Assembly (NCBI RefSeq): GCF_023243115.1
Contig: NZ_CP085081.1
Coordinates: 4,676,001-4,740,000 of the forward strand
Source of the DNA: Sediminicoccus sp. KRV36
GTDB taxonomy: Bacteria > Pseudomonadota > Alphaproteobacteria > Acetobacterales > Acetobacteraceae
Length of the DNA stretch: 64,000 nt
Direction: 5' to 3'
A model generated the notes under the pieces. The model did no database searches. It worked only from the letters and a program-made list of their open reading frames with translations, and was not told where the DNA came from. Shown here piece by piece: positions 1 to 64,000 of the stretch; the stretch's first letter is position 1; each line of letters opens with the position of its first letter. A program made the translations under genes and the position numbers.

Positions 1-774
<774 letters not shown>

Positions 775-775
<1 letters not shown>

Positions 776-1122
776 CAGTGGATCAGGGCGTGCAATGCCT
801 GGAGGGCGGCCTTGGCTTCGGTCAGCAGGCGGGGCAGGACAATCGCCGGCGGCTCGGGCTGGCGATGATCCATGGCGATCCGCGCCTCGCGCTCCAGCCC
901 GATGGCACCCACGGCAGCAGCAGCGCCAGCGAGGCTATGCGCCGCGCGCTCGTACCCCTCCTGATCGCCGCGCTGGGCAGCGGCGGCGAGCTCCTGCGCG
1001 AGGCGCCCCAGATCATCCTCGAAGGTCGAGATGATCGTGCGGAACACGTCGGGCGGGAGGTCTTCGGCCAATTGATTGGCCACTTCGGGATCGAGTGCGC
1101 TCATTCCTGAGACTAATCGCAT
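775..1122 (-). CDS. Histidine phosphotransfer (Hpt) domain protein
   Basis: A small cytoplasmic phosphorelay protein of about 115 residues made of one four-helix Hpt domain. The phosphoacceptor histidine is in the stretch [16 protein letters not shown], which matches the Hpt pattern of a His followed by small residues. It directly precedes the sigma-54 response regulator and overlaps it by one base, which points to a His-to-Asp relay between the two. The start is uncertain: ATGs at 1128, 1122 and 1104 are all in frame. 1122 was chosen because GCGAGG lies about eight bases ahead of it. The cognate hybrid kinase is not in the window. Confidence 0.8.
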
Positions 1123-1154
1123 TTCCATAGCCTCGCCGTCAATGACCTGCATGA

Positions 1155-1184
1155 TTGACGCCGGGTCGGTACAGGGTTTAACCC
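1155..1184 (+). promoter_or_regulatory. Candidate sigma-70-type promoter for the riboswitch-metZ transcript
   Basis: TTGACG at 1155-1160 resembles a -35 box. With 17-18 bp spacing the -10 region falls on TTAACC/TAACCC near 1178-1184, which would start transcription about 8 bases before the SAM-II aptamer. The -10 region is covered by a perfect 13-bp palindrome, AGGGTTTAACCCT (1173-1185). The -10 match is poor, so this is a proposal based mainly on position. Confidence 0.4.
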
Positions 1185-1192
1185 TATTGGGT

Positions 1193-1276
1193 CCTCGCGA
1201 TTTGTCCGGCCAGCTTGCGGCGAGGTCCCAACCGGGTCGTCTTCCTTGGAAGACGGAAAACAAGCGCGCTAAACGG
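1193..1276 (+). promoter_or_regulatory. SAM-II riboswitch aptamer upstream of metZ
   Basis: This H-type pseudoknot binds S-adenosylmethionine and represses methionine-synthesis genes in alphaproteobacteria. Stem P1 is CCTCGC (1193-1198) with GCGAGG (1220-1225). The conserved ATTTG follows P1 at 1200-1204. P2 is GCTTG (1213-1217) with CAAGC (1261-1265), and the conserved GCTAAA is at 1268-1273. The joining loop between P1 and P2 is longer than in the minimal aptamer and holds an extra hairpin, CGTCTTCC (1238-1245) with GGAAGACG (1248-1255). The position upstream of metZ is the classic one for this class. Confidence 0.9.
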
Positions 1277-1280
1277 CCCA

Positions 1281-1310
1281 GGGGTTGCTCTCCACGGAGA
1301 GCCATACCCC
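1281..1310 (+). promoter_or_regulatory. Hairpin after the SAM-II aptamer, possible expression platform
   Basis: GGGGTTGCTCTCC (1281-1293) can fold with GGAGAGCCATACCCC (1296-1310), giving a stem eight bases after the aptamer's GCTAAA. No run of T follows, so it is not a standard intrinsic terminator. It lies between the aptamer and the metZ ribosome-binding site (GAGGGTG near 1363) and might transmit the ligand state. Its role is inferred only. Confidence 0.45.
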
Positions 1311-1374
1311 CACCCCGCCCAGGGTGCCGGACGCCCGTGTCTCGCATAACCGGTCTTCGCATGAGGGTGCCAAC

Positions 1375-2607
1375 ATGTCCCGTAAGCTCCGCCCCGCCAC
1401 GCAACTCGTTCGCGGCGGCCTCAACCGCTCCAACCACGGCGAAACCGCCGAGGCGATGTTCCTGACCTCCGGCTTTGTCTATGACAGTGCAGAGCAGGCC
1501 GAAGCGACCTTCAAGAACGAAATCGAGCACTACCAGTACAGCCGCTTCGCCAACCCGACGACGACCATGCTGGAAGAGCGCCTCTGCGCCATCGAGGGTG
1601 CCGAGGCCTGCCGCCTGATGGCGACCGGCATGGCGGCGGTGCATTCCGCGCTGCTGTCGCATCTCAAGACCGGGGATCGGCTCGTCGCCTCCCGCGCTTT
1701 GTTCGGGTCCTGCCACTGGATCGTCAGCACGCTGCTGCCGCGCTACGGCATCCACGCCGAATTCGTGGACGGCACGGATATGGCGCAGTGGGAAGCGGCG
1801 CTGAGCACGCCTGCCACGATGGTGCTGCTGGAAAGCCCCTCCAACCCCATGCTCGAGCTGGTGGATGTGGTCGCCGTCTGCAAGCTGGCCCATGCCGCCG
1901 GCGCGCTGGTGGTGGTGGATAATGTGTTCGCGACACCGCTGCTGCAAAAGCCCTTCGAGCAGGGGGCCGATGTCGTCGTCTATTCCTGCACCAAGCACAT
2001 GGACGGCCAGGGCCGTGTGCTCGGCGGCGCCGTGCTCGGCAAGAAGAAGTGGGTGGAGGAGGTGCTGATGCCCTTCATCCGCAACACCGGCCCCGCCATG
2101 TCCCCCTTCAACGCCTGGGTCATCCTGAAGGGGCTTGAGACGCTGAAGCTGCGCGTGGACCAGATGTGCCGCAACGCGGCCGCCGTGGCCGATTTCCTGA
2201 GCGAACGTTCGGAGATTTCCCGCGTGCTCTATCCCTTCCGCGCCGACCATCCGCAGCATGCGCTGGCGGTGCGGCAGATGTCGGGCGGCGGCACGCTGGT
2301 GACCTTCGACATCAGGGGGGGCTCTACCGCGAATGGGCAGGACGCGAAGGCCGCCTGCTTCCGCTTCATGAACGCGCTGCAGATCGTGGACATCTCCAAC
2401 AACCTCGGCGATTCCAAGTCGCTGGCGACGCATCCGGCCACCACCACGCATATGCGCATCGGCGAGGTGGAGCGCACGAAGCTCGGCATCACCGATGGCA
2501 CGGTGCGGCTCTCGGTGGGTCTCGAAGACGTGGCCGACCTGATCGAGGATCTGGCCGAGGCGCTGGATGCGGTGGGCAGCAGCGCCAGCCTGCGCGCGGC
2601 CGAGTAG
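1375..2607 (+). CDS. metZ: O-succinylhomoserine sulfhydrylase
   Basis: A 410-residue PLP enzyme that makes homocysteine directly from O-succinylhomoserine and sulfide in methionine synthesis. It belongs to the Cys/Met-metabolism (cystathionine gamma-synthase) fold. The PLP lysine is K207 in SCTKHMDGQGR, and the DGQGR tail is typical of MetZ rather than of MetB or MetC. The length is normal. The ATG at 1375 follows GAGGGTG by a usual distance; an in-frame TTG at 1285 lies inside the leader hairpin and is unlikely. The SAM-II riboswitch upstream implies repression when SAM is plentiful. Confidence 0.96.
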   Translation: MSRKLRPATQLVRGGLNRSNHGETAEAMFLTSGFVYDSAEQAEATFKNEIEHYQYSRFANPTTTMLEERLCAIEGAEACRLMATGMAAVHSALLSHLKTGDRLVASRALFGSCHWIVSTLLPRYGIHAEFVDGTDMAQWEAALSTPATMVLLESPSNPMLELVDVVAVCKLAHAAGALVVVDNVFATPLLQKPFEQGADVVVYSCTKHMDGQGRVLGGAVLGKKKWVEEVLMPFIRNTGPAMSPFNAWVILKGLETLKLRVDQMCRNAAAVADFLSERSEISRVLYPFRADHPQHALAVRQMSGGGTLVTFDIRGGSTANGQDAKAACFRFMNALQIVDISNNLGDSKSLATHPATTTHMRIGEVERTKLGITDGTVRLSVGLEDVADLIEDLAEALDAVGSSASLRAAE

Positions 2608-2639
2608 CGCCGTGGGGGCGAGCCATGGCAGGATGACGC

Positions 2640-3251
2640 ATGACCCTGGAAACCTGGCTCGCCTTCCTGCTCGCTTCCGCCATCATGCTGCCGATTCCGG
2701 GGCCGACGATCATGCTCGTCATCGGCCAATCGCTCGGCGCCGGGCGTGGCCGGGCGCTGCCGCTGGTGGCCGGCGTGGCGCTGGGTGACCTGACGGCGAT
2801 GACGCTTTCCCTCGCCGGACTCGGCGCCTTGCTGGCCGCCTCCAGCCTGGCCTTCACCCTGCTGAAATGGATGGGCGCGGCCTATCTCGTGTGGCTCGGC
2901 ATCAAGCTGTTCCGCGCGCCGGTCAGTGCCACTGCCGCGCCGCCGCTCACCGCCCGCCGCGCCATGCGCGACGCCTATGTGGTGACGGCGCTCAACCCCA
3001 AGAGCATCGCCTTCTTCATCGCCTTCGTTCCACAATTCATCACCCCCGCGCAGCCCTTCCTGCCGCAGGCCGCGATCCTGGTCGCGAGCTTCGTGACCCT
3101 GGCCGCGCTGAATGCCCTGGCCTATGCGCTGCTCGCGGGGCGGCTTGCGGGGGCGGTCGCGCGGCCCGCCATCCGGCGCGCCTTCAACCGCCTGGGGGGT
3201 GCCATGCTGATGGGCGCCGGCCTCGCCACCGCCGCGATGCGCCGCGCATGA
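2640..3251 (+). CDS. LysE/RhtB-family amino-acid exporter
   Basis: A 203-residue inner-membrane protein with about six hydrophobic segments. The first helix carries the conserved proline-rich stretch LPIPGPTIMLVIGQSL, typical of LysE/RhtB permeases, and NPKSIAFFIAFVPQF matches the second conserved block. The family exports amino acids such as lysine, threonine or homoserine. The position 32 bp after metZ hints at homoserine or methionine-family export, but the substrate cannot be read from sequence. Its stop overlaps the apaG start (ATGA). Confidence 0.9.
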   Translation: MTLETWLAFLLASAIMLPIPGPTIMLVIGQSLGAGRGRALPLVAGVALGDLTAMTLSLAGLGALLAASSLAFTLLKWMGAAYLVWLGIKLFRAPVSATAAPPLTARRAMRDAYVVTALNPKSIAFFIAFVPQFITPAQPFLPQAAILVASFVTLAALNALAYALLAGRLAGAVARPAIRRAFNRLGGAMLMGAGLATAAMRRA

Positions 3252-3649
3252 AGCCCTACACCACGGTCACGCGCGGCGTACGCGTCACCATCCGCCCCTT
3301 CTACCTGACCGATCAGTCGGAGCCCTCGGACGGGCGCTATGTCTGGGCCTACAAGGTGCAGATCGAGAATCTGGGCCAGGCGACGGTCCAGCTTCTTAAG
3401 CGCAGCTGGATCATCACCGACGGGATGGGCCGCGAGACCCGCGTGCATGGCGAGGGCGTGGTGGGCGAACAGCCCATCCTCGAACCGGGCGAGAGCTTCG
3501 ACTACACCTCCGGCACGCCGCTGCCCACGCCCTCCGGCTTCATGCGCGGTACCTACCATATGGTCGTCGTTGAAACCGGCGAGGCGTTCGACGCGGCCGT
3601 ACCGGCCTTCTCGCTGGACAGTCCGCATCAGGATGGCGGCATCCACTGA
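3248..3649 (+). CDS. apaG: Co2+/Mg2+ efflux-associated protein ApaG
   Basis: A 133-residue protein consisting of one ApaG/DUF525 immunoglobulin-like beta domain. The diagnostic segment GEGVVGEQPILEPGESF is near residues 68-84, followed by the TSGTPL block. Bacterial ApaG is linked genetically to cobalt resistance and Ap4A metabolism, but its biochemical role is not settled. The gene overlaps the LysE-type gene by four bases, so it is translated from the metZ transcript. metZ-apaG proximity is common in alphaproteobacteria. Confidence 0.95.
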   Translation: MKPYTTVTRGVRVTIRPFYLTDQSEPSDGRYVWAYKVQIENLGQATVQLLKRSWIITDGMGRETRVHGEGVVGEQPILEPGESFDYTSGTPLPTPSGFMRGTYHMVVVETGEAFDAAVPAFSLDSPHQDGGIH

Positions 3650-3719
3650 TCGTTGCGCGTTCAGCAAAATAGGCCAGTCCCGCCGCTGACGCTTGCGGAG
3701 TCCCGCAGCCGCCCCATCT

Positions 3720-3735
3720 GGCTTTTCGAGAAGCC
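3720..3735 (+). terminator. Small hairpin between apaG and folE
   Basis: GGCTTTTC and GAGAAGCC form a short stem 70 bp after the apaG stop. No T-run follows, so it is at best a weak or factor-dependent termination site. The rest of the 139-bp gap shows no clear promoter. Confidence 0.3.
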
Positions 3736-3788
3736 TGATGCCGCACCACACGGGCGCGGATGCGGGCCTCCAGGGAATTTCGAAAGCC

Positions 3789-4430
3789 ATGAACATCCAG
3801 TTGCCCGCCAATGCCAAGGCCGACGACAAGTTGAGCGGCCTGCTCCGCCCAAGCCGCGCCGAGGCCGAGGCCGCCGTTCGCACGCTGCTGCTCTGGGCCG
3901 GCGATGACCCGGACCGCGAGGGCCTGGTGGATACACCCGCCCGCGTCGCCCGCGCCTATGAGGAATTCTTCGCCGGCTACGGCAATGACCCGGTCGAGAT
4001 GCTGGCCCGTTCCTTCGAGGAGACGGACGGCTATGACGAGATGGTCGTGCTGCGGGATATTCGGCTGGAGAGCCATTGCGAGCACCATATGGTTCCCATC
4101 ATTGGCAAGGCGCATATCGCCTATTTGCCCAATGGCCGCGTGGTCGGGATTTCCAAACTGGCCCGCGTGATCGAGACCTACGCCAAGCGCCTGCAAATTC
4201 AGGAAAAGCTGACGGCGCAAATCGCCAATACGATTGAAAGCGTGCTCAAGCCCAAGGGTGTCGCTGTCGTGATCGAGGCCGCGCACCAGTGCATGACCAC
4301 GCGCGGCATCCACAAGCCGGGCGTTTCCATGGTCACCTCCCGCATGTTGGGCGAGTTTCGCACCAATGACGCGACGCGGCGCGAGTTCCTCTCGATCATC
4401 AGCGGATCGCGCGGCATTCTCGAAGGCTGA
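3789..4430 (+). CDS. folE: GTP cyclohydrolase I (type IA)
   Basis: A 213-residue enzyme converting GTP to 7,8-dihydroneopterin triphosphate, the first step of tetrahydrofolate synthesis. The zinc ligands of the FolE1 family are present: C97 and H100 in ESHCEHH and C168 in HQCMTTRG. The C-terminal [12 protein letters not shown] block is also typical. The ATG at 3789 gives the usual length; an in-frame GTG 96 bases upstream would add an unconserved tail. Folate supply fits with purH downstream, which needs 10-formyl-THF, though the genes are not clearly one operon. Confidence 0.97.
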
Positions 4431-4513
4431 TCAGGCGCAGATTGCGCCGGGCGCGACGGTTTCCAGGCGGTTGCGAATAGGCTAACCCCAAGGCTTGTTT
4501 TCATGCAGGTCCG

Positions 4514-5170
4514 ATGTCAGCCATTCGCATTGCCCCGTCGCTGCTTGCCGCCGATTTTGCCCGGCTGGGCGAGGAAGTGCGCGCCATTGAAACCGCGGGC
4601 GCCGATTGGCTGCACCTGGACATCATGGATGGGCATTTCGTGCCCAATATCAGCTTCGGGCCGGGACTGATCCGCGCCCTCAGGCCGCACAGCAAGATGC
4701 CCTTCGACGTGCATCTGATGATCGCCCCGGCCGATATCTACCTCGCCGCCTTCGCCGAAGCGGGGGCCGATATCATCAGCCTGCATCCGGAAGCCGGGCC
4801 GCATCTGCACCGCAGCCTGCAAACCATCCGCAGCCTGGGGAAGAAGGCCGGCGTGGTGCTCAATCCGGCGACGCCGATCGAGGCTTTGGCCCATGTGCTG
4901 GACCTGACCGACCTCATCCTCGTCATGTCGGTCAATCCGGGCTTTGGCGGGCAATCCTTCCTGACCAGCCAATTGGCCAAGATTGCCGCTTTGCGTCGCA
5001 TGATCACCGAATCCGGCCGAGAGATTGCGCTTCAGGTGGATGGCGGCGTCACCTTGAAGACCGCCCCTGATTGCATTGCCGCCGGCGCCGATGTTCTTGT
5101 GGCTGGCACAGCCGTGTTTGGCGCCGCGGACTACGCCGCCGCCATTGCCGGGCTGAGGGAGGGCGCCTGA
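4514..5170 (+). CDS. rpe: Ribulose-phosphate 3-epimerase
   Basis: A 218-residue TIM-barrel enzyme interconverting D-ribulose 5-phosphate and D-xylulose 5-phosphate in the pentose phosphate pathway. The metal and catalytic residues are in place: H34 and D36 in [11 protein letters not shown]67 in FDVHLMI and D176 in LQVDGGV. The phosphate-binding motif [11 protein letters not shown] is intact. The stop overlaps the start of the heparinase-like gene by one base (TGATG), indicating translational coupling. Confidence 0.97.
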
Positions 5171-6786
5171 TGGCTGATGTTTTCCGTGGCGTTCGCGGCT
5201 TGTTTTCCCGGCTCAAGCCCGTCCGCGTCCCTGACGCGCCGGCGCGTTCCTTCCGGGATCTCTGGCCGGGTGATGCCGCCCGCGGTGCGCGGCTGCTGCG
5301 TGGCGAGTTCGAGGTACTGGGCAGCGCCCGGCTGCTCAATGATTGGGGCCCCGCCGCCGGCACCACGCTCTGGCGCCAGGGGGCGCATGGCTTCGCCTGG
5401 CTGCGCGATCTGCGCATGCTCGGCACCGACGCCGCACGGGTGAAGGCGCGCGATCTGGCCGAAGATTGGCTCGCCCGCGGTGCGACCGAACCGATGGCCA
5501 ACGCGCCCGAAGTGGCGGCGGCACGGATTTCCGCCTGGCTCGGCCATTGGGATTTCCTGGCCGCCACGGCCGAGGATGGGTTCCGCCGCCAATTGCTCCA
5601 GCGCCTCGCGCAGGATGGCCGGGCCCTCTCGGCCAGCCTGCCGGCCGAGGCCGCGCATCGCGGCGCCCTGGTGGTGCTCAAGGGCAGCATCGCCGCCGCC
5701 GTGGCGATGGAGGAAGAAGCCTGGCTGACCCGCGCGCTGCGCTTCCTGGGGCCCGAGCTGGAGCGCCAGTTCCACCCGGATGGCGGCCATGTCGAGCGCA
5801 GCCCGGCCACGCAATTGCTGGCCCTGCAGGACCTGATCGAGATCCGCAACCTGCTGAACGGCGTGGGCGTCACCTCCCCGCCGCAGCTTTCCACCGCGCT
5901 GGAACGTGCCGGCCAGGCGCTCCGGCTGTTCCGGCATGGGGACATGTCGCTGGCCTTGTTCAATGGCACGCGTGAAGAATCTCCAGCCATCGTGGATGTC
6001 GTTCTCGCCCAGGGCCTGGCCAAGGGGCGGGCGCCCATGCTGCTGGAGGAAACAGGCTTTCAGCGCATGGCCGCGGGCCGCACGCTGATCATCGCCGATT
6101 GCGGCGCGCCGCCGCCCGGCCGCCCGGCCGATGCCGCTTCCGGCCTGCCGCGCGGCGCCGATCGTTCGGCACATGCGGGCACGCTCTCGTTTGAAATGTC
6201 GGTCGGGCGGGACCGCCTGATCGTGAATTGCGGCGCGGCCCCGGCCGGGGATGGCGCATGGCGGGACGCGCTGCGCGGCACGGCGGCGCATTCCACCCTC
6301 ACTTTGGCCGATACCAACAGCAGCGAGCTACGCGAGGAGGGCCTCGGCCGCCGACCGGAGCGCGTCGAGATCGAGCGGCAGGAGGCCAATGGGGCGCAGT
6401 GGCTGGAGGCTGGCCATGATGGCTATCGCCGCACCCATGGCGTGGTGCATCGCCGCCGCCTGTATCTCTCCGAGACGGGCGATGACCTGCGCGGCGAGGA
6501 TGCGCTGGAGCCCTTCCCCGGCCCCGCCACCGCCTGGGCCATCCGCTTCCACCTGCACCCGGCCGTCACCGCCGTCCTGCAGGAGGAGGAGGGCGGCGTG
6601 CTGATGCGCCTGCCCGGTGGCCAGGGCTGGCGCTTTCGCGCGCGCGGCGCGCGGGTGGAGCTGGAGGAAAGCGTCTATCTCGCCGCCGAACCGCGTCGCA
6701 CCAGCCAGATCGTCCTCACCTCGGATGGTGAGGCGGAGACGGTGCAATGGGCCATCAGCCGTGTGGTGGCCGGGGGCGAAGGCTAG
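5170..6786 (+). CDS. Heparinase II/III family protein
   Basis: A 538-residue protein with an N-terminal alpha-helical toroid (about 40-330) containing the block DGGHVERSPATQLLALQDL, followed by a heparinase II/III beta-sandwich (about 340-530). Members are polysaccharide lyases or relatives with unknown substrates. In alphaproteobacteria a protein of this type often sits between rpe or rsmB and purH, as here, which suggests a housekeeping cell-envelope role rather than heparin degradation. I see no signal peptide; the N-terminus [15 protein letters not shown] is amphipathic. The activity is not established. Confidence 0.88.
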   Translation: MADVFRGVRGLFSRLKPVRVPDAPARSFRDLWPGDAARGARLLRGEFEVLGSARLLNDWGPAAGTTLWRQGAHGFAWLRDLRMLGTDAARVKARDLAEDWLARGATEPMANAPEVAAARISAWLGHWDFLAATAEDGFRRQLLQRLAQDGRALSASLPAEAAHRGALVVLKGSIAAAVAMEEEAWLTRALRFLGPELERQFHPDGGHVERSPATQLLALQDLIEIRNLLNGVGVTSPPQLSTALERAGQALRLFRHGDMSLALFNGTREESPAIVDVVLAQGLAKGRAPMLLEETGFQRMAAGRTLIIADCGAPPPGRPADAASGLPRGADRSAHAGTLSFEMSVGRDRLIVNCGAAPAGDGAWRDALRGTAAHSTLTLADTNSSELREEGLGRRPERVEIERQEANGAQWLEAGHDGYRRTHGVVHRRRLYLSETGDDLRGEDALEPFPGPATAWAIRFHLHPAVTAVLQEEEGGVLMRLPGGQGWRFRARGARVELEESVYLAAEPRRTSQIVLTSDGEAETVQWAISRVVAGGEG

Positions 6787-6868
6787 CGGGCGGCACAGGC
6801 CCCTTGACCGAGACGGGCCTCAGAAACCATCCATCCAGGCCAAAGGCGTTGACAGATTGATCGCGGGT

Positions 6869-6913
6869 CAAGGGGGCAGTGCCCCCTTGCGGGGTTCAGG
6901 GGCGGCGCCCCTG
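6869..6913. repeat. Two-hairpin intergenic palindromic module
   Basis: CAAGGGGGC (6869-6877) pairs with GCCCCCTTG (6881-6889) around AGT, and CAGGGGC (6897-6903) pairs with GCCCCTG (6907-6913) around GGC. The two perfect hairpins are separated by 7 bp. The layout matches the module at 61863-61908. It lies just before the glycosyltransferase whose start codon is unclear, in a 165-bp gap with no other feature. Confidence 0.75.
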
Positions 6914-6975
6914 GCCTTGTTCCGCCAGGCACCGGCAGAGGCGGACGAGCCATCAAGATCCTCCAGCTCACCAAT

Positions 6976-8061
6976 GTGGATTTCTCGCTCCGGCATTTCC
7001 TGCTGCCGCTGATGCGCGGCGCCCGCGCGCGCGGGCATGAGGTGGTGGGAATTTCCGCGGACGGCCCATTGCTCGACATCCCGCGCGATGAGGGGTTCCG
7101 CATCATCCCCGTGCCCCTGGCGCGCAGCCTGAATCCGGGCGCGCATCTCCCGGCCTTCCGCGCACTGCGCCGGATCATGCGGGAGGAGCGGTTCGACATG
7201 GTGCATGCGCATATGCCCATCTCCGGCATCCTGGCGCGCGCGGCCGCCAAGGCCGAGGGCGTGCCGCGCATCGCCTATACCTGCCACGGGTTTCTTTTCA
7301 ATCAGCCTGGCCCGCTGTGGCGGCGTGGCCTTTCGCTTGGCGTGGAATGGCTGGGCGGGCGCATGACCGATACCTTCCTGACCGTGAGCGACGAGGAGGC
7401 CGCCGATGCGCGGCGGCTATGGATTCATCGCGGCGCCACAGCGACAGGGAACGGGCGGGACCCGGCGATGTTCCACCCCGACGCAGCCGCCCGCGCCACC
7501 CTGCGCGCGGAACAAGGCGTGCCGCCGGAGGCGTGCGTCATCATCGGCATCTCACGCCTGGTGCGCCACAAGGGCTGGCCCGAGCTGCTCCAGGCCATGG
7601 AGAGCGTGCCCGAAGCGCATCTCTGGGTGGTGGGGGAGCGTCTTGTATCCGATCATGGCGAGGATCTGACACCGCATTTTGAGCGTGCGGCGGCCAGGCT
7701 CGGCCCCCGTCTGCGCCTGCTGGGCTACCGGCATGATGTGGCGCGCTGGCTGCAGGCGGCCGATATCTTCTGCCTGCCCAGCCATTTCGAAGGCCTGCCC
7801 ATGTCCGTGATCGAGGCGATGCTGACCGGGCTGCCCGTGGTGGCCACCGATATCAGCGGCTGCCGGGAGCAGGTGGTGCCGGAGCAGACCGGGCTTCTGG
7901 TGCCGCCCATGCAGGTGGCGGGGCTCGGGCGTGCGCTGGCGCGGCTGGTGGCGGATGCGCCCTTGCGGCAGAGGATGGGGGCGGCCGGCCTGGCCCGCGC
8001 CCGCGAAAAATTCACCGAAGCAGCGGTGGTTGGCCGCACGCTCGATCTGCTGGGATTATGA
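6976..8061 (+). CDS. Family 4 glycosyltransferase
   Basis: A protein of 361 residues from the first canonical start codon (GTG, 6976). It has two Rossmann-like domains with a GT-B fold; the C-terminal donor site shows [20 protein letters not shown], the GT4 E-x7-E motif. The likely donor is a nucleotide sugar and the acceptor is unknown. Oddly, the first beta strand of the family (IKILQLTN) is encoded at 6952-6975, before the GTG, and no ATG, GTG or TTG lies in frame just upstream. Translation may start at ATC (6952), or the protein may lack this strand. It overlaps purH by four bases. Confidence 0.88.
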
Positions 8062-9647
8062 TCATGACTGTTACCAACCCCTTGGCCATTCGCCGCGCCC
8101 TGCTCTCCGTCTCCGACAAGACCGGCATCGTGGAATTCGCGCGCTTCCTGGCTGAGCGAGGGGCCGAAATCCTCTCCACCGGCGGCACGGCGCAGGCGAT
8201 CCGCGCGGCGGGCATCCCCGTGAAGGATGTCAGCGAGCATACGGGCTTCCCGGAAATCCTGGATGGCCGGGTGAAGACGCTGGTGCCGCAGGTGCATGGT
8301 GGCATCCTCGGCCGGCGTGATGATGCGGCGCACCTGGCGCAGATGGCCGAGCATGCGATCGCGCCGATAGATCTGGTGGCGGTCAACCTCTACCCCTTCG
8401 AGGCGACGGTGGCGAAGGGTGCCGCCTTCGAGGATTGCATCGAGAATATCGATATCGGTGGCCCCGCGATGATCCGCAGCGCAGCCAAGAACCATGCCCA
8501 TGTTGTGGTGGTGACCGAGCCCGCGCATCTGGCGCGCGTCACCGCCGAGATCGAAGCGAGCGGCGGCACATCAGCCGAACTCCGCCGCGAACTGGCCGCC
8601 GCCGCCTATGCCCGCACCGCCGCCTATGACGCCGCGATTTCTGGCTGGTTCGCCGGGCAGCTTGGCCAGGATTTCCCGCCGCGCCTGGCCTTCGCCGGGC
8701 AGCTCGCGCAGACGCTGCGCTATGGCGAGAACCCGCATCAGAAGGCCGGCTTCTACCTCGATGGCAGCCATCGCTTCGGGATCGCGACAGCGACCCAGGT
8801 GCAGGGCAAGGAGCTCTCCTACAACAATCTGAACGATACCGACGCCGCCTATGAGGTCTGCGCGGAATTCGACGAACCCGCCATCGTCATCGTGAAGCAT
8901 GCCAACCCCTGCGGCATCGCCATCGCGGATGATCTGGCCACCGCGTGGGACCGCGCGCTGCTCTGTGATCCGGTCTCGGCCTTCGGCGGCATCGTTGCCG
9001 CCAACCGCCGGCTGGATGCGGCGGCGGCGGAGAAGATCGCGGCCATCTTCACCGAAGTGGTGATCGCGCCCGACGCCGATGAGGGTGCCCGCGCGGTCTT
9101 CGCGCGCAAGAAGAATCTCCGCCTGCTGCTGACTGGCGGCATGCCGGACCCCGCAGCGCCGGGCATGACCTTCCGCAGCGTGGCAGGCGGCTTCCTCGCG
9201 CAGTCGCGCGATGCGGGGCGCGTAATGGAGAGTGACCTGCGCGTCGTCACCAAGCGTGCGCCGAGTGCCACCGAGATGGCGGACCTCCTCTTTGCCTTCC
9301 GTGTCTGCAAGCATGTGAAGTCCAATGCCATCATCTATGCCAAGAACCTGGCCACGGTGGGCATCGGTGCCGGGCAGATGAACCGCGTGGAGAGCAGCCG
9401 CATCGCCGCCTGGAAATCCGAAGCGGCGGCCAAGGCGGCGGGCCTGGATCAGCCACTGGCGGTGGGCAGCGTGGTGGCGTCGGACGCCTTCTTCCCCTTC
9501 GCCGATGGGCTGGAGACCGCGGCGGCGGCGGGCGTTACCGCCGTGATCCAGCCTGGCGGCAGCATCCGCGATGCCGAAGTGATCGCGGCGGCGGATGCGG
9601 CCGGCCTTGCCATGGTCTTCACCGGAATGCGGCACTTCCGGCACTGA
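8058..9647 (+). CDS. purH: Bifunctional AICAR transformylase/IMP cyclohydrolase
   Basis: A 529-residue enzyme for the last two steps of purine synthesis: formylation of AICAR with 10-formyl-THF and ring closure to IMP. The N-terminal MGS-like cyclohydrolase domain (about 1-150) begins [13 protein letters not shown] and contains [12 protein letters not shown]. The C-terminal transformylase domain (about 200-529) contains VKHANPCG with the catalytic Lys and His. The first ATG (8058) overlaps the preceding stop; an ATG six bases later (8064) is equally plausible. The length is standard. Confidence 0.98.
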
Positions 9648-9653
9648 AGCGAG

Positions 9654-9729
9654 GCCTCAGGCGAACCCACAGTGCCTCCGGCGAACCAACACTGCCTCCG
9701 GCGGCTGGGGCCGAAAGGCCCCAGACCCC
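9654..9729. repeat. Tandem 20-bp repeat leading into a GCCTCCGGCGGC-type palindrome half
   Basis: Two imperfect 20-bp units starting GCCTC(A/C)GGCGAACC lie at 9654-9673 and 9674-9693. They are followed at 9694-9729 by GCCTCCGGCGGCTGGGGCC and GGCCCCAGACCCC. The latter matches the left arm of the 36-bp inverted repeat at 60151, but its mirror arm is absent here. The inner GGGGCC/GGCCCC pair can still form a hairpin after purH. Confidence 0.7.
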
Positions 9730-9796
9730 AGGACTTCAGGTGGTGCCGAGCGGGAGGGTGGTGCATGCTTCCTCATGACACAGCGAGGGATGCAGC

Positions 9797-11221
9797 GTGA
9801 CGGTCGAGACTCTTTTGCTGGGGCTGGCGCTGCTGCTGCTCCTCGCCATCCTGGCCGTCCTGTTGACCCGCAAACCCGCCAGCGATCCGACCCTACCCCT
9901 GCTGCAAGCCGCCCAGGAACGCCAGGGCGAGCGGCTTGGCGCGCTGACGGGCGAGGTGAAGGCGGCGCTGACCGCCAGCGAAGCCGCTCTTGGCGCCGTG
10001 GTGCAGGGCTTCGCGGTGGAGCAGGCCAAGCTGCTGAACGCCTCCCTCCTCAAGCAGACCGAAGCGCTGGCTGCGATGGAAAAGGCCCTGCTGGAACGCT
10101 TCGCCGCCGAAGCCAAGGCGACGCAGGAGGGACTCTCCGCCGGCATGCTGAAGCAAGCGGAGTCGTTGGCAAACACCGAGAAATCGCTGCTGGAACGTCT
10201 CACTGCCGATGCCAAGGCCACGCAGGAAGCGATGAGCGCCGAAACAGCGCGCTCGCGCGAGGTGCTCGACAAGAAGCTGACGGAGATGCGCGAGACCAGC
10301 GAGAAGCGCCTCGCCGAGATCCAGAAGAGCGTGAACGAGCAACTCGCCGGCGCGGTCGAGAAGCAGATGAACGAAAGCTTCGCCCGCGTGATCGACCAGT
10401 TCACCGCAGTGCAGAAGGCGATGGGCGAAATCCAGGCCGTGACCGGCCAGATCGGCGACATCAAGCGCCTGTTTGGCAATGTGAAGACGCGCGGCGGCTG
10501 GGGCGAAACCCAGGTGAAGGCGCTGCTGGACGATATCCTCCCCGAGGGCAGCTATGAGGTGAATGTCCGCCTGCGCGAGAACAGCGCCGATTCCGTGGAA
10601 TTCGCCGTGGTGATGCCCACCACGGGTGAGGCGCGCGTGCTGCTGCCGGTGGATGCAAAATTCCCCATCGAGGATTACGAGCGCCTGCTGAACGCCTGGG
10701 AAGCGGCCGACCCTGTCGCTGAAGCCGCCGCCCGCAAGGCGCTGGAAATTCGCATCCGTGGCGAGGCGAAGAAGATCGCGGAGAAATACATCCTGCCCCC
10801 GCGCACCGTGGAATTCGGCGTGATGTATCTGCCGACCGAGGGACTCTACGCCGAGGTCGCGCGCATTCCAGGGCTGATTGACGATGTTGGCCGGAACCAC
10901 CGCGTGCTGATCCTGGGGCCATCGCTGCTGCCGGCGCTGCTGCGGACCATCCAGTTGGGCCACGTGACGCTGGCGCTCTCGAAGAACGCGGAATCGGTGC
11001 GCGAATTGCTCTCGGCGACCAAGGGCGAGATGGGCAAGATGGCCACAGTTCTGACCAAGCTCGGCACCCAGGTCGGCACGGTTACCAAGACCATCGAGGA
11101 AGCCAAGACCCGCACGCGGCAGATCGAACGCAAGCTGAAGACAATCGAGGCCCTGCCAGGGGAACAATCGGGCGCTGTGCTGGGGATTGAGGATGGGGTG
11201 GCGGATGAAGATGAGGGATAG
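9797..11221 (+). CDS. rmuC: DNA recombination protein RmuC
   Basis: A 474-residue protein. Residues 5-25 form one N-terminal membrane anchor, about 35-215 is a long coiled coil rich in Ala, Glu and Lys, and about 215-440 is the conserved RmuC nuclease-like domain, with GGWGETQVKALLDDILPEGSYE and LLPVDAKFPIEDYERL. RmuC limits inversions at short inverted repeats in E. coli, but its direct activity is not firmly shown. The coiled coil contains two similar segments, each with a KATQE motif. The start is GTG with GAGGGATG upstream. The gene is flanked on both sides by GC-rich palindromes. Confidence 0.93.
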   Translation: MTVETLLLGLALLLLLAILAVLLTRKPASDPTLPLLQAAQERQGERLGALTGEVKAALTASEAALGAVVQGFAVEQAKLLNASLLKQTEALAAMEKALLERFAAEAKATQEGLSAGMLKQAESLANTEKSLLERLTADAKATQEAMSAETARSREVLDKKLTEMRETSEKRLAEIQKSVNEQLAGAVEKQMNESFARVIDQFTAVQKAMGEIQAVTGQIGDIKRLFGNVKTRGGWGETQVKALLDDILPEGSYEVNVRLRENSADSVEFAVVMPTTGEARVLLPVDAKFPIEDYERLLNAWEAADPVAEAAARKALEIRIRGEAKKIAEKYILPPRTVEFGVMYLPTEGLYAEVARIPGLIDDVGRNHRVLILGPSLLPALLRTIQLGHVTLALSKNAESVRELLSATKGEMGKMATVLTKLGTQVGTVTKTIEEAKTRTRQIERKLKTIEALPGEQSGAVLGIEDGVADEDEG

Positions 11222-11227
11222 GAAACA

Positions 11228-11325
11228 GGGCCTCCGGCGGCCGGGGTCACGGACCCCGGACCCCATCCGTAAAGGGGTCCGGGGCCGCCACTCTCAAAGA
11301 ATGGGGCCCCGGCCGCCAGAGGCCC
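11228..11325. repeat. Long inverted repeat between rmuC and the nucleoside transporter
   Basis: The outer arms are 11228-11246 (GGGCCTCCGGCGGCCGGGG) and 11307-11325, complementary except for one base. The inner arms CCCCGGACCCC and GGGGTCCGGGG pair as well. The element has the same design as 60151-60263. Its right arm contains AGAGG at 11318-11322, the apparent ribosome-binding site of the next gene. It may also end rmuC transcription, because five T follow the arm. Confidence 0.8.
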
Positions 11326-11329
11326 ATTT

Positions 11330-12568
11330 TTGACTTCCCTCCAACTCCAATCCGCCTTGGGTCTTGCCCTACTTTGCGTCTTCGCCTGGGCCCTGGGCGG
11401 CTTCCGCCGCGATGCCTCCTGGCGTGTGGTTGCGGGTGGCCTTCTCGGCCTGATCGGCCTGGCCGCCTTGCTGCTCTACGTGCCGCCCCTGCGCGCCGGC
11501 TTCGCGCTGATCGGCGCCGCCGTGGATGCGCTGGCGCGGGCCACCCAGGCCGGCACGGCGCTGGTCTTTGGCTATCTCGGTGGCGGGCCGCTGCCGTTTG
11601 CCGAGGTCACGCCGGGTTCTTCCTTCATCCTGTTCTTCCAGGCCTTGCCGCTGGTGCTTCTGGTGGGGGCACTTTCGGCGGTGCTCTACCACTGGCGCAT
11701 CCTGCCCTTCGTGGTGCGCGGCCTGGCGGGCGGCTTGCGGCGGCTATTCGGGCTGGGCGGAGCTGCGGGATTTTCCGTCGCGGCCAATGTCTTTGTCGGC
11801 ATGGTGGAAGCGCCGCTGCTGATCCGCCCCTGGCTCGCCAAGTTGACGCGTTCGGAGTTGTTCGTGGTCATGGTGGCCGGCCTCGCCACCATCTCGGGCA
11901 ATACGCTGGTGGTCTATGCGCTGATCATCTCGCCCGTCGTGCCGGATGCGGCAGGGCAATTGCTCACGGCCTCGCTGATTGGCGCGCCGGCGGCCGTCCT
12001 GGTCGCGCTTCTGATCATGCCGGGCAACGCGGTGACGGAAGGCGAGGCCGAGGCGCCGCCGCTCTACTCCAGCACCATGGAGGCGCTGGTCCAGGGCACC
12101 AGCGACGGGCTGCAGCTCCTGCTCGGCATCATGGCGGCGCTGGTTGTCTTCGTGGCGCTGGTGGCGCTGGGTAATGAAATCCTGCAACCGCTGTTCGGCA
12201 TCAGCTTGCAGCAGGTGGCCGGCATCCTCTTTTGGCCGCTCGCCTGGGCCATGGGCATCCCCGCGAGCGAGGCCGCGACCGTCGCGCAATTCCTCGGCGT
12301 GAAGATCGTGGTGAATGAGTTCGTGGCCTATCTCGACATGGCGCGCGGCGGGGCGGCGGCGTTGTCGGAGCGTTCGCGCCTCATCCTCACCTATGCGCTG
12401 TGTGGCTTCACCAATTTCGGCTCTGTCGGGATCATGCTGGGCGGCATGTGCGCCATGTGCCCGGAGCGCCGGGCGGAGATCGTCTCGCTGGGCCTGCCCT
12501 CCCTGGCAGCCGCCACCATTGCCTGCTGCATGATGGGTGCGGCGGTGGGTGTGCTGACACCGCCGTGA
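11330..12568 (+). CDS. Concentrative nucleoside transporter (CNT/NupC family)
   Basis: A 412-residue inner-membrane protein with about ten hydrophobic segments. The CNT fingerprints are present: NVFVGMVEAPLLIRPWLAKL in the middle, SGNTLVVYA after it, and CGFTNFGSVGIMLGG near the C-terminus, corresponding to the nucleoside- and cation-binding loops. The family imports nucleosides with H+ or Na+. The start is TTG at 11330 with AGAGG eight bases before it; no better in-frame start exists. The preceding inverted repeat covers this ribosome-binding site. The exact nucleoside is unknown. Confidence 0.87.
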   Translation: MTSLQLQSALGLALLCVFAWALGGFRRDASWRVVAGGLLGLIGLAALLLYVPPLRAGFALIGAAVDALARATQAGTALVFGYLGGGPLPFAEVTPGSSFILFFQALPLVLLVGALSAVLYHWRILPFVVRGLAGGLRRLFGLGGAAGFSVAANVFVGMVEAPLLIRPWLAKLTRSELFVVMVAGLATISGNTLVVYALIISPVVPDAAGQLLTASLIGAPAAVLVALLIMPGNAVTEGEAEAPPLYSSTMEALVQGTSDGLQLLLGIMAALVVFVALVALGNEILQPLFGISLQQVAGILFWPLAWAMGIPASEAATVAQFLGVKIVVNEFVAYLDMARGGAAALSERSRLILTYALCGFTNFGSVGIMLGGMCAMCPERRAEIVSLGLPSLAAATIACCMMGAAVGVLTPP

Positions 12569-12606
12569 TGCCACGATAACCTGCCAAGACGCCCGGAGAG
12601 CCCCGC

Positions 12607-13935
12607 ATGTCGCATCTTGTTCACCGCAACCTCAAGGTCGCCCCACCTGTGGCGGTCTCCGGCCAGGGCATATGGCTGCGGGAATCCACCGGCCATGCGG
12701 TGATGGATGGCAGCGGTGGCGCGGCCGTCGCCTGCCTTGGCCACGGCCACCCGCATGTGCTGGGTGCCATGCAGGCGCAGCTTGGCAAACTCACCTATGC
12801 CCACACCGCCTTGTTCTCCTGCGAGAGCGCCGAGCGCCTCGCGGATATGCTGGTGGGCCATGCGCCAGGTGGGCTGACACACGCCTATTTCGTCTCTTCC
12901 GGCAGCGAGGGGATGGAAGCCGCGCTCAAGATGGCGCGGCAATACTTCGTGGAAAAGGGCGAGCCGCAGCGCACCCGCTTCATCGCCCGCCGGCAGAGCT
13001 ATCATGGCAACACCCTGGGCGCGCTCGCGGCCGGCGGCAACGCCATGCGCCGCGCCCCCTATGCGCCCATCCTGAGCCAGGCCTTCAGCCATGTCGCCCC
13101 CTGCTACAGCTATCGTGACCGCGCGGATCACGAGAGCGATGCCGATTATGTCCAGCGCCTGGCCGATGAGCTGGAGACGGAATTCCAGCGCCTCGGCCCG
13201 CAGAACGTCATCGCCTTCTGCGCGGAGACGGTGGTGGGTGCCACACTCGGCTGCGTCGCGGCTTTGCCCGGCTACTTCCCCAAGATGCGCGAGATCTGCG
13301 ACCGCCACGGCGCGCTGCTCATCCTGGATGAGGTGATGAGCGGCATGGGCCGTGTGGGCACCATGCATGCCTGGGAGCAGGAGGGTGTGGTCCCTGATAT
13401 CCAGGTCATCGCCAAGGGCTTGGGCGGGGGCTACCAGCCCATCGGCGGCATCCTGGTGCAGGGGCATGTCATCGCCGCGATCCGCGACGGCTCGGGCGGC
13501 TTCATGCATGGCCACACTTACCAGGCGCATCCCATGGCCTGCGCGGCAGCCCTCGCCGTGCAGGAGGTGATCGCGGAGGAAAATCTGCTGGCCAACGTCA
13601 ACGCCATGGGCGCGCTGCTGGAGCAGGGGCTGACCGAGCGCCTGGGCAATCACCGCCACGTCGGCGATATCCGCGGCCGCGGGTTGTTCTGGGCGATCGA
13701 GCTGGTCGAGGACCGCGCCAGCAAGGCTGTCTTCGACCCCGCGCTCAAGATCAATGAGCGCGTGAAGCGTGAAGCCTATGCCCGCGGCCTGGGCTGCTAT
13801 CCCATGGGGGGCACGATTGACGGGCTGCGCGGCGACCACGTGATCCTGGCACCGCCCTACAACGTGACGGCAGAGGAAGTCGGCATGATCCTGGAGCGCT
13901 TCGGCGCCGCCGTGGAGGCCGCCCTTGCCGAGTGA
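12607..13935 (+). CDS. Class III PLP-dependent aminotransferase
   Basis: A 442-residue fold-type I aminotransferase of the omega-amino-acid group. The PLP lysine is K270 in IAKGLGGGYQPIGG. VSSGSEGMEAALKMAR holds the cofactor phosphate site and LLILDEVMSGMGR carries the ring-binding Asp. The family uses amino donors such as ornithine, GABA, beta-alanine, diamines or taurine with pyruvate or 2-oxoglutarate, and the sequence does not tell which. Its end overlaps the methyltransferase gene by 11 bp, so the two are co-expressed. Confidence 0.9.
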   Translation: MSHLVHRNLKVAPPVAVSGQGIWLRESTGHAVMDGSGGAAVACLGHGHPHVLGAMQAQLGKLTYAHTALFSCESAERLADMLVGHAPGGLTHAYFVSSGSEGMEAALKMARQYFVEKGEPQRTRFIARRQSYHGNTLGALAAGGNAMRRAPYAPILSQAFSHVAPCYSYRDRADHESDADYVQRLADELETEFQRLGPQNVIAFCAETVVGATLGCVAALPGYFPKMREICDRHGALLILDEVMSGMGRVGTMHAWEQEGVVPDIQVIAKGLGGGYQPIGGILVQGHVIAAIRDGSGGFMHGHTYQAHPMACAAALAVQEVIAEENLLANVNAMGALLEQGLTERLGNHRHVGDIRGRGLFWAIELVEDRASKAVFDPALKINERVKREAYARGLGCYPMGGTIDGLRGDHVILAPPYNVTAEEVGMILERFGAAVEAALAE

Positions 13936-14902
13936 CGCCCCCCCGGGGGTCACGCGGGAGCAGGTCATCCTCGCCTATCGGATGTTCTTCGGCCGCGCGC
14001 CGGAGGATGAGGCCGTGATTCGTGCCGGGCAGGCCACCTGGCCGGACCTTTTCTCGATGGGCCGCGCCATGGCTGCCAGTGCGGAATTCGGCCTGCGCCA
14101 CGGCCCCAATCCCCATGCGCTGCCGCCGCTCGATGCCCCCACCAACCCGGTCGAGACCGAGGCCGACCCCGCGACGCTCCAGCGCATGGCGGAGCAGGTC
14201 GGCGGCTATTGGACGCGGGCGGGTGAAGCCGCCCCGCATTGGTCCGTGCTGACCGAGGAGCGCTTCCTGCCGCAGAATATCGCGGCCAATCTGGAAGCCT
14301 TCTATGCCGCCGGCGCCTGGGATGCGCAGGTGCTGGACGCCACCCTCGCGCGGATCGGCCGCCGCGCGGCCGAGTTCCGGCATTGCGTGGATTATGGCTG
14401 CGGTGTGGGGCGCGTCACGCTGCAGCTGGCGCGGCGCTTTCCGGAAGTGACCGGCCTCGATATCTCGGCGCCGCATCTGCACCTGGCGACCGAGACCTTC
14501 CGCCGCGCCGGCTTCGAGCATGTGACCCTGACACAGGTGATGCCGGATCACCTGATGCCGGTCGAGACATGCGACTTCTGGTACTCACGCATCGTCCTGC
14601 AGCATTGCCCGCCCCCGGTTGCGATGAACATCCTGCGGCAAAGCTTCCGCGCCCTGTCCACAGGCGGCGTCGCGATGTTTCAGATCCCGGTCTGGAGCCG
14701 GGACTACAGCTTCAACCTCCAGGCCTACCTGGCCGGCACGCCGGGGGCCGAGATGGAGATGCACGCCATCCCGCAGCGCGCCATCCTGGAACTGGCCGAT
14801 TGGCAGGGCCTGGTGCTGCGCGACCTGCGCGAGGACAGCTTCATCGCGGGCCGGCCGGCGGCGGCACTTTCCAACACCTTCACCTTCGAGAAGGTGCGGT
14901 AG
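13925..14902 (+). CDS. SAM-dependent methyltransferase with an N-terminal DUF4214-like segment
   Basis: A 325-residue protein. Residues 15-60 (ILAYRMFFGRAPEDE to ASAEF) resemble the DUF4214 helical unit found in secreted or glycosylation-linked proteins. Residues 150-300 form a class I methyltransferase with the SAM-binding motif CVDYGCGVGRVTLQLARRFP. The start is TTG at 13925 inside the aminotransferase gene; no other in-frame start occurs for many codons. The substrate is unknown. A similar N-terminal segment opens the 1033-residue glycosyltransferase at 38664-41765. Confidence 0.83.
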   Translation: MPSDAPPGVTREQVILAYRMFFGRAPEDEAVIRAGQATWPDLFSMGRAMAASAEFGLRHGPNPHALPPLDAPTNPVETEADPATLQRMAEQVGGYWTRAGEAAPHWSVLTEERFLPQNIAANLEAFYAAGAWDAQVLDATLARIGRRAAEFRHCVDYGCGVGRVTLQLARRFPEVTGLDISAPHLHLATETFRRAGFEHVTLTQVMPDHLMPVETCDFWYSRIVLQHCPPPVAMNILRQSFRALSTGGVAMFQIPVWSRDYSFNLQAYLAGTPGAEMEMHAIPQRAILELADWQGLVLRDLREDSFIAGRPAAALSNTFTFEKVR

Positions 14903-14912
14903 CGGCAAGGCC

Positions 14913-15890
14913 TCAGCCCAGCTGCAGGTCCATTCCCCGCGTTAGCTCGGTCCAGATGTCGCGGATGCGCAGGATCGCGGCGCCGAAATCCTCGGGGCCG
15001 AGCCAGACAGGGTCGGTATCCATGGCCAGCAGGCGCTGGCGAATGGTTTCGCGCCGCATCGTGTCGCGAAACACCTCCACCAGCCGCGCATGGATGGCCG
15101 CTGGCATGCGCGCCGGGCCCAGCAATCCGGCAAAGCCCGACCAGCCACGCCCGACATCCACCCCCTGCTCGATGAAGGTCGGCACCTCGGGCATGCCGCC
15201 CGCTCGCGCATCGCCGAGTGCCGCCAGCGGGCGCAGCCGGCCGCTCATGATATGCTCGCGCGTGCTGGTCAGGCTGTTGATGCCTGCATCCACCTCGCGC
15301 GAGAGATAGGCGGTCACCATCGGGGCTTCACCCCGATAGGCCACATGGGTCATGCCCAGGTTGAGCTGGTTGTTCATGGCCAGGGCAAAGACATGCGCAC
15401 TCGACCCCGCCGCCCAGGAGCCAAGGTTCAGGCCGCGCCCGGCCTGGGCCTGGCTGCGGGCGAAGGCGATGAATTCCGGTAGGTTGCGCGGCGGAAATTC
15501 GCTGCGGATCATGAAGATGAGCGTGGTGGTGCCCATCTGGCCGATCGGCATGAAGTCGCGGATTGCATCATAGGGCGCATTGCCCAGCACGATGGGCGAT
15601 TGCACCAGCGGCGTGATCGTAAAGAGCAGCGTATGCCCATCGGGCGCCGCCTTGGCCACCGCATCGGCGCCGATCATGCCCGCCGCCCCGGAGCGATTTT
15701 CGATCAGCACGGGCACGCGCAGCATTTCGGTCATCGGCTCGGCGCAAAGCCGGGCCCAGACATCGGTGGCGCCACCAGCCGGAAAGGGAACGATGACGCG
15801 GATCGGCCGGTCCGGCTGCCAGCTGGGTTGCGCCAAGGCCGGCATGGCCAAAGGGGCGGCGGCGAGCGCCAGCAGGTCGCGGCGTTGCAT
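14913..15890 (-). CDS. Bug-family (tripartite tricarboxylate) solute-binding protein
   Basis: A 325-residue periplasmic receptor. The N-terminus MQRRDLLALAAAPLAMPALAQ is a cleavable signal with a twin-arginine start, followed by PDRPIRVIVPFPAGGATDV, the signature of Bug/TctC receptors. The family binds carboxylates, amino acids or aromatic acids for TctAB permeases. No tctA or tctB gene is nearby, so this is one of the orphan receptors common in Roseomonas and Bordetella-like genomes. The ATG at 15890 follows GGGAGAG. The ligand is unknown. It converges with the methyltransferase gene, 10 bp apart. Confidence 0.93.
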   Translation of the reverse strand: MQRRDLLALAAAPLAMPALAQPSWQPDRPIRVIVPFPAGGATDVWARLCAEPMTEMLRVPVLIENRSGAAGMIGADAVAKAAPDGHTLLFTITPLVQSPIVLGNAPYDAIRDFMPIGQMGTTTLIFMIRSEFPPRNLPEFIAFARSQAQAGRGLNLGSWAAGSSAHVFALAMNNQLNLGMTHVAYRGEAPMVTAYLSREVDAGINSLTSTREHIMSGRLRPLAALGDARAGGMPEVPTFIEQGVDVGRGWSGFAGLLGPARMPAAIHARLVEVFRDTMRRETIRQRLLAMDTDPVWLGPEDFGAAILRIRDIWTELTRGMDLQLG

Positions 15891-15951
15891 GCGGTTCTCT
15901 CCCTGGTTTCTTGCAGGGAGCCTAACCACCAAATCCGCCGGACGACACGCT

Positions 15952-16578
15952 TTATCGCGTGGCGGGCCGCGACGCGCTGAGGCCGGGCAGGAATTCCACG
16001 AAATACTCGTAGTTATCGGCGTTCAAGGCGGCCCGATCTGGCTCCTTGCGGGCCAGCGCCATGGCGGCGGTGGGACCATAGGCCATGTCGGCCGTACCGG
16101 CGGCCAGATGGCTCATCTCATGCACCAGGATGCCCGGGCGCGAATCCGCCCCCTCATTCCGCGCATTGAAAAACATGGGGCAGAGATTCACGGTGCGGCG
16201 CACCAGATTGGCGATCGCGTAGATCGGGCGATTGCCGCAGGAGGCGGCGGTGCCGCAAAGATAGGTGGGCCGCCTCTCCGGGCGGAGCAATTCCAGTGTC
16301 TGCGCCAGCCGCGCCCGCACCTTGGGAACCGGGGCCGAGCCGAACCAGGTGCGGATATGCGCGTGATAGGGGTCGGCGTCGAGAAAGGCCAAGGCGGCCC
16401 GTGCGCGCTGCTCCGCCAGGACAAAGGCGTTCTGCACCAGGATGTTCTGCTTCGCATCGCAACTGGTCGGCCCGGGCTCCGGGCCCTTGGCCCAGCCTGG
16501 GCCGATGGCCAGCAGCAGCGCGAAAGCCACCCAAAGTGCCAGGCGGCGTGCGCCAACAAAGCTGACCGAGCGTCCCAT
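15952..16578 (-). CDS. Secreted M35-like (aspzincin) metallopeptidase
   Basis: A 208-residue protein with a signal peptide (hydrophobic residues about 12-30, ending GPGWA). The catalytic zinc motif HEMSH is followed by AAGTADMAYG, the aspzincin GT-x-D-x-x-YG pattern in which the Asp is the third zinc ligand, and by NADNYEYFVEFL, also typical of lysine-specific metallo-endopeptidases (M35). The four cysteines (in TSCDA, YLCG, ASCG and NLCP) suggest disulfides outside the cytoplasm. It is an exported protease of unknown target. This family is better known from fungi, and bacterial copies are scattered. Confidence 0.8.
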   Translation of the reverse strand: MGRSVSFVGARRLALWVAFALLLAIGPGWAKGPEPGPTSCDAKQNILVQNAFVLAEQRARAALAFLDADPYHAHIRTWFGSAPVPKVRARLAQTLELLRPERRPTYLCGTAASCGNRPIYAIANLVRRTVNLCPMFFNARNEGADSRPGILVHEMSHLAAGTADMAYGPTAAMALARKEPDRAALNADNYEYFVEFLPGLSASRPATR

Positions 16579-16634
16579 CCCTTAGTCTAGGCCGGGAATT
16601 CCGGCAAAAAGAAGAGGCATTGCCGCCTGGGATG

Positions 16635-17564
16635 CTATCGCGTCGGAACCGGCGGGTCCTGGGTGTAGTCGTAGAAGCCGCGCCCGGTCTTACGGCCATA
16701 CCAGCCGGCCTCGACATACTTCACCAGCAGCGGGCAGGGCCGGTACTTGCTGTCCGACAGCCCGTCATACAGCACCTGCATGATAGAAAGGCAGGTATCC
16801 AGGCCAATGAAATCCGCCAGTTCCAGCGGCCCCATCGGGTGGTTGGCGCCGAGCTTCATGGCCGTATCAATCGAGCGAATGTCGCCCACGCCCTCATACA
16901 GCGCATAGACCGCTTCATTGATCATCGGCACCAGGATGCGGTTGACGATGAAGGCGGGGAAATCCTCGGATGTCGCGGTCTGCTTGCCCAGGCGCTTGGC
17001 GAGCGCGTCCACGGCGCGGAAGGTCGGCTCGTCCGTCGCGATGCCGCGAATGATCTCGACCAGCTTCATGATCGGCACCGGATTCATGAAGTGCATGCCG
17101 ATGAACTTCTCGGGCCGGTCGGTGCCCGCGCCCAGCCGCGTGATGGAAATCGAACTGGTGTTCGAGGCCACCATGGCCGAGGGCTGGAGATGCGGCACCA
17201 GCGCCTTGAAGACCTCGCGCTTGATGGCCTCCTTTTCCGTCGCCGCCTCGATGACGAAATCGGTGGTGCCGAAGCTCGCATAATCCGTGCTGGTGGTGAT
17301 CAGGCCCATCGCTGCATCGCGTTGTTCGGGCGTGATGAGCTTGCGGCCGATCTGCCGCTCCATGTTGCGCGAGATGGTGCCCAGCGCCTTGTCCAGCGCA
17401 TCGGCGCTGATATCCACCATCGCCACCGGAATGCCGGCCAGCGAGCAGACATGGGCGATGCCATTGCCCATCTGCCCCGCCCCGATGATGCCGACCGAGC
17501 GGATTTCCGGAATATCGAGCAGCGCATCCGGCATGTCGGCACTGCTGGCGATGCGGACTGACAT
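16635..17564 (-). CDS. 3-hydroxybutyryl-CoA dehydrogenase
   Basis: A 309-residue NAD(P)-dependent enzyme that oxidises or forms 3-hydroxybutyryl-CoA in fatty-acid or PHB-related metabolism. The Rossmann motif is SVGIIGAGQMGNGIAHVCS (about 22-40) and the catalytic histidine block is FIGMHFMNPVPIMKLVEII. The C-terminal 3HCDH domain (about 200-300) contains FIVNRILVPMINEAV. It has no hydratase domain, so it is the short HbdA type. Its ATG overlaps the etfA stop by one base, the usual alphaproteobacterial etfB-etfA-hbd operon. Confidence 0.95.
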   Translation of the reverse strand: MSVRIASSADMPDALLDIPEIRSVGIIGAGQMGNGIAHVCSLAGIPVAMVDISADALDKALGTISRNMERQIGRKLITPEQRDAAMGLITTSTDYASFGTTDFVIEAATEKEAIKREVFKALVPHLQPSAMVASNTSSISITRLGAGTDRPEKFIGMHFMNPVPIMKLVEIIRGIATDEPTFRAVDALAKRLGKQTATSEDFPAFIVNRILVPMINEAVYALYEGVGDIRSIDTAMKLGANHPMGPLELADFIGLDTCLSIMQVLYDGLSDSKYRPCPLLVKYVEAGWYGRKTGRGFYDYTQDPPVPTR

Positions 17565-18502
17565 CAGACGGGCTTGCCGAGTTCGGCCTCGAATTCCGGC
17601 AGTGCCTTGAAGAGATCGGCCACCAGCCCGTAATCCGCGACCTGGAAGATCGGCGCTTCCTCATCCTTGTTGATGGCAACGATGATCTTGCTGTCCTTCA
17701 TGCCGGCCAGATGCTGGATCGCACCCGAAATGCCGACGGCGATGTAGAGATCCGGCGCCACGATCTTGCCGGTCTGCCCCACCTGGTGGTCATTGGGTGC
17801 ATAGCCCGCATCCACCGCGGCGCGGGAGGCACCGACGGCCGCACCCAGCAAATCCGCCACCTTCTCGATCAGGTGGAAATTCTCGGCCGAACCCATGGCG
17901 CGGCCGCCGGAGACGACGACCTTCGCCGCCGTGAGTTCCGGCCGCTCGCTCTTGCTGACTTCGGCGCCGAGGAAGCTGGACTGGCCCGGGTCGGTCGCGG
18001 CGGCGATGGCCTCGATCGCGGCACTCCCGCCGGTGGCGGGCACGGGGTCGAAGCTGGCGGCGCGGATGGTCATCACCTTCTTCGCGTCACTGGACTTCAC
18101 AGTGGCCAGCGCATTGCCGGCATAGATGGGGCGCACGAAGGTATCGGCATCCACCACACCCGAGACATCGCTGATCGGCTGCACATCCAGGAAAGCGGCG
18201 ACGCGCGGCATGACGTTCTTGCCGGCGGCCGAAGCGGGCGCGATCAGATGATCATAGCCAGGCGCCAGATGCACCAGGAGGGCGGCCAGAGGTTCGGCCA
18301 GGCGATGCGCGAGGGACGCGTCTTCCGCCAGCAGCACCTTGGCCACACCTGGCAGGGCGGCGGCGGCCGGCGCGGCAGTGGCAGCACCTTCACCCACCAC
18401 CAGCACATGGACCTCGCCCAGCTTGGCGCAGGCGGCGACGGCGCTGCGGGTGGGCTGGGAGACATTCTTGCCGTCGTGATCGGCGAGGAGAAGAACGGCC
18501 AT
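17564..18502 (-). CDS. etfA: Electron transfer flavoprotein, alpha subunit
   Basis: A 312-residue subunit that binds FAD and passes electrons from acyl-CoA and other dehydrogenases to ETF:quinone oxidoreductase. The N-terminal adenine-nucleotide-like domain starts [14 protein letters not shown]. The C-terminal FAD domain contains [39 protein letters not shown] and the final block [20 protein letters not shown]. It lies one base after etfB and before hbd on the same strand. The length is normal. Confidence 0.97.
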
Positions 18503-18503
18503 C

Positions 18504-19253
18504 TCAGATCACCTTCGCTTCGTTGCGGAGCTTGGCGACAAGCTCCTGGATCGAGCCCACCTTGGCGCCGGCCTGGCGCTTGCCCGGCTCCTCCACGCGC
18601 AGCACCGTGAGGCGCGGTGTCACATCCACGCCGAGATCGGCTGGCTTCACGTTATCGATCGTCTTCTTGCGCGCCTTCATGATGTTGGGCAGCGAGGCGT
18701 AGCGCGGCTCGTTCAGGCGCAGATCGGCGGTGACGATGGCGGGCAGGGTGATCTTCACCGTCTCAAGGCCACCATCCACCTCGCGCGTCACGGTGGCGTG
18801 GCCATCCGCGATCTCGATCTTGCTGGCGAAGGTGCCCTGCGGCCAGCCCATCAGGGCGGCCAGCATCTGGCCCGTCGCGTTCATGTCGTCATCAATGGCC
18901 TGCTTGCCGAGGATGACGAGGTCGGGCGCTTCCTTGGCGATGATCGCCTTCAGGATCTTCGCGACCGCGATGGGTTCCAGCGTGCCGTCATGCTCGACCA
19001 GGATGCCGCGATCAGCACCCATGGCGAGTGCCGTGCGGATCTGCTCAGCCGCCGCGGCAGGGCCGGCGGAGACGGCGATGATCTCGGTGGCGATGCCCTT
19101 TTCCTTCAGGCGCACCGCTTCCTCGACGGCGATTTCGTCGAAAGGGTTCATGGACATCTTGACGTTCGCGGTCTCAACGCCGGTGTTGTCCGCCTTGACG
19201 CGGACCTTGACGTTGTAATCAACCACCCGCTTGACCGGGACGAGGAGCTTCAT
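18504..19253 (-). CDS. etfB: Electron transfer flavoprotein, beta subunit
   Basis: A 249-residue AMP-binding partner of Etf[21 protein letters not shown] is the typical start, [17 protein letters not shown] is the conserved block, and the recognition loop for acyl-CoA dehydrogenases is around [10 protein letters not shown]. The ATG at 19253 matches the family N-terminus; an upstream in-frame start at 19346 would add an unrelated tail. It is the first gene of etfB-etfA-hbd, and its promoter should lie in 19254-19349. Confidence 0.97.
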
Positions 19254-19349
19254 GGCCCGTTTCGCCTTCTTCTCTGATTGGCTTTTGCTGCACTGCCGAA
19301 TGACGCGAGACCCTAGCCAGGGCCGGGGGGCACGGCAAGGGAGCAAGCG

Positions 19350-19709
19350 TTAATCTGGGGGGCTTTCCAGGAGCGCAAGAAGGGCGGCGACCCGCGCCTC
19401 GGGCAGGTCCCGGATGGTCCGGGCCAGGCGGTTGGCCAATTCGGTCGCCTGGGGCGAGAGCCCCGCCGTATCCACCACCACGCGCGGATGGGAGAGGCGC
19501 GCGAGGCGGACCAACTCCTCCGCGTCATCCCAGATCAGGCCGAAATGCTCGTTGACCTGGTGGATCAGCCCATCCGAGGGGCGGCCGCGCTTGCCGTGCT
19601 CCAGGGCGGAGAGATAGGCGGGAGAGACATGGAGCGCGGTGGCAAGCTCGGTGAGGGAGATGCCCTGCTGCTCGCGGAGTTCGCGCAGGCGTTGGCCGAA
19701 GGGGGTCAT
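19350..19709 (-). CDS. XRE-family helix-turn-helix regulator
   Basis: A 119-residue DNA-binding protein. Residues 3-65 form the HTH_XRE domain (FGQRLRELREQQGISLTELA, with the recognition helix in SPAYLSALEHGKRGRPS). The C-terminal half is helical and ends ARVAALLALLESPPD. Short regulators of this type are common in alphaproteobacteria near Smr genes; the target is unknown. The gene starts directly at the edge of a palindromic repeat (19710-19826), which therefore occupies its 5' leader. Confidence 0.88.
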   Translation of the reverse strand: MTPFGQRLRELREQQGISLTELATALHVSPAYLSALEHGKRGRPSDGLIHQVNEHFGLIWDDAEELVRLARLSHPRVVVDTAGLSPQATELANRLARTIRDLPEARVAALLALLESPPD

Positions 19710-19826
19710 TGAGGGGCTTTGCCCCTCAAACTCCCCAGCAAGAACCTCAGATTCTTGCATCTCCGAACGGATATGGGTGCAGGGAACTGGTTCCCTGCTG
19801 GGGAGCGCGGGGGGCAAAGCCCCTCG
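19710..19826. repeat. Two-hairpin repeat (GGGCTTTGCCC type) filling the gap between XRE and Smr genes
   Basis: Hairpin GAGGGGCTTTGCCCCTC (19711-19727) is followed by CTCCCCAGCAAGAACCTCAG and TTCTTGC, a second hairpin. The right end is TGCTGGGGAG and GGGGGCAAAGCCCCTC, so the two outer ends also pair across about 115 bp. The first half clearly resembles 57378-57434. The element fills exactly the space between the XRE start codon and the Smr stop codon. Confidence 0.82.
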
Positions 19827-19827
19827 C

Positions 19828-20349
19828 TCACTTCACCCTCCGCAACAGCAAATGGACCGCCCCGGCATTCGCCTTGTGCGGATGCGCCGCCCCCAGGATC
19901 AGCGGCCGCAGATGCGGTGCGTTCAACCAATGCGGCAATTCCCGCTTCAGCACGCCGCCCTCCGTGCTGCTGCCCTTGCCGGTCACGATGCACACCACCC
20001 GCGTGCCATCGGCGTGGCACATGCGGAGAAAATTCTCTACGGCCTGGTGCGCCCGCGCCGCCGTCATTCCGTGCAGATCGAGCTTGCGCTCCGGCCGCGT
20101 CGTGCCGCGCCGCAGATCGCGCCATCGCTTCGCATCCAGGCCGGAGGGCTGGGCGCCCACATTGATTTCGGGCGGCGGCAGCCGCGGCTTGGGCGGGGGC
20201 GGCGGGGGTTCCACGGCGCGGGGCGGCGGCGTGATGGTGATGGCGGGCGGTGCCTCCGGCATCTCGCGCCCCGGCAGCGGCCGGATGGTGCGGGCCACGG
20301 CGGCCCAGACCGCCTTGTCCTCGGCCGTGAGGCCACGCTTGCGCTTCAC
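19828..20349 (-). CDS. Smr (small MutS-related) domain protein
   Basis: A 173-residue protein. The N-terminal half is a proline-rich linker (TPPPRAVEPPPPPPKPRLPP). Residues 88-173 form the Smr domain with the hallmark LDLHGMTAARAHQAVENFL and the nuclease-associated VTGKGSSTEGG. Stand-alone Smr proteins nick DNA or cleave RNA on stalled ribosomes in some bacteria; which applies here is unknown. The ATG overlaps the lutC stop by four bases, so it follows lutB-lutC in one transcript. Confidence 0.92.
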   Translation of the reverse strand: MKRKRGLTAEDKAVWAAVARTIRPLPGREMPEAPPAITITPPPRAVEPPPPPPKPRLPPPEINVGAQPSGLDAKRWRDLRRGTTRPERKLDLHGMTAARAHQAVENFLRMCHADGTRVVCIVTGKGSSTEGGVLKRELPHWLNAPHLRPLILGAAHPHKANAGAVHLLLRRVK

Positions 20350-21047
20350 GCTTTTGCCGCGGGGTCATCATCCACGAGGAGGATATGCAAGGCGCGCGGC
20401 CCATGCGCGCCCAACTCCAGCGTCTGCTCGATATCGGCGCTGCGCGAGGGCCCGGTCACCCACATGATGTTGCGGGGCATGAAGCCGCCGGTCAGCTTGT
20501 CGTTGCGTTCGGCCCGCAGCAAATCCCAGGCCTCCTCATAGGCGCCGACGATGCGGCTGGCGCGCAGAACCACCATTTCGGTGTCCGGCAGCAGGTTCAG
20601 CGTGGTCGGGCGCGTCGGGTCGGAGGGGAGCATGAGCGTGCCGGTCTCGGCCACGGCGGCGAAGCCCTGCTGCAGGCTGACCAGGTCACTCGCCTGGCCC
20701 TGGCGCGTCTCGATCTCCAGCATCGGATGATCGGCCCATTTGATGCGCTTGAGCTCGGGATGCGGCGCCATGGCGAAGCGCGCCGGCAGATTTTGCGCGG
20801 CCAGATAATCCGCCACGGCCTGCGGAATCGCGGCGAAATTCGGCAGGCGGACGACGCTGCCGAACTCCTTCTCCACATTGCGGATGAACAGCGCCACCTG
20901 CTCGGGGCGCGAAACGCGGGAGCGGGCCGGGATCATGTGGCGCGGATGGGAGGCGAGGCGCCCTTCCAGCATCGCACGCTGATCCGCCGGCAAAGGGCCG
21001 CGCTTCAACCCGCGCCGGATGGCGCCGAGGATGGCTTCCTTGCTCAT
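20346..21047 (-). CDS. lutC: Lactate-utilization protein C (LUD domain)
   Basis: A 233-residue LUD/DUF162 protein. The conserved blocks are MAPHPELKRIKW, AVAETGTLMLPSDPTRPTTLNLLPDT and WVTGPSRSADIEQTLELGAHGP. LutC is part of the LutABC complex that oxidises L-lactate to pyruvate. It overlaps lutB by four bases. No lutA (the cysteine-rich CCG-domain subunit) is present on either side, so the complex is incomplete at this locus. Confidence 0.93.
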   Translation of the reverse strand: MSKEAILGAIRRGLKRGPLPADQRAMLEGRLASHPRHMIPARSRVSRPEQVALFIRNVEKEFGSVVRLPNFAAIPQAVADYLAAQNLPARFAMAPHPELKRIKWADHPMLEIETRQGQASDLVSLQQGFAAVAETGTLMLPSDPTRPTTLNLLPDTEMVVLRASRIVGAYEEAWDLLRAERNDKLTGGFMPRNIMWVTGPSRSADIEQTLELGAHGPRALHILLVDDDPAAKA

Positions 21048-22510
21048 CGGCCTACCCCGGCACGCTGCCGGCGGGCATATTCATCCATGAAGGTGCGGCC
21101 CTGCGGCACCGGCAGATCGCGCCCCGCCGTCCAGCCAGCGGCGAGCGGCAGGGACTTGAAGGCGCCCTTTTTGCGGCCCAGCCAACCCAGCGCGCCAATC
21201 CCCCACCGCGCAGCCAGGCGATACATCCCCGGCCGCTTGGCGAACCAGGCCCAGATGTCGAGGCCGCTGCGCACGCCACCCGGCTGCAAATGCCGCTCGA
21301 ACTCGCGCTCCCGCCAATGGCGCATGAGGTTGGGCAGCGGGATCTTCACCGGGCAGACGGACTCGCAGCGGCCGCAGAAGGTGCTGGCATTCGGCAGGTG
21401 CCCCGCCTCCTTCACCCCGATCAGGCTGGGCGTCAGCACCGAGCCCATCGGCCCCGGATAGACCCAGCCATAGGCATGCCCGCCCGTGGCGCCATAGACC
21501 GGGCAGTGATTCATGCAGGCAGCGCAGCGGATGCAGCGCAGCATGTCCTGGAATTCCGTGCCGATCATGTTGGACCGGCCGCCGTCAATCAGAACGACGT
21601 GATACTCCTCCGGCCCGTCCAGATCGCCCTTGCGGCGCACCCCCGTGCTGAAGGTGGTGTAGACCGAGAAATCCTGCCCGGTGGCGGAGCGCGCCAGCAC
21701 CCGGAGCAGGCTCGTCGCATCCTCCAGCGTGGGGACCACCTTCTCGATGGAGGCGAGCGCGATATGCACGCGCGGCAGGGTCTGCGTCAGGTCGCCATTG
21801 CCCTCATTGGTGACGATGACGCTGGAACCCGTCTCGGCGATCAGGAAATTGGCGCCGGTGATGCCGACATCGGCCGCCAGGAATTTCTGGCGCAGCCGGG
21901 TGCGCGCCTCGCTCAGGATGTCGCGCCGCTCGTGGAAGACGCGGTTGGGGTCGAGGTCGGTATGCGCGCGCCGGAAATCCGCCTCCCAATCCTCGCGGTT
22001 CAGGTGGAAGGCGGGGGCGATGATGTGGGAGGGGATCTCACCGCGCAGCTGGATGATGTATTCGCCCAGATCGGTCTCGACCGGCGTGATGCCGTGTTCT
22101 TCCAGGTGATGGTTGATCCCGAGTTCCTCGGAGATGATGGACTTGCCCTTGGTGACGGTCTTGGCATTGGCCTTGCGGCAGATTTCCAGCACGGCGGCGC
22201 GCGCTTCATCGGGGGTGCTGCACCAATGCACCACGCCGCCGGCGCGCTCCACATTCTCGGCGAATTTTTCCAGGTAGAAATCAAGATTAGCCAGGGTGTG
22301 GTTCTTGATGTCCCGCGCGGTGTTCCGCAGCGCCTCGAATTCCGGGAGGTTCGCGACGGCCGCCGCCCGGCGTTGCAGGAAAGCGCCCTTCGCGGTCCCC
22401 AGCGCCTTTTGCAGCCCGGCATCCGCCATGGCCTTGCTGGCGTTTTCCTTGAATTGTGGCGAGGTCGAGAGCACGAATCCGGCGTCCTTGCGTGATCGGT
22501 GCTGGAGCAT
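21044..22510 (-). CDS. lutB: Lactate-utilization iron-sulfur protein B
   Basis: A 488-residue protein with an N-terminal LUD domain and two [4Fe-4S] ferredoxin-type motifs, CIRCAACMNHCPVY (about residue 325) and CGRCESVCPVKIP (about 377). ETGSSVIVTNEGNGDLTQTL is the typical LUD signature. It transfers electrons in LutABC lactate oxidation. The C-terminal tail of about 90 residues is basic, as in other LutB proteins. The start at 22510 overlaps the 5' region of the divergent aminotransferase. A downstream ATG (MADAGLQKALGTA) would also be acceptable. Confidence 0.93.
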   Translation of the reverse strand: MLQHRSRKDAGFVLSTSPQFKENASKAMADAGLQKALGTAKGAFLQRRAAAVANLPEFEALRNTARDIKNHTLANLDFYLEKFAENVERAGGVVHWCSTPDEARAAVLEICRKANAKTVTKGKSIISEELGINHHLEEHGITPVETDLGEYIIQLRGEIPSHIIAPAFHLNREDWEADFRRAHTDLDPNRVFHERRDILSEARTRLRQKFLAADVGITGANFLIAETGSSVIVTNEGNGDLTQTLPRVHIALASIEKVVPTLEDATSLLRVLARSATGQDFSVYTTFSTGVRRKGDLDGPEEYHVVLIDGGRSNMIGTEFQDMLRCIRCAACMNHCPVYGATGGHAYGWVYPGPMGSVLTPSLIGVKEAGHLPNASTFCGRCESVCPVKIPLPNLMRHWREREFERHLQPGGVRSGLDIWAWFAKRPGMYRLAARWGIGALGWLGRKKGAFKSLPLAAGWTAGRDLPVPQGRTFMDEYARRQRAGVGR

Positions 22511-22564
22511 AGCGCAGCCCGCCGCACAGGTCTAAGCTTGCGCGCGAGCCTGGAGCCCGATGCC

Positions 22565-23893
22565 ATGAACGAACTCTCGATTCCCCGTCCGAACAACCTC
22601 GACGCCTTCTGGATGCCGTACTCGGACAACAAGTATTTCAAGGACAAGCCGCGCCTGCTCGCGCGCGCCGAGGGCATGCTCTATTTCACCCCCGAGGGCC
22701 GGGAGGTGCTGGACGGCACCGCCGGCCTCTGGTGCTGCAATGCCGGGCATGGCCGCCGCGAGATCGTGGAAGCCATCCAGAAGCAGGCTGCCATCCTCGA
22801 CTTCGCCCCCACCTTCCAGCTCGGCCACCCCATCGCCTTCGAGGCGGCGGCGCGCGTGGCAGAGCTGACGCCCGAGGGGCTGGACCGCGTCTTCTTCACC
22901 AATTCCGGCAGCGAGAGCGCCGATACGGCGCTGAAGATCGCCCTCGCCTATCAGCGCGCCCGCGGCCAGGCCCAGCGGGTGCGCCTGGTGGGGCGTGAGC
23001 GCGGCTATCACGGCGTGGGCTTTGGCGGCATGTCGGTGGGCGGCATCGGCACCAACCGCAAGCAGTTCGGCGCCATGCTGCCCTATGTGGACCATTTGCC
23101 GCACACCCACCTGCCGGAGCAGAACGCCTTCTCGCGCGGATTGCCGCAGCATGGCGCGCATCTGGCCGATGATCTGGAACGCCTGGTCGCCCTGCATGGC
23201 GATACCATCGCGGCGGTGATGGTCGAGCCACTGGCCGGCTCCACCGGCGTGCTGGTGCCGCCCGTGGGCTACCTGCAGCGCCTGCGGGACCTGTGCGACA
23301 AGCACGGCATCCTGCTGATCTATGACGAGGTCATCACCGGCTTCGGCCGCATCGGCACGCATTTCGGCTCCGAACGCCTGGGTGTCACGCCCGACATCAT
23401 GACCATGGCCAAGGGGCTGACCAATGCCGCCGTGCCCATGGGCGCCGTCGCGGTGAAGAACGAGATCTACGAGACCATCATCCAGGGCACGGCCGCGGGG
23501 ATCGAATTCTTCCACGGCTACACCTATTCCGGCCATCCGCTGGCCGCCGCCGCCGCCCTGGCCGCGATTGACATCCATGTGCGCGAGGATCTGCCTGGCC
23601 GGGTCCGCGCGATCGAAGGCTATTGGGAGGAGGCGGCGCATTCCATGCGCAGCGCGCCCAATGTGATTGATATCCGCAACCATGGCCTCATCGCCGGGAT
23701 CGAGCTTTCATCGCTGGCCGGCAAGCCGGGTGAGCGCGCCATGCGGGTGTTCCGCCGCTGCTTCGATGACGGCCTGCTGGTGCGCGTGACGGGCGATATC
23801 GTGGCGCTCAGCCCGCCGCTCATCATCGAGAAGCATCATGTGGACCGCATCTTCACGACGCTCGGTGATGCGATCCACAAGGAAGCCGCGTGA
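22565..23893 (+). CDS. Beta-alanine (omega-amino acid):pyruvate aminotransferase
   Basis: A 442-residue fold-type I enzyme transferring the omega-amino group of beta-alanine or similar amines to pyruvate. It starts NELSIPRPNNLDAFWMPYSD, and FWMPY is characteristic of this subgroup. The PLP lysine is K283 in MAKGLTNAAVPMG; the partner motif is LLIYDEVITGFGRIG. Residues FFHGYTYSGHPLAAAAAL form the phosphate-cup loop. The ATG at 22565 is 54 bp from the divergent lutB start. It may feed malonate-semialdehyde metabolism; the mmsB-like gene at 57.6 kb could be related, but that is speculative. Confidence 0.93.
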   Translation: MNELSIPRPNNLDAFWMPYSDNKYFKDKPRLLARAEGMLYFTPEGREVLDGTAGLWCCNAGHGRREIVEAIQKQAAILDFAPTFQLGHPIAFEAAARVAELTPEGLDRVFFTNSGSESADTALKIALAYQRARGQAQRVRLVGRERGYHGVGFGGMSVGGIGTNRKQFGAMLPYVDHLPHTHLPEQNAFSRGLPQHGAHLADDLERLVALHGDTIAAVMVEPLAGSTGVLVPPVGYLQRLRDLCDKHGILLIYDEVITGFGRIGTHFGSERLGVTPDIMTMAKGLTNAAVPMGAVAVKNEIYETIIQGTAAGIEFFHGYTYSGHPLAAAAALAAIDIHVREDLPGRVRAIEGYWEEAAHSMRSAPNVIDIRNHGLIAGIELSSLAGKPGERAMRVFRRCFDDGLLVRVTGDIVALSPPLIIEKHHVDRIFTTLGDAIHKEAA

Positions 23894-23898
23894 TCCTT

Positions 23899-23928
23899 GA
23901 TGGCGCCGGCGGTCTTGCCGGCGCCATC
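23899..23928 (+). terminator. Strong hairpin after the aminotransferase gene
   Basis: GATGGCGCCGGC (23899-23910) and GCCGGCGCCATC (23917-23928) form a perfect 12-bp stem with loop GGTCTT, six bases after the stop. No T-run follows, so termination may need Rho or rely on stem strength. The rest of the gap up to 24097 shows no gene. Confidence 0.6.
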
Positions 23929-24097
23929 CCGCCTCCCTCGGGCCGGCTTCGACTGGGGTTTTCGAGCGGCTGCCCTGCGTCCGACGTGATTTGTTCAGCC
24001 TGATGGGCCCGTGCTGATCGGCGCCGGGATGGGGCGCGGCTCAGGTCAGGGCGCGGCCGAGCCCGTCAAACTCCGGCGCCCCCGCATCTCGCAGACA

Positions 24098-24559
24098 TCA
24101 GCGGTCCTGCCGGAAATATGGCTTGTCCCTGATTTTCAGCAGCGCGACGGGCCACGCCATCAACCCGGCGCCGATCAGCACGGAAAGCGCCACCCCGGCC
24201 CAGGACACCTCTGCCACCGCGTAGCAGGCGATCGCCAGCGGGTAGAACAGCAGCAACGCCGAGATCAGCCCGGGTGAGAAACGCCCTCCGAAGCGGATCA
24301 CCGGCAGCACGTGAAAAAAGGTGGCGTTGATGAACATGAGGGCCGGCAGGCTCAAGGCCACCGCCGGCAGCTCCTGCGCGATCATGGCCGCCGTGACCCC
24401 CAGCACGCCCACGGCCGCGTTCACCACGTAGAAGCTCGGCCATTCCACCGGCAGCCCCAGCACATTCCGCGCCCAGTCGCGCCAATTCAGCACGAATTCC
24501 TCGATGACATGCAGCGCATAGGCGGCGGTCGAAAGCCACAACAGATCCGTCAGGGTCAT
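24098..24559 (-). CDS. HXXEE-domain membrane protein
   Basis: A 153-residue integral membrane protein with about four or five hydrophobic segments. The N-terminal motif LHVIEEFVLNW matches the HXXEE family, and INATFFHVLPVIRFGGRFSPGL matches its second histidine block. The family has conserved His and Glu residues in the membrane, which suggests metal binding or catalysis, but no function is known. The ATG at 24559 faces the COG0523 GTPase start 103 bp away, so the two share a divergent promoter region. Confidence 0.85.
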   Translation of the reverse strand: MTLTDLLWLSTAAYALHVIEEFVLNWRDWARNVLGLPVEWPSFYVVNAAVGVLGVTAAMIAQELPAVALSLPALMFINATFFHVLPVIRFGGRFSPGLISALLLFYPLAIACYAVAEVSWAGVALSVLIGAGLMAWPVALLKIRDKPYFRQDR

Positions 24560-24662
24560 TGCGGATGGTATGCGTCCGACGCAATCCCGGGCAAGCGGCA
24601 CTTTGCCCTTTCGCGCCCCTGCACCATATTGCCGCCAAATCATCCTCCTGGAGTTCCCCCCG

Positions 24663-25634
24663 ATGAGCGAAACCATCGCGCCCGTCCCTGTCACCGTCCT
24701 CACCGGCTATCTCGGCGCCGGCAAGACTACGCTGCTCAATCGCATCCTCACCGAGAACCACGGCAAGAAATTCGCTGTGATCATCAACGAATTCGGCGAA
24801 TTGGGCGTGGATAATGACCTCGTCGTGGATGCCGATGAGGAGGTGTTCGAGATGAACAACGGCTGCATCTGCTGCACCGTGCGCGGCGACCTGATCCGCA
24901 TCCTCTCCTCCCTCATGAAGCGGCGCGAGAAGTTCGACGGCATCATCGTCGAAACCACCGGCCTCGCGGACCCCGCCCCGGTGGCGCAGACCTTCTTCGT
25001 GGATGAGGATGTGAAGCGCGCCACCAAGCTGGACGCGATTGTCACCGTCGTGGACGCCAAGCACCTGCTCGCCCGCCTGGATGACACCAAGGAAGCCGAG
25101 GAGCAGATCGCCTTCGCCGACCTCATCCTGCTCAACAAGATGGATTTGGTGAGCGAAGCGGAGGCGGTGGAAGTGGAGCGCCGCATCCGCGCCATCAACC
25201 CGATGGTGGAGCTGATCCGCAGCACGAAATCCGACGCGCCAATTTCCAGCGTGATCGGCCGTGACGCCTTCAACCTGGAGCGCATCCTGGTGCGGGAGCC
25301 GGACTTCCTCTCCGGCGAGGATCACCACGAGCATGACAGCGAGGTGAACTCCGTCGCCTTCGAGGTGAGCCGCCCGATTGACCCGGAAAAATTCAATACC
25401 TGGATGACCGATCTGCTGGCCGCCAAGGGGCAGGACCTGCTGCGCACCAAGGGTATCCTCGCCTATCCGGACGAGGATCGCCGCTTCGCCTTCCAGGCCG
25501 TGCACATGATCGCCGATGGCGATTACATCGGGCCCTGGAAGGACGGCGATCCGCGCAAGTCCAAGATCGTCTTCATCGGGCGGGATCTGAACCGGCCGCA
25601 GCTGCGGCGCGGGTTTGAGGCGTGCCAGGCGTAA
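24663..25634 (+). CDS. COG0523 (CobW/YjiA/ZNG1-type) metallochaperone GTPase
   Basis: A 323-residue G3E GTPase. The P-loop GYLGAGKTTL is at residues 15-24, the metal-binding CICC motif is at 68-71 (NNGCICCTVR), the NKMD base motif is near 156, and a His-rich stretch EDHHEHD is near 220. The C-terminal CobW_C domain (about 230-320) follows. Proteins like this load zinc or another metal onto client enzymes, often under metal limitation. No cobalamin genes are nearby, so it is unlikely to be CobW itself. No recognisable Zur operator was seen upstream. The ATG follows CTGGAG. Confidence 0.93.
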   Translation: MSETIAPVPVTVLTGYLGAGKTTLLNRILTENHGKKFAVIINEFGELGVDNDLVVDADEEVFEMNNGCICCTVRGDLIRILSSLMKRREKFDGIIVETTGLADPAPVAQTFFVDEDVKRATKLDAIVTVVDAKHLLARLDDTKEAEEQIAFADLILLNKMDLVSEAEAVEVERRIRAINPMVELIRSTKSDAPISSVIGRDAFNLERILVREPDFLSGEDHHEHDSEVNSVAFEVSRPIDPEKFNTWMTDLLAAKGQDLLRTKGILAYPDEDRRFAFQAVHMIADGDYIGPWKDGDPRKSKIVFIGRDLNRPQLRRGFEACQA

Positions 25635-25659
25635 CAGGGGCAGGGCCTGGCAGAAGGAT

Positions 25660-25708
25660 CGAAGGGCGCTGCCCTTCGAGCTCCCGGCAGGAAGCTGGGG
25701 TTCCTGCC
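25660..25708. repeat. Two-hairpin palindromic module between convergent genes
   Basis: CGAAGGGCGCTGCCCTTCG (25660-25678) is followed by CTCCC and by GGCAGGAA (25686-25693) with TTCCTGCC (25701-25708). The layout is the same as the first half of the elements at 19710 and 57378. It separates the convergent GTPase and pckA genes and could terminate both. Confidence 0.7.
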
Positions 25709-25733
25709 CCTCCCTTCCGTCAGCTGGCGCGGG

Positions 25734-27323
<1,590 letters not shown>

Positions 27324-27460
27324 GCGGAGTTCCCCGTTTACGAGCTCAAAGCCGTGACCGTTTCACCTGTCCCGGTCGTGCAGTGTCACTGGGGGCATTT
27401 CGATGACAGTCGCGGCGGAATTACGGCGATCGGACGGCGCCGGTCAATGCCAGTAAAGCG

Positions 27461-27511
27461 CGAATTTCCGTGGCTTTGCGGAAATTCGTTATTGCTGCGT
27501 TGCAGCAATAA
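27461..27511 (-). terminator. Tandem perfect hairpins at the end of the HugZ-like gene
   Basis: CGAATTTCCG (27461-27470) pairs with CGGAAATTCG (27479-27488). Directly beside it, TTATTGCTGC (27489-27498) pairs with GCAGCAATAA (27502-27511). The second palindrome includes the last codons and the TAA stop of the minus-strand gene. Both stems are AT-richer than the surroundings. They probably end that transcript before pckA. Confidence 0.6.
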
Positions 27512-28226
27512 TCGCCCTGGCCCGACGGGCTGTCCGGATCAATTCGGCACGCACGGAATCGGCATCCCGGGCGGGGGCTGCGAAACCCAGGCGCAGCACC
27601 GTTTCGCCACAGCTCAGCTCCAGCCCATCGACATCCACCGCAGTCAGCAGCCATGCGCCCGGCGCGCCCCCGAGCAGCGCTGTGGCGATGACCGCCACGG
27701 CATCGGCATGGTCCGTATTCACATGTTCGATGATGCCGGCCTCGGCTTCGGCGATGGCCGCCACGGCCTCCGGCTCCGGCAGGAGCTGCGCCATCTTGAG
27801 GCGCGTGGCGCGGGCGAAGCCACCCACCATCAGCGCGCCCATCGGCGTCACCCGCCACAGCGCGAAATCGCCGAAATCAGCGTAGAGCGCGGCATAGGGG
27901 TGGCGCGCCAGCCAGCGCGCCTTCAGCGCGGCATCGGTGATCTGCTCGGCGATCCCGGTCAGCGTCACGCGCGGCGCGGTTTGTGGGTTCAGCGTCTCGG
28001 CGGGGGCGGTGAAGAGCAGCGCGCAGCGCGGCTCCCGCTGCAGATGCCGCGTATGCTCCGAGAGGGAGGACAGCCACAGCAGCGGGGCGAGGCCAGGTGT
28101 GCAGCCGGGCGTCACCAGGCTGGCGAAGGGCTGGCCTTCCTGCTGGGTGGCGAGGGTCGCGGCCGTTGCGGCGCGGATGATGCGGCGCGCTTCGAAACCA
28201 GGGTCGGGGGGCGTATCGTCGGGCAT
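27489..28226 (-). CDS. HugZ-like pyridoxamine 5'-phosphate oxidase-fold protein
   Basis: A 245-residue protein. An N-terminal split-barrel flavin/haem domain (about 10-155), with ATLATQQEGQPFASLV and CALLFTAPAETLNPQTAPRVT, is followed by a C-terminal DUF2470-like domain (about 165-245), with IIEHVNTDHADAVAVIA. This two-domain layout is seen in HugZ haem-degrading proteins and in many uncharacterised relatives. A haem-utilization role is possible, but no haem transport genes are close. The ATG at 28226 matches the family start. Confidence 0.85.
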   Translation of the reverse strand: MPDDTPPDPGFEARRIIRAATAATLATQQEGQPFASLVTPGCTPGLAPLLWLSSLSEHTRHLQREPRCALLFTAPAETLNPQTAPRVTLTGIAEQITDAALKARWLARHPYAALYADFGDFALWRVTPMGALMVGGFARATRLKMAQLLPEPEAVAAIAEAEAGIIEHVNTDHADAVAVIATALLGGAPGAWLLTAVDVDGLELSCGETVLRLGFAAPARDADSVRAELIRTARRARAIIAATQQ

Positions 28227-28348
28227 GGGGGGAAGATGCGCGCGGGCCGCGGATTCTTCCAGCGGCGGCGGTGGCGAAAGATGCGCGGGCCGCACCCGCC
28301 TTCCGCCCGCTTTGCGGGACTCGCCGCCGCCCTGCAAGATGGAAGAGC

Positions 28349-28783
28349 ATGAACATCACGCTCGACACCCTGACCGCCACCGAGGCGCTGGCCACGCGCC
28401 TGGCCGGGCTGGCGCGCGCGGGTGATGCGCTGCTGCTGCAAGGGCCGCTCGGTGCGGGAAAATCCGCCCTGGCCCGCGCCTTCCTGCGCGCCGCGACCGG
28501 CGATCCGGCGCTGGAAGTGCCCAGCCCCACCTTCACCCTCGTGCAATCCTATGACCTGCCGGGCGGCATCGCAGCGCATCATTTCGACCTGTACCGGCTG
28601 GGCGGGCCGGCCGGGCTGATCGAGCTGGGCTGGGATGAGGCGCGGGCGGGGATCATCCTGGTGGAATGGCCGGAGCGGCTCGGGCCGCTCGTCCCGCAGG
28701 GGGCGCTTCACGTGGAACTGCTCCCCGGCGCTTCGGAGGAGGCCCGGCAGGCGCGCCTGTCCGGCTGGGAGGGGCGCCTGTGA
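28349..28783 (+). CDS. tsaE: tRNA threonylcarbamoyladenosine biosynthesis ATPase TsaE
   Basis: A 144-residue P-loop protein needed with TsaB, TsaC and TsaD to make t6A37 on ANN-reading tRNAs. The Walker A motif is GPLGAGKSALARAF (residues 32-45), followed by the conserved VPSPTFTLVQSY and HFDLYRL blocks and by LVEWPERL. It is the first gene of a seven-kilobase-plus run (tsaE-amgK-murU-addB-addA) in which each start overlaps the preceding stop. It is followed here by GTG in GTGA. Confidence 0.96.
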   Translation: MNITLDTLTATEALATRLAGLARAGDALLLQGPLGAGKSALARAFLRAATGDPALEVPSPTFTLVQSYDLPGGIAAHHFDLYRLGGPAGLIELGWDEARAGIILVEWPERLGPLVPQGALHVELLPGASEEARQARLSGWEGRL

Positions 28784-29715
28784 CGCTGCTCGATGCCCAT
28801 GGCTATGCCACGGCCCGGCAGGACATCCTCCAGGCTGATGCCAGCAAGCACTATATCCGGCTCAGCGGGGGGCCACGCCCGGCGCTTCTCATGCGGACGC
28901 CCTCGGCCGAATATCTCGATGCGTTCCTGCGGGTGGCGCGGCATCTGGAATCGCTCGGCGTGCCGGCGCCGGGGGTGATCGGCGTGGAGGCCGCTACTCA
29001 CACCGCCCTGGTGCAGGATCTGGGCAGGGCCAGCATGGCCGACGCGCTGGATGCGGGGGCCGAGGCGGCGCCGCTCTATTTCGACGCCGCGCGCAGCCTC
29101 GTGGCACTGCACGCGGCGCCACCGCCCGCAGGGCTGCCCGCCTGGGATGCCGCGGCCATGATCCGCGCCACCGAGGCGACATTCTGCGACTGGTGGTGGC
29201 CCGCCACCTTCGGCACGCCCTGCGGCCCCGAAATCCGCCAGGGGCTGGGCAGTGCGCTTGCCGCCATGCTCGCCCCTTTCGCGGGGGAAGGCTTTGTCCA
29301 CCGGGATTATTTTCCGGCCAATCTGATCCCCACGCCGCGCGGCATGGCGGTGATCGATTTCCAGGATGCGGCCACCGGCCACCCCGCCTATGACCTCGTC
29401 TCCCTGGTGGAGGATGCGCGGCGTGACGTGGACCCCGCCCTGCGGGAGGCGGTGGTCAGCGCCTATCTCGCGCAGCGCCCGGGGCTGGATGCCGAAGGCT
29501 TTCGCGCGGCCATGGCGGTGCATGCGGCACAACGGCATTTGCGCGTGGCGGCCCTGTGGGTGCGGCTGGATCGGCGCGACGGCAAGCCGCACTATCTGCG
29601 GCACGGGCCGCGCTGCTGGGCGCTGCTGGGCCGCGCGCTGGAACATCCGGCCGCCATGCCCCTGGCACGCTTCCTCGATGCGCATCTGCCCGCCGGGCGG
29701 CGGCAGAACCCGTGA
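28780..29715 (+). CDS. amgK: N-acetylmuramate/N-acetylglucosamine 1-kinase
   Basis: A 311-residue aminoglycoside-phosphotransferase-fold kinase. The catalytic loop is FVHRDYFPANLI and the metal-binding motif is VIDFQDAATGHPAYDL. AmgK phosphorylates the anomeric position of MurNAc and GlcNAc in the peptidoglycan recycling route that bypasses MurA and confers intrinsic fosfomycin resistance. The position immediately before murU supports this over a generic phosphotransferase. The start is GTG at 28780, overlapping the tsaE stop. Confidence 0.9.
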   Translation: MTLLDAHGYATARQDILQADASKHYIRLSGGPRPALLMRTPSAEYLDAFLRVARHLESLGVPAPGVIGVEAATHTALVQDLGRASMADALDAGAEAAPLYFDAARSLVALHAAPPPAGLPAWDAAAMIRATEATFCDWWWPATFGTPCGPEIRQGLGSALAAMLAPFAGEGFVHRDYFPANLIPTPRGMAVIDFQDAATGHPAYDLVSLVEDARRDVDPALREAVVSAYLAQRPGLDAEGFRAAMAVHAAQRHLRVAALWVRLDRRDGKPHYLRHGPRCWALLGRALEHPAAMPLARFLDAHLPAGRRQNP

Positions 29716-30440
29716 TGCAAAAGGGCATGCTCCTCGCCGCCGGCCTCGGTAGCCGCATGCGGCCCCTGACGGCAGAGACGGCGAAGCCGCTGCTGCCGCT
29801 GCTTGGCCGCTCGCTGCTGGACCACGCGCTGGACCGGCTGGCGCTGGCCGGCGTCGAGGAGGTGGTCGTCAACGCCCATTGGTGCGCCGAAAAGGTGGCA
29901 GCGGCGCTGGCCGCGCGGGAGGGCACGCCGCCCCGGCTGCGCCTGCAGCTGGAGCCCGAATTGCTGGAGACCGGCGGCGGCATCCGCCGTGCCCTGCCCC
30001 GCCTGGGCGAGGCGCCCTTCGCCGTGGTGAATGGCGACGCCTATTGGCTGGATGGTCCCACCCCGGCCCTGACCCTGCTCGCGCGGCATTTCGACCCGGC
30101 ACAAATGGATGCCTTGCTGCTGCTGATCCGCACCACCCAGATCGAGGGCGAAGTCGGGCGTGGCGATTTCTTCCTCGATGCCACGGGGCGCTTGCGCCGC
30201 CCCGGTCCGGGCCAGATCGCGCCCTATGTGTTCGGCGGCGTCCAGATCATGGCGCCAGCCCTGGTCGCGCCCGAGGCGGAGGGGCGGTTCAGCCTCAATC
30301 GCTGCTATGACCGCGCCATCGGCCAGGGCCGCCTGTTCGGCCTCGTGCATGATGGCGCCTGGTTCCATCTCTCGACACCGGGCGATCTGGCACGAACCGA
30401 GCGGCGCCTGCTCGGCCGGATGCGCGGCCACTGGCTGTGA
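29715..30440 (+). CDS. murU: N-acetylmuramate-1-phosphate uridylyltransferase
   Basis: A 241-residue nucleotidyltransferase. The N-terminal motif MLLAAGLGSRMRPLT and AKPLLPLLGR bind the nucleotide, and FAVVNGDAYWLDGP contains the metal Asp. It makes UDP-MurNAc from MurNAc 1-phosphate, the step after AmgK. The ATG at 29715 overlaps the amgK stop (TGATG); a GTG three bases earlier is also possible. The length fits the short MurU class rather than full-length glucose-1-phosphate transferases. Confidence 0.92.
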   Translation: MQKGMLLAAGLGSRMRPLTAETAKPLLPLLGRSLLDHALDRLALAGVEEVVVNAHWCAEKVAAALAAREGTPPRLRLQLEPELLETGGGIRRALPRLGEAPFAVVNGDAYWLDGPTPALTLLARHFDPAQMDALLLLIRTTQIEGEVGRGDFFLDATGRLRRPGPGQIAPYVFGGVQIMAPALVAPEAEGRFSLNRCYDRAIGQGRLFGLVHDGAWFHLSTPGDLARTERRLLGRMRGHWL

Positions 30441-33400
30441 AGCTGTTTGCCATCAGCCCCGACCAGGCCTTCCTGCCGGCGCTGGCGCGGGGTGTGCTGG
30501 CGCGGCTGGGCACCGGGGGGGAATTGGCCGCCGCCACCATCCTGCTGCCCACCCGCCGTGCCGCCCGCGCCCTGCAAACCGCCTTCCTGCGCGAATCCGC
30601 GGCACCCGCGCTGCTGCTGCCCCGCATGCGCGCTTTGGCCGGCCTCTCGACCGAGGATGCCGACGAGCTGGCGCTGCCCGCCCTGCTGCGCCTGCCGCCG
30701 GCGGTGGATGCGCTGCGCCGCCAGGCCGTGCTGGCGGGCCTGGCCAGCAAGCTCCCGCGGGAGCGTGGCGGCCCCGCCAGCGCCGAACACGCCTGGGCGC
30801 TGGGCCAGGAGCTGGGCAGGCTGCTCGACGAAATCGCCCTGGAGGAGGCCGAAACCCTGCCGGATGACCCGGCCCTGCTCGGCCATCGCTGGCTGGAGCG
30901 GCTGGAGGCGCTGGCGCCGGAATCGCTCGCGGTGCATTGGCAGATCACCACCACCTTCCTGCGCGCCATCGTCATCGAATGGCAGGGCTGGCTGACCGAT
31001 CAGGGGCTGCTCGATCTCGGCGTGCGGCGCGTGCTGGCGCTGCGCGCGCAGCGTGTGGCCTGGGAGGATGCGCCCCCTGACAGCGGCGTGATCGCCGCCG
31101 GCATCGGCATGGGCGGCACCGTGCCCGCCGCGGCCGACCTGCTGCGCGTCATCGCGACACGGCTGCCACAGGGTTTCGTCGTGCTGCCCGGCGAGGATGC
31201 GGCGACGGCCGCCCTGCCCTGGGAGGCGCTGCGCGAGGCGCCCACCCACCCCTATGCCGGCCAGCGCGCCATGCTGGACCGCATGGGCGCCACCATGGCC
31301 GATGCCTTGCCCTGGGTGGAGGCTCCCCCTGGCCGATTGGCGGCGCTGCTGGGCACCGCCCTGCTGCCCGCCGGGCATCTGGCGCCTTGGCAAAGCCCAC
31401 CTGGGCAAAACCAGACTGGGCAAAACCCCGACGCCTGGGCCGCGCCACTGGCCGGGCTCAGCCGCATCGAGGCGGGTGACGCGCAGCATGAGGCAGCCGC
31501 CATCGCGCTCACCTTGCGGGGCGCGCTGGAAACCCCCGGCGCGCGGGCCGCGCTGGTAACGCCGGATCGGGACCTCGCGCGCCGCGTCGCCGCCGAATTG
31601 CCGCGCCACGGCATCCTGGCCGATGACAGCGCGGGCCAGCCGCTGTCCGACACGCCACCCGGCGCTTTCCTGCGCCTGATCGCGCAGCTCGCGGCGGGGG
31701 AATGCGGGCCGGTGGCGCTGCTCTCCGTGCTCAAGCACCCGCTTTGTGCGGGGGGGATGGAGCGGGGCGATTGGCTCTCCGCCACCCAGGCGCTGGAACG
31801 CGCCATCCTGCGTGGGCCTTCGCCCGGCCCGGGCCTTGCCGGGCTGCGCGCGGCGCTGGCCGGGCTCAGGGATGCCGAACCGCGCCTGGCCGCCTTGCTC
31901 GATGCGCTGGAGGCGGCGCTCGGCCCCTTCACCGCCCTGCCGCGCAGCCCGCTGCGCCCGGCGGCTGACCTGCTGGCCGAGCATCTGGCCGCTGCCGAGG
32001 CACTCGCCAGCACGCCCGCCCTGCCCGGCGGCCTGCGGCTTTATGCCCAGGCGGAGGGCGAGGCCCTGGCGCGGCACCTGGCCGCCCTCGCCCCGGCCAT
32101 GGCGGAGTTTCCGGCCCTGTCGCCGGCGGATTGGCCGGGATTGTTTGACGCAGCCCTCGCCCAGGGCAGCACGCGGGCCGCGCGCATCTCCCGCGGGCGC
32201 AGCGATGCGACGCATCCCCAGGTGGAAATCCTTGGACTGCTGGAAGCCCGGCTGCTGGATTTCGACCTGGTGGTGCTGGGCGCGCTGGATGAAACCATCT
32301 GGCCCCAGGCGAGCGACCCCGGCCCCTGGATGAGCCGGCCCATGCGGCGGGAATTCGGCCTGCCCTCGCCGGAATTGCGCATTGGCCGGGTGGCGGCGGA
32401 TTTCTTGCTGACGGCTTCCGCCTCATGCCGGGCGGTGCTGTCCCGCGCCGCGCGGCGCGGCGGCAGCCCCGCCGTGCCGGCGCGCTGGCTGACGCGGCTG
32501 GATGTTTTTCTGCGAGGCCAGAACGGCCTGGCCCTGACGGCCGAGCCCTGCGCCGAATGGGCGCGGCTGCTGGACCTGCCGGCCGAAATCCGCCCCTGCG
32601 CCCGCCCCGCGCCCCGCCCCCCGCGCGATGCCCGGCCCGAGCGCATCACGGTCAGCGATGTCGCGACCCTGATCGCCGACCCCTATGCCTTCTACGCCCA
32701 GCGCATCCTGAAGCTCCGCCGCCTCGATCCGCTGGAGCAGGAGCCGGGCGCACCGGATTACGGCAACCTGATCCATGCCGCGATTCATCGCTTTCTCAAC
32801 GCCCTCCCGCAGGCCTGGCCGGGCGAGGATGCCGCGCGGCCGCTTTGGGACGCGGCCGCGCGGCGCGCGCTGGATGAGGCCGCGTTGCGCCCGGCGGTGG
32901 CCGCCCTCTGGGCGCCGCGCCTGGCGCGGATCGGCGGCTTCATCCGCGGGCTGGAGGCGCAGCAGCGGAATGGGCTGCTGGCCACCTGGCCCGAATTGAA
33001 GGCGAGCGTCACGGTGAAGCGCCCGGGCGGCAGCATCACGCTGCAGGCGCGGGCAGATCGCGTGGATCGGCGTCTGGACGGCACGCTGCGCATCCTGGAC
33101 TACAAGACCGGTACCGTCCCCTCGAAGCGGGATGTGGAGGCCGGCACCGCGCCGCAATTGCCGCTGGAAGCCTGGCTGGCCGAGCAGGGCGGCTTCCAGG
33201 GCGTGCCGCCCGGGCCGGTCGCCGCGCTGGAGTATTGGCGCCTGACGGGCGCGGATCAGCCGGGCGAGGTGCGTGCCCTCGCCCTCGACATCCCGGCCGC
33301 CATCGCCGAGGCGGAAGCCGCGCTGCATCGCCTCGCGGATCGCTTCCTGCTGGGCGATGGCGCCTTTCCCGCGCATCCACATCCCCGCCGCCGCGCCGGG

Positions 33401-33463
33401 TTGGATTATCAGCATCTCGCGCGCATGGCCGAATGGTCGGCCGAGGCGGAGGGCGAGGCATGA
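30437..33463 (+). CDS. addB: Double-strand break repair protein AddB (alphaproteobacterial type)
   Basis: A 1008-residue partner of AddA in the helicase-nuclease that resects broken DNA ends for RecA. The N-terminal half is an inactivated UvrD-like helicase (PTRRAARALQTAFLRE; no intact GKT). The C-terminal PD-(D/E)XK nuclease has GTLRILDYKTGTVPSK followed by APQLPLEAWL. YGNLIHAAIHRFLN precedes it. The start is GTG, overlapping murU by four bases, and the stop overlaps addA by four bases. Near 31390-31426 two copies of a GGGCAAAACC-like motif encode a Gln/Pro/Gly-rich loop. Confidence 0.93.
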   Translation: MKLFAISPDQAFLPALARGVLARLGTGGELAAATILLPTRRAARALQTAFLRESAAPALLLPRMRALAGLSTEDADELALPALLRLPPAVDALRRQAVLAGLASKLPRERGGPASAEHAWALGQELGRLLDEIALEEAETLPDDPALLGHRWLERLEALAPESLAVHWQITTTFLRAIVIEWQGWLTDQGLLDLGVRRVLALRAQRVAWEDAPPDSGVIAAGIGMGGTVPAAADLLRVIATRLPQGFVVLPGEDAATAALPWEALREAPTHPYAGQRAMLDRMGATMADALPWVEAPPGRLAALLGTALLPAGHLAPWQSPPGQNQTGQNPDAWAAPLAGLSRIEAGDAQHEAAAIALTLRGALETPGARAALVTPDRDLARRVAAELPRHGILADDSAGQPLSDTPPGAFLRLIAQLAAGECGPVALLSVLKHPLCAGGMERGDWLSATQALERAILRGPSPGPGLAGLRAALAGLRDAEPRLAALLDALEAALGPFTALPRSPLRPAADLLAEHLAAAEALASTPALPGGLRLYAQAEGEALARHLAALAPAMAEFPALSPADWPGLFDAALAQGSTRAARISRGRSDATHPQVEILGLLEARLLDFDLVVLGALDETIWPQASDPGPWMSRPMRREFGLPSPELRIGRVAADFLLTASASCRAVLSRAARRGGSPAVPARWLTRLDVFLRGQNGLALTAEPCAEWARLLDLPAEIRPCARPAPRPPRDARPERITVSDVATLIADPYAFYAQRILKLRRLDPLEQEPGAPDYGNLIHAAIHRFLNALPQAWPGEDAARPLWDAAARRALDEAALRPAVAALWAPRLARIGGFIRGLEAQQRNGLLATWPELKASVTVKRPGGSITLQARADRVDRRLDGTLRILDYKTGTVPSKRDVEAGTAPQLPLEAWLAEQGGFQGVPPGPVAALEYWRLTGADQPGEVRALALDIPAAIAEAEAALHRLADRFLLGDGAFPAHPHPRRRAGLDYQHLARMAEWSAEAEGEA

Positions 33464-36400
33464 CCGCGCCCGATGACCCGAAGGGGCTGAATCGGCCGCA
33501 CAGCAACGCCGATGACCCGAAGGGGCTGAATCGGTCGCGCAGCAACGCCGATGACCCGAAGGGTCTGAATCGGCCGCGCAGCAACGCCGATGATCCGAAG
33601 GGGCTGGAGCGGCCGCGTGACATTGCGCAGGCAAGCCAATCCCGCGCGTCCGATCCCGTGGTCTCGGCCTTCGTCACCGCCTCGGCAGGTTCGGGCAAGA
33701 CCAAGCTGCTGACGGACCGCCTGCTGCGCCTGATGCTGGGCGGGGCACGGCCCGAGCGGCTGCTCTGCCTCACCTTCACCAAGGCGGCGGCGGCCGAGAT
33801 GGCGACGCGGCTGAATGCCCGGCTGGGGCATTGGGCCGTGGCCGCGCAGCCCGCGCTGGAGGCGGAGCTGCGGGCCCTGCTCGGCCATGCGCCCGGGGCC
33901 GCGGAAATCGCCCGCGCCCGGGCCGGCTTCGCCGCCGTGCTGGAATTGCCCGGCGGCATGCGGATCGCCACCCTGCACGGCTTCGCGCAATCCCTGCTGC
34001 GCGGCTTCCCGCTCGAAGCCGGCCTGCCGCCCGGTTTCGCCGTGCTGGAGGAGCTGGACGCCACCGCCGAACTTGCCGCCGCGCGGGAGGTGGAGCTGTT
34101 GGTCAGCCCGGCGCTGGAGCGCCTGGCCGCGCTCAGCAACGCGGCCGGGCTGGGCACGCTGATGGGCCAGCTGCGCCGGGCTGAGCCGATGCTCCAGGCC
34201 GGGCTTGCCGCCCTGGGCGGCCTGCCCATGCTGCTGGCCGAGATCGCGCAGCGCCTCGGGCTGGACCCGCAGGCGGATGAGGCCGAGCTGCGGCGCGATG
34301 CCGCCAACCCGCCTGCGGCAAAGGAGCTGGCCCGCGCGGCCGCCATGCTTTTGCTGGGCAGCGAGAAAACCGACGCCCCGCGCGGCCAGGCGATGCGCGA
34401 CTGGCTCGCGCTGGACGAGGCCGGGCGTGACGCGCGGCTGGAGGATTGGGAGGCCGCCTTCCTCACCGAGAAAGGCACCCTCCGCAAGAATTTCGCCACC
34501 CGGCAGACCGGGGCGAACCAGGGCTTCATCCAGACCATTTGCGACCAGGAGGGCGAGCGCCTCCTCGCCGCCCGCGCCCAGGCCGAGGCGCTCGCTTTGC
34601 TGCGCGCCACCGAGGCCGCGCTGGTGCTGGGCATCCCCGTGCTGCGCCGCTTCGCCGCCGCCAAGCAGCGCATGGGCCGGCTTGATTATGACGACCTGAT
34701 CCAGGCGGCGAAGAAGCTGCTGGAAAACCCCGGTGCGGCCTGGGTGCTGTTCAAGCTGGATGGCGGCCTCGATCACGTCCTGCTGGACGAAGCGCAGGAC
34801 AGCAACCCCGAACAATGGGGCATTGCCCGCGCCCTGACCGGGGAGTTCTTCGCCGGCCAGGGCACGCGCGAAAATGCGCCGCCGCGTACCATTTTCGCGG
34901 TGGGTGATGTGAAGCAATCCATCTACGGATTCCAGGGCGCCGATGCCGGCGGCCTGCCCCGCGCCGAGCGGGAGTTCCGCCGCGCCATCGCCGCCGCCGG
35001 CCAGGAATTCCGCGCCGTGCCGCTGGAGGTGTCCTTCCGCTCGGCGCCACCCATCCTGGCCCTGGTGGATGCGGTCTTCGCCGAGGGGCCGGCCCGGCAG
35101 GGCGTGGTGGCCGAGGGGCAAAGCCTGCGCCATCTGCCCGATCGCGCGGGGGCGGCCGGCCTGGTCGAGCTCTGGCCGCTGCAATCTCAGGAGAAGCCCG
35201 AGGACCCGCCCGCCTGGGCCGTGCCCGAAACCCCCATGGCCGAAGCCGGCGCCGATGCGCGCCTGGCCGCCGCACTGGCCGCGAAGATCCAGCACATGAT
35301 CGCGCATGGGCGGCTCGATGCGCGCTGCGAGGAAGACCCCACGCGTGGCCGCCCGATCCGCGCCGGGGATATCCTGGTGCTGGTGCGCCGGCGCAACGCC
35401 TTCCTCGGCCAGCTGGTGCGCGCCTTGAAGGAACGCGGCGTGCCGGTGGGCGGCGTGGACCGCATGGTGCTGATCGAGCAGATCGCCGTGCAGGATGTGC
35501 TGGCGACACTGGACGCCATCCTGCTGCCGCAGGATGAGCTGCAACTCGCCGCCGCGCTGAAATCGCCGATCTTCGGGCTGGATGAGGAGGCGCTTTTCGC
35601 CCTGGCGCATGACCGACCCGGTACGCTGCATGCGCGCCTGATGGCCGAGCGTGGGGCGGAAACACTCCTCGGCCGCGCCGCCGATCTCTTTGCCGCGCTG
35701 ACCGCCCGCGCCGACCATGTGCCCGCCCATGCGCTGATCGCCGAGATCCTCGGCGAACGTGGCGGCCGCGCCCGGCTGCTGGCGCGCCTCGGCCCCGACG
35801 CGGCGGACCCGCTGGATGAATTGCTGACGGCCGCCATGGCGCATGAGCGTGCGCATGCGGCCTCGCTCCAGGGCTTCCTGCACTGGCTGCGGCGTTCCAG
35901 CGCCACGGTGAAGCGCGAGGCCGAGACCAGCGCCGACATGGTGCGGGTGATGACGGTGCATGGCGCCAAGGGCCTGCAATCGCCCATCGTCATCCTGCCC
36001 GACACCACCGCGACCCCGGCGCAATCCGCCGGGCTGCGCTGGACGGAGGAGGAGCTTCCGCTCTGGGCGCCGCGCAAGACGGGCTTCCTGGCGCCCGCCT
36101 ATGCCGATGCGGATGCGCAGCAGGCCGAGCGTGAGGCCGAGGAAACCAATCGCCTGCTCTACGTGGCGCTGACCCGGGCCGAGGACCGGCTGCTGATTTG
36201 CGGCTGGCATGGCAGCAAGGCACCCGCCGCGGGCTGCTGGTATGAGAAGATCGCGGCCGGCTTCGCGCGGCTGGAAGGGGCGAGCGCGCAGGATTTCACG
36301 CCGGGCGACTGGGGCGGCGATGCCGCCGGCTTCGCCGCCGGGCCGCTGCTGTGCCTGGCCTCGGCCCAGAGCGATCCGCGCCGGCCCGAGCCGCGGCCCA

Positions 36401-37089
36401 TGGCCGAGGCCGCCGCCTCGCTGCCGGCCTGGGCCCGCATCCCCGCCGCCACGATCTTGGCGCCGGGCATCGCCACCCCTTCCCATATGGAGGATGAGGA
36501 ATCGGAGCTTCCGGCCGCCGCACCCCATGCGCCGGGCGATCCGCTGGGGGCGCGCTTCCGGCGCGGCAACCTGATCCATGCCCTGCTGCAATCCCTGCCG
36601 GATCTGCCGGAGGATCAGCGCCCCGCCATAGGGCGTGGCTTCCTGGCCCGGCCCGGCCATGGGCTGGATGCGGCGCAACAGGCGGATATCCTGGAGGAGG
36701 CGCTGGCGGTCATGGCGCATCCGGCCATTGCCGCCGCCTTCGGGCCAGACAGCCTCGCCGAGGCGCCGCTGGCCGGGCGGATCGGCGGGGATGCAGCAGG
36801 CGGGGGCGGGCCTGGCGGACGGCTGATCCTCGGCCAGGTGGACCGGCTGCTGATCACCGATCAGCGCATCACCCTGCTGGATTTCAAGACGAATCGCCCG
36901 CCCCCGTCCCGCGTGGAAGACGCGCCCCGCGCCTATCTGCGCCAGATGGCCGCCTATCGCGCCGTGCTGCGCCTGGCCTTTCCGGGGCGCCCTGTGGATT
37001 GCGCGCTGGTCTGGACCTATGGCGCCCGGGTCATGCCGCTGCCGGCCGAATTGCTGGACGCCCATGCCCCGCCCGAGGGGGGCGCTTGA
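33460..37089 (+). CDS. addA: Double-strand break repair helicase-nuclease AddA
   Basis: A 1209-residue UvrD-like ATP-dependent 3'-5' helicase fused to a nuclease. The Walker A motif is [12 protein letters not shown] (K80), Walker B is [15 protein letters not shown], motif IV/V regions are [20 protein letters not shown] and [19 protein letters not shown], and the C-terminal nuclease carries [12 protein letters not shown] near residue 1140. Before the helicase core there is an unusual run of four 13-residue repeats (residues 5-56). The ATG at 33460 overlaps the addB stop. The length is otherwise normal. Confidence 0.95.
33472..33627 (+). repeat. Four 39-bp tandem repeats inside the start of addA
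   Basis: Units begin at 33472, 33511, 33550 and 33589. The first three differ at only a few bases and encode [26 protein letters not shown] and [13 protein letters not shown]; the fourth is diverged ([13 protein letters not shown]). All are in frame, so a change in copy number would keep addA readable. Confidence 0.93.
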
Positions 37090-37142
37090 CCTGCGGGCCG
37101 CGCGATACAACCTTGCAGCGATACGAATTAAGGGAGCCCCCC

Positions 37143-37472
37143 ATGAGTGACGTGACCAAGGCCGTGACCGATGACAGCTTCCAGACCGATGTGCTGGACG
37201 CGAAGGGCGCCGTGCTCGTGGATTTCTGGGCCGAATGGTGCGGCCCCTGCCGCATGGTGGCGCCCATCCTCGATGAGATCGCCACGGAATACAAAGGCAA
37301 GCTGACCGTGGCGAAGGTCAATATCGACGACAACCCGATGACGCCGAACACCTATTCCGTACGCGGCATCCCGACGATGATCCTGTTCCAGGACGGCAAG
37401 CCCGTGGATACCAAGGTCGGCGCCATGCCGAAGGGCCAGATGAAGGACTGGATCGCCTCCAAGCTCGCCTGA
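37143..37472 (+). CDS. trxA: Thioredoxin 1
   Basis: A 109-residue cytoplasmic disulfide reductant. The active site is WCGPC at residues 32-36, within [20 protein letters not shown], with the cis-proline loop [12 protein letters not shown]. The length and motifs are those of the major TrxA. The ATG follows AAGGGAG and lies 53 bp after addA, the standard position in this family of genomes. A hairpin at 37483-37503 follows. Confidence 0.98.
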
Positions 37473-37482
37473 GGGCGATTTC

Positions 37483-37503
37483 GGCCCCGGCCGCTCCGGG
37501 GGG
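37483..37503 (+). terminator. Hairpin after trxA
   Basis: GGCCCCGG (37483-37490) and CCGGGG plus flanking bases (37496-37503) form a GC stem 10 bp after the stop. No T-run is present. Beyond it lies a 16-bp direct repeat (AAATGGGCCTCCGCC-like, twice, 37540-37571). Confidence 0.4.
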
Positions 37504-37580
37504 CTCAGCCTTGCGCCGCCCGGTGCTCCACCAAATGGGCCTCCGCCAGATGGGCCTTCGCCCGGCGGGTCGCCGCTGGG

Positions 37581-37600
37581 CGGCGCGCGGTCGCGCGCCG
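37581..37600. terminator. Perfect 9-bp hairpin between convergent trxA and the glycan cluster
   Basis: CGGCGCGCG (37581-37589) and CGCGCGCCG (37592-37600) are perfectly complementary with a two-base loop. It lies 9 bp from the stop of the minus-strand glycosyltransferase and could terminate that long transcript. Confidence 0.45.
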
Positions 37601-37608
37601 AGGCACCA

Positions 37609-38667
37609 TCAGCCCTCCAGCCGCACCGCGTCATAGACAGCGCCCAGGATCGGGCTGATCCGGGCCGGGCGATAATGCCGCGCGCGTTCCAGACAGGCCG
37701 CCGCCAGGGCGCCATGGGCAGCCTCGGGCATGGTGAGCACATCGCGCGCGGCGCGGCGCATATCCTCGGCGGAGCCGGGCGTGAACAGCAGCCCATGCGC
37801 CTCGGCCGGCAGGATTTCCAGCAGCCCGGGCAGGCGCGGCGCCAGCAGCGGCCGCCCGAAGGTGAGCGCGAGCAGCGCCACGCCCGAACTCAACGGCCGG
37901 TCGTAATCCAGCACCACGGCGCGGGCGGCGCGGAACAGCCCGCCGGTCTCAGCCTCCGGGATGCGGCGGATATCCCAGTCGAGCGTGGCGCGGCCGGCCT
38001 GGGCGGCGCGCAGGGCATCCAGCGCCGCATCGCCCGGCTGAGATTCGCCCGCGATGGTGATCCGGGCCCCCAACCCGCTCAGGAACGCCTCCGGCAGCCG
38101 CTCCACCACACGGTCCAGCCGCTTGTAGCCGCGCAGCTTGCCGAAGCAGAGCAGCCCGGCCCCGGTGGCGGGTGCGGCACTCCCTGGCTCGGGCTCATAG
38201 ACGCCGAGATAGGAGGGGTGCGGCAGCAGGAACGCCTTTTGCGCGACGGGCCCCACCTGCGCCTCCAGCAGGGTCAATGCCTCGGTGCTGTGCAGCAGGA
38301 TGCGATGCGCCGTGGCGGCGATGGCCCGGCGCAGCTCCAGGAAGGCATCCGCGTCCAGCGCCTCATGCGGGGCGGCATTGTGCAGCGTCCAGAGGATGCG
38401 CCCGCCGGCCGCCCGGAATGCCGCCAGCCGCGCGGCCAGGTGCCGCACGGTCAGCAGCACCTCGGCCGCGCTCGGGATGCCGCGCAGCAGATGCTCCTCC
38501 CAGTGCAGATGCAGCAGGGCGGTGCCCTCCGGCAGAAGGGAAAAGGCGTCCTCCACCGTGCCGCGAATCGCGTCATAGCGCCCGGCCAGCCCGGCATGGA
38601 GCAGGCCGTGATAGGGGTTGTCCTGATAGATGGTGGCATTCACCACCGGGATGCCCGTGCCGCTCAT
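37609..38667 (-). CDS. GT-B glycosyltransferase (GT4-like), last gene of the glycan cluster
   Basis: A 352-residue protein. The N-terminal domain has HLHWEEHLLRGIPS and ILWTLHNAAPHE. The C-terminal domain opens with LLCFGKLRGYKRLDRVVERL, the GT4 donor-domain start, and continues DYDRPLSSGVALLALTFGRP. The pattern resembles GumK/mannosyltransferase-like enzymes. The substrate is unknown. Its ATG overlaps the stop of the 1033-residue glycosyltransferase by four bases, so the two are translationally coupled. Confidence 0.85.
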   Translation of the reverse strand: MSGTGIPVVNATIYQDNPYHGLLHAGLAGRYDAIRGTVEDAFSLLPEGTALLHLHWEEHLLRGIPSAAEVLLTVRHLAARLAAFRAAGGRILWTLHNAAPHEALDADAFLELRRAIAATAHRILLHSTEALTLLEAQVGPVAQKAFLLPHPSYLGVYEPEPGSAAPATGAGLLCFGKLRGYKRLDRVVERLPEAFLSGLGARITIAGESQPGDAALDALRAAQAGRATLDWDIRRIPEAETGGLFRAARAVVLDYDRPLSSGVALLALTFGRPLLAPRLPGLLEILPAEAHGLLFTPGSAEDMRRAARDVLTMPEAAHGALAAACLERARHYRPARISPILGAVYDAVRLEG

Positions 38668-41600
38668 CCGGGCAGGATCAGCGCATGCGCGGCAAAGCGC
38701 CGCGTGCCCAGCGGGAAGGGCAGGCGCGGCGTCGCCTCGCCGGCGCGGATGCGCTCATGCCAGGCCTCGGCGCTGGCGTGGTAATCGCTGCGGATGGTTG
38801 TGAAGCCGGTGCGGCCCAGGCCGAATTCCTCGCTCGCGGTGAGGGAGTCGGCGCGGGCGCGGCCGACGAGCAGGGGCCAGCGCAGCCGCGGCACCGCGCG
38901 TTCGCCAAAGGCCAGACCGATGCGCTGGATGAATTCCAGATCCGCCGCCACGCGCACGCTGTCGAAGAACCCGATCCGCTCCATCACCGCCGCGCGGCGG
39001 AAGATCAGCGAAATGCAGCAGAGATGCGCGATCTGCCCGCCCGCCTTGATGATGATCTCGCCCTCGCTCGTCATGCGCAGCCAATCGGTGGTGAGGCCGA
39101 TCAGATCCGGCCGGCGCAGCAGCATGCCCACGCTGCAGGCCAGGCGGTCCGGATGGGACCAGTCATCGGAATCCTGCAACGCCACGAAGGCGCCCGTGCT
39201 ATGCAGCAGGCCGATATTCTTGCTGACATAGGTGCCGTCATTGGTGGTTTTCAGGATCACCCGCACCCTGGGGTCACGCTGCTCGATCTCGCGCAGCAGG
39301 GCGGGGGTGGCGTCGCTGCTCGCATCATCCACGATGATGAGCTCGAGGTTGCGATAGCTCTGCTCCAGGATGGAGCGCACCGCCGTCAGCAGATAGGCCG
39401 CGCTATTGAAGCTGGTCATCACCACCGAGATTTTCGGCCCGTCCAGCACCAGGCCATCGGGGTCCGGGCCCGCGCCGCGCAACTGGTCCAGGGCGGCGCC
39501 GCCCAGGCCCGCGTCCCGGCGCAGCGGCCGCGCGCCGTATCGCGCGAACATGCCATCCAGCGCGGCGAGGCCGGCCGCCCAATCGCCCGCCTGAGTGAGG
39601 GCGGCGCAGCGGAACAGCGGCGCCTCGATCGGAAAGCTGCGCGCCACGCCCGTGGCCTCCAGCCGGGCCGCATGGCGCAGGGCGGCATCGGGTGCGCGCT
39701 GCTCCAGCGCGATGGCCATGGCGAGCAGCCCGAATTCCGGATCGGGCACGGGTGCGTCCAGCCAGGCCTGCGCCTCCAGCGCCGCCTCGGCAAAGCGGCC
39801 GGCGAAGAAATGATTGCGCGCATGCTCCCGCAGGATGCCGGGATCGCCCCGCGGAAGGTGCTCCGCCAGCAGCGCCTGCGCGGCCTCGATCCCGCCCGAG
39901 AGGCGCATGGCCTTGGCGGCGGCGATCACCGCGCGCTCGCCCCGCGCCTCCGCCGGCAGCCGCGCCCAGGCGGCAAGCACGCCGGCATGGTCGGTGAGAT
40001 CCTGCGCGAGATACATCAGGGCGGCGATGGGCGGCGCCCAGCCGGGCCGGGCCTCGGCCAGCGCCTCCAGCAGCGCCCGCGCCTCCGCCACTTGGCCGCC
40101 GGCGATGGCCAGACGCGCATGCTCCAGCCGCAGCGCGGGGGAAAGCGGGTCCAGCGCGAGCTTGCGGTGCAGGACGACGCGCCGCTGCGTCAGCAATTCC
40201 TCCAGCCGGGCGCGAGGGCGCAACGGGTCGGCGCGGCAGAGGTCCAGCTCGAAGGTGAAGCGCCGTTCGGCCGCCAGCTCATGCGTGGGGTGGGCGGCCA
40301 GAAGCTGGTCCAGCGCATCGGCGGCGCCCTGGTAATCGCCCGCCTGGCGGATGGCGAGGGCGCGCAGCAGCATGGTCTCCGCCTCATCCGGCCGTTGCGC
40401 CAGCGCGGCTTCGGCGAAGCACCGCGCGGCGAGGGCGTCCCCCGCCGCGGCGGCGGTGCGCGCCAGGGCACAGAGCAGCGCATGCGGGGCGGCGGGCGGC
40501 GGTGGCAGCCGCGCGAGGGCCGCATGCAGCAGCCATGCCCGCCCCTGTAGCGCCGGCGCGCCCAGCAGCGCCAGGGGGGTCGGGGCCAGGGCCTCGGCCA
40601 GGATTTCGGGCGGTGCGAAGCCGAGGGCGAGGCGCAAGGGGCCCTCCGCCGGCAGCGCCGACCCGGATGCGGCCTGGCCCTCGCGCAGCGCCAGCCGCGC
40701 GGCCAACTGCGGCACCATATCCCCGGGGGGGTCCAGCCGTGCGGCCTCGGCCAGGGCGGCATGGGCGCCGGGCAGGTCGTCCATGCTGGCCAGAAGCTCG
40801 GTCAGCCACAGCCACGCCTCGGCCAGGGCAGGGGTTTCCGTGGTGAGGCGGCGCAGCAGCCGGATCGCCTCGCCGCGCTGCCCGGCTTCGGCCATGGCCA
40901 GGGCGCGCTGCACCTGCCGATGGCCCGATGGCGGCCTGGATGATGCGGGGCTGGGTGATGCGGCGCTGGCCTGCGACACCGCATCCCGCAAGGCGATCAG
41001 CCCGGGCAGGGCCGCCTCCTCCGCCGCGCCGCATTCGAACCAGTCCAGCGCCGATTCCAGCCGCAGCCGCGAATGCCGATCCGTCAGCAGATGCAGCAGC
41101 AGCCCGGCCCAAGCCTGGCCAGAAGGCGGCTTGCCGGGTGCCAGGAACTGGGCCTCGGCCAGGGCGCGCCATTCGGGCGGCGCCTCGATGGCCGCAAACC
41201 CCGGCAAGGGCGCCAGCACCGCCTCCCGCCAGGCGGGCGAGAGAATCATCTGCCGCGCGGCGGCCAGGCAATTGCCCTCCGTGACGGGCAGAGGCGGGGC
41301 GGGGCCGCAGAGCAGATGTGGCAGCGTCTGCCGCCAATCGCCGGCGCCAGCGCGCTGCACCGTGCCGCCAAGCGCCTGGGCGAGGCCCGGCTCACTCTGG
41401 GCCAGCGCCGCGAGGTTGGCCGGATGGCGCAGCCATTCCGCCAGGGCCGTGGGCCAGCGCCGCGCGCCGGAGAGCCCCAGCGCCTGCGCCACCCAGGCGA
41501 TGAGGTCAGGGTCCAGCAGCGTCTGCGGCGCGGTGTCATCGCCTTGCAGCCGGGGCAGCACCTTCTGGCGAAACTCGGCCGAGCGCAGAAGATGCAGCAG

Positions 41601-41765
41601 AACCTCGGCCAGCGAGCGGCCGAGATGCGCCTCCAGGTCGCTCGCGCGCGCCGGCCAGCGGCCCAGGACCAGCCGGAAGGCCATTTCGGCATCGGCGCTA
41701 TCGGCCGGGAGGGTGATGTCGCGGAGCGACTTCAAGGCTGGGTTCCACTGCGCAGGGTCCGCCAT
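38664..41765 (-). CDS. Multidomain glycosyltransferase: DUF4214-like segment, TPR-like arm, GT2
   Basis: A 1033-residue protein. Residues 27-70 (AFRLVLGRWPARASDLE to RSAEF) resemble DUF4214. About 280-750 is an Ala/Leu/Arg-rich helical-repeat region with TPR-like units. About 770-1000 is a GT2 (GT-A) domain: PKISVVMTSFNSAAYLL, the metal-binding region VALQDSDDWSHPDR, and AADLEFIQRIGLAFG as the probable catalytic segment. The helical region probably docks a protein or glycan acceptor. The ATG at 41765 lies 11 bp after the preceding gene. The donor and acceptor are unknown. Confidence 0.83.
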   Translation of the reverse strand: MADPAQWNPALKSLRDITLPADSADAEMAFRLVLGRWPARASDLEAHLGRSLAEVLLHLLRSAEFRQKVLPRLQGDDTAPQTLLDPDLIAWVAQALGLSGARRWPTALAEWLRHPANLAALAQSEPGLAQALGGTVQRAGAGDWRQTLPHLLCGPAPPLPVTEGNCLAAARQMILSPAWREAVLAPLPGFAAIEAPPEWRALAEAQFLAPGKPPSGQAWAGLLLHLLTDRHSRLRLESALDWFECGAAEEAALPGLIALRDAVSQASAASPSPASSRPPSGHRQVQRALAMAEAGQRGEAIRLLRRLTTETPALAEAWLWLTELLASMDDLPGAHAALAEAARLDPPGDMVPQLAARLALREGQAASGSALPAEGPLRLALGFAPPEILAEALAPTPLALLGAPALQGRAWLLHAALARLPPPPAAPHALLCALARTAAAAGDALAARCFAEAALAQRPDEAETMLLRALAIRQAGDYQGAADALDQLLAAHPTHELAAERRFTFELDLCRADPLRPRARLEELLTQRRVVLHRKLALDPLSPALRLEHARLAIAGGQVAEARALLEALAEARPGWAPPIAALMYLAQDLTDHAGVLAAWARLPAEARGERAVIAAAKAMRLSGGIEAAQALLAEHLPRGDPGILREHARNHFFAGRFAEAALEAQAWLDAPVPDPEFGLLAMAIALEQRAPDAALRHAARLEATGVARSFPIEAPLFRCAALTQAGDWAAGLAALDGMFARYGARPLRRDAGLGGAALDQLRGAGPDPDGLVLDGPKISVVMTSFNSAAYLLTAVRSILEQSYRNLELIIVDDASSDATPALLREIEQRDPRVRVILKTTNDGTYVSKNIGLLHSTGAFVALQDSDDWSHPDRLACSVGMLLRRPDLIGLTTDWLRMTSEGEIIIKAGGQIAHLCCISLIFRRAAVMERIGFFDSVRVAADLEFIQRIGLAFGERAVPRLRWPLLVGRARADSLTASEEFGLGRTGFTTIRSDYHASAEAWHERIRAGEATPRLPFPLGTRRFAAHALILPG

Positions 41766-41776
41766 CCTAACCCGGA

Positions 41777-42478
41777 TCAGTCCGGAACAGGGAGGCCCGC
41801 CGCCAGCGCGATGCGCGTGATGTCGCGCCGCGCCAGCGCCATCCGTTCCGCCAGGCTGGGCGCGTCGCGGCGCAGGATCTGGCGGATGAAGCTGGCCTTG
41901 GTGCTGTTGAAGACATCCCGCTCCTCGATGCCGATGCCCGGCCAGAGTCGGACCAGGTTTTCCGCCAGGACGCGTTGCAGCAGATCCTGGTCATTCGGCG
42001 CAAAGCTCCAGCCGGCCGTGCTGCCCGCCAGCATCTCCTCCGTCACCTCCTGCAGGAACAGCCGGTGCCACTCCGTCAGGATGAGCGCCGTGTCCTGATG
42101 GGCGAAATTGAAGAAGACGACGCCGGCATTGATGTCCGACAGGGCCTTGTTGTGGCCCAGCGCGCCCAGGATGGAACGATGCGCGCGGCTGGCCAGAAAT
42201 CCGTGCAGGTCAAAGTCGAGATCAGCCACATAGGCATCGGCGTCCAGATAGAGCAGCCAGCCGGTGAAGCCCTCATCCAGCAGGCCCTTCAACAGCAGGA
42301 TCCGGTTGAAGGTGGCGTGCCAGGGGTGGCAGCCGCGCGCAATGCCGATATGCGCCGCGTAGCGGATGCCCTGGCGCGTGCAATAGGCGCGATTGACCAG
42401 GCCGGTCACCTCCAGGAAGCCGCGATACACCACGGGGTCCGCGGTCTGCAGCAGCAGGGCGGCGGGGGAGCCAGCCAA
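41777..42478 (-). CDS. GT34-like (galactosyl GMA12/MNN10-type) glycosyltransferase
   Basis: A protein of about 233 residues. LLLKGLLDEGFTGWLLYLDADAYVAD holds the DxD nucleotide-sugar site, INAGVVFFNF is the typical acceptor-side block, and PNDQDLLQRVL the late conserved motif, as in GT34 and related small GT-A enzymes. The start was set at TTG 42478, 5 bp after the methyltransferase stop. A longer in-frame version from 42628 would run far into the methyltransferase gene and looks like a shadow. No signal peptide is seen. The product linkage is unknown. Confidence 0.78.
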   Translation of the reverse strand: MAGSPAALLLQTADPVVYRGFLEVTGLVNRAYCTRQGIRYAAHIGIARGCHPWHATFNRILLLKGLLDEGFTGWLLYLDADAYVADLDFDLHGFLASRAHRSILGALGHNKALSDINAGVVFFNFAHQDTALILTEWHRLFLQEVTEEMLAGSTAGWSFAPNDQDLLQRVLAENLVRLWPGIGIEERDVFNSTKASFIRQILRRDAPSLAERMALARRDITRIALAAGLPVPD

Positions 42479-42483
42479 GACGC

Positions 42484-43092
42484 TCAGGCCTGCCGGCTGA
42501 GGCCGAAGCTCAGATGGCCATGGCTTTCGAGGGTGAGGTAAGCGTATTTCCAGCCGTAATCCACGCAGAATTCGTGGCAGGCCTCGATCACGCCATAGGG
42601 CCAGGGGGTGATGACATTCCCGTTGCAATAGTCATGGCCCAGGATCAGCCCGTCCTTCTTCACCTTGGCATGGCACAGCCGCAGCTCCTTGGCCGTGGTC
42701 GCGTAGGAATGATCCGTGTCGATATAGACCCAGTCGAAGGTGGCATCCGGGAAGCCGGGCAGCACCTGCACGGACATACCCCGGTTCACCACCAGCTGGC
42801 CGGCCGCGAAACGCTCGGCGAATTCGGCCTCGATCCTGGCCAGGCCCTCGGCGTAGCGGGGCGAATCCCACACATCGATCAGGTGCAGGCGGGCGGGCTT
42901 GTTGCGGCGCAGGATCTGGCGCGTGAAATCGCCAAAGGCCACGCCGATCTCGGCCGCGACACCGCCACGCGGCAGGCGTTCCAGCAGCGCCTCGCGGTCG
43001 GGAACGACGCGGCAATCATGGGTGTGCAGATCATCGAGGCGGGTTTTCGGCGCGGCGGCCTTGATGGCGCGGCGTGCATCGGGCGTCGTCAT
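42484..43092 (-). CDS. Class I SAM-dependent methyltransferase (Methyltransf_24-like)
   Basis: A 202-residue protein. The SAM site is GGVAAEIGVAFGDFTRQILR, motif II is LHLIDVWDSP, and FDWVYIDTDHSYATTAKELR with LILGHDYCNG is typical of the TylF/Methyltransf_24 group that O-methylates sugars or small molecules. Its place between glycosyltransferases suggests methylation of a glycan residue. The ATG at 43092 lies 4 bp after the preceding stop. Confidence 0.85.
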   Translation of the reverse strand: MTTPDARRAIKAAAPKTRLDDLHTHDCRVVPDREALLERLPRGGVAAEIGVAFGDFTRQILRRNKPARLHLIDVWDSPRYAEGLARIEAEFAERFAAGQLVVNRGMSVQVLPGFPDATFDWVYIDTDHSYATTAKELRLCHAKVKKDGLILGHDYCNGNVITPWPYGVIEACHEFCVDYGWKYAYLTLESHGHLSFGLSRQA

Positions 43093-43096
43093 CGGC

Positions 43097-46000
43097 TCAT
43101 GCCTCCCGGCTGGGGGCTGGGCGCGCCGCCGCGCCCAGCCGCGCATGCAGGGCGGCGCATGCGGCGGCCGCTGCCATCAGGCCGGCCCAGCGCCCCTCAC
43201 CCTGCGACCAGGCCTGCACCGCCGCGGCGCGCGCGGCATGGCCCTCGATATCCGCCGCGATCCGCAGCAGCGCCTTGTGGATGGCCTGGGGTGTGGCATC
43301 CGCCAGGACCCAGCCGCCGCCGGTCTGCCGGATGGCGGCCGCGGCCGCGCCGCCTTCCAGCGTGAGGACCGGCAAGCCGGCGGACCAGAGCATGGGCAGC
43401 GCCGCCTCAACCTCTGGCGAGAGGATGGCGGCCAGATGGGCGGGCGGCAGCGGTACAGCGGGCTGCGCCTCACGCATCCGCAGGATCTCCAGCCGCTCCT
43501 TCGCGTCCAGCGCGCTCGCCTCGCGCTGGAGCCTGGCCAGGTTCGCATCATCGCCGACCACCAGCACGCGCAGTGGCTCGCCCGGCCGTGGTGCTGGCGG
43601 CGTGACCGGGGCAGCCTGGTTGGGGGCGCCAAGCACATGGAACCGGCGCTCATCCAGGGCCGGAAAAATCCGCAGGACACTGTCCCGCGCCGCATCGGAG
43701 GGCAGCAGCAAGGCATCGCATTGCGCCAGCACCGGGCCGAGCATGGCGCGCCAGTTATGCACCCAGCGGTCGCGCAGCGGCGGCACCGCGTCGCGCGGCC
43801 AGAAGGCCGGCTGGCAATCCCCGGCGCCGGCCGTGCAGAGCCCGCCGCAGGCCTGCATCTGCGCGTCCAGCAAAGCGGCATTGGGGCAGACCGGATAGAA
43901 ATCCCGCAGCGCCAGCACCACCGGCAGCTCCAGCAGCCGCGCCCGCTCGACCAGGCCCAGGCTGTGGCCGGCGATATGCCGGATATGCAGGCCTTCCACC
44001 GCCTCGCCCTGCATCCATTCCGTGACCACCGCATCCATCTCGGCCGAGCGATGATCGAGCACGCCGAGCGGATGCCGCAGCCGATGCGTCGCGAGCAGCG
44101 CCTCCGCCCCGGCCGTAAGGCGCGAGAGCTGCATCTCGCGGCCGGTGCAGCGCAGCAGCAGCGGCTCGCACACGGCATCCAGCGCCGCGATGAAGGCGAG
44201 CTCCGCCGCCTCCAGATCCGGATCGGGCAGCCCCAGCGCGAAGAGCCATCGCGGCCGGGGCCGCGCCCCGCCCGCCAGGGCATCACGCGTGGTGATGGCC
44301 AGGCGGTGCGACAGGGTCAGCCAGGCAGGGTCCGCCAGCGCCGCCTCGCGCAGGCGCGGCCATTCCGCGTAGCGGTGGCCCAGCAGCGCCTCCTGCGTCG
44401 GGGAAGCCAAGGGGGCGGTGACGCCCATCAGGCAGCCATCCTCGATGCCATGCGCATAGCCCAGGTAGCGGGCGCGCAGGGACCAATCCGCCTGCCAGCC
44501 ATCATCGTCCGGGAAGCCCGCCGCATCGAAGGCGCCCACCTCGTCCAGGGCGGCGCGGCGCAGATACAGGCAGGCCCCCTGCATGGCCGGCATGCCGGGC
44601 AGCAGCCCGCCGGCGGCCTGCGCCACCAGGCGCTGCGCATCCTCGGCACCCCATTCCTGCCAGAGCGGTGCGGCGCGATGCGCGATCTCGGGCGGCAGGG
44701 CGCTGACGCTGGCCAGACTGTCACCCGCCAGCGCCGCGAAAACCAGGCGCTGCAACCAGCGCGGCCCGGGCGCAGCCTCGGGCATCAGCAGGACCACGTC
44801 ATCGCGGCCCGCCGCCGCGATGCCGCGGTTGCAGGCCGCCGCCCGCCCGCCCTCGGCGCGGAGCACGCAAGCCGGGTCATGGGCCGCGATCAGCGCGGTC
44901 ATGGCCGGGCTGGTGCAGCCGTGATCCACCAGGAAAACACGGGCGGAGGCCGGCCCATGCGCCCGCAGCGCCGCGAGGCAGCGCGCGGCCTCGGCATCGC
45001 CATCACGCAGCGGCACGATGACGCTGACACCCGGCCGGCGTTCACGCAGCCCCAGCGTCGCGCGCAGCGCCCGCGCCGGATCCATCACGCGGCGCGGCAG
45101 GCCGGTGAGGCGCATGGGCGGCCCCAGGCGCTGCCCGGTCAACCGGCCGCGCAGCTCGACCACATCGCCTTCCGTGGTGGTCGTGAGCAGCAGGCGCGTC
45201 TCGAATTCGCCCCGGGCGGTGAGGAATTGATAGGCCTCCCCATTCACCAGGAGTTCCAGCGGGACCCCTTGCTCCGGTTGTCCGGCCAGGGCCGCCCAGC
45301 CGCGGATGCGCTCCACCGTGGCTTCGCGCAGCCCGCCCTCCTCCCGCACGGGATGGATGCGGAGTTCGCGGCGGTCCAGCAGGGTATCGCCACTGAGCAG
45401 CAGCGCCTCGACGCGCCCGCCATCCGCCCAGCCGGCCTCATGCAGCAGGCTGGCGAGTTCGGCCGGCGGCAGCCAGAGCCGCGCCTCGCCGGCGGGCCCG
45501 GCCAGAGCGCGGGGGGCGGCGGTCAGGCTGCGCCCGGACCGGTGCAGCAGGATGCGCCCCGGGGCCACGCCCTCGGCGAATTGCGCGAGTAACCCCTCGC
45601 CCTCCAGCCATTGGCCACCGCTGGGTGATGCGACGGGTTCAGGCAGGGTGAAGCGCACGGGCGCGCCGCCGCCCGCCAGCTGCAGCGTCGCATAGAGCGC
45701 CGCACCCGGCTCGACGACGGGATCAAGCCCGCCATGCCAGGCCATGAATTCGAGCTGCGCCTTGGCGCGGATGCGCTTGGTCAGCAGCAGGTGCATCTCG
45801 AGGCTGACGGGCGAGGCGCCTTGCGTCACGCCGAGCCACAGCAGGGTCCGGTTCTCCCGCGGGCCCAGTTCGGCCGCCTGCAAGCCGAGGCCGAATGGCA
45901 GGCACAGGCCAGGCGGGAGGGGATCGGGGAGGGATTGCGGCGGCAGCGGAAGGATCACACGGACATCCTTCTCGCAACGCGACGGGTCCAGCTGGATGAT

Positions 46001-47320
46001 CCCGCGCGTGGCATCCTCGATGGTGATCACGCAGGCCTGGGCATCCGCCGCCGAGCGAAACACCACGCTGGCTTCGCCGATGAGCGGCCGCACACGGCGG
46101 CGCTGGGCGGGGCCGGGTTGGGCGGGGCCGGGCAAGAGGGGGCTGGGCAAGGGGGGGCCAGGCCGCTCGGGCGCGGATGGGGCGGCCGGGGTTGCCGCTG
46201 GGGGTGGGGCCGGTGCGAGCCCAGGCTGCGACGCTTCCGCCTGTGGCGAGGCCATGCGGGCCTGCTCGGATGACCATGCCGTATCGGCGAACGCGCCGGG
46301 TTCATCTCGCGCAGCCGCACAAGGTTCCTCAGGCACTGCCGCGCCGGGTTCCTCAGGCACTGCCGCGCCCAGTTCCTCAGGCACTGCCGCGCCCGGTTCC
46401 TCAGGCGCAGCCGCTCGATGTTCCTCGCGCGCAGCCGCGCCGGGTTCTTCAGGCGCTGCCGCGCCAGGCCGAATCAGCCCGGCCGCCGTCGAAGGGGGCA
46501 CAGGCGTTGGCGCCCCGGCCAGGGCAGCCCCGGCTGCCAGCGGCGGTGTTGGCCCTGGCGGAGCGACGCCGGGCGGGGAAGGCTCGGCCCGTATGGCCGG
46601 AGCGCTGGACGCATCCGCCTCATGCGTCGCGGCTGGCGCGTGGGGCAAGGCTGCCTCGGCCGCAGCAGCGGGCGCCGTGCCGCCAGGACGCGGCGTGGCG
46701 GGCGATGCGGGCAGCGCGGCCTCCGCCCAGGAAAACGCCTCAACCAGCGGCGCTGCGTCAGCGGGCGGCGACAGGGCCGGGTCTGGCTTCGGGGCCGCCT
46801 GCGCGTCGGGCATGTCTTCGGCGGGCAAAGCGGAGGGCGCGGTTGCTGCGGCATCCAGCGTCGGGCGCAATTCCACATCCACCAGCACCGGCTGGCTGCG
46901 CGGCGCCAATTGCAGGGCGAGATACAGCGCGCCCTTCGCCTCGGGCCATTCGCCGCGCGCAAAGGACCAGTTCCATCGCCGCCCATTGGCCGCAATGGCC
47001 GGCAGGTTTTCCAGCCTGCGGGCAATGCCGAGATCATCGGCGGATGGCCCTTGCAGCAGCGCGATCCACTCGACCGGCCGCGCCTGGCTGGCTTTCTCGG
47101 CCCGCAATTCCAGCGCGATGTCGAGCTGGCCGACCATCACCCCATCCAGCTGGGCCGGCAGGGGCAGGATCAGGCGCAACGTCGCGTTGCAGGCACGGCC
47201 ATCGACCAGGATGGCAGTGCCCTCCGGCGTGGCGAGCTTCGCCTGGCCGGCCCGGGCATCCGAGTCCCGCTTCCAGACCACCAGCCAATCCGAGCCCTCG
47301 ATGCGATCAACGACGGCCAT
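43097..47320 (-). CDS. Giant multidomain glycosyltransferase (GT2 plus GT4-like) with repeat-rich linker
   Basis: A 1407-residue protein, among the largest in the window. About 1-150 and 400-560 are beta-rich segments that resemble each other (LRLILPLPAQL against VRVILPLPPQSL). About 150-390 is an Ala/Pro/Glu linker with 8-residue repeats. About 760-1000 is a GT2 domain (GVSVIVPLRDGDAEAARCLA). About 1090-1390 is GT4-like, with RVLVVGDDANLARLQ and LWSAGLPVLTLEGG. No signal peptide is present. It lies between the GT4-GT9 fusion and the methyltransferase. The substrate is unknown; the linker may vary in length between strains. Confidence 0.82.
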   Translation of the reverse strand: MAVVDRIEGSDWLVVWKRDSDARAGQAKLATPEGTAILVDGRACNATLRLILPLPAQLDGVMVGQLDIALELRAEKASQARPVEWIALLQGPSADDLGIARRLENLPAIAANGRRWNWSFARGEWPEAKGALYLALQLAPRSQPVLVDVELRPTLDAAATAPSALPAEDMPDAQAAPKPDPALSPPADAAPLVEAFSWAEAALPASPATPRPGGTAPAAAAEAALPHAPAATHEADASSAPAIRAEPSPPGVAPPGPTPPLAAGAALAGAPTPVPPSTAAGLIRPGAAAPEEPGAAAREEHRAAAPEEPGAAVPEELGAAVPEEPGAAVPEEPCAAARDEPGAFADTAWSSEQARMASPQAEASQPGLAPAPPPAATPAAPSAPERPGPPLPSPLLPGPAQPGPAQRRRVRPLIGEASVVFRSAADAQACVITIEDATRGIIQLDPSRCEKDVRVILPLPPQSLPDPLPPGLCLPFGLGLQAAELGPRENRTLLWLGVTQGASPVSLEMHLLLTKRIRAKAQLEFMAWHGGLDPVVEPGAALYATLQLAGGGAPVRFTLPEPVASPSGGQWLEGEGLLAQFAEGVAPGRILLHRSGRSLTAAPRALAGPAGEARLWLPPAELASLLHEAGWADGGRVEALLLSGDTLLDRRELRIHPVREEGGLREATVERIRGWAALAGQPEQGVPLELLVNGEAYQFLTARGEFETRLLLTTTTEGDVVELRGRLTGQRLGPPMRLTGLPRRVMDPARALRATLGLRERRPGVSVIVPLRDGDAEAARCLAALRAHGPASARVFLVDHGCTSPAMTALIAAHDPACVLRAEGGRAAACNRGIAAAGRDDVVLLMPEAAPGPRWLQRLVFAALAGDSLASVSALPPEIAHRAAPLWQEWGAEDAQRLVAQAAGGLLPGMPAMQGACLYLRRAALDEVGAFDAAGFPDDDGWQADWSLRARYLGYAHGIEDGCLMGVTAPLASPTQEALLGHRYAEWPRLREAALADPAWLTLSHRLAITTRDALAGGARPRPRWLFALGLPDPDLEAAELAFIAALDAVCEPLLLRCTGREMQLSRLTAGAEALLATHRLRHPLGVLDHRSAEMDAVVTEWMQGEAVEGLHIRHIAGHSLGLVERARLLELPVVLALRDFYPVCPNAALLDAQMQACGGLCTAGAGDCQPAFWPRDAVPPLRDRWVHNWRAMLGPVLAQCDALLLPSDAARDSVLRIFPALDERRFHVLGAPNQAAPVTPPAPRPGEPLRVLVVGDDANLARLQREASALDAKERLEILRMREAQPAVPLPPAHLAAILSPEVEAALPMLWSAGLPVLTLEGGAAAAAIRQTGGGWVLADATPQAIHKALLRIAADIEGHAARAAAVQAWSQGEGRWAGLMAAAAACAALHARLGAAARPAPSREA
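46324..46467 (-). repeat. Six 24-bp tandem repeats in the giant glycosyltransferase gene
   Basis: On the plus strand the units start GTTCCTCAGGCACTGCCGCG at 46324, 46348, 46372, 46396, 46420 and 46444; the last three are diverged. They encode an 8-residue unit close to PEEPGAAV (residues about 284-332). The period is a multiple of three, so copy-number change keeps the frame. Confidence 0.9.
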
Positions 47321-47374
47321 GCGATCCTCCGCTCTGACGGCACGCCATGGCGGGATATTCCGGCTGGTCCAGCA

Positions 47375-49708
47375 TCATCCGATCGCTTCCCCGGCCCTCA
47401 GCCGTTCCAGCAGGGCTGCCTCCACCTGCTCCACCGTGATCTCGCTGATGCAGCGGCAGCGCAATTGCCGGAAGGCGCCGTCCGGCCCGGCCAATTCGCA
47501 GGGTGCGCAGGGCTTGTCGAGCGCGATGATGACGCTCTGCGCGCCCAGCGGGCCCCGCGTGCGCGGCGCCGTCGGCGCGAACAGCGCCACCAGCGGCAGG
47601 CCGAGCGCGTTGGCGATGTTCATCACGCCGCTGTCATTGGCCAGGAAGGCGCTGCAATCGCGCATCGCGCGGGCCATTTCCTCGACCGTGCCGCCCGTGC
47701 GGTCCTCGGTGCCGGGCACATGCTCCTCCGGCGTGCCGAAGGAGGCGACAGCGATGCCCCGGGCGAGGAGGCGCTGCGCCAGCTCCTCGAAATACGGCCA
47801 GCGCTTGGCCGCCCAGATCCCCCCCTTGGAGCCGGCATGCAGGCCCACCAGCAACCGCGGCGGCGGCACCTGGCGATGCAGCTCCCCCATCTGGCAGGCG
47901 CGCACATCCTCGGCGTCATAGGGGATGCCCAGCAGGGCCGAAGCCGACGCCAGGTTGAACTCGGCTTCATGCAGCGCGTGGGAGGCATCGAACACATCCC
48001 ACTCGCGCGAATGCACGACGCGTTCGGCGCTGAATTCCGGCACGAGCGAGCCGAAGCTCTGCAACACGAAGACCAGCGCATAGCGCCGGCGCAGAACGAT
48101 GTCGGTCAGCGGAAACACGTGGCGGACATGCGCGCTGTTCGCCACCACGGCCAGGGCGCCCGGCGAATCTCCCGCCACCACCACATCCACCGGCCGGCCC
48201 AGGCGGCGCGCCAGGTTGCGCAGCAGCGGCGTGGTATGGATGACATTGCCGATGCCCGAACCGACGGCCACCAGCACCGGCTGATCCAGCCCGGCGAGCA
48301 ACTGCGCGAGGCGCCCCTGCTGCGCGGCGAAGCGATGGCGGTCGGCATTCTCCCGCGCGCGGCGTGACCTCTCGCGCCAGTATTCGGCATCTTCAAACAG
48401 CCGCGCCAGCTCCTCCGCCCAAAGCCCGGGTTCCTCCGGCAGGCTGACCCCGCTTTCGCGCAGCAGATAGGGCAGGTTGCCGCGATCCGAACCGATCACG
48501 GGGATGCCCTCCCGCTGCGCCTCGATCACCACGCGGCTGAAGGTCTCGACGAAGCGATAGCTCGGCACCAGCACCGCGCGGGCGCGGGCATAGAGCGGCT
48601 GCATGTCCTGCACGCGCTCCAGCACTTCCACATTCGAAAGCCCCGCATCCCGCGCCATCGCCTGCGCGCCGCCGATATCCGATTGGGTGGCAAGCGCGAC
48701 GAAACGGCAGCTGGGCAAGCGCGCGGAGAGGCGCGCCGAAAGTGCCAGCATCATGCCAAAGCCCTTGTCCATCCTGGCATTGGCGAGCAGCACGACGTCC
48801 CGCGCGCCCGCATCCGGCGCTGCCATGGACGGGGCATCATCCGGCAGGGAGGGCAGCACCGTCACGCGCGGACCGAAATGCGCCTCCACCACATCCCGCG
48901 TGAATTCGGAATTGGCATAGACAGCATCGGCATCGCTCAGCAGGAATTCGAATTCGGCGCGGCGTTGGTGGCCTTGTGGGCAATGCGGGAAATAGCCGCC
49001 ATGCGCGGTGGTCGGGTGGAACAGCTCACGCCAGAAATGCACGCCGAAGATGATCCGCACATCCAGGAAGCGCAGCGCCGCCGCCACCTCGAACCCCAGG
49101 CCGGAAACGACATGGATCAACCCCAGGCGCCGTTGCAGGGCGAAGCGGAACAGCGCCTCCGGCGTCTCGGCGAGGAAGGCGTAGGGAATCCCCTCCACTT
49201 CACCCGTCTCGCCCAGGCGTTCGGCGCGGGTGCCAAGGATGATCGGCCGGTAGCCGAGTGCCCGGTACAGCCGCGCCATCTGGAGCAGGAAATGCTCCAC
49301 CCCGCCGAATTTCTCGACACCGAAGCGTGAGATCAGCGCCACCTCCCGGCCAGCCGCCGGGCCTGGCCGAAGCTCCGGCAAGGTCTGGCGCGGGCGATGC
49401 GCCAGCGGGTGTTGCCGCGCGAGGGCGAGCAGTGCTTCGACGGGTTCCTCGGGGGCGACCAGACCATGCGCCAGCAGCTCGCGCAGATAGGCCAGGCGCC
49501 AGATGCGCCGGGGGGGCGCGCCAGGCGCCCCTTCCCATTCCACCAGCGCCGCGCGGTCCGGCAGGTTGGGCAGCATGGCGGCTGGCTGGGCCGGATCGAA
49601 CTCCACCCAATCCGCATCCAGCGCCGCGACTTGGCCGGCCAAGCGAAGATGCCCCGGCTCCGCCTGCGAGCAGGACAACGGCTCCGCCTGGGGCAGGCCC
49701 TCGCTCAA
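47375..49708 (-). CDS. GT4-GT9 fusion glycosyltransferase
   Basis: A 777-residue protein. About 120-470 is a GT4 enzyme (ALISRFGVEKFGGVEHFLLQ at its start; donor region VLVPSYRFVETFSRVVIEAQ). About 470-777 is a GT9/heptosyltransferase-like domain: VAVGSGIGNVIHTTPLLRNL, LVGLHAGSKGG, FLANDSGVMNIANALGLPLV and a Cys-rich end CAPCELAG. These domains normally occur as separate proteins, so one chain may add two consecutive sugars. The start is TTG at 49708, overlapping the TPR gene stop; a longer in-frame version from 49765 is less likely. Confidence 0.85.
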   Translation of the reverse strand: MSEGLPQAEPLSCSQAEPGHLRLAGQVAALDADWVEFDPAQPAAMLPNLPDRAALVEWEGAPGAPPRRIWRLAYLRELLAHGLVAPEEPVEALLALARQHPLAHRPRQTLPELRPGPAAGREVALISRFGVEKFGGVEHFLLQMARLYRALGYRPIILGTRAERLGETGEVEGIPYAFLAETPEALFRFALQRRLGLIHVVSGLGFEVAAALRFLDVRIIFGVHFWRELFHPTTAHGGYFPHCPQGHQRRAEFEFLLSDADAVYANSEFTRDVVEAHFGPRVTVLPSLPDDAPSMAAPDAGARDVVLLANARMDKGFGMMLALSARLSARLPSCRFVALATQSDIGGAQAMARDAGLSNVEVLERVQDMQPLYARARAVLVPSYRFVETFSRVVIEAQREGIPVIGSDRGNLPYLLRESGVSLPEEPGLWAEELARLFEDAEYWRERSRRARENADRHRFAAQQGRLAQLLAGLDQPVLVAVGSGIGNVIHTTPLLRNLARRLGRPVDVVVAGDSPGALAVVANSAHVRHVFPLTDIVLRRRYALVFVLQSFGSLVPEFSAERVVHSREWDVFDASHALHEAEFNLASASALLGIPYDAEDVRACQMGELHRQVPPPRLLVGLHAGSKGGIWAAKRWPYFEELAQRLLARGIAVASFGTPEEHVPGTEDRTGGTVEEMARAMRDCSAFLANDSGVMNIANALGLPLVALFAPTAPRTRGPLGAQSVIIALDKPCAPCELAGPDGAFRQLRCRCISEITVEQVEAALLERLRAGEAIG

Positions 49709-50904
49709 CCCGTGCGGACTCCGACGAGGCTGGCCAGCGGTCCCGCATGGCGGGCTTCCAGCCAACGCTGGAGGATGCGCACCGCGAAGCCCGCGCCGCC
49801 GCGCGATGGATCGAGCGCCGCCGCGGTCTCGGCCGCTTCCAGCGCCGCTTCGATGCGGCCCAGCCGGGTCAGCAGCCTCGCCCGCTCCATATGCAGCTCC
49901 GGCTGGTCCGGCGCGCGGGCAATCGCCGCCTCCAGATGTTCCAGCGCATCGGGCAACCGCCCGGCATGCAGCACGAGATGCGCCAGGGCGCGCAGCGGGC
50001 GATGGTCTTGCGGGCGCATCGTGGCGGCGCGGTGCAGCAGCTGCTGCGCCTCCTCCGCCAGTTCCGGGCGGGGCTCCACCTGGCCATCATCGCCCTGCGC
50101 CAGCCTGGCCGCGATGCGCCCGCTTTCGAGCAGGTAGCGCGGTTCATCCGGATAGGCGGCAAGGCTGTTCTGCAGGATACGGCGCGCCTCCTCCAATTGG
50201 CCGAGATGGCCCAGGGATCGCGCCAGGAACAGCAGCGCGGTGTGCCGCTGCGGATAGCGCGCCTGAATCCACCGCAGCGCCTCCACCGCCTCCGCATGCC
50301 GGCCCAGATAGTAGAAGGCGCGGCCGCGCCAGGTGACCAGCCGGGCATCCCTCGACTTGCCGGCAAGGGACCCGCCCGTCAGGGCCAGCACCACGTTCCA
50401 TTGCCGCGACTGGAAAGCCTTCTCAACCAGCGCGGCGATCTGCTCGGGCTCCAGCCGGCCGAGCAGCTTTGCGATCTCGGCATCCTCGGCTGCCGATGCT
50501 GGCCGGGGGTCGGGTGGCCCGGGCTCAGATGGCTTGGGCGGTTCGGCGGCGGCCGGCCCGTGGCGGAAAGCGAGTTCCAGGCGGCGCTGGCCATCGCCGG
50601 TGAAGAAGAGGGCGGTATTGGCGCCAGGCCGCAGCAGGCCGGGCGGCAGCGCCACGCGAAAGCCCAGCGGGGCGTGCGGCGGGATGCCTGGCGGGGCAAC
50701 GGCCAAGGGAAGATTGGCGATGTGCCGGCCCAGCGCCGCTCCATTCACCTCAAGCCCGAAGATGACGGGCCAAAGCGGGCGCGAAGGGTCCTGCAACCAG
50801 CCGCCCAGTGCCGCGCCCTCGGTGACTTGCACCCCGCCCAGCAGGGCAGCGTCCTGCGCGGCACCCAGGGGTGGCGCCCATGCTCCGGGAGCTTCAGCCA
50901 TCAT
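49705..50904 (-). CDS. TPR-repeat protein of the glycan cluster
   Basis: A 399-residue protein. About 1-120 is a beta-rich segment that resembles the beta segments of the giant protein downstream (VNGAALGRHIANLPLAV, FRVALPPGLL). About 160-390 consists of TPR units such as RGRAFYYLGRHAEAVEALRW and HLVLHAGRLPDALEHLEAAI. It is likely a scaffold for the cluster's glycosyltransferases; no catalytic motif is seen. The ATG at 50904 overlaps the DUF6165 stop by four bases and its own stop overlaps the fusion enzyme. Confidence 0.85.
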   Translation of the reverse strand: MMAEAPGAWAPPLGAAQDAALLGGVQVTEGAALGGWLQDPSRPLWPVIFGLEVNGAALGRHIANLPLAVAPPGIPPHAPLGFRVALPPGLLRPGANTALFFTGDGQRRLELAFRHGPAAAEPPKPSEPGPPDPRPASAAEDAEIAKLLGRLEPEQIAALVEKAFQSRQWNVVLALTGGSLAGKSRDARLVTWRGRAFYYLGRHAEAVEALRWIQARYPQRHTALLFLARSLGHLGQLEEARRILQNSLAAYPDEPRYLLESGRIAARLAQGDDGQVEPRPELAEEAQQLLHRAATMRPQDHRPLRALAHLVLHAGRLPDALEHLEAAIARAPDQPELHMERARLLTRLGRIEAALEAAETAAALDPSRGGAGFAVRILQRWLEARHAGPLASLVGVRTG

Positions 50905-51383
50905 GCCGCTCCCCCATAGGATTTCACTTCCACGACCTGCGAGCCGAACAGCGCATTCAGCCGCGCCTTGATCGCCGCACGCTCGTCATTGCGGGTGTAG
51001 ACCGCGCGTGCGAGGGCGATGAAGCCAGGGCCGAAATCCTGCCGCACGTCATGCGCGCGGATGTCATCCTCAATCTCCCAGAGCTGGCGATTGACCGCGG
51101 CCAGCGCCGCCATGCCCGCCCGGATGTCGGGCCCATCCCGGTGGCGCAGCGCCGCATCCAGAAGTTCAAGCAGCATCGCAAGCTCCGTCGCCACCAGGGC
51201 CTGCTTGGCCGCATCGCGGATGAAGCACGCCTTCAGCCGCAGGATGCTCACCTTGTCCACCAGCTCGCCAAAGGAGACGGGCGCCCAAATCTCGAAGCGG
51301 CCGGGGCTGCCCGGGGCCTCTGCGGCCTGGCCAGCCAACCCCTGGTCTGCCGCCCCCTCGCCTGCCGAAGTGGAGCCCGTCAA
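50901..51383 (-). CDS. DUF6165 family protein
   Basis: A protein of about 160 residues. The conserved core is IWAPVSFGELVDKVSILRLK and LWEIEDDIRAHDVRQDFGP, followed by YTRNDERAAIKARLNALFGS. The family has no known function and is often beside glycosyltransferases. I placed the start at TTG 51383 behind AGGGTGGA, because the longer frame to 51497 is low-complexity and reaches the preceding gene's region. It is the first gene of the tightly overlapped block. Confidence 0.72.
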   Translation of the reverse strand: MTGSTSAGEGAADQGLAGQAAEAPGSPGRFEIWAPVSFGELVDKVSILRLKACFIRDAAKQALVATELAMLLELLDAALRHRDGPDIRAGMAALAAVNRQLWEIEDDIRAHDVRQDFGPGFIALARAVYTRNDERAAIKARLNALFGSQVVEVKSYGGAA

Positions 51384-51509
51384 GAATCCACCCTTCCATC
51401 CTGCCCGCGTGCCGCGCCGGTCCTGGTGGTGACCCGGCCCGCCCGCTCCCGTGCGATCATGCGCCGCTTTCCTCTGCGTCAGCGAAGCTTCCGCCATCGG
51501 CGCGGTGGG

Positions 51510-52883
51510 TCAAGCGGCCTCGCTGCCGAGCTGCCGCAGCGCAATCGCGAATTCCCGCTCGAAACCGGCCAGCGCCGCCTCCATCCCGGGCGAATCCTCC
51601 GCCTGGGCAGCGCGCTCCACCTGCTCCAGCGCGGGCACCAGCGCCGAAAGGCCGAAATTGGCGGCAAGGCCACGCAGGGCATGCGCCATCAGCCGCGTGG
51701 CCCCCCCATCCCCCGCGCGCACACCGCTGCGCAATTGCGGGGCGAGGGCCAGCATTTCCTCCCGGCAGAGGTTGCGCGCCTCCGCCAGCCCCGGCGCCGG
51801 GAGATCGGCCTGGGCTTCAAAGAGCCGGCTGCCATCGGCCATGGTGATGGCGCGGATGCGCGGGCGATTGCCAGGGCCGCGCCGGCCATTGTCGTTCTTG
51901 GCGGAACGCACATCGAGGTGCCGCGTCAGCATGCCCAGCGGCAGGTCCCGCCGCAGCGTCTCGGGCGGGAGGAGGGCGGCGAAGGCTTCGTTCCAGGCAA
52001 AGAGCTTGCCCTCCGGGTCCACCAGCGCCACCGGATTGGGCCAGGCCTCGATCAGCGCGGCCTCACGCCGCTCGGCCGCCACGCGCTCCGTCTGGGAGAG
52101 GCGCATGCGGGCCTCGTTCACGCTGAGCTGCGCCGCATGCCGCGCGAGGCTGCCGCGCAGCGCGGTGAGCTTGAGCTCCACGCGGTCGGTCCGCTCCAGA
52201 TGCTTGCGAAAGATGAAGCCCAGCGTGCCCAGTCCGAACAGCGGGATCAGCCAGACCGCCCAGGACATGGCCTCGGGCGAGGCGCTGCCATCCACCCGCA
52301 GCGCGCCCTCACGCACCCAAAGGCTGGCATGCACATCGCCCGGCGTGCCGCTGGCGGCCAGTTCCGTGCCGAGGCCGGTGACCAGGCGCAGCGCGGCCCC
52401 CGCTGGCGGCGCCAGCAGCGCTTCCAGCAGCGCGACCGGGATGCGCAGCATGGGGGTCGGCGCGCCCGGCTGCGGCGGAACGAGGAAGGCCAGCACCTCA
52501 CGCGGGCCGGTCGTGGTGCGGGGCAGCGGCCAGAAGCGAAGCTGTCCGGGCTCGGCACCGCTCAGCGTCGCGGTCACATCGGGCGGCAGGGCGGCGATGG
52601 CGACGCCCGGCAGGGCCCGCGCCTCGCGCTGGGCGGCCAGCAGCCGCCCCTCCACCAGCTGCAGCTCATCCTTCACGGCCAGGGCGGCGCGCGCGGAAGC
52701 CTGGGTGGCCGTCGTCAGGGCCGCCTGGCGCAGCCCATGCGTGCCATCCTCGATCAGCACCCAGCTCGCGACCAGCAGGGTCGTGACGAGGACCATGAAG
52801 GCGATGGAGGAGCGGTGCAGCAAGGACTGGAACAGCGCGCGGCCCGGCATGGCCATGGCTGAGAAACCCCGAGAACGTTTCAT
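51510..52883 (-). CDS. Membrane PAS-domain sensor ending in an Hpt domain, no kinase domain
   Basis: A protein of about 457 residues. Membrane segments are near 28-48 ([20 protein letters not shown]) and 213-233 ([19 protein letters not shown]), with a periplasmic domain between them. A short coiled coil, a PAS domain ([20 protein letters not shown]) and a C-terminal Hpt-like helix bundle ([20 protein letters not shown], phosphoacceptor His) follow. No H-box plus HATPase is present, so it probably passes phosphate rather than making it. The start is uncertain (52883 or 52856). It lies 126 bp upstream of DUF6165 on the same strand. Confidence 0.78.
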
Positions 52884-53087
52884 GGCAATAAACAGCCACG
52901 CGAAGGGTGCCGCAAGCTCCATCTTGCCGCGGCCCGCTTTGCGCCGATCGGCCGGTTTGCCGCGAAGATCGGGGCGCGGGCTTGTCCGGGGCCGGCCCGG
53001 GTGCGATTGTGCGTATCGCATCGCAACATCACGTCAGACCGTCCGCGCCGCATGGCATCAAGGGGCGGCGCAGAGGGTATTGAGGAC

Positions 53088-54305
53088 ATGGCAAAGATCA
53101 AGGTGAAAAACCCCGTCGTCGAGATGGACGGGGATGAGATGACGCGCATCATCTGGGGGTTCATCAAGGACCGCCTGATCCTGCCCTACCTCGATGTGGA
53201 CCTGAAGTATTACGACCTCGGCATCGAATACCGCGACCAGACGGATGACCAGGTGACGGTGGATGCGGCCAACGCCACCAAGCAGTATGGCGTCGCCGTG
53301 AAATGCGCGACCATCACGCCGGATGAAGCGCGCGTCGCCGAATTCGGCCTGAAGAAGATGTGGCGCAGCCCGAACGGGACGATCCGCAACATCCTGGACG
53401 GCACGATCTTCCGCGAGCCGATCATCTGCCAGAACGTGCCGCGCCTGGTGCCGCATTGGTCCAAGCCCATCGTCGTCGGCCGCCATGCCTTCGGCGACAT
53501 CTATCGTTCGGTCGAGGCCAAGATCCCCGGTGCGGGCCGCGTCAGCATGACCTACACTCCCGCCGATGGCAGCGCGCCGGTCGAGATGGGCGGTTTCGAC
53601 TTCCCGGCCAGCGGCGGTGTGGCGATGGGGATGCACAACCTCAACGCCTCGATCGAGGGCTTTGCCCGCGCCAGCCTGAATTACGGCCTGGCCCGCGGCT
53701 ACTCAGTGTATTTCAGCCACAAGAACACGATCCTGAAGGCCTATGACGGCTCCTTCAAGGACATCTTCCGCCACGTCTATGACACCGAGTTCAAGAGCCG
53801 CTTCGAAGCCGCCGGCCTGACCTATGAGGACCGCCTGATTGATGACATGGTGGCCTCCGCCCTCAAGTGGGAAGGCGGCTATGTCTGGGCCTGCAAGAAC
53901 TACGATGGCGACGTGCAGTCGGATATCGTGGCGCAGGGCTTCGGCTCGCTCGGGCTGATGACCTCCGTGCTGCTCTCCCCCGATGGCAACACGGTGGAAT
54001 CCGAAGCGGCGCACGGCACCGTCACGCGCCATTACCGCGAGCACCAGAAGGGCCGCGAGACCAGCACCAACCCGATCGCCAGCATCTTCGCCTGGACGCG
54101 CGGCCTCGCCTATCGCGGCAAGTTCGACGGCACGCCGGATGTGACCGCCTTCGCCGAGACGCTGGAGAAGGTTTGCGTCGCGACCGTCGAGGGCGGGCAG
54201 ATGACGAAGGATCTCGCGGTGCTGATCGGCAAGGACCAGCCCTATCTCTCGACCCAGGCCTTCCTCGCCGCACTGGATGAGAACCTGAAGAAGGCCATGG
54301 TCTGA
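53088..54305 (+). CDS. icd: Isocitrate dehydrogenase (NADP+)
   Basis: A 405-residue TCA-cycle enzyme converting isocitrate to 2-oxoglutarate. It is the homodimeric, eukaryote-like IDH type, starting [20 protein letters not shown], with the substrate loop [20 protein letters not shown] and the NADP-binding region [20 protein letters not shown]. The length matches this class. The ATG at 53088 has TTGAGG just upstream. It is followed by a good terminator at 54331-54364, so it appears to be transcribed alone. Confidence 0.98.
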
Positions 54306-54330
54306 ACCAGGCATCCTGGTCCAAGGTGAC

Positions 54331-54364
54331 AGGGGAGGGCGCCGCGAGGCCCCTCCCCTTTTTC
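54331..54364 (+). terminator. Rho-independent terminator of icd
   Basis: GGGGAGGG (54332-54339) pairs with CCCTCCCC (54351-54358) around an 11-base loop, followed at once by TTTTTCG. It starts 26 bp after the icd stop. This is the clearest intrinsic terminator in the window. Confidence 0.88.
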
Positions 54365-54394
54365 GTTTCCCCCTTCCGGTGAAGGAACCGCCCG

Positions 54395-54988
54395 ATGCAT
54401 GTGGATTACTATGGCTCGCTGAATTCGCCCTGGACCTATCTGGGCTCCACGCGGATCGAGGCGATGTGCGCCGCGCATGGCGCCACGCTGAAGCTCTGGC
54501 CGGTGGATTTCGGGCTGATCTTCCCGGCATCCGGTGGCTTGCCGCTGCCCAAGCGCTCGCCACAGCGCCAGGCCTACCGGATGATGGAGCTGCGCCGCTG
54601 GCGGGCGGCGACGGGCATGCCGCTCACGCTGGAACCCAGGCATTTTCCCTTCCCGGAAGCGACACTGGCCCAGGCCGTGATCGCGCTGCGCGAGACGGTT
54701 GGCGACGCGCCGGCCATTCGCCTGGCGCACCGCATCATGACGGCACTCTGGGCCGAGGATCGTGATCCGGTGGCGGATTTCGCCGCCCTCGCCGCTGAAT
54801 GCGGGCAGGATGGCGTGGCGCTGCTGGCGCTGGGCGCTGACCCGCAATGGGCCGCCATGCGCCAGGCGGATAGCGAGGCCGCACTGGCGCGCGGCGTGTT
54901 CGGCGCCCCCTCCTTCGTGATCGAGGGCGAGATCTTCTGGGGCCAGGACCGGCTGGATTTCGTGGAAAAGAAGCTCGCCGGCGGATGA
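54395..54988 (+). CDS. 2-hydroxychromene-2-carboxylate isomerase-like (DsbA-fold) protein
   Basis: A 197-residue thioredoxin-fold protein of the kappa-class GST/DsbA group. YYGSLNSPWTYLGSTRIEAM is the usual N-terminus (the position of the Ser that replaces Cys), and GVFGAPSFVIEGEIFWGQDRL is the cis-proline block and C-terminus. Some members isomerise naphthalene-degradation intermediates; most have unknown substrates, and no naphthalene genes are nearby. Its stop overlaps the DUF599 start (ATGA). Confidence 0.88.
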   Translation: MHVDYYGSLNSPWTYLGSTRIEAMCAAHGATLKLWPVDFGLIFPASGGLPLPKRSPQRQAYRMMELRRWRAATGMPLTLEPRHFPFPEATLAQAVIALRETVGDAPAIRLAHRIMTALWAEDRDPVADFAALAAECGQDGVALLALGADPQWAAMRQADSEAALARGVFGAPSFVIEGEIFWGQDRLDFVEKKLAGG

Positions 54989-55665
54989 TCGCCGGGCTGT
55001 TCTCCACGCTGGATGTCGTCGCACTGGCCATCTTCCTGGCCTGCTGGGCCGGCTACACGGCGGTGGTGGACCGCGTGCCCTCCATCCAGTCCCGCTCGGT
55101 CATCGCGGCGATGGATGAGCATCGCCGGCGCTGGATGATCGCGCTGCTGAACCGCGAAAATCGCATCAGCGATACGGCGATCATCGGCAATCTGATGAAC
55201 AGCACGGGCTTCCTGGCCAATACCTCCATCTTCATCCTGGCGGGGCTGGTGGCCCTGCTCGGCTCGCCTGATCTCGGGCGGCGCGTGCTCTCGGCCCTGC
55301 CCTTCGCCGAAGCGCCGGCCAGTGACATCGCGTGGGAGTTGCGGGTGGCGCTGCTGGTCTTCATCTTCGTGCGCGCCTTCTTCGAGCTGACCTGGGCGCT
55401 GCGCCAGTTCAACTATTGCTCCATCGTCGTGGGCGGCATCGGCATGGGTGCGGATTTCACGCCCCAGGCCGAGATGGCGGCCAAGGTGGCCAATCGTGCG
55501 GCGCGGCATTTCAACACGGGCCTGCGCGCCTATTACTTCGGCCTGGCGGCGCTGGCCTGGATCGTGCACCCGCTGGCGCTGATCCTGGCCTCGCTCATGG
55601 TGCTGCGGGAGTTGCACCGGAGGGAATTCCGCTCGGTGGTGCGCGATGTACTGACGGAGGGATAG
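54985..55665 (+). CDS. DUF599 family membrane protein
   Basis: A 226-residue inner-membrane protein with about four hydrophobic segments. The conserved DUF599 blocks are GYTAVVDR, RWMIALLNRENRISDTAIIG, FLANTSIFILAGLVALLGS and FNYCSIVVG, with NRAARHFNTGLRAYYFGLA near the end. The function is unknown. The four-base overlap with the isomerase-like gene and the 5-bp gap to phoD place it in a three-gene operon. Confidence 0.9.
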   Translation: MIAGLFSTLDVVALAIFLACWAGYTAVVDRVPSIQSRSVIAAMDEHRRRWMIALLNRENRISDTAIIGNLMNSTGFLANTSIFILAGLVALLGSPDLGRRVLSALPFAEAPASDIAWELRVALLVFIFVRAFFELTWALRQFNYCSIVVGGIGMGADFTPQAEMAAKVANRAARHFNTGLRAYYFGLAALAWIVHPLALILASLMVLRELHRREFRSVVRDVLTEG

Positions 55666-55670
55666 GGCCC

Positions 55671-57227
55671 ATGGATAGCGCCAACCGCCACATCCTCGGC
55701 CTGGCGCGGCGCGGCTTGCTGCGCGGTGCGGCGGGGCTGGCCGCCCTGGCCTTCGCCGCGCCGCCACGCGCGCGCGCCCAGGCGCCCGGCAATCCCTTCA
55801 CGCTGGGCGTGGCCTCGGGCGATCCATGGCCGGAGAGCGTCGTGCTCTGGACGCGCCTCGCCCCCGCGCCGTTGCAGGAAGGCGGCGGCATGGCGCCGCT
55901 GCCCGTCACCCTGCGCTGGGAAGTGGCGGCCGATGCGCGGATGGCGCGGCTGCTGCAATCGGGCGAAGTGGTGGCCCGGCCGGAGGAGGCGCATTCGGTC
56001 CATCTGGTGCTGACCGGCCTTGATCCCGCGCGGACGTATTTCTACCGGTTTCGCCTGGGCGCGCATGCCAGCCCCATCGGCCGCACCCGCACCGCGCCGG
56101 CGCCGGGCACGGATACAGATATCCGCTTCATCAATGCCGGCTGCCAGCATTACGAGCACGGCTACTTCACCGCCTGGCGGCATGCGGCCGAGGAGGAGGT
56201 GGATTTCGTCTTCCACTATGGCGATGCCATCTACGAATATGCCGGCCGCCAACCGGGGGACCGTGGCTGGGGGCCCATCATCCGCACGCATCACGGCGCC
56301 GAGACGCTGACGCTGGAGGATTACCGCGCCCGCTACGCGCAATACCGCACCGACCCCGACCTGGCCGCCGCCCATGCGGCCCACCCCTTCATCGTCAGCT
56401 ATGATGATCATGAGGTGGAGAACAACTGGGCCGGCCTGGTCAGCCAGCGGGATGGCGGCACGCGCTTCCCGATGGCGACCCCGCCCGAGGTCTTCGCCCT
56501 GCGTGCCGCCGCCGCCTTCCAGGCCTGGTATGAGCATATGCCGGTGCGCCCCTCCGCCCGGCCACGCGGCACGGAGATCATCGCATACCGGCATCTGCGC
56601 TTCGGCCGGCGGCTTGATCTGCGCGTGCTGGACACGCGCCGCTTCCGCGACGACCAGCCCTGCGGCGATGGCGTGGTCACGCCCTGCGCCGCCGTGGCGC
56701 GGGCGGATGCGCAGATGCTGGGCCACGTGCAGGAAGCCTGGCTGCGCGAGGGGCTGCGCAGCGCGGAGGCCAGCTGGCAGGTGCTGGCGCAGCAGGTCTT
56801 CTTCGCACCTCGCCGCTTTCCGCGCGGCACCCTCAGCATGGACAGCTGGGATGGCTATCCCGCCGCGCGCCAACGCGTGCTGGACATGTTTGGCGAAGGC
56901 CGCGCGGGGGGCGGGGTGATCCTGACCGGAGACGTCCATCGCGCCTGGGCCAATGAGGTGGGCGGCCTCGCGGAATTCGTCGGCACCTCCATCACCAGCG
57001 AGGGCGATGGCAGCGAGGTTCAGGCGACCGCGCCGGAGATCATGGCCGGCAATCCGCATCTGAAATTCAACAGCAACCGGCGCGGCTATACGCTGCACAT
57101 CGCCGAACGCGACCAGCTGCACGCGATCTATCGCGCCGTGGGCTTCGTGCAGCAGCCGGATGCCCCGCGCAGCACCGCCGGGCATTTCGTCACGCAGCGG
57201 CGGGGCGGCGGGGTGGTGCCGGGCTGA
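55671..57227 (+). CDS. phoD: PhoD-type alkaline phosphatase
   Basis: A 518-residue secreted phosphodi/monoesterase. Residues 11-36 form a Tat-type signal (ARRGLLRGAAGLAALAFA, RR at 13-14), matching PhoD export by Tat with metal cofactors. The N-terminal domain starts NPFTLGVASGDPWPESVVLW. The metal-binding blocks are FINAGCQHYEHGY, FVFHYGDAIYEY, IVSYDDHEVENNWAG and GVILTGDVHRAW. It presumably scavenges organic phosphate; I saw no clear Pho box. The ATG follows GGAGGGATAGG. Confidence 0.95.
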   Translation: MDSANRHILGLARRGLLRGAAGLAALAFAAPPRARAQAPGNPFTLGVASGDPWPESVVLWTRLAPAPLQEGGGMAPLPVTLRWEVAADARMARLLQSGEVVARPEEAHSVHLVLTGLDPARTYFYRFRLGAHASPIGRTRTAPAPGTDTDIRFINAGCQHYEHGYFTAWRHAAEEEVDFVFHYGDAIYEYAGRQPGDRGWGPIIRTHHGAETLTLEDYRARYAQYRTDPDLAAAHAAHPFIVSYDDHEVENNWAGLVSQRDGGTRFPMATPPEVFALRAAAAFQAWYEHMPVRPSARPRGTEIIAYRHLRFGRRLDLRVLDTRRFRDDQPCGDGVVTPCAAVARADAQMLGHVQEAWLREGLRSAEASWQVLAQQVFFAPRRFPRGTLSMDSWDGYPAARQRVLDMFGEGRAGGGVILTGDVHRAWANEVGGLAEFVGTSITSEGDGSEVQATAPEIMAGNPHLKFNSNRRGYTLHIAERDQLHAIYRAVGFVQQPDAPRSTAGHFVTQRRGGGVVPG

Positions 57228-57348
57228 CGCGGTGCGCCGCGGGGTGAAGCCGGCACCCGGGCGCAGCCCTTCGGCGCGCGGGCCGATCTGGCTGGCGGCT
57301 GCGCGTGACCGGGCCCTGGGCGATTTCGCCCGCGGCCATATGGCTCTG

Positions 57349-57562
57349 GCAGGCTGCTGAAAAAGGGCCAGGAAGCGAGAGGGCTTTGCCCTCTCGCGCT
57401 CTCCCACCAAGAAACTCAGTTTCTTGGATCTTCGATTGTCATTTGAAATCAGTATTTCAATACAGGTGCAGGAAACTGTGAAAACCACGCAGGTTTTCAC
57501 CCTGTCGGGGTGCTCAGGGGCTGGCCCCTCGATGTGATCTGTAGGGTTTTCCAGCAGCCTGC
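57349..57562. mobile_element. MITE-like element with terminal inverted repeats, carrying a two-hairpin repeat
   Basis: The ends are GCAGGCTGCTGAAAA (from 57349) and TTTTCCAGCAGCCTGC (to 57562), 15 of 16 bases complementary, 214 bp apart. No protein of useful length is inside and no clear target duplication is visible. The interior (57378-57434) carries a hairpin CGAGAGGGCTTTGCCCTCTCG and AAGAAACTCAGTTTCTT, clearly related to 19710-19826. An AT-richer centre (57435-57475) differs from the surroundings. It fills most of the 364-bp gap between phoD and the dehydrogenase gene. Confidence 0.6.
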
Positions 57563-57591
57563 TAGCTTCTGCGAAACAGGAGGAGATGGTC

Positions 57592-58464
57592 ATGGCACGC
57601 ATCGGTTTCGTCGGTCTCGGCAATATGGGCCTGCCCATGGCGCGCAACCTGGCCCGCGCCGGCCATGAGGTGCGCGGCTATGATCTCAGCGCGGCCGCCA
57701 TGGATGCGGCGGCCGAAGGCGGCATCCACCGCGCGCAATCCGCCGCCGACGCCGCGCGCGGCGCTGATCTGGTCATCACCATGCTGCCCGCCGCCGCCCA
57801 TGTCCGCGCCGCCTGGGCGGAAATGGCGCCAGCGGCCGAGGCGCATGCCGTGCTGGTGGATTGCTCCACCATTGATGTGCAGACCGCCCGCGCGGTCGCG
57901 GAGGGCCGCCCCATGCTGGATGCGCCCGTCTCCGGCGGGACCATGGGGGCGGAGGCGGGGACGCTCACCTTCATGGTGGGCGGTGATGCGGCCAGCTTCG
58001 CCAAGGCCAGGCCCATGCTGGAGCAGATGGGCCGCACCATCGTCCATTGCGGCGCGGCGGGTGCCGGCCAGGCGGCCAAGCTCTGCAACAACATGCTGCT
58101 GGCGATCTCGATGATCGGCACGAGCGAGGCCTTCACCCTGGCCGAGAAGCTCGGCCTCAGTCACGAGGCGCTGTTCGAGGTGGCGAGCAAATCCTCCGGC
58201 CAGTGCTGGTCCGTCACGACCTATTGCCCGGTGCCCGGGCCGGTGCCGGGCAGCCCGGCCAATCGGGGCTACAAGCCAGGCTTCGCGACGGCGCTGATGC
58301 TGAAGGATCTCGGCCTCTCGCAACAGGCGGCCGAGGCGGCGGGGGCTGCCACGCCGCTCGGCGCGGCGGCGCTGGCGCTGTATGAGCGCTTCGCGGCGGA
58401 AGGTGGGGCCGCGAGCGATTTCTCGGGCATCATCAACATGCTGCGCGAGACGCCGCGGGCCTGA
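57592..58464 (+). CDS. 3-hydroxyisobutyrate dehydrogenase-like oxidoreductase
   Basis: A 290-residue NAD(P)-dependent beta-hydroxyacid dehydrogenase. The Rossmann motif is IGFVGLGNMGLPMARNLARA, the substrate-binding block is DAPVSGGTMGAEAGTLTFMVGG, and the catalytic lysine lies in GAGQAAKLCNNMLLA. It resembles MmsB of valine catabolism, but family members also act on tartronate semialdehyde and others, so the substrate is not fixed. The ATG at 57592 is favoured over 57586 because AGGAGG ends eight bases before it. The gene starts just after the MITE-like element. Confidence 0.9.
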   Translation: MARIGFVGLGNMGLPMARNLARAGHEVRGYDLSAAAMDAAAEGGIHRAQSAADAARGADLVITMLPAAAHVRAAWAEMAPAAEAHAVLVDCSTIDVQTARAVAEGRPMLDAPVSGGTMGAEAGTLTFMVGGDAASFAKARPMLEQMGRTIVHCGAAGAGQAAKLCNNMLLAISMIGTSEAFTLAEKLGLSHEALFEVASKSSGQCWSVTTYCPVPGPVPGSPANRGYKPGFATALMLKDLGLSQQAAEAAGAATPLGAAALALYERFAAEGGAASDFSGIINMLRETPRA

Positions 58465-58595
58465 GGGGGCGCGGGGCCCGGCCGCGCCTTCGCCCGGTCC
58501 CTTGAGCCGTCCCGATGCTGGCCGGGGCAGGGATGATGGCCCACACACCAGGGCTGCGCATCGGCGCCCGGCGCGGCGCAGCCCCGTGGCGCCGG

Positions 58596-58940
58596 TCAGA
58601 ACAGCCGGTCCAGCCTGAAGCCCAGCGCCACCACCAGCCCGGCCAGGCTGGCCAGCGCATGCAGCCCAAACCCCAGCCAGGAGAGCCGCCGCGCCCAGGC
58701 CAGGCCCCGCAGGGCCAGGAAGGCGGCCAGGATCACCATGGCCTCGAAGCCCATCACGCCCAGCAGCAGGGCATCGGCTGGCGGGGCCAGGATATGCGGC
58801 AGGCGGGACGCCAGATGGCCCAGGATGAGCGCGGCGCAGGTGGCATTCAGCCCGGGCATGGCCCGCCGCCATCCCAGCGCGGCCAGATGCAGCCCCAGCG
58901 CCAGTCCCGCCACCCCGGCGAAGATCATGTTTCCCGTCAT
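58596..58940 (-). CDS. Small four-helix membrane protein, unknown function
   Basis: A protein of 114 residues with about four hydrophobic segments (AGVAGLALGLHLAALGW, CAALILGHLAS, LLGVMGFEAMVILAAFLAL, GFGLHALASLAGLVVALGF). I do not recognise the family. The ATG at 58940 is the best start; the longer frame to 59060 would overlap the divergent gene's ribosome-binding site. It is oriented against its neighbours. Composition and membrane topology support a real gene, but there is no conserved motif to prove it. Confidence 0.6.
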   Translation of the reverse strand: MTGNMIFAGVAGLALGLHLAALGWRRAMPGLNATCAALILGHLASRLPHILAPPADALLLGVMGFEAMVILAAFLALRGLAWARRLSWLGFGLHALASLAGLVVALGFRLDRLF

Positions 58941-59052
58941 CGGCCGAGGCTGGGGCCTCGCGGTCCGGCACGCCAGATGCAATTCCGGCAAGTCTCTCTG
59001 GCGATTTCCCCTGCACCCATCACATAATCGCGGCAGCCAGAAGGAGATCGCC

Positions 59053-60069
59053 ATGCGCACCCGTTACCGCATCCAACGCCGCGCCCTGCTGGGCGGTGGC
59101 GCCGCCTTTGCGCTGGCCGCCGTGCCCGGCGCGCGCATCGCGGTCCCGCAGAGCCTGGACCGCGTCTCCTTCCACACAAACTGGCGCGCCCAGGCCGAGC
59201 ATGGCGGCTACTACCAGGCCGTCGCCGCCGGGCTGTATCGCCGCGCCGGGCTGGAGGTGGACCTCCGCCAGGGCGGCCCCAACCTCGACCCCGTGCGGCT
59301 GATGGTGGCCGGCCGTGTGGACATGATCATGTCCAACGGCTTCCAGGCGCTGACCTATGTACGTGAGAGCGTACCGGCCCTGACCATCGCCGCCATGATG
59401 CAAAAGGACCCGCAGGTCCTGATGACGCATGAGGGCAATGGCATCAACAGCTTCGAGGATATGCGCGGCAAGCCCATCCTGGTCGGCTCCGGCGGGCGGG
59501 TCACCTATTGGCCTTTCCTCAAGGCGCGCTTCGGCTTCACGGATGAGCAGGTGCGCCCCTACACCTTCAACATCCAGCCCTGGCTGGTGGACCGCATGGC
59601 CATCCAGCAGGGGTTTCTCTCCTCCGAGCCGTTATCCGCCATCCAGGCCGGCGCGCGCCCCAAGGTCTTCCTCATCGCCGATGCCGGCTATGAGAATTAC
59701 CAGACCACGGTGGACATCATGCGCAGCCAGATGGAAGCCCGCCCCGATGTGGTGCAGCGCTTCATCAACGCGAGCGCCGAGGGCTGGACGCAATACATGC
59801 GCGGCCAGGACATCGCCGCCGCCAACCGCCTCATCATCCGCGACAATCCCGAGATGAATGAGGAGCGCATCGCCTATGCCATCCGCGTGATGAACGAGCA
59901 GGGGATCGTCATCTCGGGCGATGCCAACACCATGGGCGTCGGTGCGATGACCGATGCGCGGTGGGAGCGCTTCTACAACGCCATGCGCGATGCCGGGATC
60001 TACCCGGCCGGGCTGGAATTCAAGCGTGGCTATGACCTGCGCTTCGTGAACAAGCGGGTGGGACTCTGA
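59053..60069 (+). CDS. NMT1/THI5-type ABC transporter substrate-binding protein
   Basis: A 338-residue periplasmic receptor with an N-terminal Tat-like signal (IQRRALLGGGAAFALAAVPG). It continues VSFHTNWRAQAEHGGYYQAV, the typical start of NMT1/THI5 and pyrimidine-type receptors, and GRVDMIMSNGFQALTYV. The group binds thiamine precursors, pyrimidines, taurine or riboflavin precursors. With a cytosine-deaminase-like enzyme in the same locus, a pyrimidine-like ligand is the most likely. The ATG at 59053 follows AAGGAGAT. No thiamine riboswitch was seen upstream. Confidence 0.9.
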   Translation: MRTRYRIQRRALLGGGAAFALAAVPGARIAVPQSLDRVSFHTNWRAQAEHGGYYQAVAAGLYRRAGLEVDLRQGGPNLDPVRLMVAGRVDMIMSNGFQALTYVRESVPALTIAAMMQKDPQVLMTHEGNGINSFEDMRGKPILVGSGGRVTYWPFLKARFGFTDEQVRPYTFNIQPWLVDRMAIQQGFLSSEPLSAIQAGARPKVFLIADAGYENYQTTVDIMRSQMEARPDVVQRFINASAEGWTQYMRGQDIAAANRLIIRDNPEMNEERIAYAIRVMNEQGIVISGDANTMGVGAMTDARWERFYNAMRDAGIYPAGLEFKRGYDLRFVNKRVGL

Positions 60070-60150
60070 CCCCGTCCGGGGGGAGCCAGGGCGTGATCCG
60101 CGGTGTTCGGGAGGATCACTGGCGCGGGGCTGGTGACAATCGGGCAGAAG

Positions 60151-60263
60151 GGCCTCCGGCGGCTGGGGCCGCGGGCCCCAGACCCCATCTGTTTTCTCTC
60201 TGCATTTCATGAGTTTGACCAACGAAAGGGGTCTGGGGCCCGCGGCCCCAGCCGCCGGAGGCC
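60151..60263. repeat. Perfect 36-bp inverted repeat between ABC transporter genes
   Basis: Arm 60151-60186, starting GGCCTCCGGCGGCTGGGG, is the exact reverse complement of 60228-60263, with a 41-bp AT-richer centre. Each arm also contains a smaller hairpin. It is the complete version of the motif at 9694-9729 and related to 11228-11325. It lies inside the receptor-ATPase intergenic gap of 231 bp. Confidence 0.9.
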
Positions 60264-60300
60264 GCTTCACTCCAAACAGCCGCCCCCATCAGGATCTGGC

Positions 60301-61065
60301 ATGAACCGCGCGGCCCAAGGCGCTTCCCTGTTGCGATTGGATGGCGTCGGCAAGCGGTTCCCATCCGGTGTGACGGCGGTCGAGGATCTCCACCTCGACA
60401 TCGCGCAGGGCGATTTCCTGGCTCTCCTCGGCCCGTCAGGCTGCGGCAAATCCACCTTGCTGCGGATGATCGCGGGGCTGATCGAGCCCAGCGCCGGGCG
60501 CCTCGCCTGGCAGGCCGATGTGACGGGCCAACTCGGCTTCGTGTTCCAGGAGCCCACGCTGATGCCCTGGGCCAGCGCCTTGCGCAATGTGGCCTTGCCG
60601 CTGGAACTCGCCGGCATCCCGCGCGCCGAAGCCGAGCGCCGCGCCCGCGAATCCCTGGCCCGCGTGGACCTCACCGGCTTCGAAGCCGCCTATCCGCGCA
60701 TGCTCTCGGGCGGCATGAAGATGCGCGTCTCCATCGCCCGCGCCCTGGTGACCAGGCCACGCCTGCTGCTGATGGATGAGCCCTTCGCCGCCCTCGATGA
60801 AATCACGCGCCACCGCTTGAACGAAGACCTTCTACGCCTCTGGCAGGATGAGCGCTTCACGGCGATTTTCGTCACCCACTCCACCTTCGAGAGCGTGTTC
60901 CTCGCCGAGCGTATTATCGTCATGTCGCCGCGCCCGGGCCGCATCACCGAGGAATTACGCATTCCGCCCGAGGACCGCGTCACGCCGGAATTCCGAACTT
61001 CCGACATCTATGCCGCGCATTGCCGCGCCGTCTCCCACGCGCTCACCGCCGCCATGGCCGCATGA
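60301..61065 (+). CDS. ABC transporter ATP-binding protein (nitrate/taurine/pyrimidine type)
   Basis: A 254-residue ATPase subunit. Walker A is LLGPSGCGKSTLLRMI, the Q-loop is GFVFQEPTLMPWASALRNV, the signature is LSGGMKMRVSIARAL, Walker B is LLLMDEPFAALDE, and the switch is FVTHSTFESVFLAERII. FQEPTLMPW is characteristic of the nitrate/taurine/HMP-type importer class and fits the NMT1-type receptor upstream. Its stop overlaps the permease start (ATGA). Confidence 0.95.
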   Translation: MNRAAQGASLLRLDGVGKRFPSGVTAVEDLHLDIAQGDFLALLGPSGCGKSTLLRMIAGLIEPSAGRLAWQADVTGQLGFVFQEPTLMPWASALRNVALPLELAGIPRAEAERRARESLARVDLTGFEAAYPRMLSGGMKMRVSIARALVTRPRLLLMDEPFAALDEITRHRLNEDLLRLWQDERFTAIFVTHSTFESVFLAERIIVMSPRPGRITEELRIPPEDRVTPEFRTSDIYAAHCRAVSHALTAAMAA

Positions 61066-61832
61066 ACCAGGCGCTGCGCATCGCCGCCCCCAGCCTGGTG
61101 GGCGTGCTGTTCCTGCTGGGCTGGGAATGGCTGGTGCAGGCCCGCGGCATCCCGCCCTATGTGCTGCCAGGCCCCTGGCTCATTGCGCAGACCCTGGTGC
61201 GGGACTGGACCTCGCTGCTGCCCTCGCTGGTCATCACGGCGCAGATCACCTTCGCGGCGCTCTTCGTCGCGGCCACCCTGGGCTTGGCGCTGGCCATCCT
61301 CTTCGCGCAATCGCGCGTGATCGAGATGTCGCTCTACCCCTATGCGGTGATCCTGCAGGTGACGCCCATCGTCGCCATCGCGCCGCTGATCATCATCTGG
61401 GCGGATAATCTCTGGCTGGCGCTGCTGATCTGCGCCTGGATCGTCGCCTTCTTCCCCATCCTCTCCAACACCACCACCGGGCTGAACAGCGTGGACCCCA
61501 ATCTGCGGGACCTGTTTCGGCTGTATCGCGCCAGCCGCTGGCAGGTGCTGACGCGGCTGCAACTGCCGACGGCGCTGCCCTATTTCCTCGCGGGGCTCCG
61601 CATCTCGGGCGGGCTTTCGCTGATCGGCGCCATCGTCGCGGAATTCGTGGCGGGCACGGGCGGCTCCTCCTCGGGGCTTGCCTCGCGCATCCTGGAGACG
61701 GGGTATCAGCTGCAAATTCCGCGCATGTTTGCCGCACTGTTGCTGGTTTCGGGGTTTGGGATTCTCATCTTTCTGGCGCTGTCGCTCATCTCGCATCTGC
61801 TGCTGCGGAGGTGGCATGAGGAGAGCAAGTAA
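61062..61832 (+). CDS. ABC transporter permease
   Basis: A 256-residue inner-membrane subunit with about six helices. The ATPase-contact (EAA-type) loop is around LYRASRWQVLTRLQLPTALPYFLAGLRIS, split here as ASRWQVLTRLQLPTALP. AIVAEFVAGTGGSSSGLASR is typical of this importer class. The ATG at 61062 overlaps the ATPase gene. It completes a three-gene importer with the receptor at 59053. Confidence 0.94.
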   Translation: MNQALRIAAPSLVGVLFLLGWEWLVQARGIPPYVLPGPWLIAQTLVRDWTSLLPSLVITAQITFAALFVAATLGLALAILFAQSRVIEMSLYPYAVILQVTPIVAIAPLIIIWADNLWLALLICAWIVAFFPILSNTTTGLNSVDPNLRDLFRLYRASRWQVLTRLQLPTALPYFLAGLRISGGLSLIGAIVAEFVAGTGGSSSGLASRILETGYQLQIPRMFAALLLVSGFGILIFLALSLISHLLLRRWHEESK

Positions 61833-61862
61833 GGGACTCCGCCCCTTGGACAAGCAATCGCG

Positions 61863-61908
61863 CAAGGGGCGCCGCCCCTTGGACCCCGGCAAAGGACACG
61901 TCCTTTGC
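61863..61908. repeat. Two-hairpin module overlapping the deaminase start
   Basis: CAAGGGGCG and CGCCCCTTG pair around the base C61872 (61863-61881). GCAAAGGAC (61889-61897) and GTCCTTTGC (61900-61908) pair with a two-base loop. The second hairpin contains AAAGGA, the apparent ribosome-binding site, and the TTG start at 61905. The design matches 6869-6913. Confidence 0.75.
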
Positions 61909-63266
61909 AATCCGCTTTGATTCCGCGGCCGGAGGGGGCGAGCTTTTGGCTGCGTGATGCGCGCGGGGCCGCCTGCCTGCTCGATGCGCCGCAGGGGCCG
62001 GTGGACCATGAGGGGCTCACACGATTTGACCTGAAGGTCGAGGACGGGCGCATCGCTGGCCTGGCACCCCTCGGCACCGCACCGCCCGAAGCGCCCAGCC
62101 TCGAGGGCGGTCAGGCCTGGCCCGCCTTCGTGGATGCCCACACCCACCTGGACAAGGGGCATATCTGGCAGCGCGCGCCCAACCCCAATGGCGATTTCGC
62201 CGGCGCCGTCAGCTCCGTCATGGCCGACAGCACAGCCCATTGGGCCGAAGCCGAGATGGAAGCCCGCGCCGATTTCGCCCTGCGCTCCGCCTTCGCCCAC
62301 GGCACCACCGCCATCCGCACCCATCTGGACAGCGAAGTGCCGCTCGCGCGGATGAGCTGGCCGCTATTTGCCCGCCTGCGGGAGGCCTGGGCCGGGCGCA
62401 TCACGCTGCAACTCTGCTCCATCGCGCCGATGGAGTGTCTCGTTGGCGAGGAGGGCGCGGCGCTGGCCGATCTGGTGGCCCGATCAGGCGGCGTGCTCGG
62501 CATGGTCACGCGCCTCGGTGGGGATTTCGCCGCCCCCCTGCCCGCCGATTTCCAGCCCATGCTGGACCATGTCTTCGCCCTGGCCGAAGCGCGCGGCCTC
62601 GACCTCGACCTGCATGTGGATGAAAGCGGCGAGACGGGCGCGCGCGCCCTGCGCGAAATCGCCGCCACGGCGCTGCGCCGGCGCTTCCGCGGCCAGATTC
62701 AGGTGGGGCATTGCTGCGTCCTCACCCTCCAGCCCGAGGCGCATCAGCGCGAAACCCTGGCCCTGATGGCCGAGGCCAGGATGCGCGTCGTGGTCCTGCC
62801 CATGTGCAACATGTATCTGCAGGACCGCGTGCCGGGCCGCACGCCGCGCTGGCGCGGCGTCACCCTGGTGCAGGAGATGCGCGCGGCAGGCATCCCCGTC
62901 TCCTTCGCCTCGGACAACACGCGGGACGGCTTCCACGCCTATGGCGATCTCGACATGCTGGAGGTGTATCGCGAAGCCACGCGCATCCTCCATCTCGATC
63001 ACCCCTTCGGCGCCTGGCCGCGCGCCGTGACGGCCGAGCCCGCCGCCGCCATGGGGCTGGCGGCGGGCCGACTCAGCGTCGGCGCCCCGGCCGATCTGGT
63101 GCTGTTTTCCGCGCGCCACATGACGGAGCTGCTCTCCCGCCCGCAATCGGACCGCGTGGTGCTGCGCGGCGGGCGGGTCAGTGACGCGACCCTGCCCGAT
63201 TGGCGGGAGCTGGACCGCTGGCTCCAGCCGGGCCCGCCATCACCTGGCGATGCGCCGGCCCGCTGA
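61905..63266 (+). CDS. Cytosine-deaminase-like amidohydrolase
   Basis: A 453-residue metal-dependent hydrolase of the CodA/COG0402 type. The metal ligands fit: AFVDAHTHLDKGHIW (HxH), DLHVDESGETG, IQVGHCCVL, and VSFASDNTRDGFHAYGDLDM with the catalytic Asp. MCNMYLQDRVPGRTPRWRGV aligns with the E. coli cytosine deaminase region around its NIHLQGR. It removes an amino group from a pyrimidine or related base; cytosine itself is likely but unproven. The start is TTG at 61905 or 61917. It lies 72 bp after the ABC permease gene, so imported base could be deaminated directly. Confidence 0.87.
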   Translation: MQSALIPRPEGASFWLRDARGAACLLDAPQGPVDHEGLTRFDLKVEDGRIAGLAPLGTAPPEAPSLEGGQAWPAFVDAHTHLDKGHIWQRAPNPNGDFAGAVSSVMADSTAHWAEAEMEARADFALRSAFAHGTTAIRTHLDSEVPLARMSWPLFARLREAWAGRITLQLCSIAPMECLVGEEGAALADLVARSGGVLGMVTRLGGDFAAPLPADFQPMLDHVFALAEARGLDLDLHVDESGETGARALREIAATALRRRFRGQIQVGHCCVLTLQPEAHQRETLALMAEARMRVVVLPMCNMYLQDRVPGRTPRWRGVTLVQEMRAAGIPVSFASDNTRDGFHAYGDLDMLEVYREATRILHLDHPFGAWPRAVTAEPAAAMGLAAGRLSVGAPADLVLFSARHMTELLSRPQSDRVVLRGGRVSDATLPDWRELDRWLQPGPPSPGDAPAR

Positions 63267-63391
63267 AGCCCGGTCCCTTCGCAAGGGCGCCCTGGGCCAG
63301 CGCCAACCTCTGGTTTCCCGAATGGCTTCAACCGTCTGAACGCATGAGGCTCCGGGCCCGGCGGCGGCCCATACGGCTGGTCTGGGCAGCC

Positions 63392-64000
63392 CTACCGCTG
63401 CAGGGCCAGCCGCAAATGCCCCTCGATGGCGGTGGAGAGGATGGCATACCCCACCAGTGTCGGATGCAGCCAATCCCGCGCGAGCCAGCTGTGAAACACG
63501 CCCTGCCCATCCAGCATCAATTGCCCGGGCTCGCTGTACAGCACACGCTGGTTGTCACCGCAGGCGGCGATCATCTGGTTCACCCGGGCGATGGGCTGGC
63601 GGATCGGATCCGTCGCGTAGATGCCGCGTGGCAGGATGCCCACCAGCACGATCCTGGCCTGGGGCGCGAGGCGTTGCAGCCGCGCGACGATCTGCCCGAT
63701 GCCGACCGCCACATCCTCCGGGCGGTTGCCCAGCCCGATATTGTTGGTGCCGATCAGCAGCACGATCGCGGCGGGCTGCAGCCGGGCCGGCCAATGGCCA
63801 TTCTCCAGCCGCCACAGCATCCCCTGCGTCGTATCCCCGGAAATGCCAAGATTCAGCGCCCCGCGATGCCCGTAGAATTGCTCAAACAGGTTGGGCTGCC
63901 AGTCCTGCGTGATGGAGTCGCCGATGAAGACGATCTGCGTGCGGGAGACATCCGTGCTGCGCAGCCGCGCCGTCAGGCGGTCCACCAGGCCGCGCCATTC
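63392..64000 (-). CDS. SGNH/GDSL hydrolase, 5' end outside the window
   Basis: At least 197 residues of a GDSL-type esterase/lipase. Block I is IVFIGDSITQDW (catalytic Ser), block III is LLIGTNNIGLGN and block V is DWLHPTLVGYAILS (catalytic Asp and His). The reading frame stays open to base 64000, and the family usually starts about 15-40 residues earlier, so the N-terminus, perhaps with a signal peptide, is cut off. The substrate is unknown. The 125-bp gap before it holds only GC-rich sequence. Confidence 0.85.
   Translation of the reverse strand, partial: EWRGLVDRLTARLRSTDVSRTQIVFIGDSITQDWQPNLFEQFYGHRGALNLGISGDTTQGMLWRLENGHWPARLQPAAIVLLIGTNNIGLGNRPEDVAVGIGQIVARLQRLAPQARIVLVGILPRGIYATDPIRQPIARVNQMIAACGDNQRVLYSEPGQLMLDGQGVFHSWLARDWLHPTLVGYAILSTAIEGHLRLALQR

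Follow-up and report, generated by a model that had tools for sequence, protein, structure and literature searches.

Which acceptor is served by a compact group of glycosyltransferase genes in Sediminicoccus sp. KRV36 that differs from a standard surface-glycan operon? The window (the whole stretch of DNA analysed, 64,000 nucleotides) contains eight ORFs at 37609-51383, all on the minus strand according to the ORF listing of the window. They are given here from high to low coordinates, followed by one flanking gene.

50901..51383, minus strand: DUF6165 protein, 160 aa, predicted four-helix bundle (PF19662; AlphaFold)
49705..50904, minus strand: TPR protein, 399 aa (TPR families; orthologues at 50-56% in G005, G014 and G017)
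47375..49765, minus strand: GT4-GT9 fusion, ORF of 796 aa, true start probably at ~49.7 kb (PF13692/PF13439 and PF01075; orthologues at 67-72%)
43097..47320, minus strand: giant protein, 1407 aa, with degenerate GT2-like and GT4-like domains (Pfam, 30-sequence alignment)
42484..43092, minus strand: SAM methyltransferase (Methyltransf_24), start inferred, ORF extending to 43146 (PF13578, 61.2 bits)
41777..42478, minus strand: GT34-like protein, 233 aa (PF05637 found in a number of relatives; own Pfam match none)
38664..41765, minus strand: TPR-GT2 protein, 1033 aa (PF00535, 95.8 bits, and TPR)
37609..38667, minus strand: GT4 protein, 352 aa (PF13692; orthologues at 75-79%)
51510..53021, minus strand: Hpt-domain protein, a flank that marks the module A site and lies outside the system (PF01627)

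Overlaps of 4 bp were found at the DUF6165/TPR and TPR-GT2/GT4 junctions, and the TPR and GT4-GT9 genes abut or overlap, the start of the latter being uncertain. The remaining gaps span 54 bp (GT4-GT9/giant), roughly 4 bp (giant/methyltransferase, with the likely methyltransferase start at 43092), 5 bp (methyltransferase/GT34-like, with the 233-aa GT34-like call P0156) and 11 bp (GT34-like/TPR-GT2). The ORFs and these distances confirm the sequence-only reading of eight same-strand, tightly packed genes. Seven of the eight ORFs were picked in the GC3 gene call, where the methyltransferase ORF was dropped by an overlap rule. The DUF6165 end at 51383 is the 160-aa start in the public gene call P0016; the ORF could begin at 51497. 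Of the domains named in the sequence-only reading, DUF6165, TPR, GT4-GT9, the GT2/GT4-like giant (its GT4 part below threshold), methyltransferase, GT2 and GT4 were recovered by Pfam, and the GT34-like assignment is backed by relatives with PF05637. DUF4214, named there for the TPR-GT2 protein, was not recovered: a scan of the full-length protein (E<=0.1) gave no match, and neither did its first 100 aa (E<=10) or the corresponding 100 aa of three TPR-GT2 orthologues and a G379 protein.

The DUF6165, TPR, GT4-GT9 and giant genes were defined as module A and the TPR-GT2 and GT4 genes as module B. Both modules occur in the same 4 of 21 congeneric genomes and the other 17 carry neither in full length, which bears out the earlier view of a non-standard glycosyltransferase set and shows its genes to co-occur. 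The two modules lie apart in three of the four carriers. Full-length orthologues of TPR-GT2 were found in G005, G014 and G017 and in none of the rest of the 21 genomes, and in each of the four carriers the TPR-GT2 gene is immediately followed by the GT4 gene; the GT4-GT9 orthologue of G017 is broken across two contigs. In G005, G014 and G017 module A has an Hpt orthologue on its upstream side; in G008 and G015, where module A is absent, the Hpt orthologue sits next to a thiolase-like gene.

The window DUF6165 protein matches PF19662 at 28.7 bits (curated Pfam cut-off 27) and also weakly matches PF14063/DUF4254. Its AlphaFold monomer consists of four helices at a mean pLDDT of 86.9, and when it was aligned to 10 other members (two congeneric), 22 columns proved invariant. 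The family has at least 2,201 database relatives, and no paper naming it was found in the literature searched. Co-occurrence of DUF6165 with glycosyltransferases elsewhere, put forward earlier as a check, was recovered: a GT9-like domain is fused to DUF6165 or lies within 1.5 kb of it in 33 of 54 loci surveyed, and in 29 of 49 when the five loci that partly seeded the GT9 models are removed. The background was 3 GT9-like ORFs in 349 kb lying more than 3 kb from DUF6165. The nearest GT9 was of a stand-alone type in 20 of the positive loci and of a TPR-linked type in 13. The 21 loci lacking a GT9-like domain within 1.5 kb include the window, G005 and G014, in which GT9 lies ~2.6 kb away. Among 98 proteins scanned (92 from genes immediately adjoining DUF6165, the other six being long DUF6165 ORFs) PF01075 was the commonest Pfam family (28 proteins), and TPR was found in 15. 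In A. ramasamyi TPR, GT9 and DUF6165 share one polypeptide by Pfam, and local models place GT9-like and DUF6165 domains in all four Azospirillum fusions. The association recurs independently on a Sulfitobacter plasmid (TPR-GT4/GT9, DUF6165, rfaD, rfaE2 and a HAD gene together) and in G379 (a GT9 protein, DUF6165 and a two-GT2 protein, the last by reading). This partnership of DUF6165 with GT9-type transferases, seen often across Alphaproteobacteria, is a new association and gives a family of unknown function a testable role. DUF4254 is described in the cited passage of PMC9425974 as 'Linked to ADP-heptose:LPS heptosyltransferase, RfaF'. This flavobacterial pair is alike in that a weakly related DUF is tied to a GT9 heptosyltransferase; it belongs to another phylum, and that passage is silent on TPR or extra GT domains.

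The GT4-GT9 fusion matches PF01075 at 61.1 bits (cut-off 22) and TIGR02195 at 60.2 bits, below the cut-off of 134.6; its GT9 domain resembles WaaF and LPS heptosyltransferase II models, the latter below cut-offs. The Asp of the GT9 GD motif has a catalytic role. The motif reads GN in six of seven subfamily members, including the window; the remaining GT9 motifs and the GT4 EX7E motif of the fusion are intact. Four cysteines, putatively metal-binding, were observed in all seven aligned members at a spacing of C-x2-C-x12-15-C-x-C. TibC is a GT9 enzyme. As far as the cited part of PMC4358343 goes, the TibC/AAH autotransporter heptosyltransferases are alike in the GT9-type domain, in a C-terminal four-cysteine cluster (an iron finger of Cys-339, 342, 358 and 370 in TibC) and in the surface-protein modification proposed. 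The spacing of the cysteines differs from that of the subfamily; the window GT9 differs also in being fused to GT4 and in the Asn of its GD motif, and no autotransporter was recognised near the cluster on reading of the window gene list.

Hints of an acceptor come from the surroundings of DUF6165 outside the genus. Thr/Ser-rich giant proteins adjoin it on four Azospirillum plasmids and in G190, G276 and G330, four of the seven cases thus coming from one genus, and none was found in 404 kb of other loci. The G330 locus also holds ABC and HlyD secretion genes, with a Wzx gene upstream. On the four Azospirillum plasmids the TPR-GT9-DUF6165 fusion is divergent from the gene of a giant repetitive protein; two of these giants, scanned with Pfam, gave neither an RTX repeat nor any family, 'calcium-binding' being an annotation label. 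In G104, a distance of 109 bp separates DUF6165 from a flagellin gene, on a contig that also carries a FliF gene and a C-methyltransferase. At most of the 33 GT9-positive loci no protein target was read, and a query taken from an Azospirillum giant matched 12 of 21 genus genomes with no tracking of the cluster. These contexts suggest that DUF6165 helps to put sugars on surface proteins and make a protein acceptor plausible. Ready test systems for its role exist where giant-protein, secretion or flagellin genes adjoin it.

The reading that we prefer, at a probability of roughly 45%, is that the cluster is a cytoplasmic TPR-guided glycosylation unit with a GT9-type core, working with the TPR protein and DUF6165, and that it most likely modifies a protein that is secreted or displayed on the surface. 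We infer that the acceptor would be held by the TPR arms and that the ADP-heptose-type GT9 domain, with DUF6165 as accessory subunit, would add a sugar, probably heptose-like, either before the fused GT4 acts or afterwards. TPR-GT2 and GT4 of module B would then extend the glycan, the methyltransferase and the GT34-like enzyme would decorate it in the window species, and the giant protein would act as scaffold. The acceptor would most likely be encoded elsewhere in the genome; no glycosylation target was recognised in the window. If a protein acceptor holds true, Alphaproteobacteria would have, in addition to FlmG, another cytoplasmic route of glycosylation guided by TPR, one that uses heptosyltransferase-type enzymes. 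A broader proposal appears doubtful, namely that DUF6165, like its relative DUF4254, is a dedicated accessory subunit steering GT9-fold heptosyltransferases to proteins and, with TPR arms, forms a widespread, undescribed apparatus that glycosylates flagellins and giant Thr/Ser-rich proteins of the surface in the cytoplasm, of which the window cluster would be an elaborate version with a 1407-aa pseudo-glycosyltransferase scaffolding two co-inherited modules.

A serious contender, if somewhat short of even odds, is that the genes encode auxiliary glycosyltransferases for LPS core, O-antigen or exopolysaccharide completed by distant genes, with TPR only assembling the enzyme complex. GT2 and GT4 enzymes and a methyltransferase are shared with Wzx/Wzy loci for such polymers, but priming, polymerising, flippase, exporter and sugar-nucleotide genes are all absent from the eight (flippase, polymerase and exporter by Pfam), and no flippase, polymerase or exporter was read in the loci of three relatives. 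The earlier statement to this effect stands for the eight genes. Elsewhere in the genome, a Bac_transf, Wzx, Wzy_C and Wzz locus lies at 4447000-4466999, four Wzy_C matches occur in all and an hldD-type epimerase gene (ADP-heptose) is found. Because of this conventional locus the missing local flippase is weak evidence, and ADP-heptose is probably general in the genus since an hldD-type epimerase exceeds the cut-off in 18 of 21 genomes. The likeness of the GT9 domain to LPS heptosyltransferase models also favours a polysaccharide, as do the Sulfitobacter and G379 members, which sit among polysaccharide genes (sugar-nucleotide, exporter or sulfotransferase neighbours). On the other hand, no lipid carrier, flippase or exporter was read among the genes called within the modules or adjoining them in the four genus genomes, and the Azospirillum fusions are divergent from giant-protein genes, though with GDP-mannose dehydratase genes (4/4) and rfbH (2/4) within 12 kb.

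Cytoplasmic flagellin glycosylation in the manner of FlmG of Caulobacter crescentus is improbable. According to the cited part of PMC7591256, FlmG joins a flagellin-binding TPR domain to a GT-B domain, and this alphaproteobacterial precedent is alike in being cytoplasmic, with TPR selecting the protein and GT-B transferring the sugar. The G104 neighbourhood and a flagellin encoded in the own genome also speak for it. However, 19 of 21 genus genomes encode flagellin against 4 with the cluster, with no tracking, and reading of the genes called over the 20 kb that surround the own flagellin gene showed no glycosyltransferase. The window cluster moreover has TPR and GT9 on separate polypeptides, together with DUF6165, GT2, GT4 and the giant protein, and its sole TPR-GT fusion bears a GT2 domain; FlmG modifies flagellin with pseudaminic acid. 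Of the earlier idea of protein glycosylation, the protein acceptor is thus retained as plausible and flagellin is not. Linkage of DUF6165 to a flagellin gene was seen once, in G104, and no RTX, flagellin or adhesin gene lies in the window cluster.

The giant protein matches GT2 at 28.7 bits (cut-off 27) and GT4 below threshold (Pfam). Its GT2 motif is lost in a 30-sequence alignment, and the second Glu of its GT4 motif is lost in the window copy only (n=30). That the cluster is decaying and much of it non-working is very improbable: these losses, the Asp to Asn change in GT9 and the patchy distribution would fit, but all eight ORFs are open, orthologues in G005 and G014 are full length at 50-79% identity, the other GT9 motifs and EX7E of the fusion are kept, and the GT9 Asn and giant GT2 loss are common to orthologues and therefore old and kept. 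On account of the lost GT2 and, here, GT4 residues a scaffold role is likelier for the giant protein than an enzymatic one, as judged from sequence. Two segments in its N-terminal half are weakly similar to each other.

The interval that the sequence-only reading had assigned to eight same-strand genes was found to be occupied by eight ORFs, seven of which were also picked by the GC3 gene call. These and two further features of the window are:

37609-51383, minus strand: the cluster of eight ORFs
51510-53021, minus strand: gene directly upstream of the cluster, its sole Pfam match an Hpt domain; 9 of the 21 genomes of the genus contain strong matches to it
13925-14902, plus strand: methyltransferase whose N-terminus looks by eye like that of the TPR-GT2 protein; DUF4214 was absent from its Pfam scan

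Within the cluster, Pfam supported DUF6165, TPR, GT4 and GT9 within one protein, Methyltransf_24, TPR with GT2, and GT4, and gave weak GT2 and GT4 matches in the 1407-aa giant protein. The GT34-like label is backed by PF05637 in relatives and not by the protein itself, which lacks a Pfam match of its own. DUF4214, also proposed for the TPR-GT2 protein, was undetected by Pfam in that protein, in three orthologues and in one protein of G379, a genome from outside the genus, and the label reflects motif resemblance only.

We favour reading the cluster as a cytoplasmic TPR-guided unit, with a probability of roughly 0.45, and place higher confidence in a partnership between DUF6165 and GT9. The latter was surveyed in 54 loci, comprising all 50 DUF6165-positive genomes of a 385-genome class sample and five genus-search loci, less G359, which the local model missed. 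A GT9-like domain was located within 1.5 kb of DUF6165 or in the same ORF in 33 of the 54 (29 of 49 without the five surveyed loci that in part seeded the GT9 models), the nearest being stand-alone in 20 and TPR-linked in 13. Near DUF6165 there were 36 GT9-like ORFs in about 162 kb, versus 3 in 349 kb lying more than 3 kb away. Among 98 proteins, six of them long DUF6165 ORFs and the other 92 immediate neighbours (≤350 bp), PF01075 was the commonest Pfam family (28/98), TPR families occurring in up to 15. Fusions were also observed: a 724-aa A. ramasamyi plasmid protein carries TPR, GT9 (22.5 bits, cut-off 22) and DUF6165 by Pfam, and by local models each of the four Azospirillum fusions has a GT9-like and a DUF6165 domain, one of these fusions having seeded the GT9 model. 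In AT-rich small genomes (L099, L106, L124, L017, L100, L105, L109 and L110) the GT9-like gene directly adjoining DUF6165 encodes 313–355 aa, a length that leaves no room for a TPR arm, and the partnership thus needs no TPR. DUF6165 itself is predicted with high confidence to form four helices, a structure that gave no informative match upon comparison. The window protein has a weak Pfam match to DUF4254, and a table line in PMC9425974 lists a flavobacterial DUF4254 family as 'Linked to ADP-heptose:LPS heptosyltransferase, RfaF'. Directly downstream of DUF6165 in L101 and L130 are proteins of 1639 and 1650 aa with GT9-like matches, and Pfam finds TPR and GT9 stretches repeated in the former.

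Within the genus, DUF6165, a high-scoring GT4-GT9 fusion and a full-length TPR-GT2 homologue were confined to G000 (the window genome, a single contig of 4.9 Mb), G005, G014 and G017 out of 21 genomes, the TPR-GT2 query matching single GT domains only in the remainder. In G005, G014 and G017 the Hpt gene is followed by DUF6165, TPR, GT4-GT9 and giant-protein genes and then, by reading, AhpD/AhpC-like genes; a short-chain dehydrogenase gene was called after Hpt in G005 and G017, and this module is spread over two contigs in G017. Their TPR-GT2 and GT4 genes occupy a separate contig, by reading downstream of metX/metW-like genes. In the window the two modules are joined, with the methyltransferase and GT34-like genes in between. 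G008 and G015 retain the Hpt and isocitrate dehydrogenase neighbours and lack the cluster. As G005, G014 and G017 are drafts (G017 57% complete) and probably form one clade, they do not represent three independent events. More sugar-transferase-like genes were read on the opposite strand adjoining the TPR-GT2/GT4 module of G017 (L030:8090-12278).

Catalytic motifs were unevenly kept. Of 30 giant-protein relatives, 23 retain the GT2 NSD motif and seven have lost it (P0121-P0126 and P0147), P0121-P0124 being the giant proteins of the window, G014, G005 and G017; the second Glu of the GT4 motif was lost in the window copy only (30 aligned). The EX7E motif of the GT4-GT9 fusion is retained. The ND(S)G motif is kept in all seven GT9 subfamily members, as is a cluster of four Cys; six of the seven read GN at the GD motif, the Asp of which is the catalytic base.

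Similar architectures are independent recurrences on a Sulfitobacter plasmid and in G379. The plasmid encodes a TPR protein that at its end matches the beginning of the GT4 domain, a GT4-GT9 protein and DUF6165, followed by rfaD, a HAD gene, an AGE epimerase and rfaE2, as well as a 1673-aa protein with GT4 and GT9 at its C-terminal end. In G379, DUF6165 and a two-GT2 protein (by reading) accompany a protein whose C-terminal GT9 is 49% identical to the window GT9 over 287 aa, and rfb-like nucleotide-sugar genes adjoin this G379 locus. From these loci we favour a sugar donor of ADP-heptose type. They also show that the unit resides in polysaccharide regions. The main rival reading is a role in LPS or exopolysaccharide via the Wzx/Wzy locus of the own genome (C1:4447000-4466999, L139), which carries Bac_transf, Polysacc_synt, Wzy_C and Wzz; the genome has four Wzy_C matches in total. 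L039, a 78-kb Sulfitobacter plasmid, has many polysaccharide genes, among them ADP-heptose genes, which lie beside DUF6165 and a DUF2793 gene.

Among characterised systems, FlmG and TibC come closest as analogues; membership tests assigned the cluster to neither. The literature searched names DUF6165 in no paper and describes no such system. Flagellin, suggested earlier as acceptor, is not favoured in this genome; a flagellin gene does lie 109 bp from DUF6165 in G104. Other candidates are large proteins. On four Azospirillum plasmids the fused gene is divergent to a gene annotated as 'calcium-binding protein', whose product of about 2,400–2,800 aa consists of simple Thr-rich repeats; Pfam gave no family for the two that were scanned. 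In G190, DUF6165 and a protein combining TPR with GT9 domains come after a 1347-aa RTX protein (18% Thr). G330 has a 1958-aa RTX protein (15% Thr, 10% Ser), after which come, all on its strand, a sub-threshold GT9 protein, DUF6165, two GT4 proteins, and an ABC transporter and HlyD of the kind used in type I secretion; a Wzx gene lies upstream. Across the 62 surveyed loci and plasmid regions, a composition filter returned six such giants, Azospirillum accounting for four, whereas other loci totalling 404 kb, partly further flanks of surveyed ones, gave none. A wider fetch added a giant Big/cadherin/RTX region in G276, nearby on the opposite strand. The window genome itself has RTX-like ORFs of 3586 aa (L137:1276-12036) and 2285 aa (L138:6814-13671) with Thr and Ser together at about 16%.
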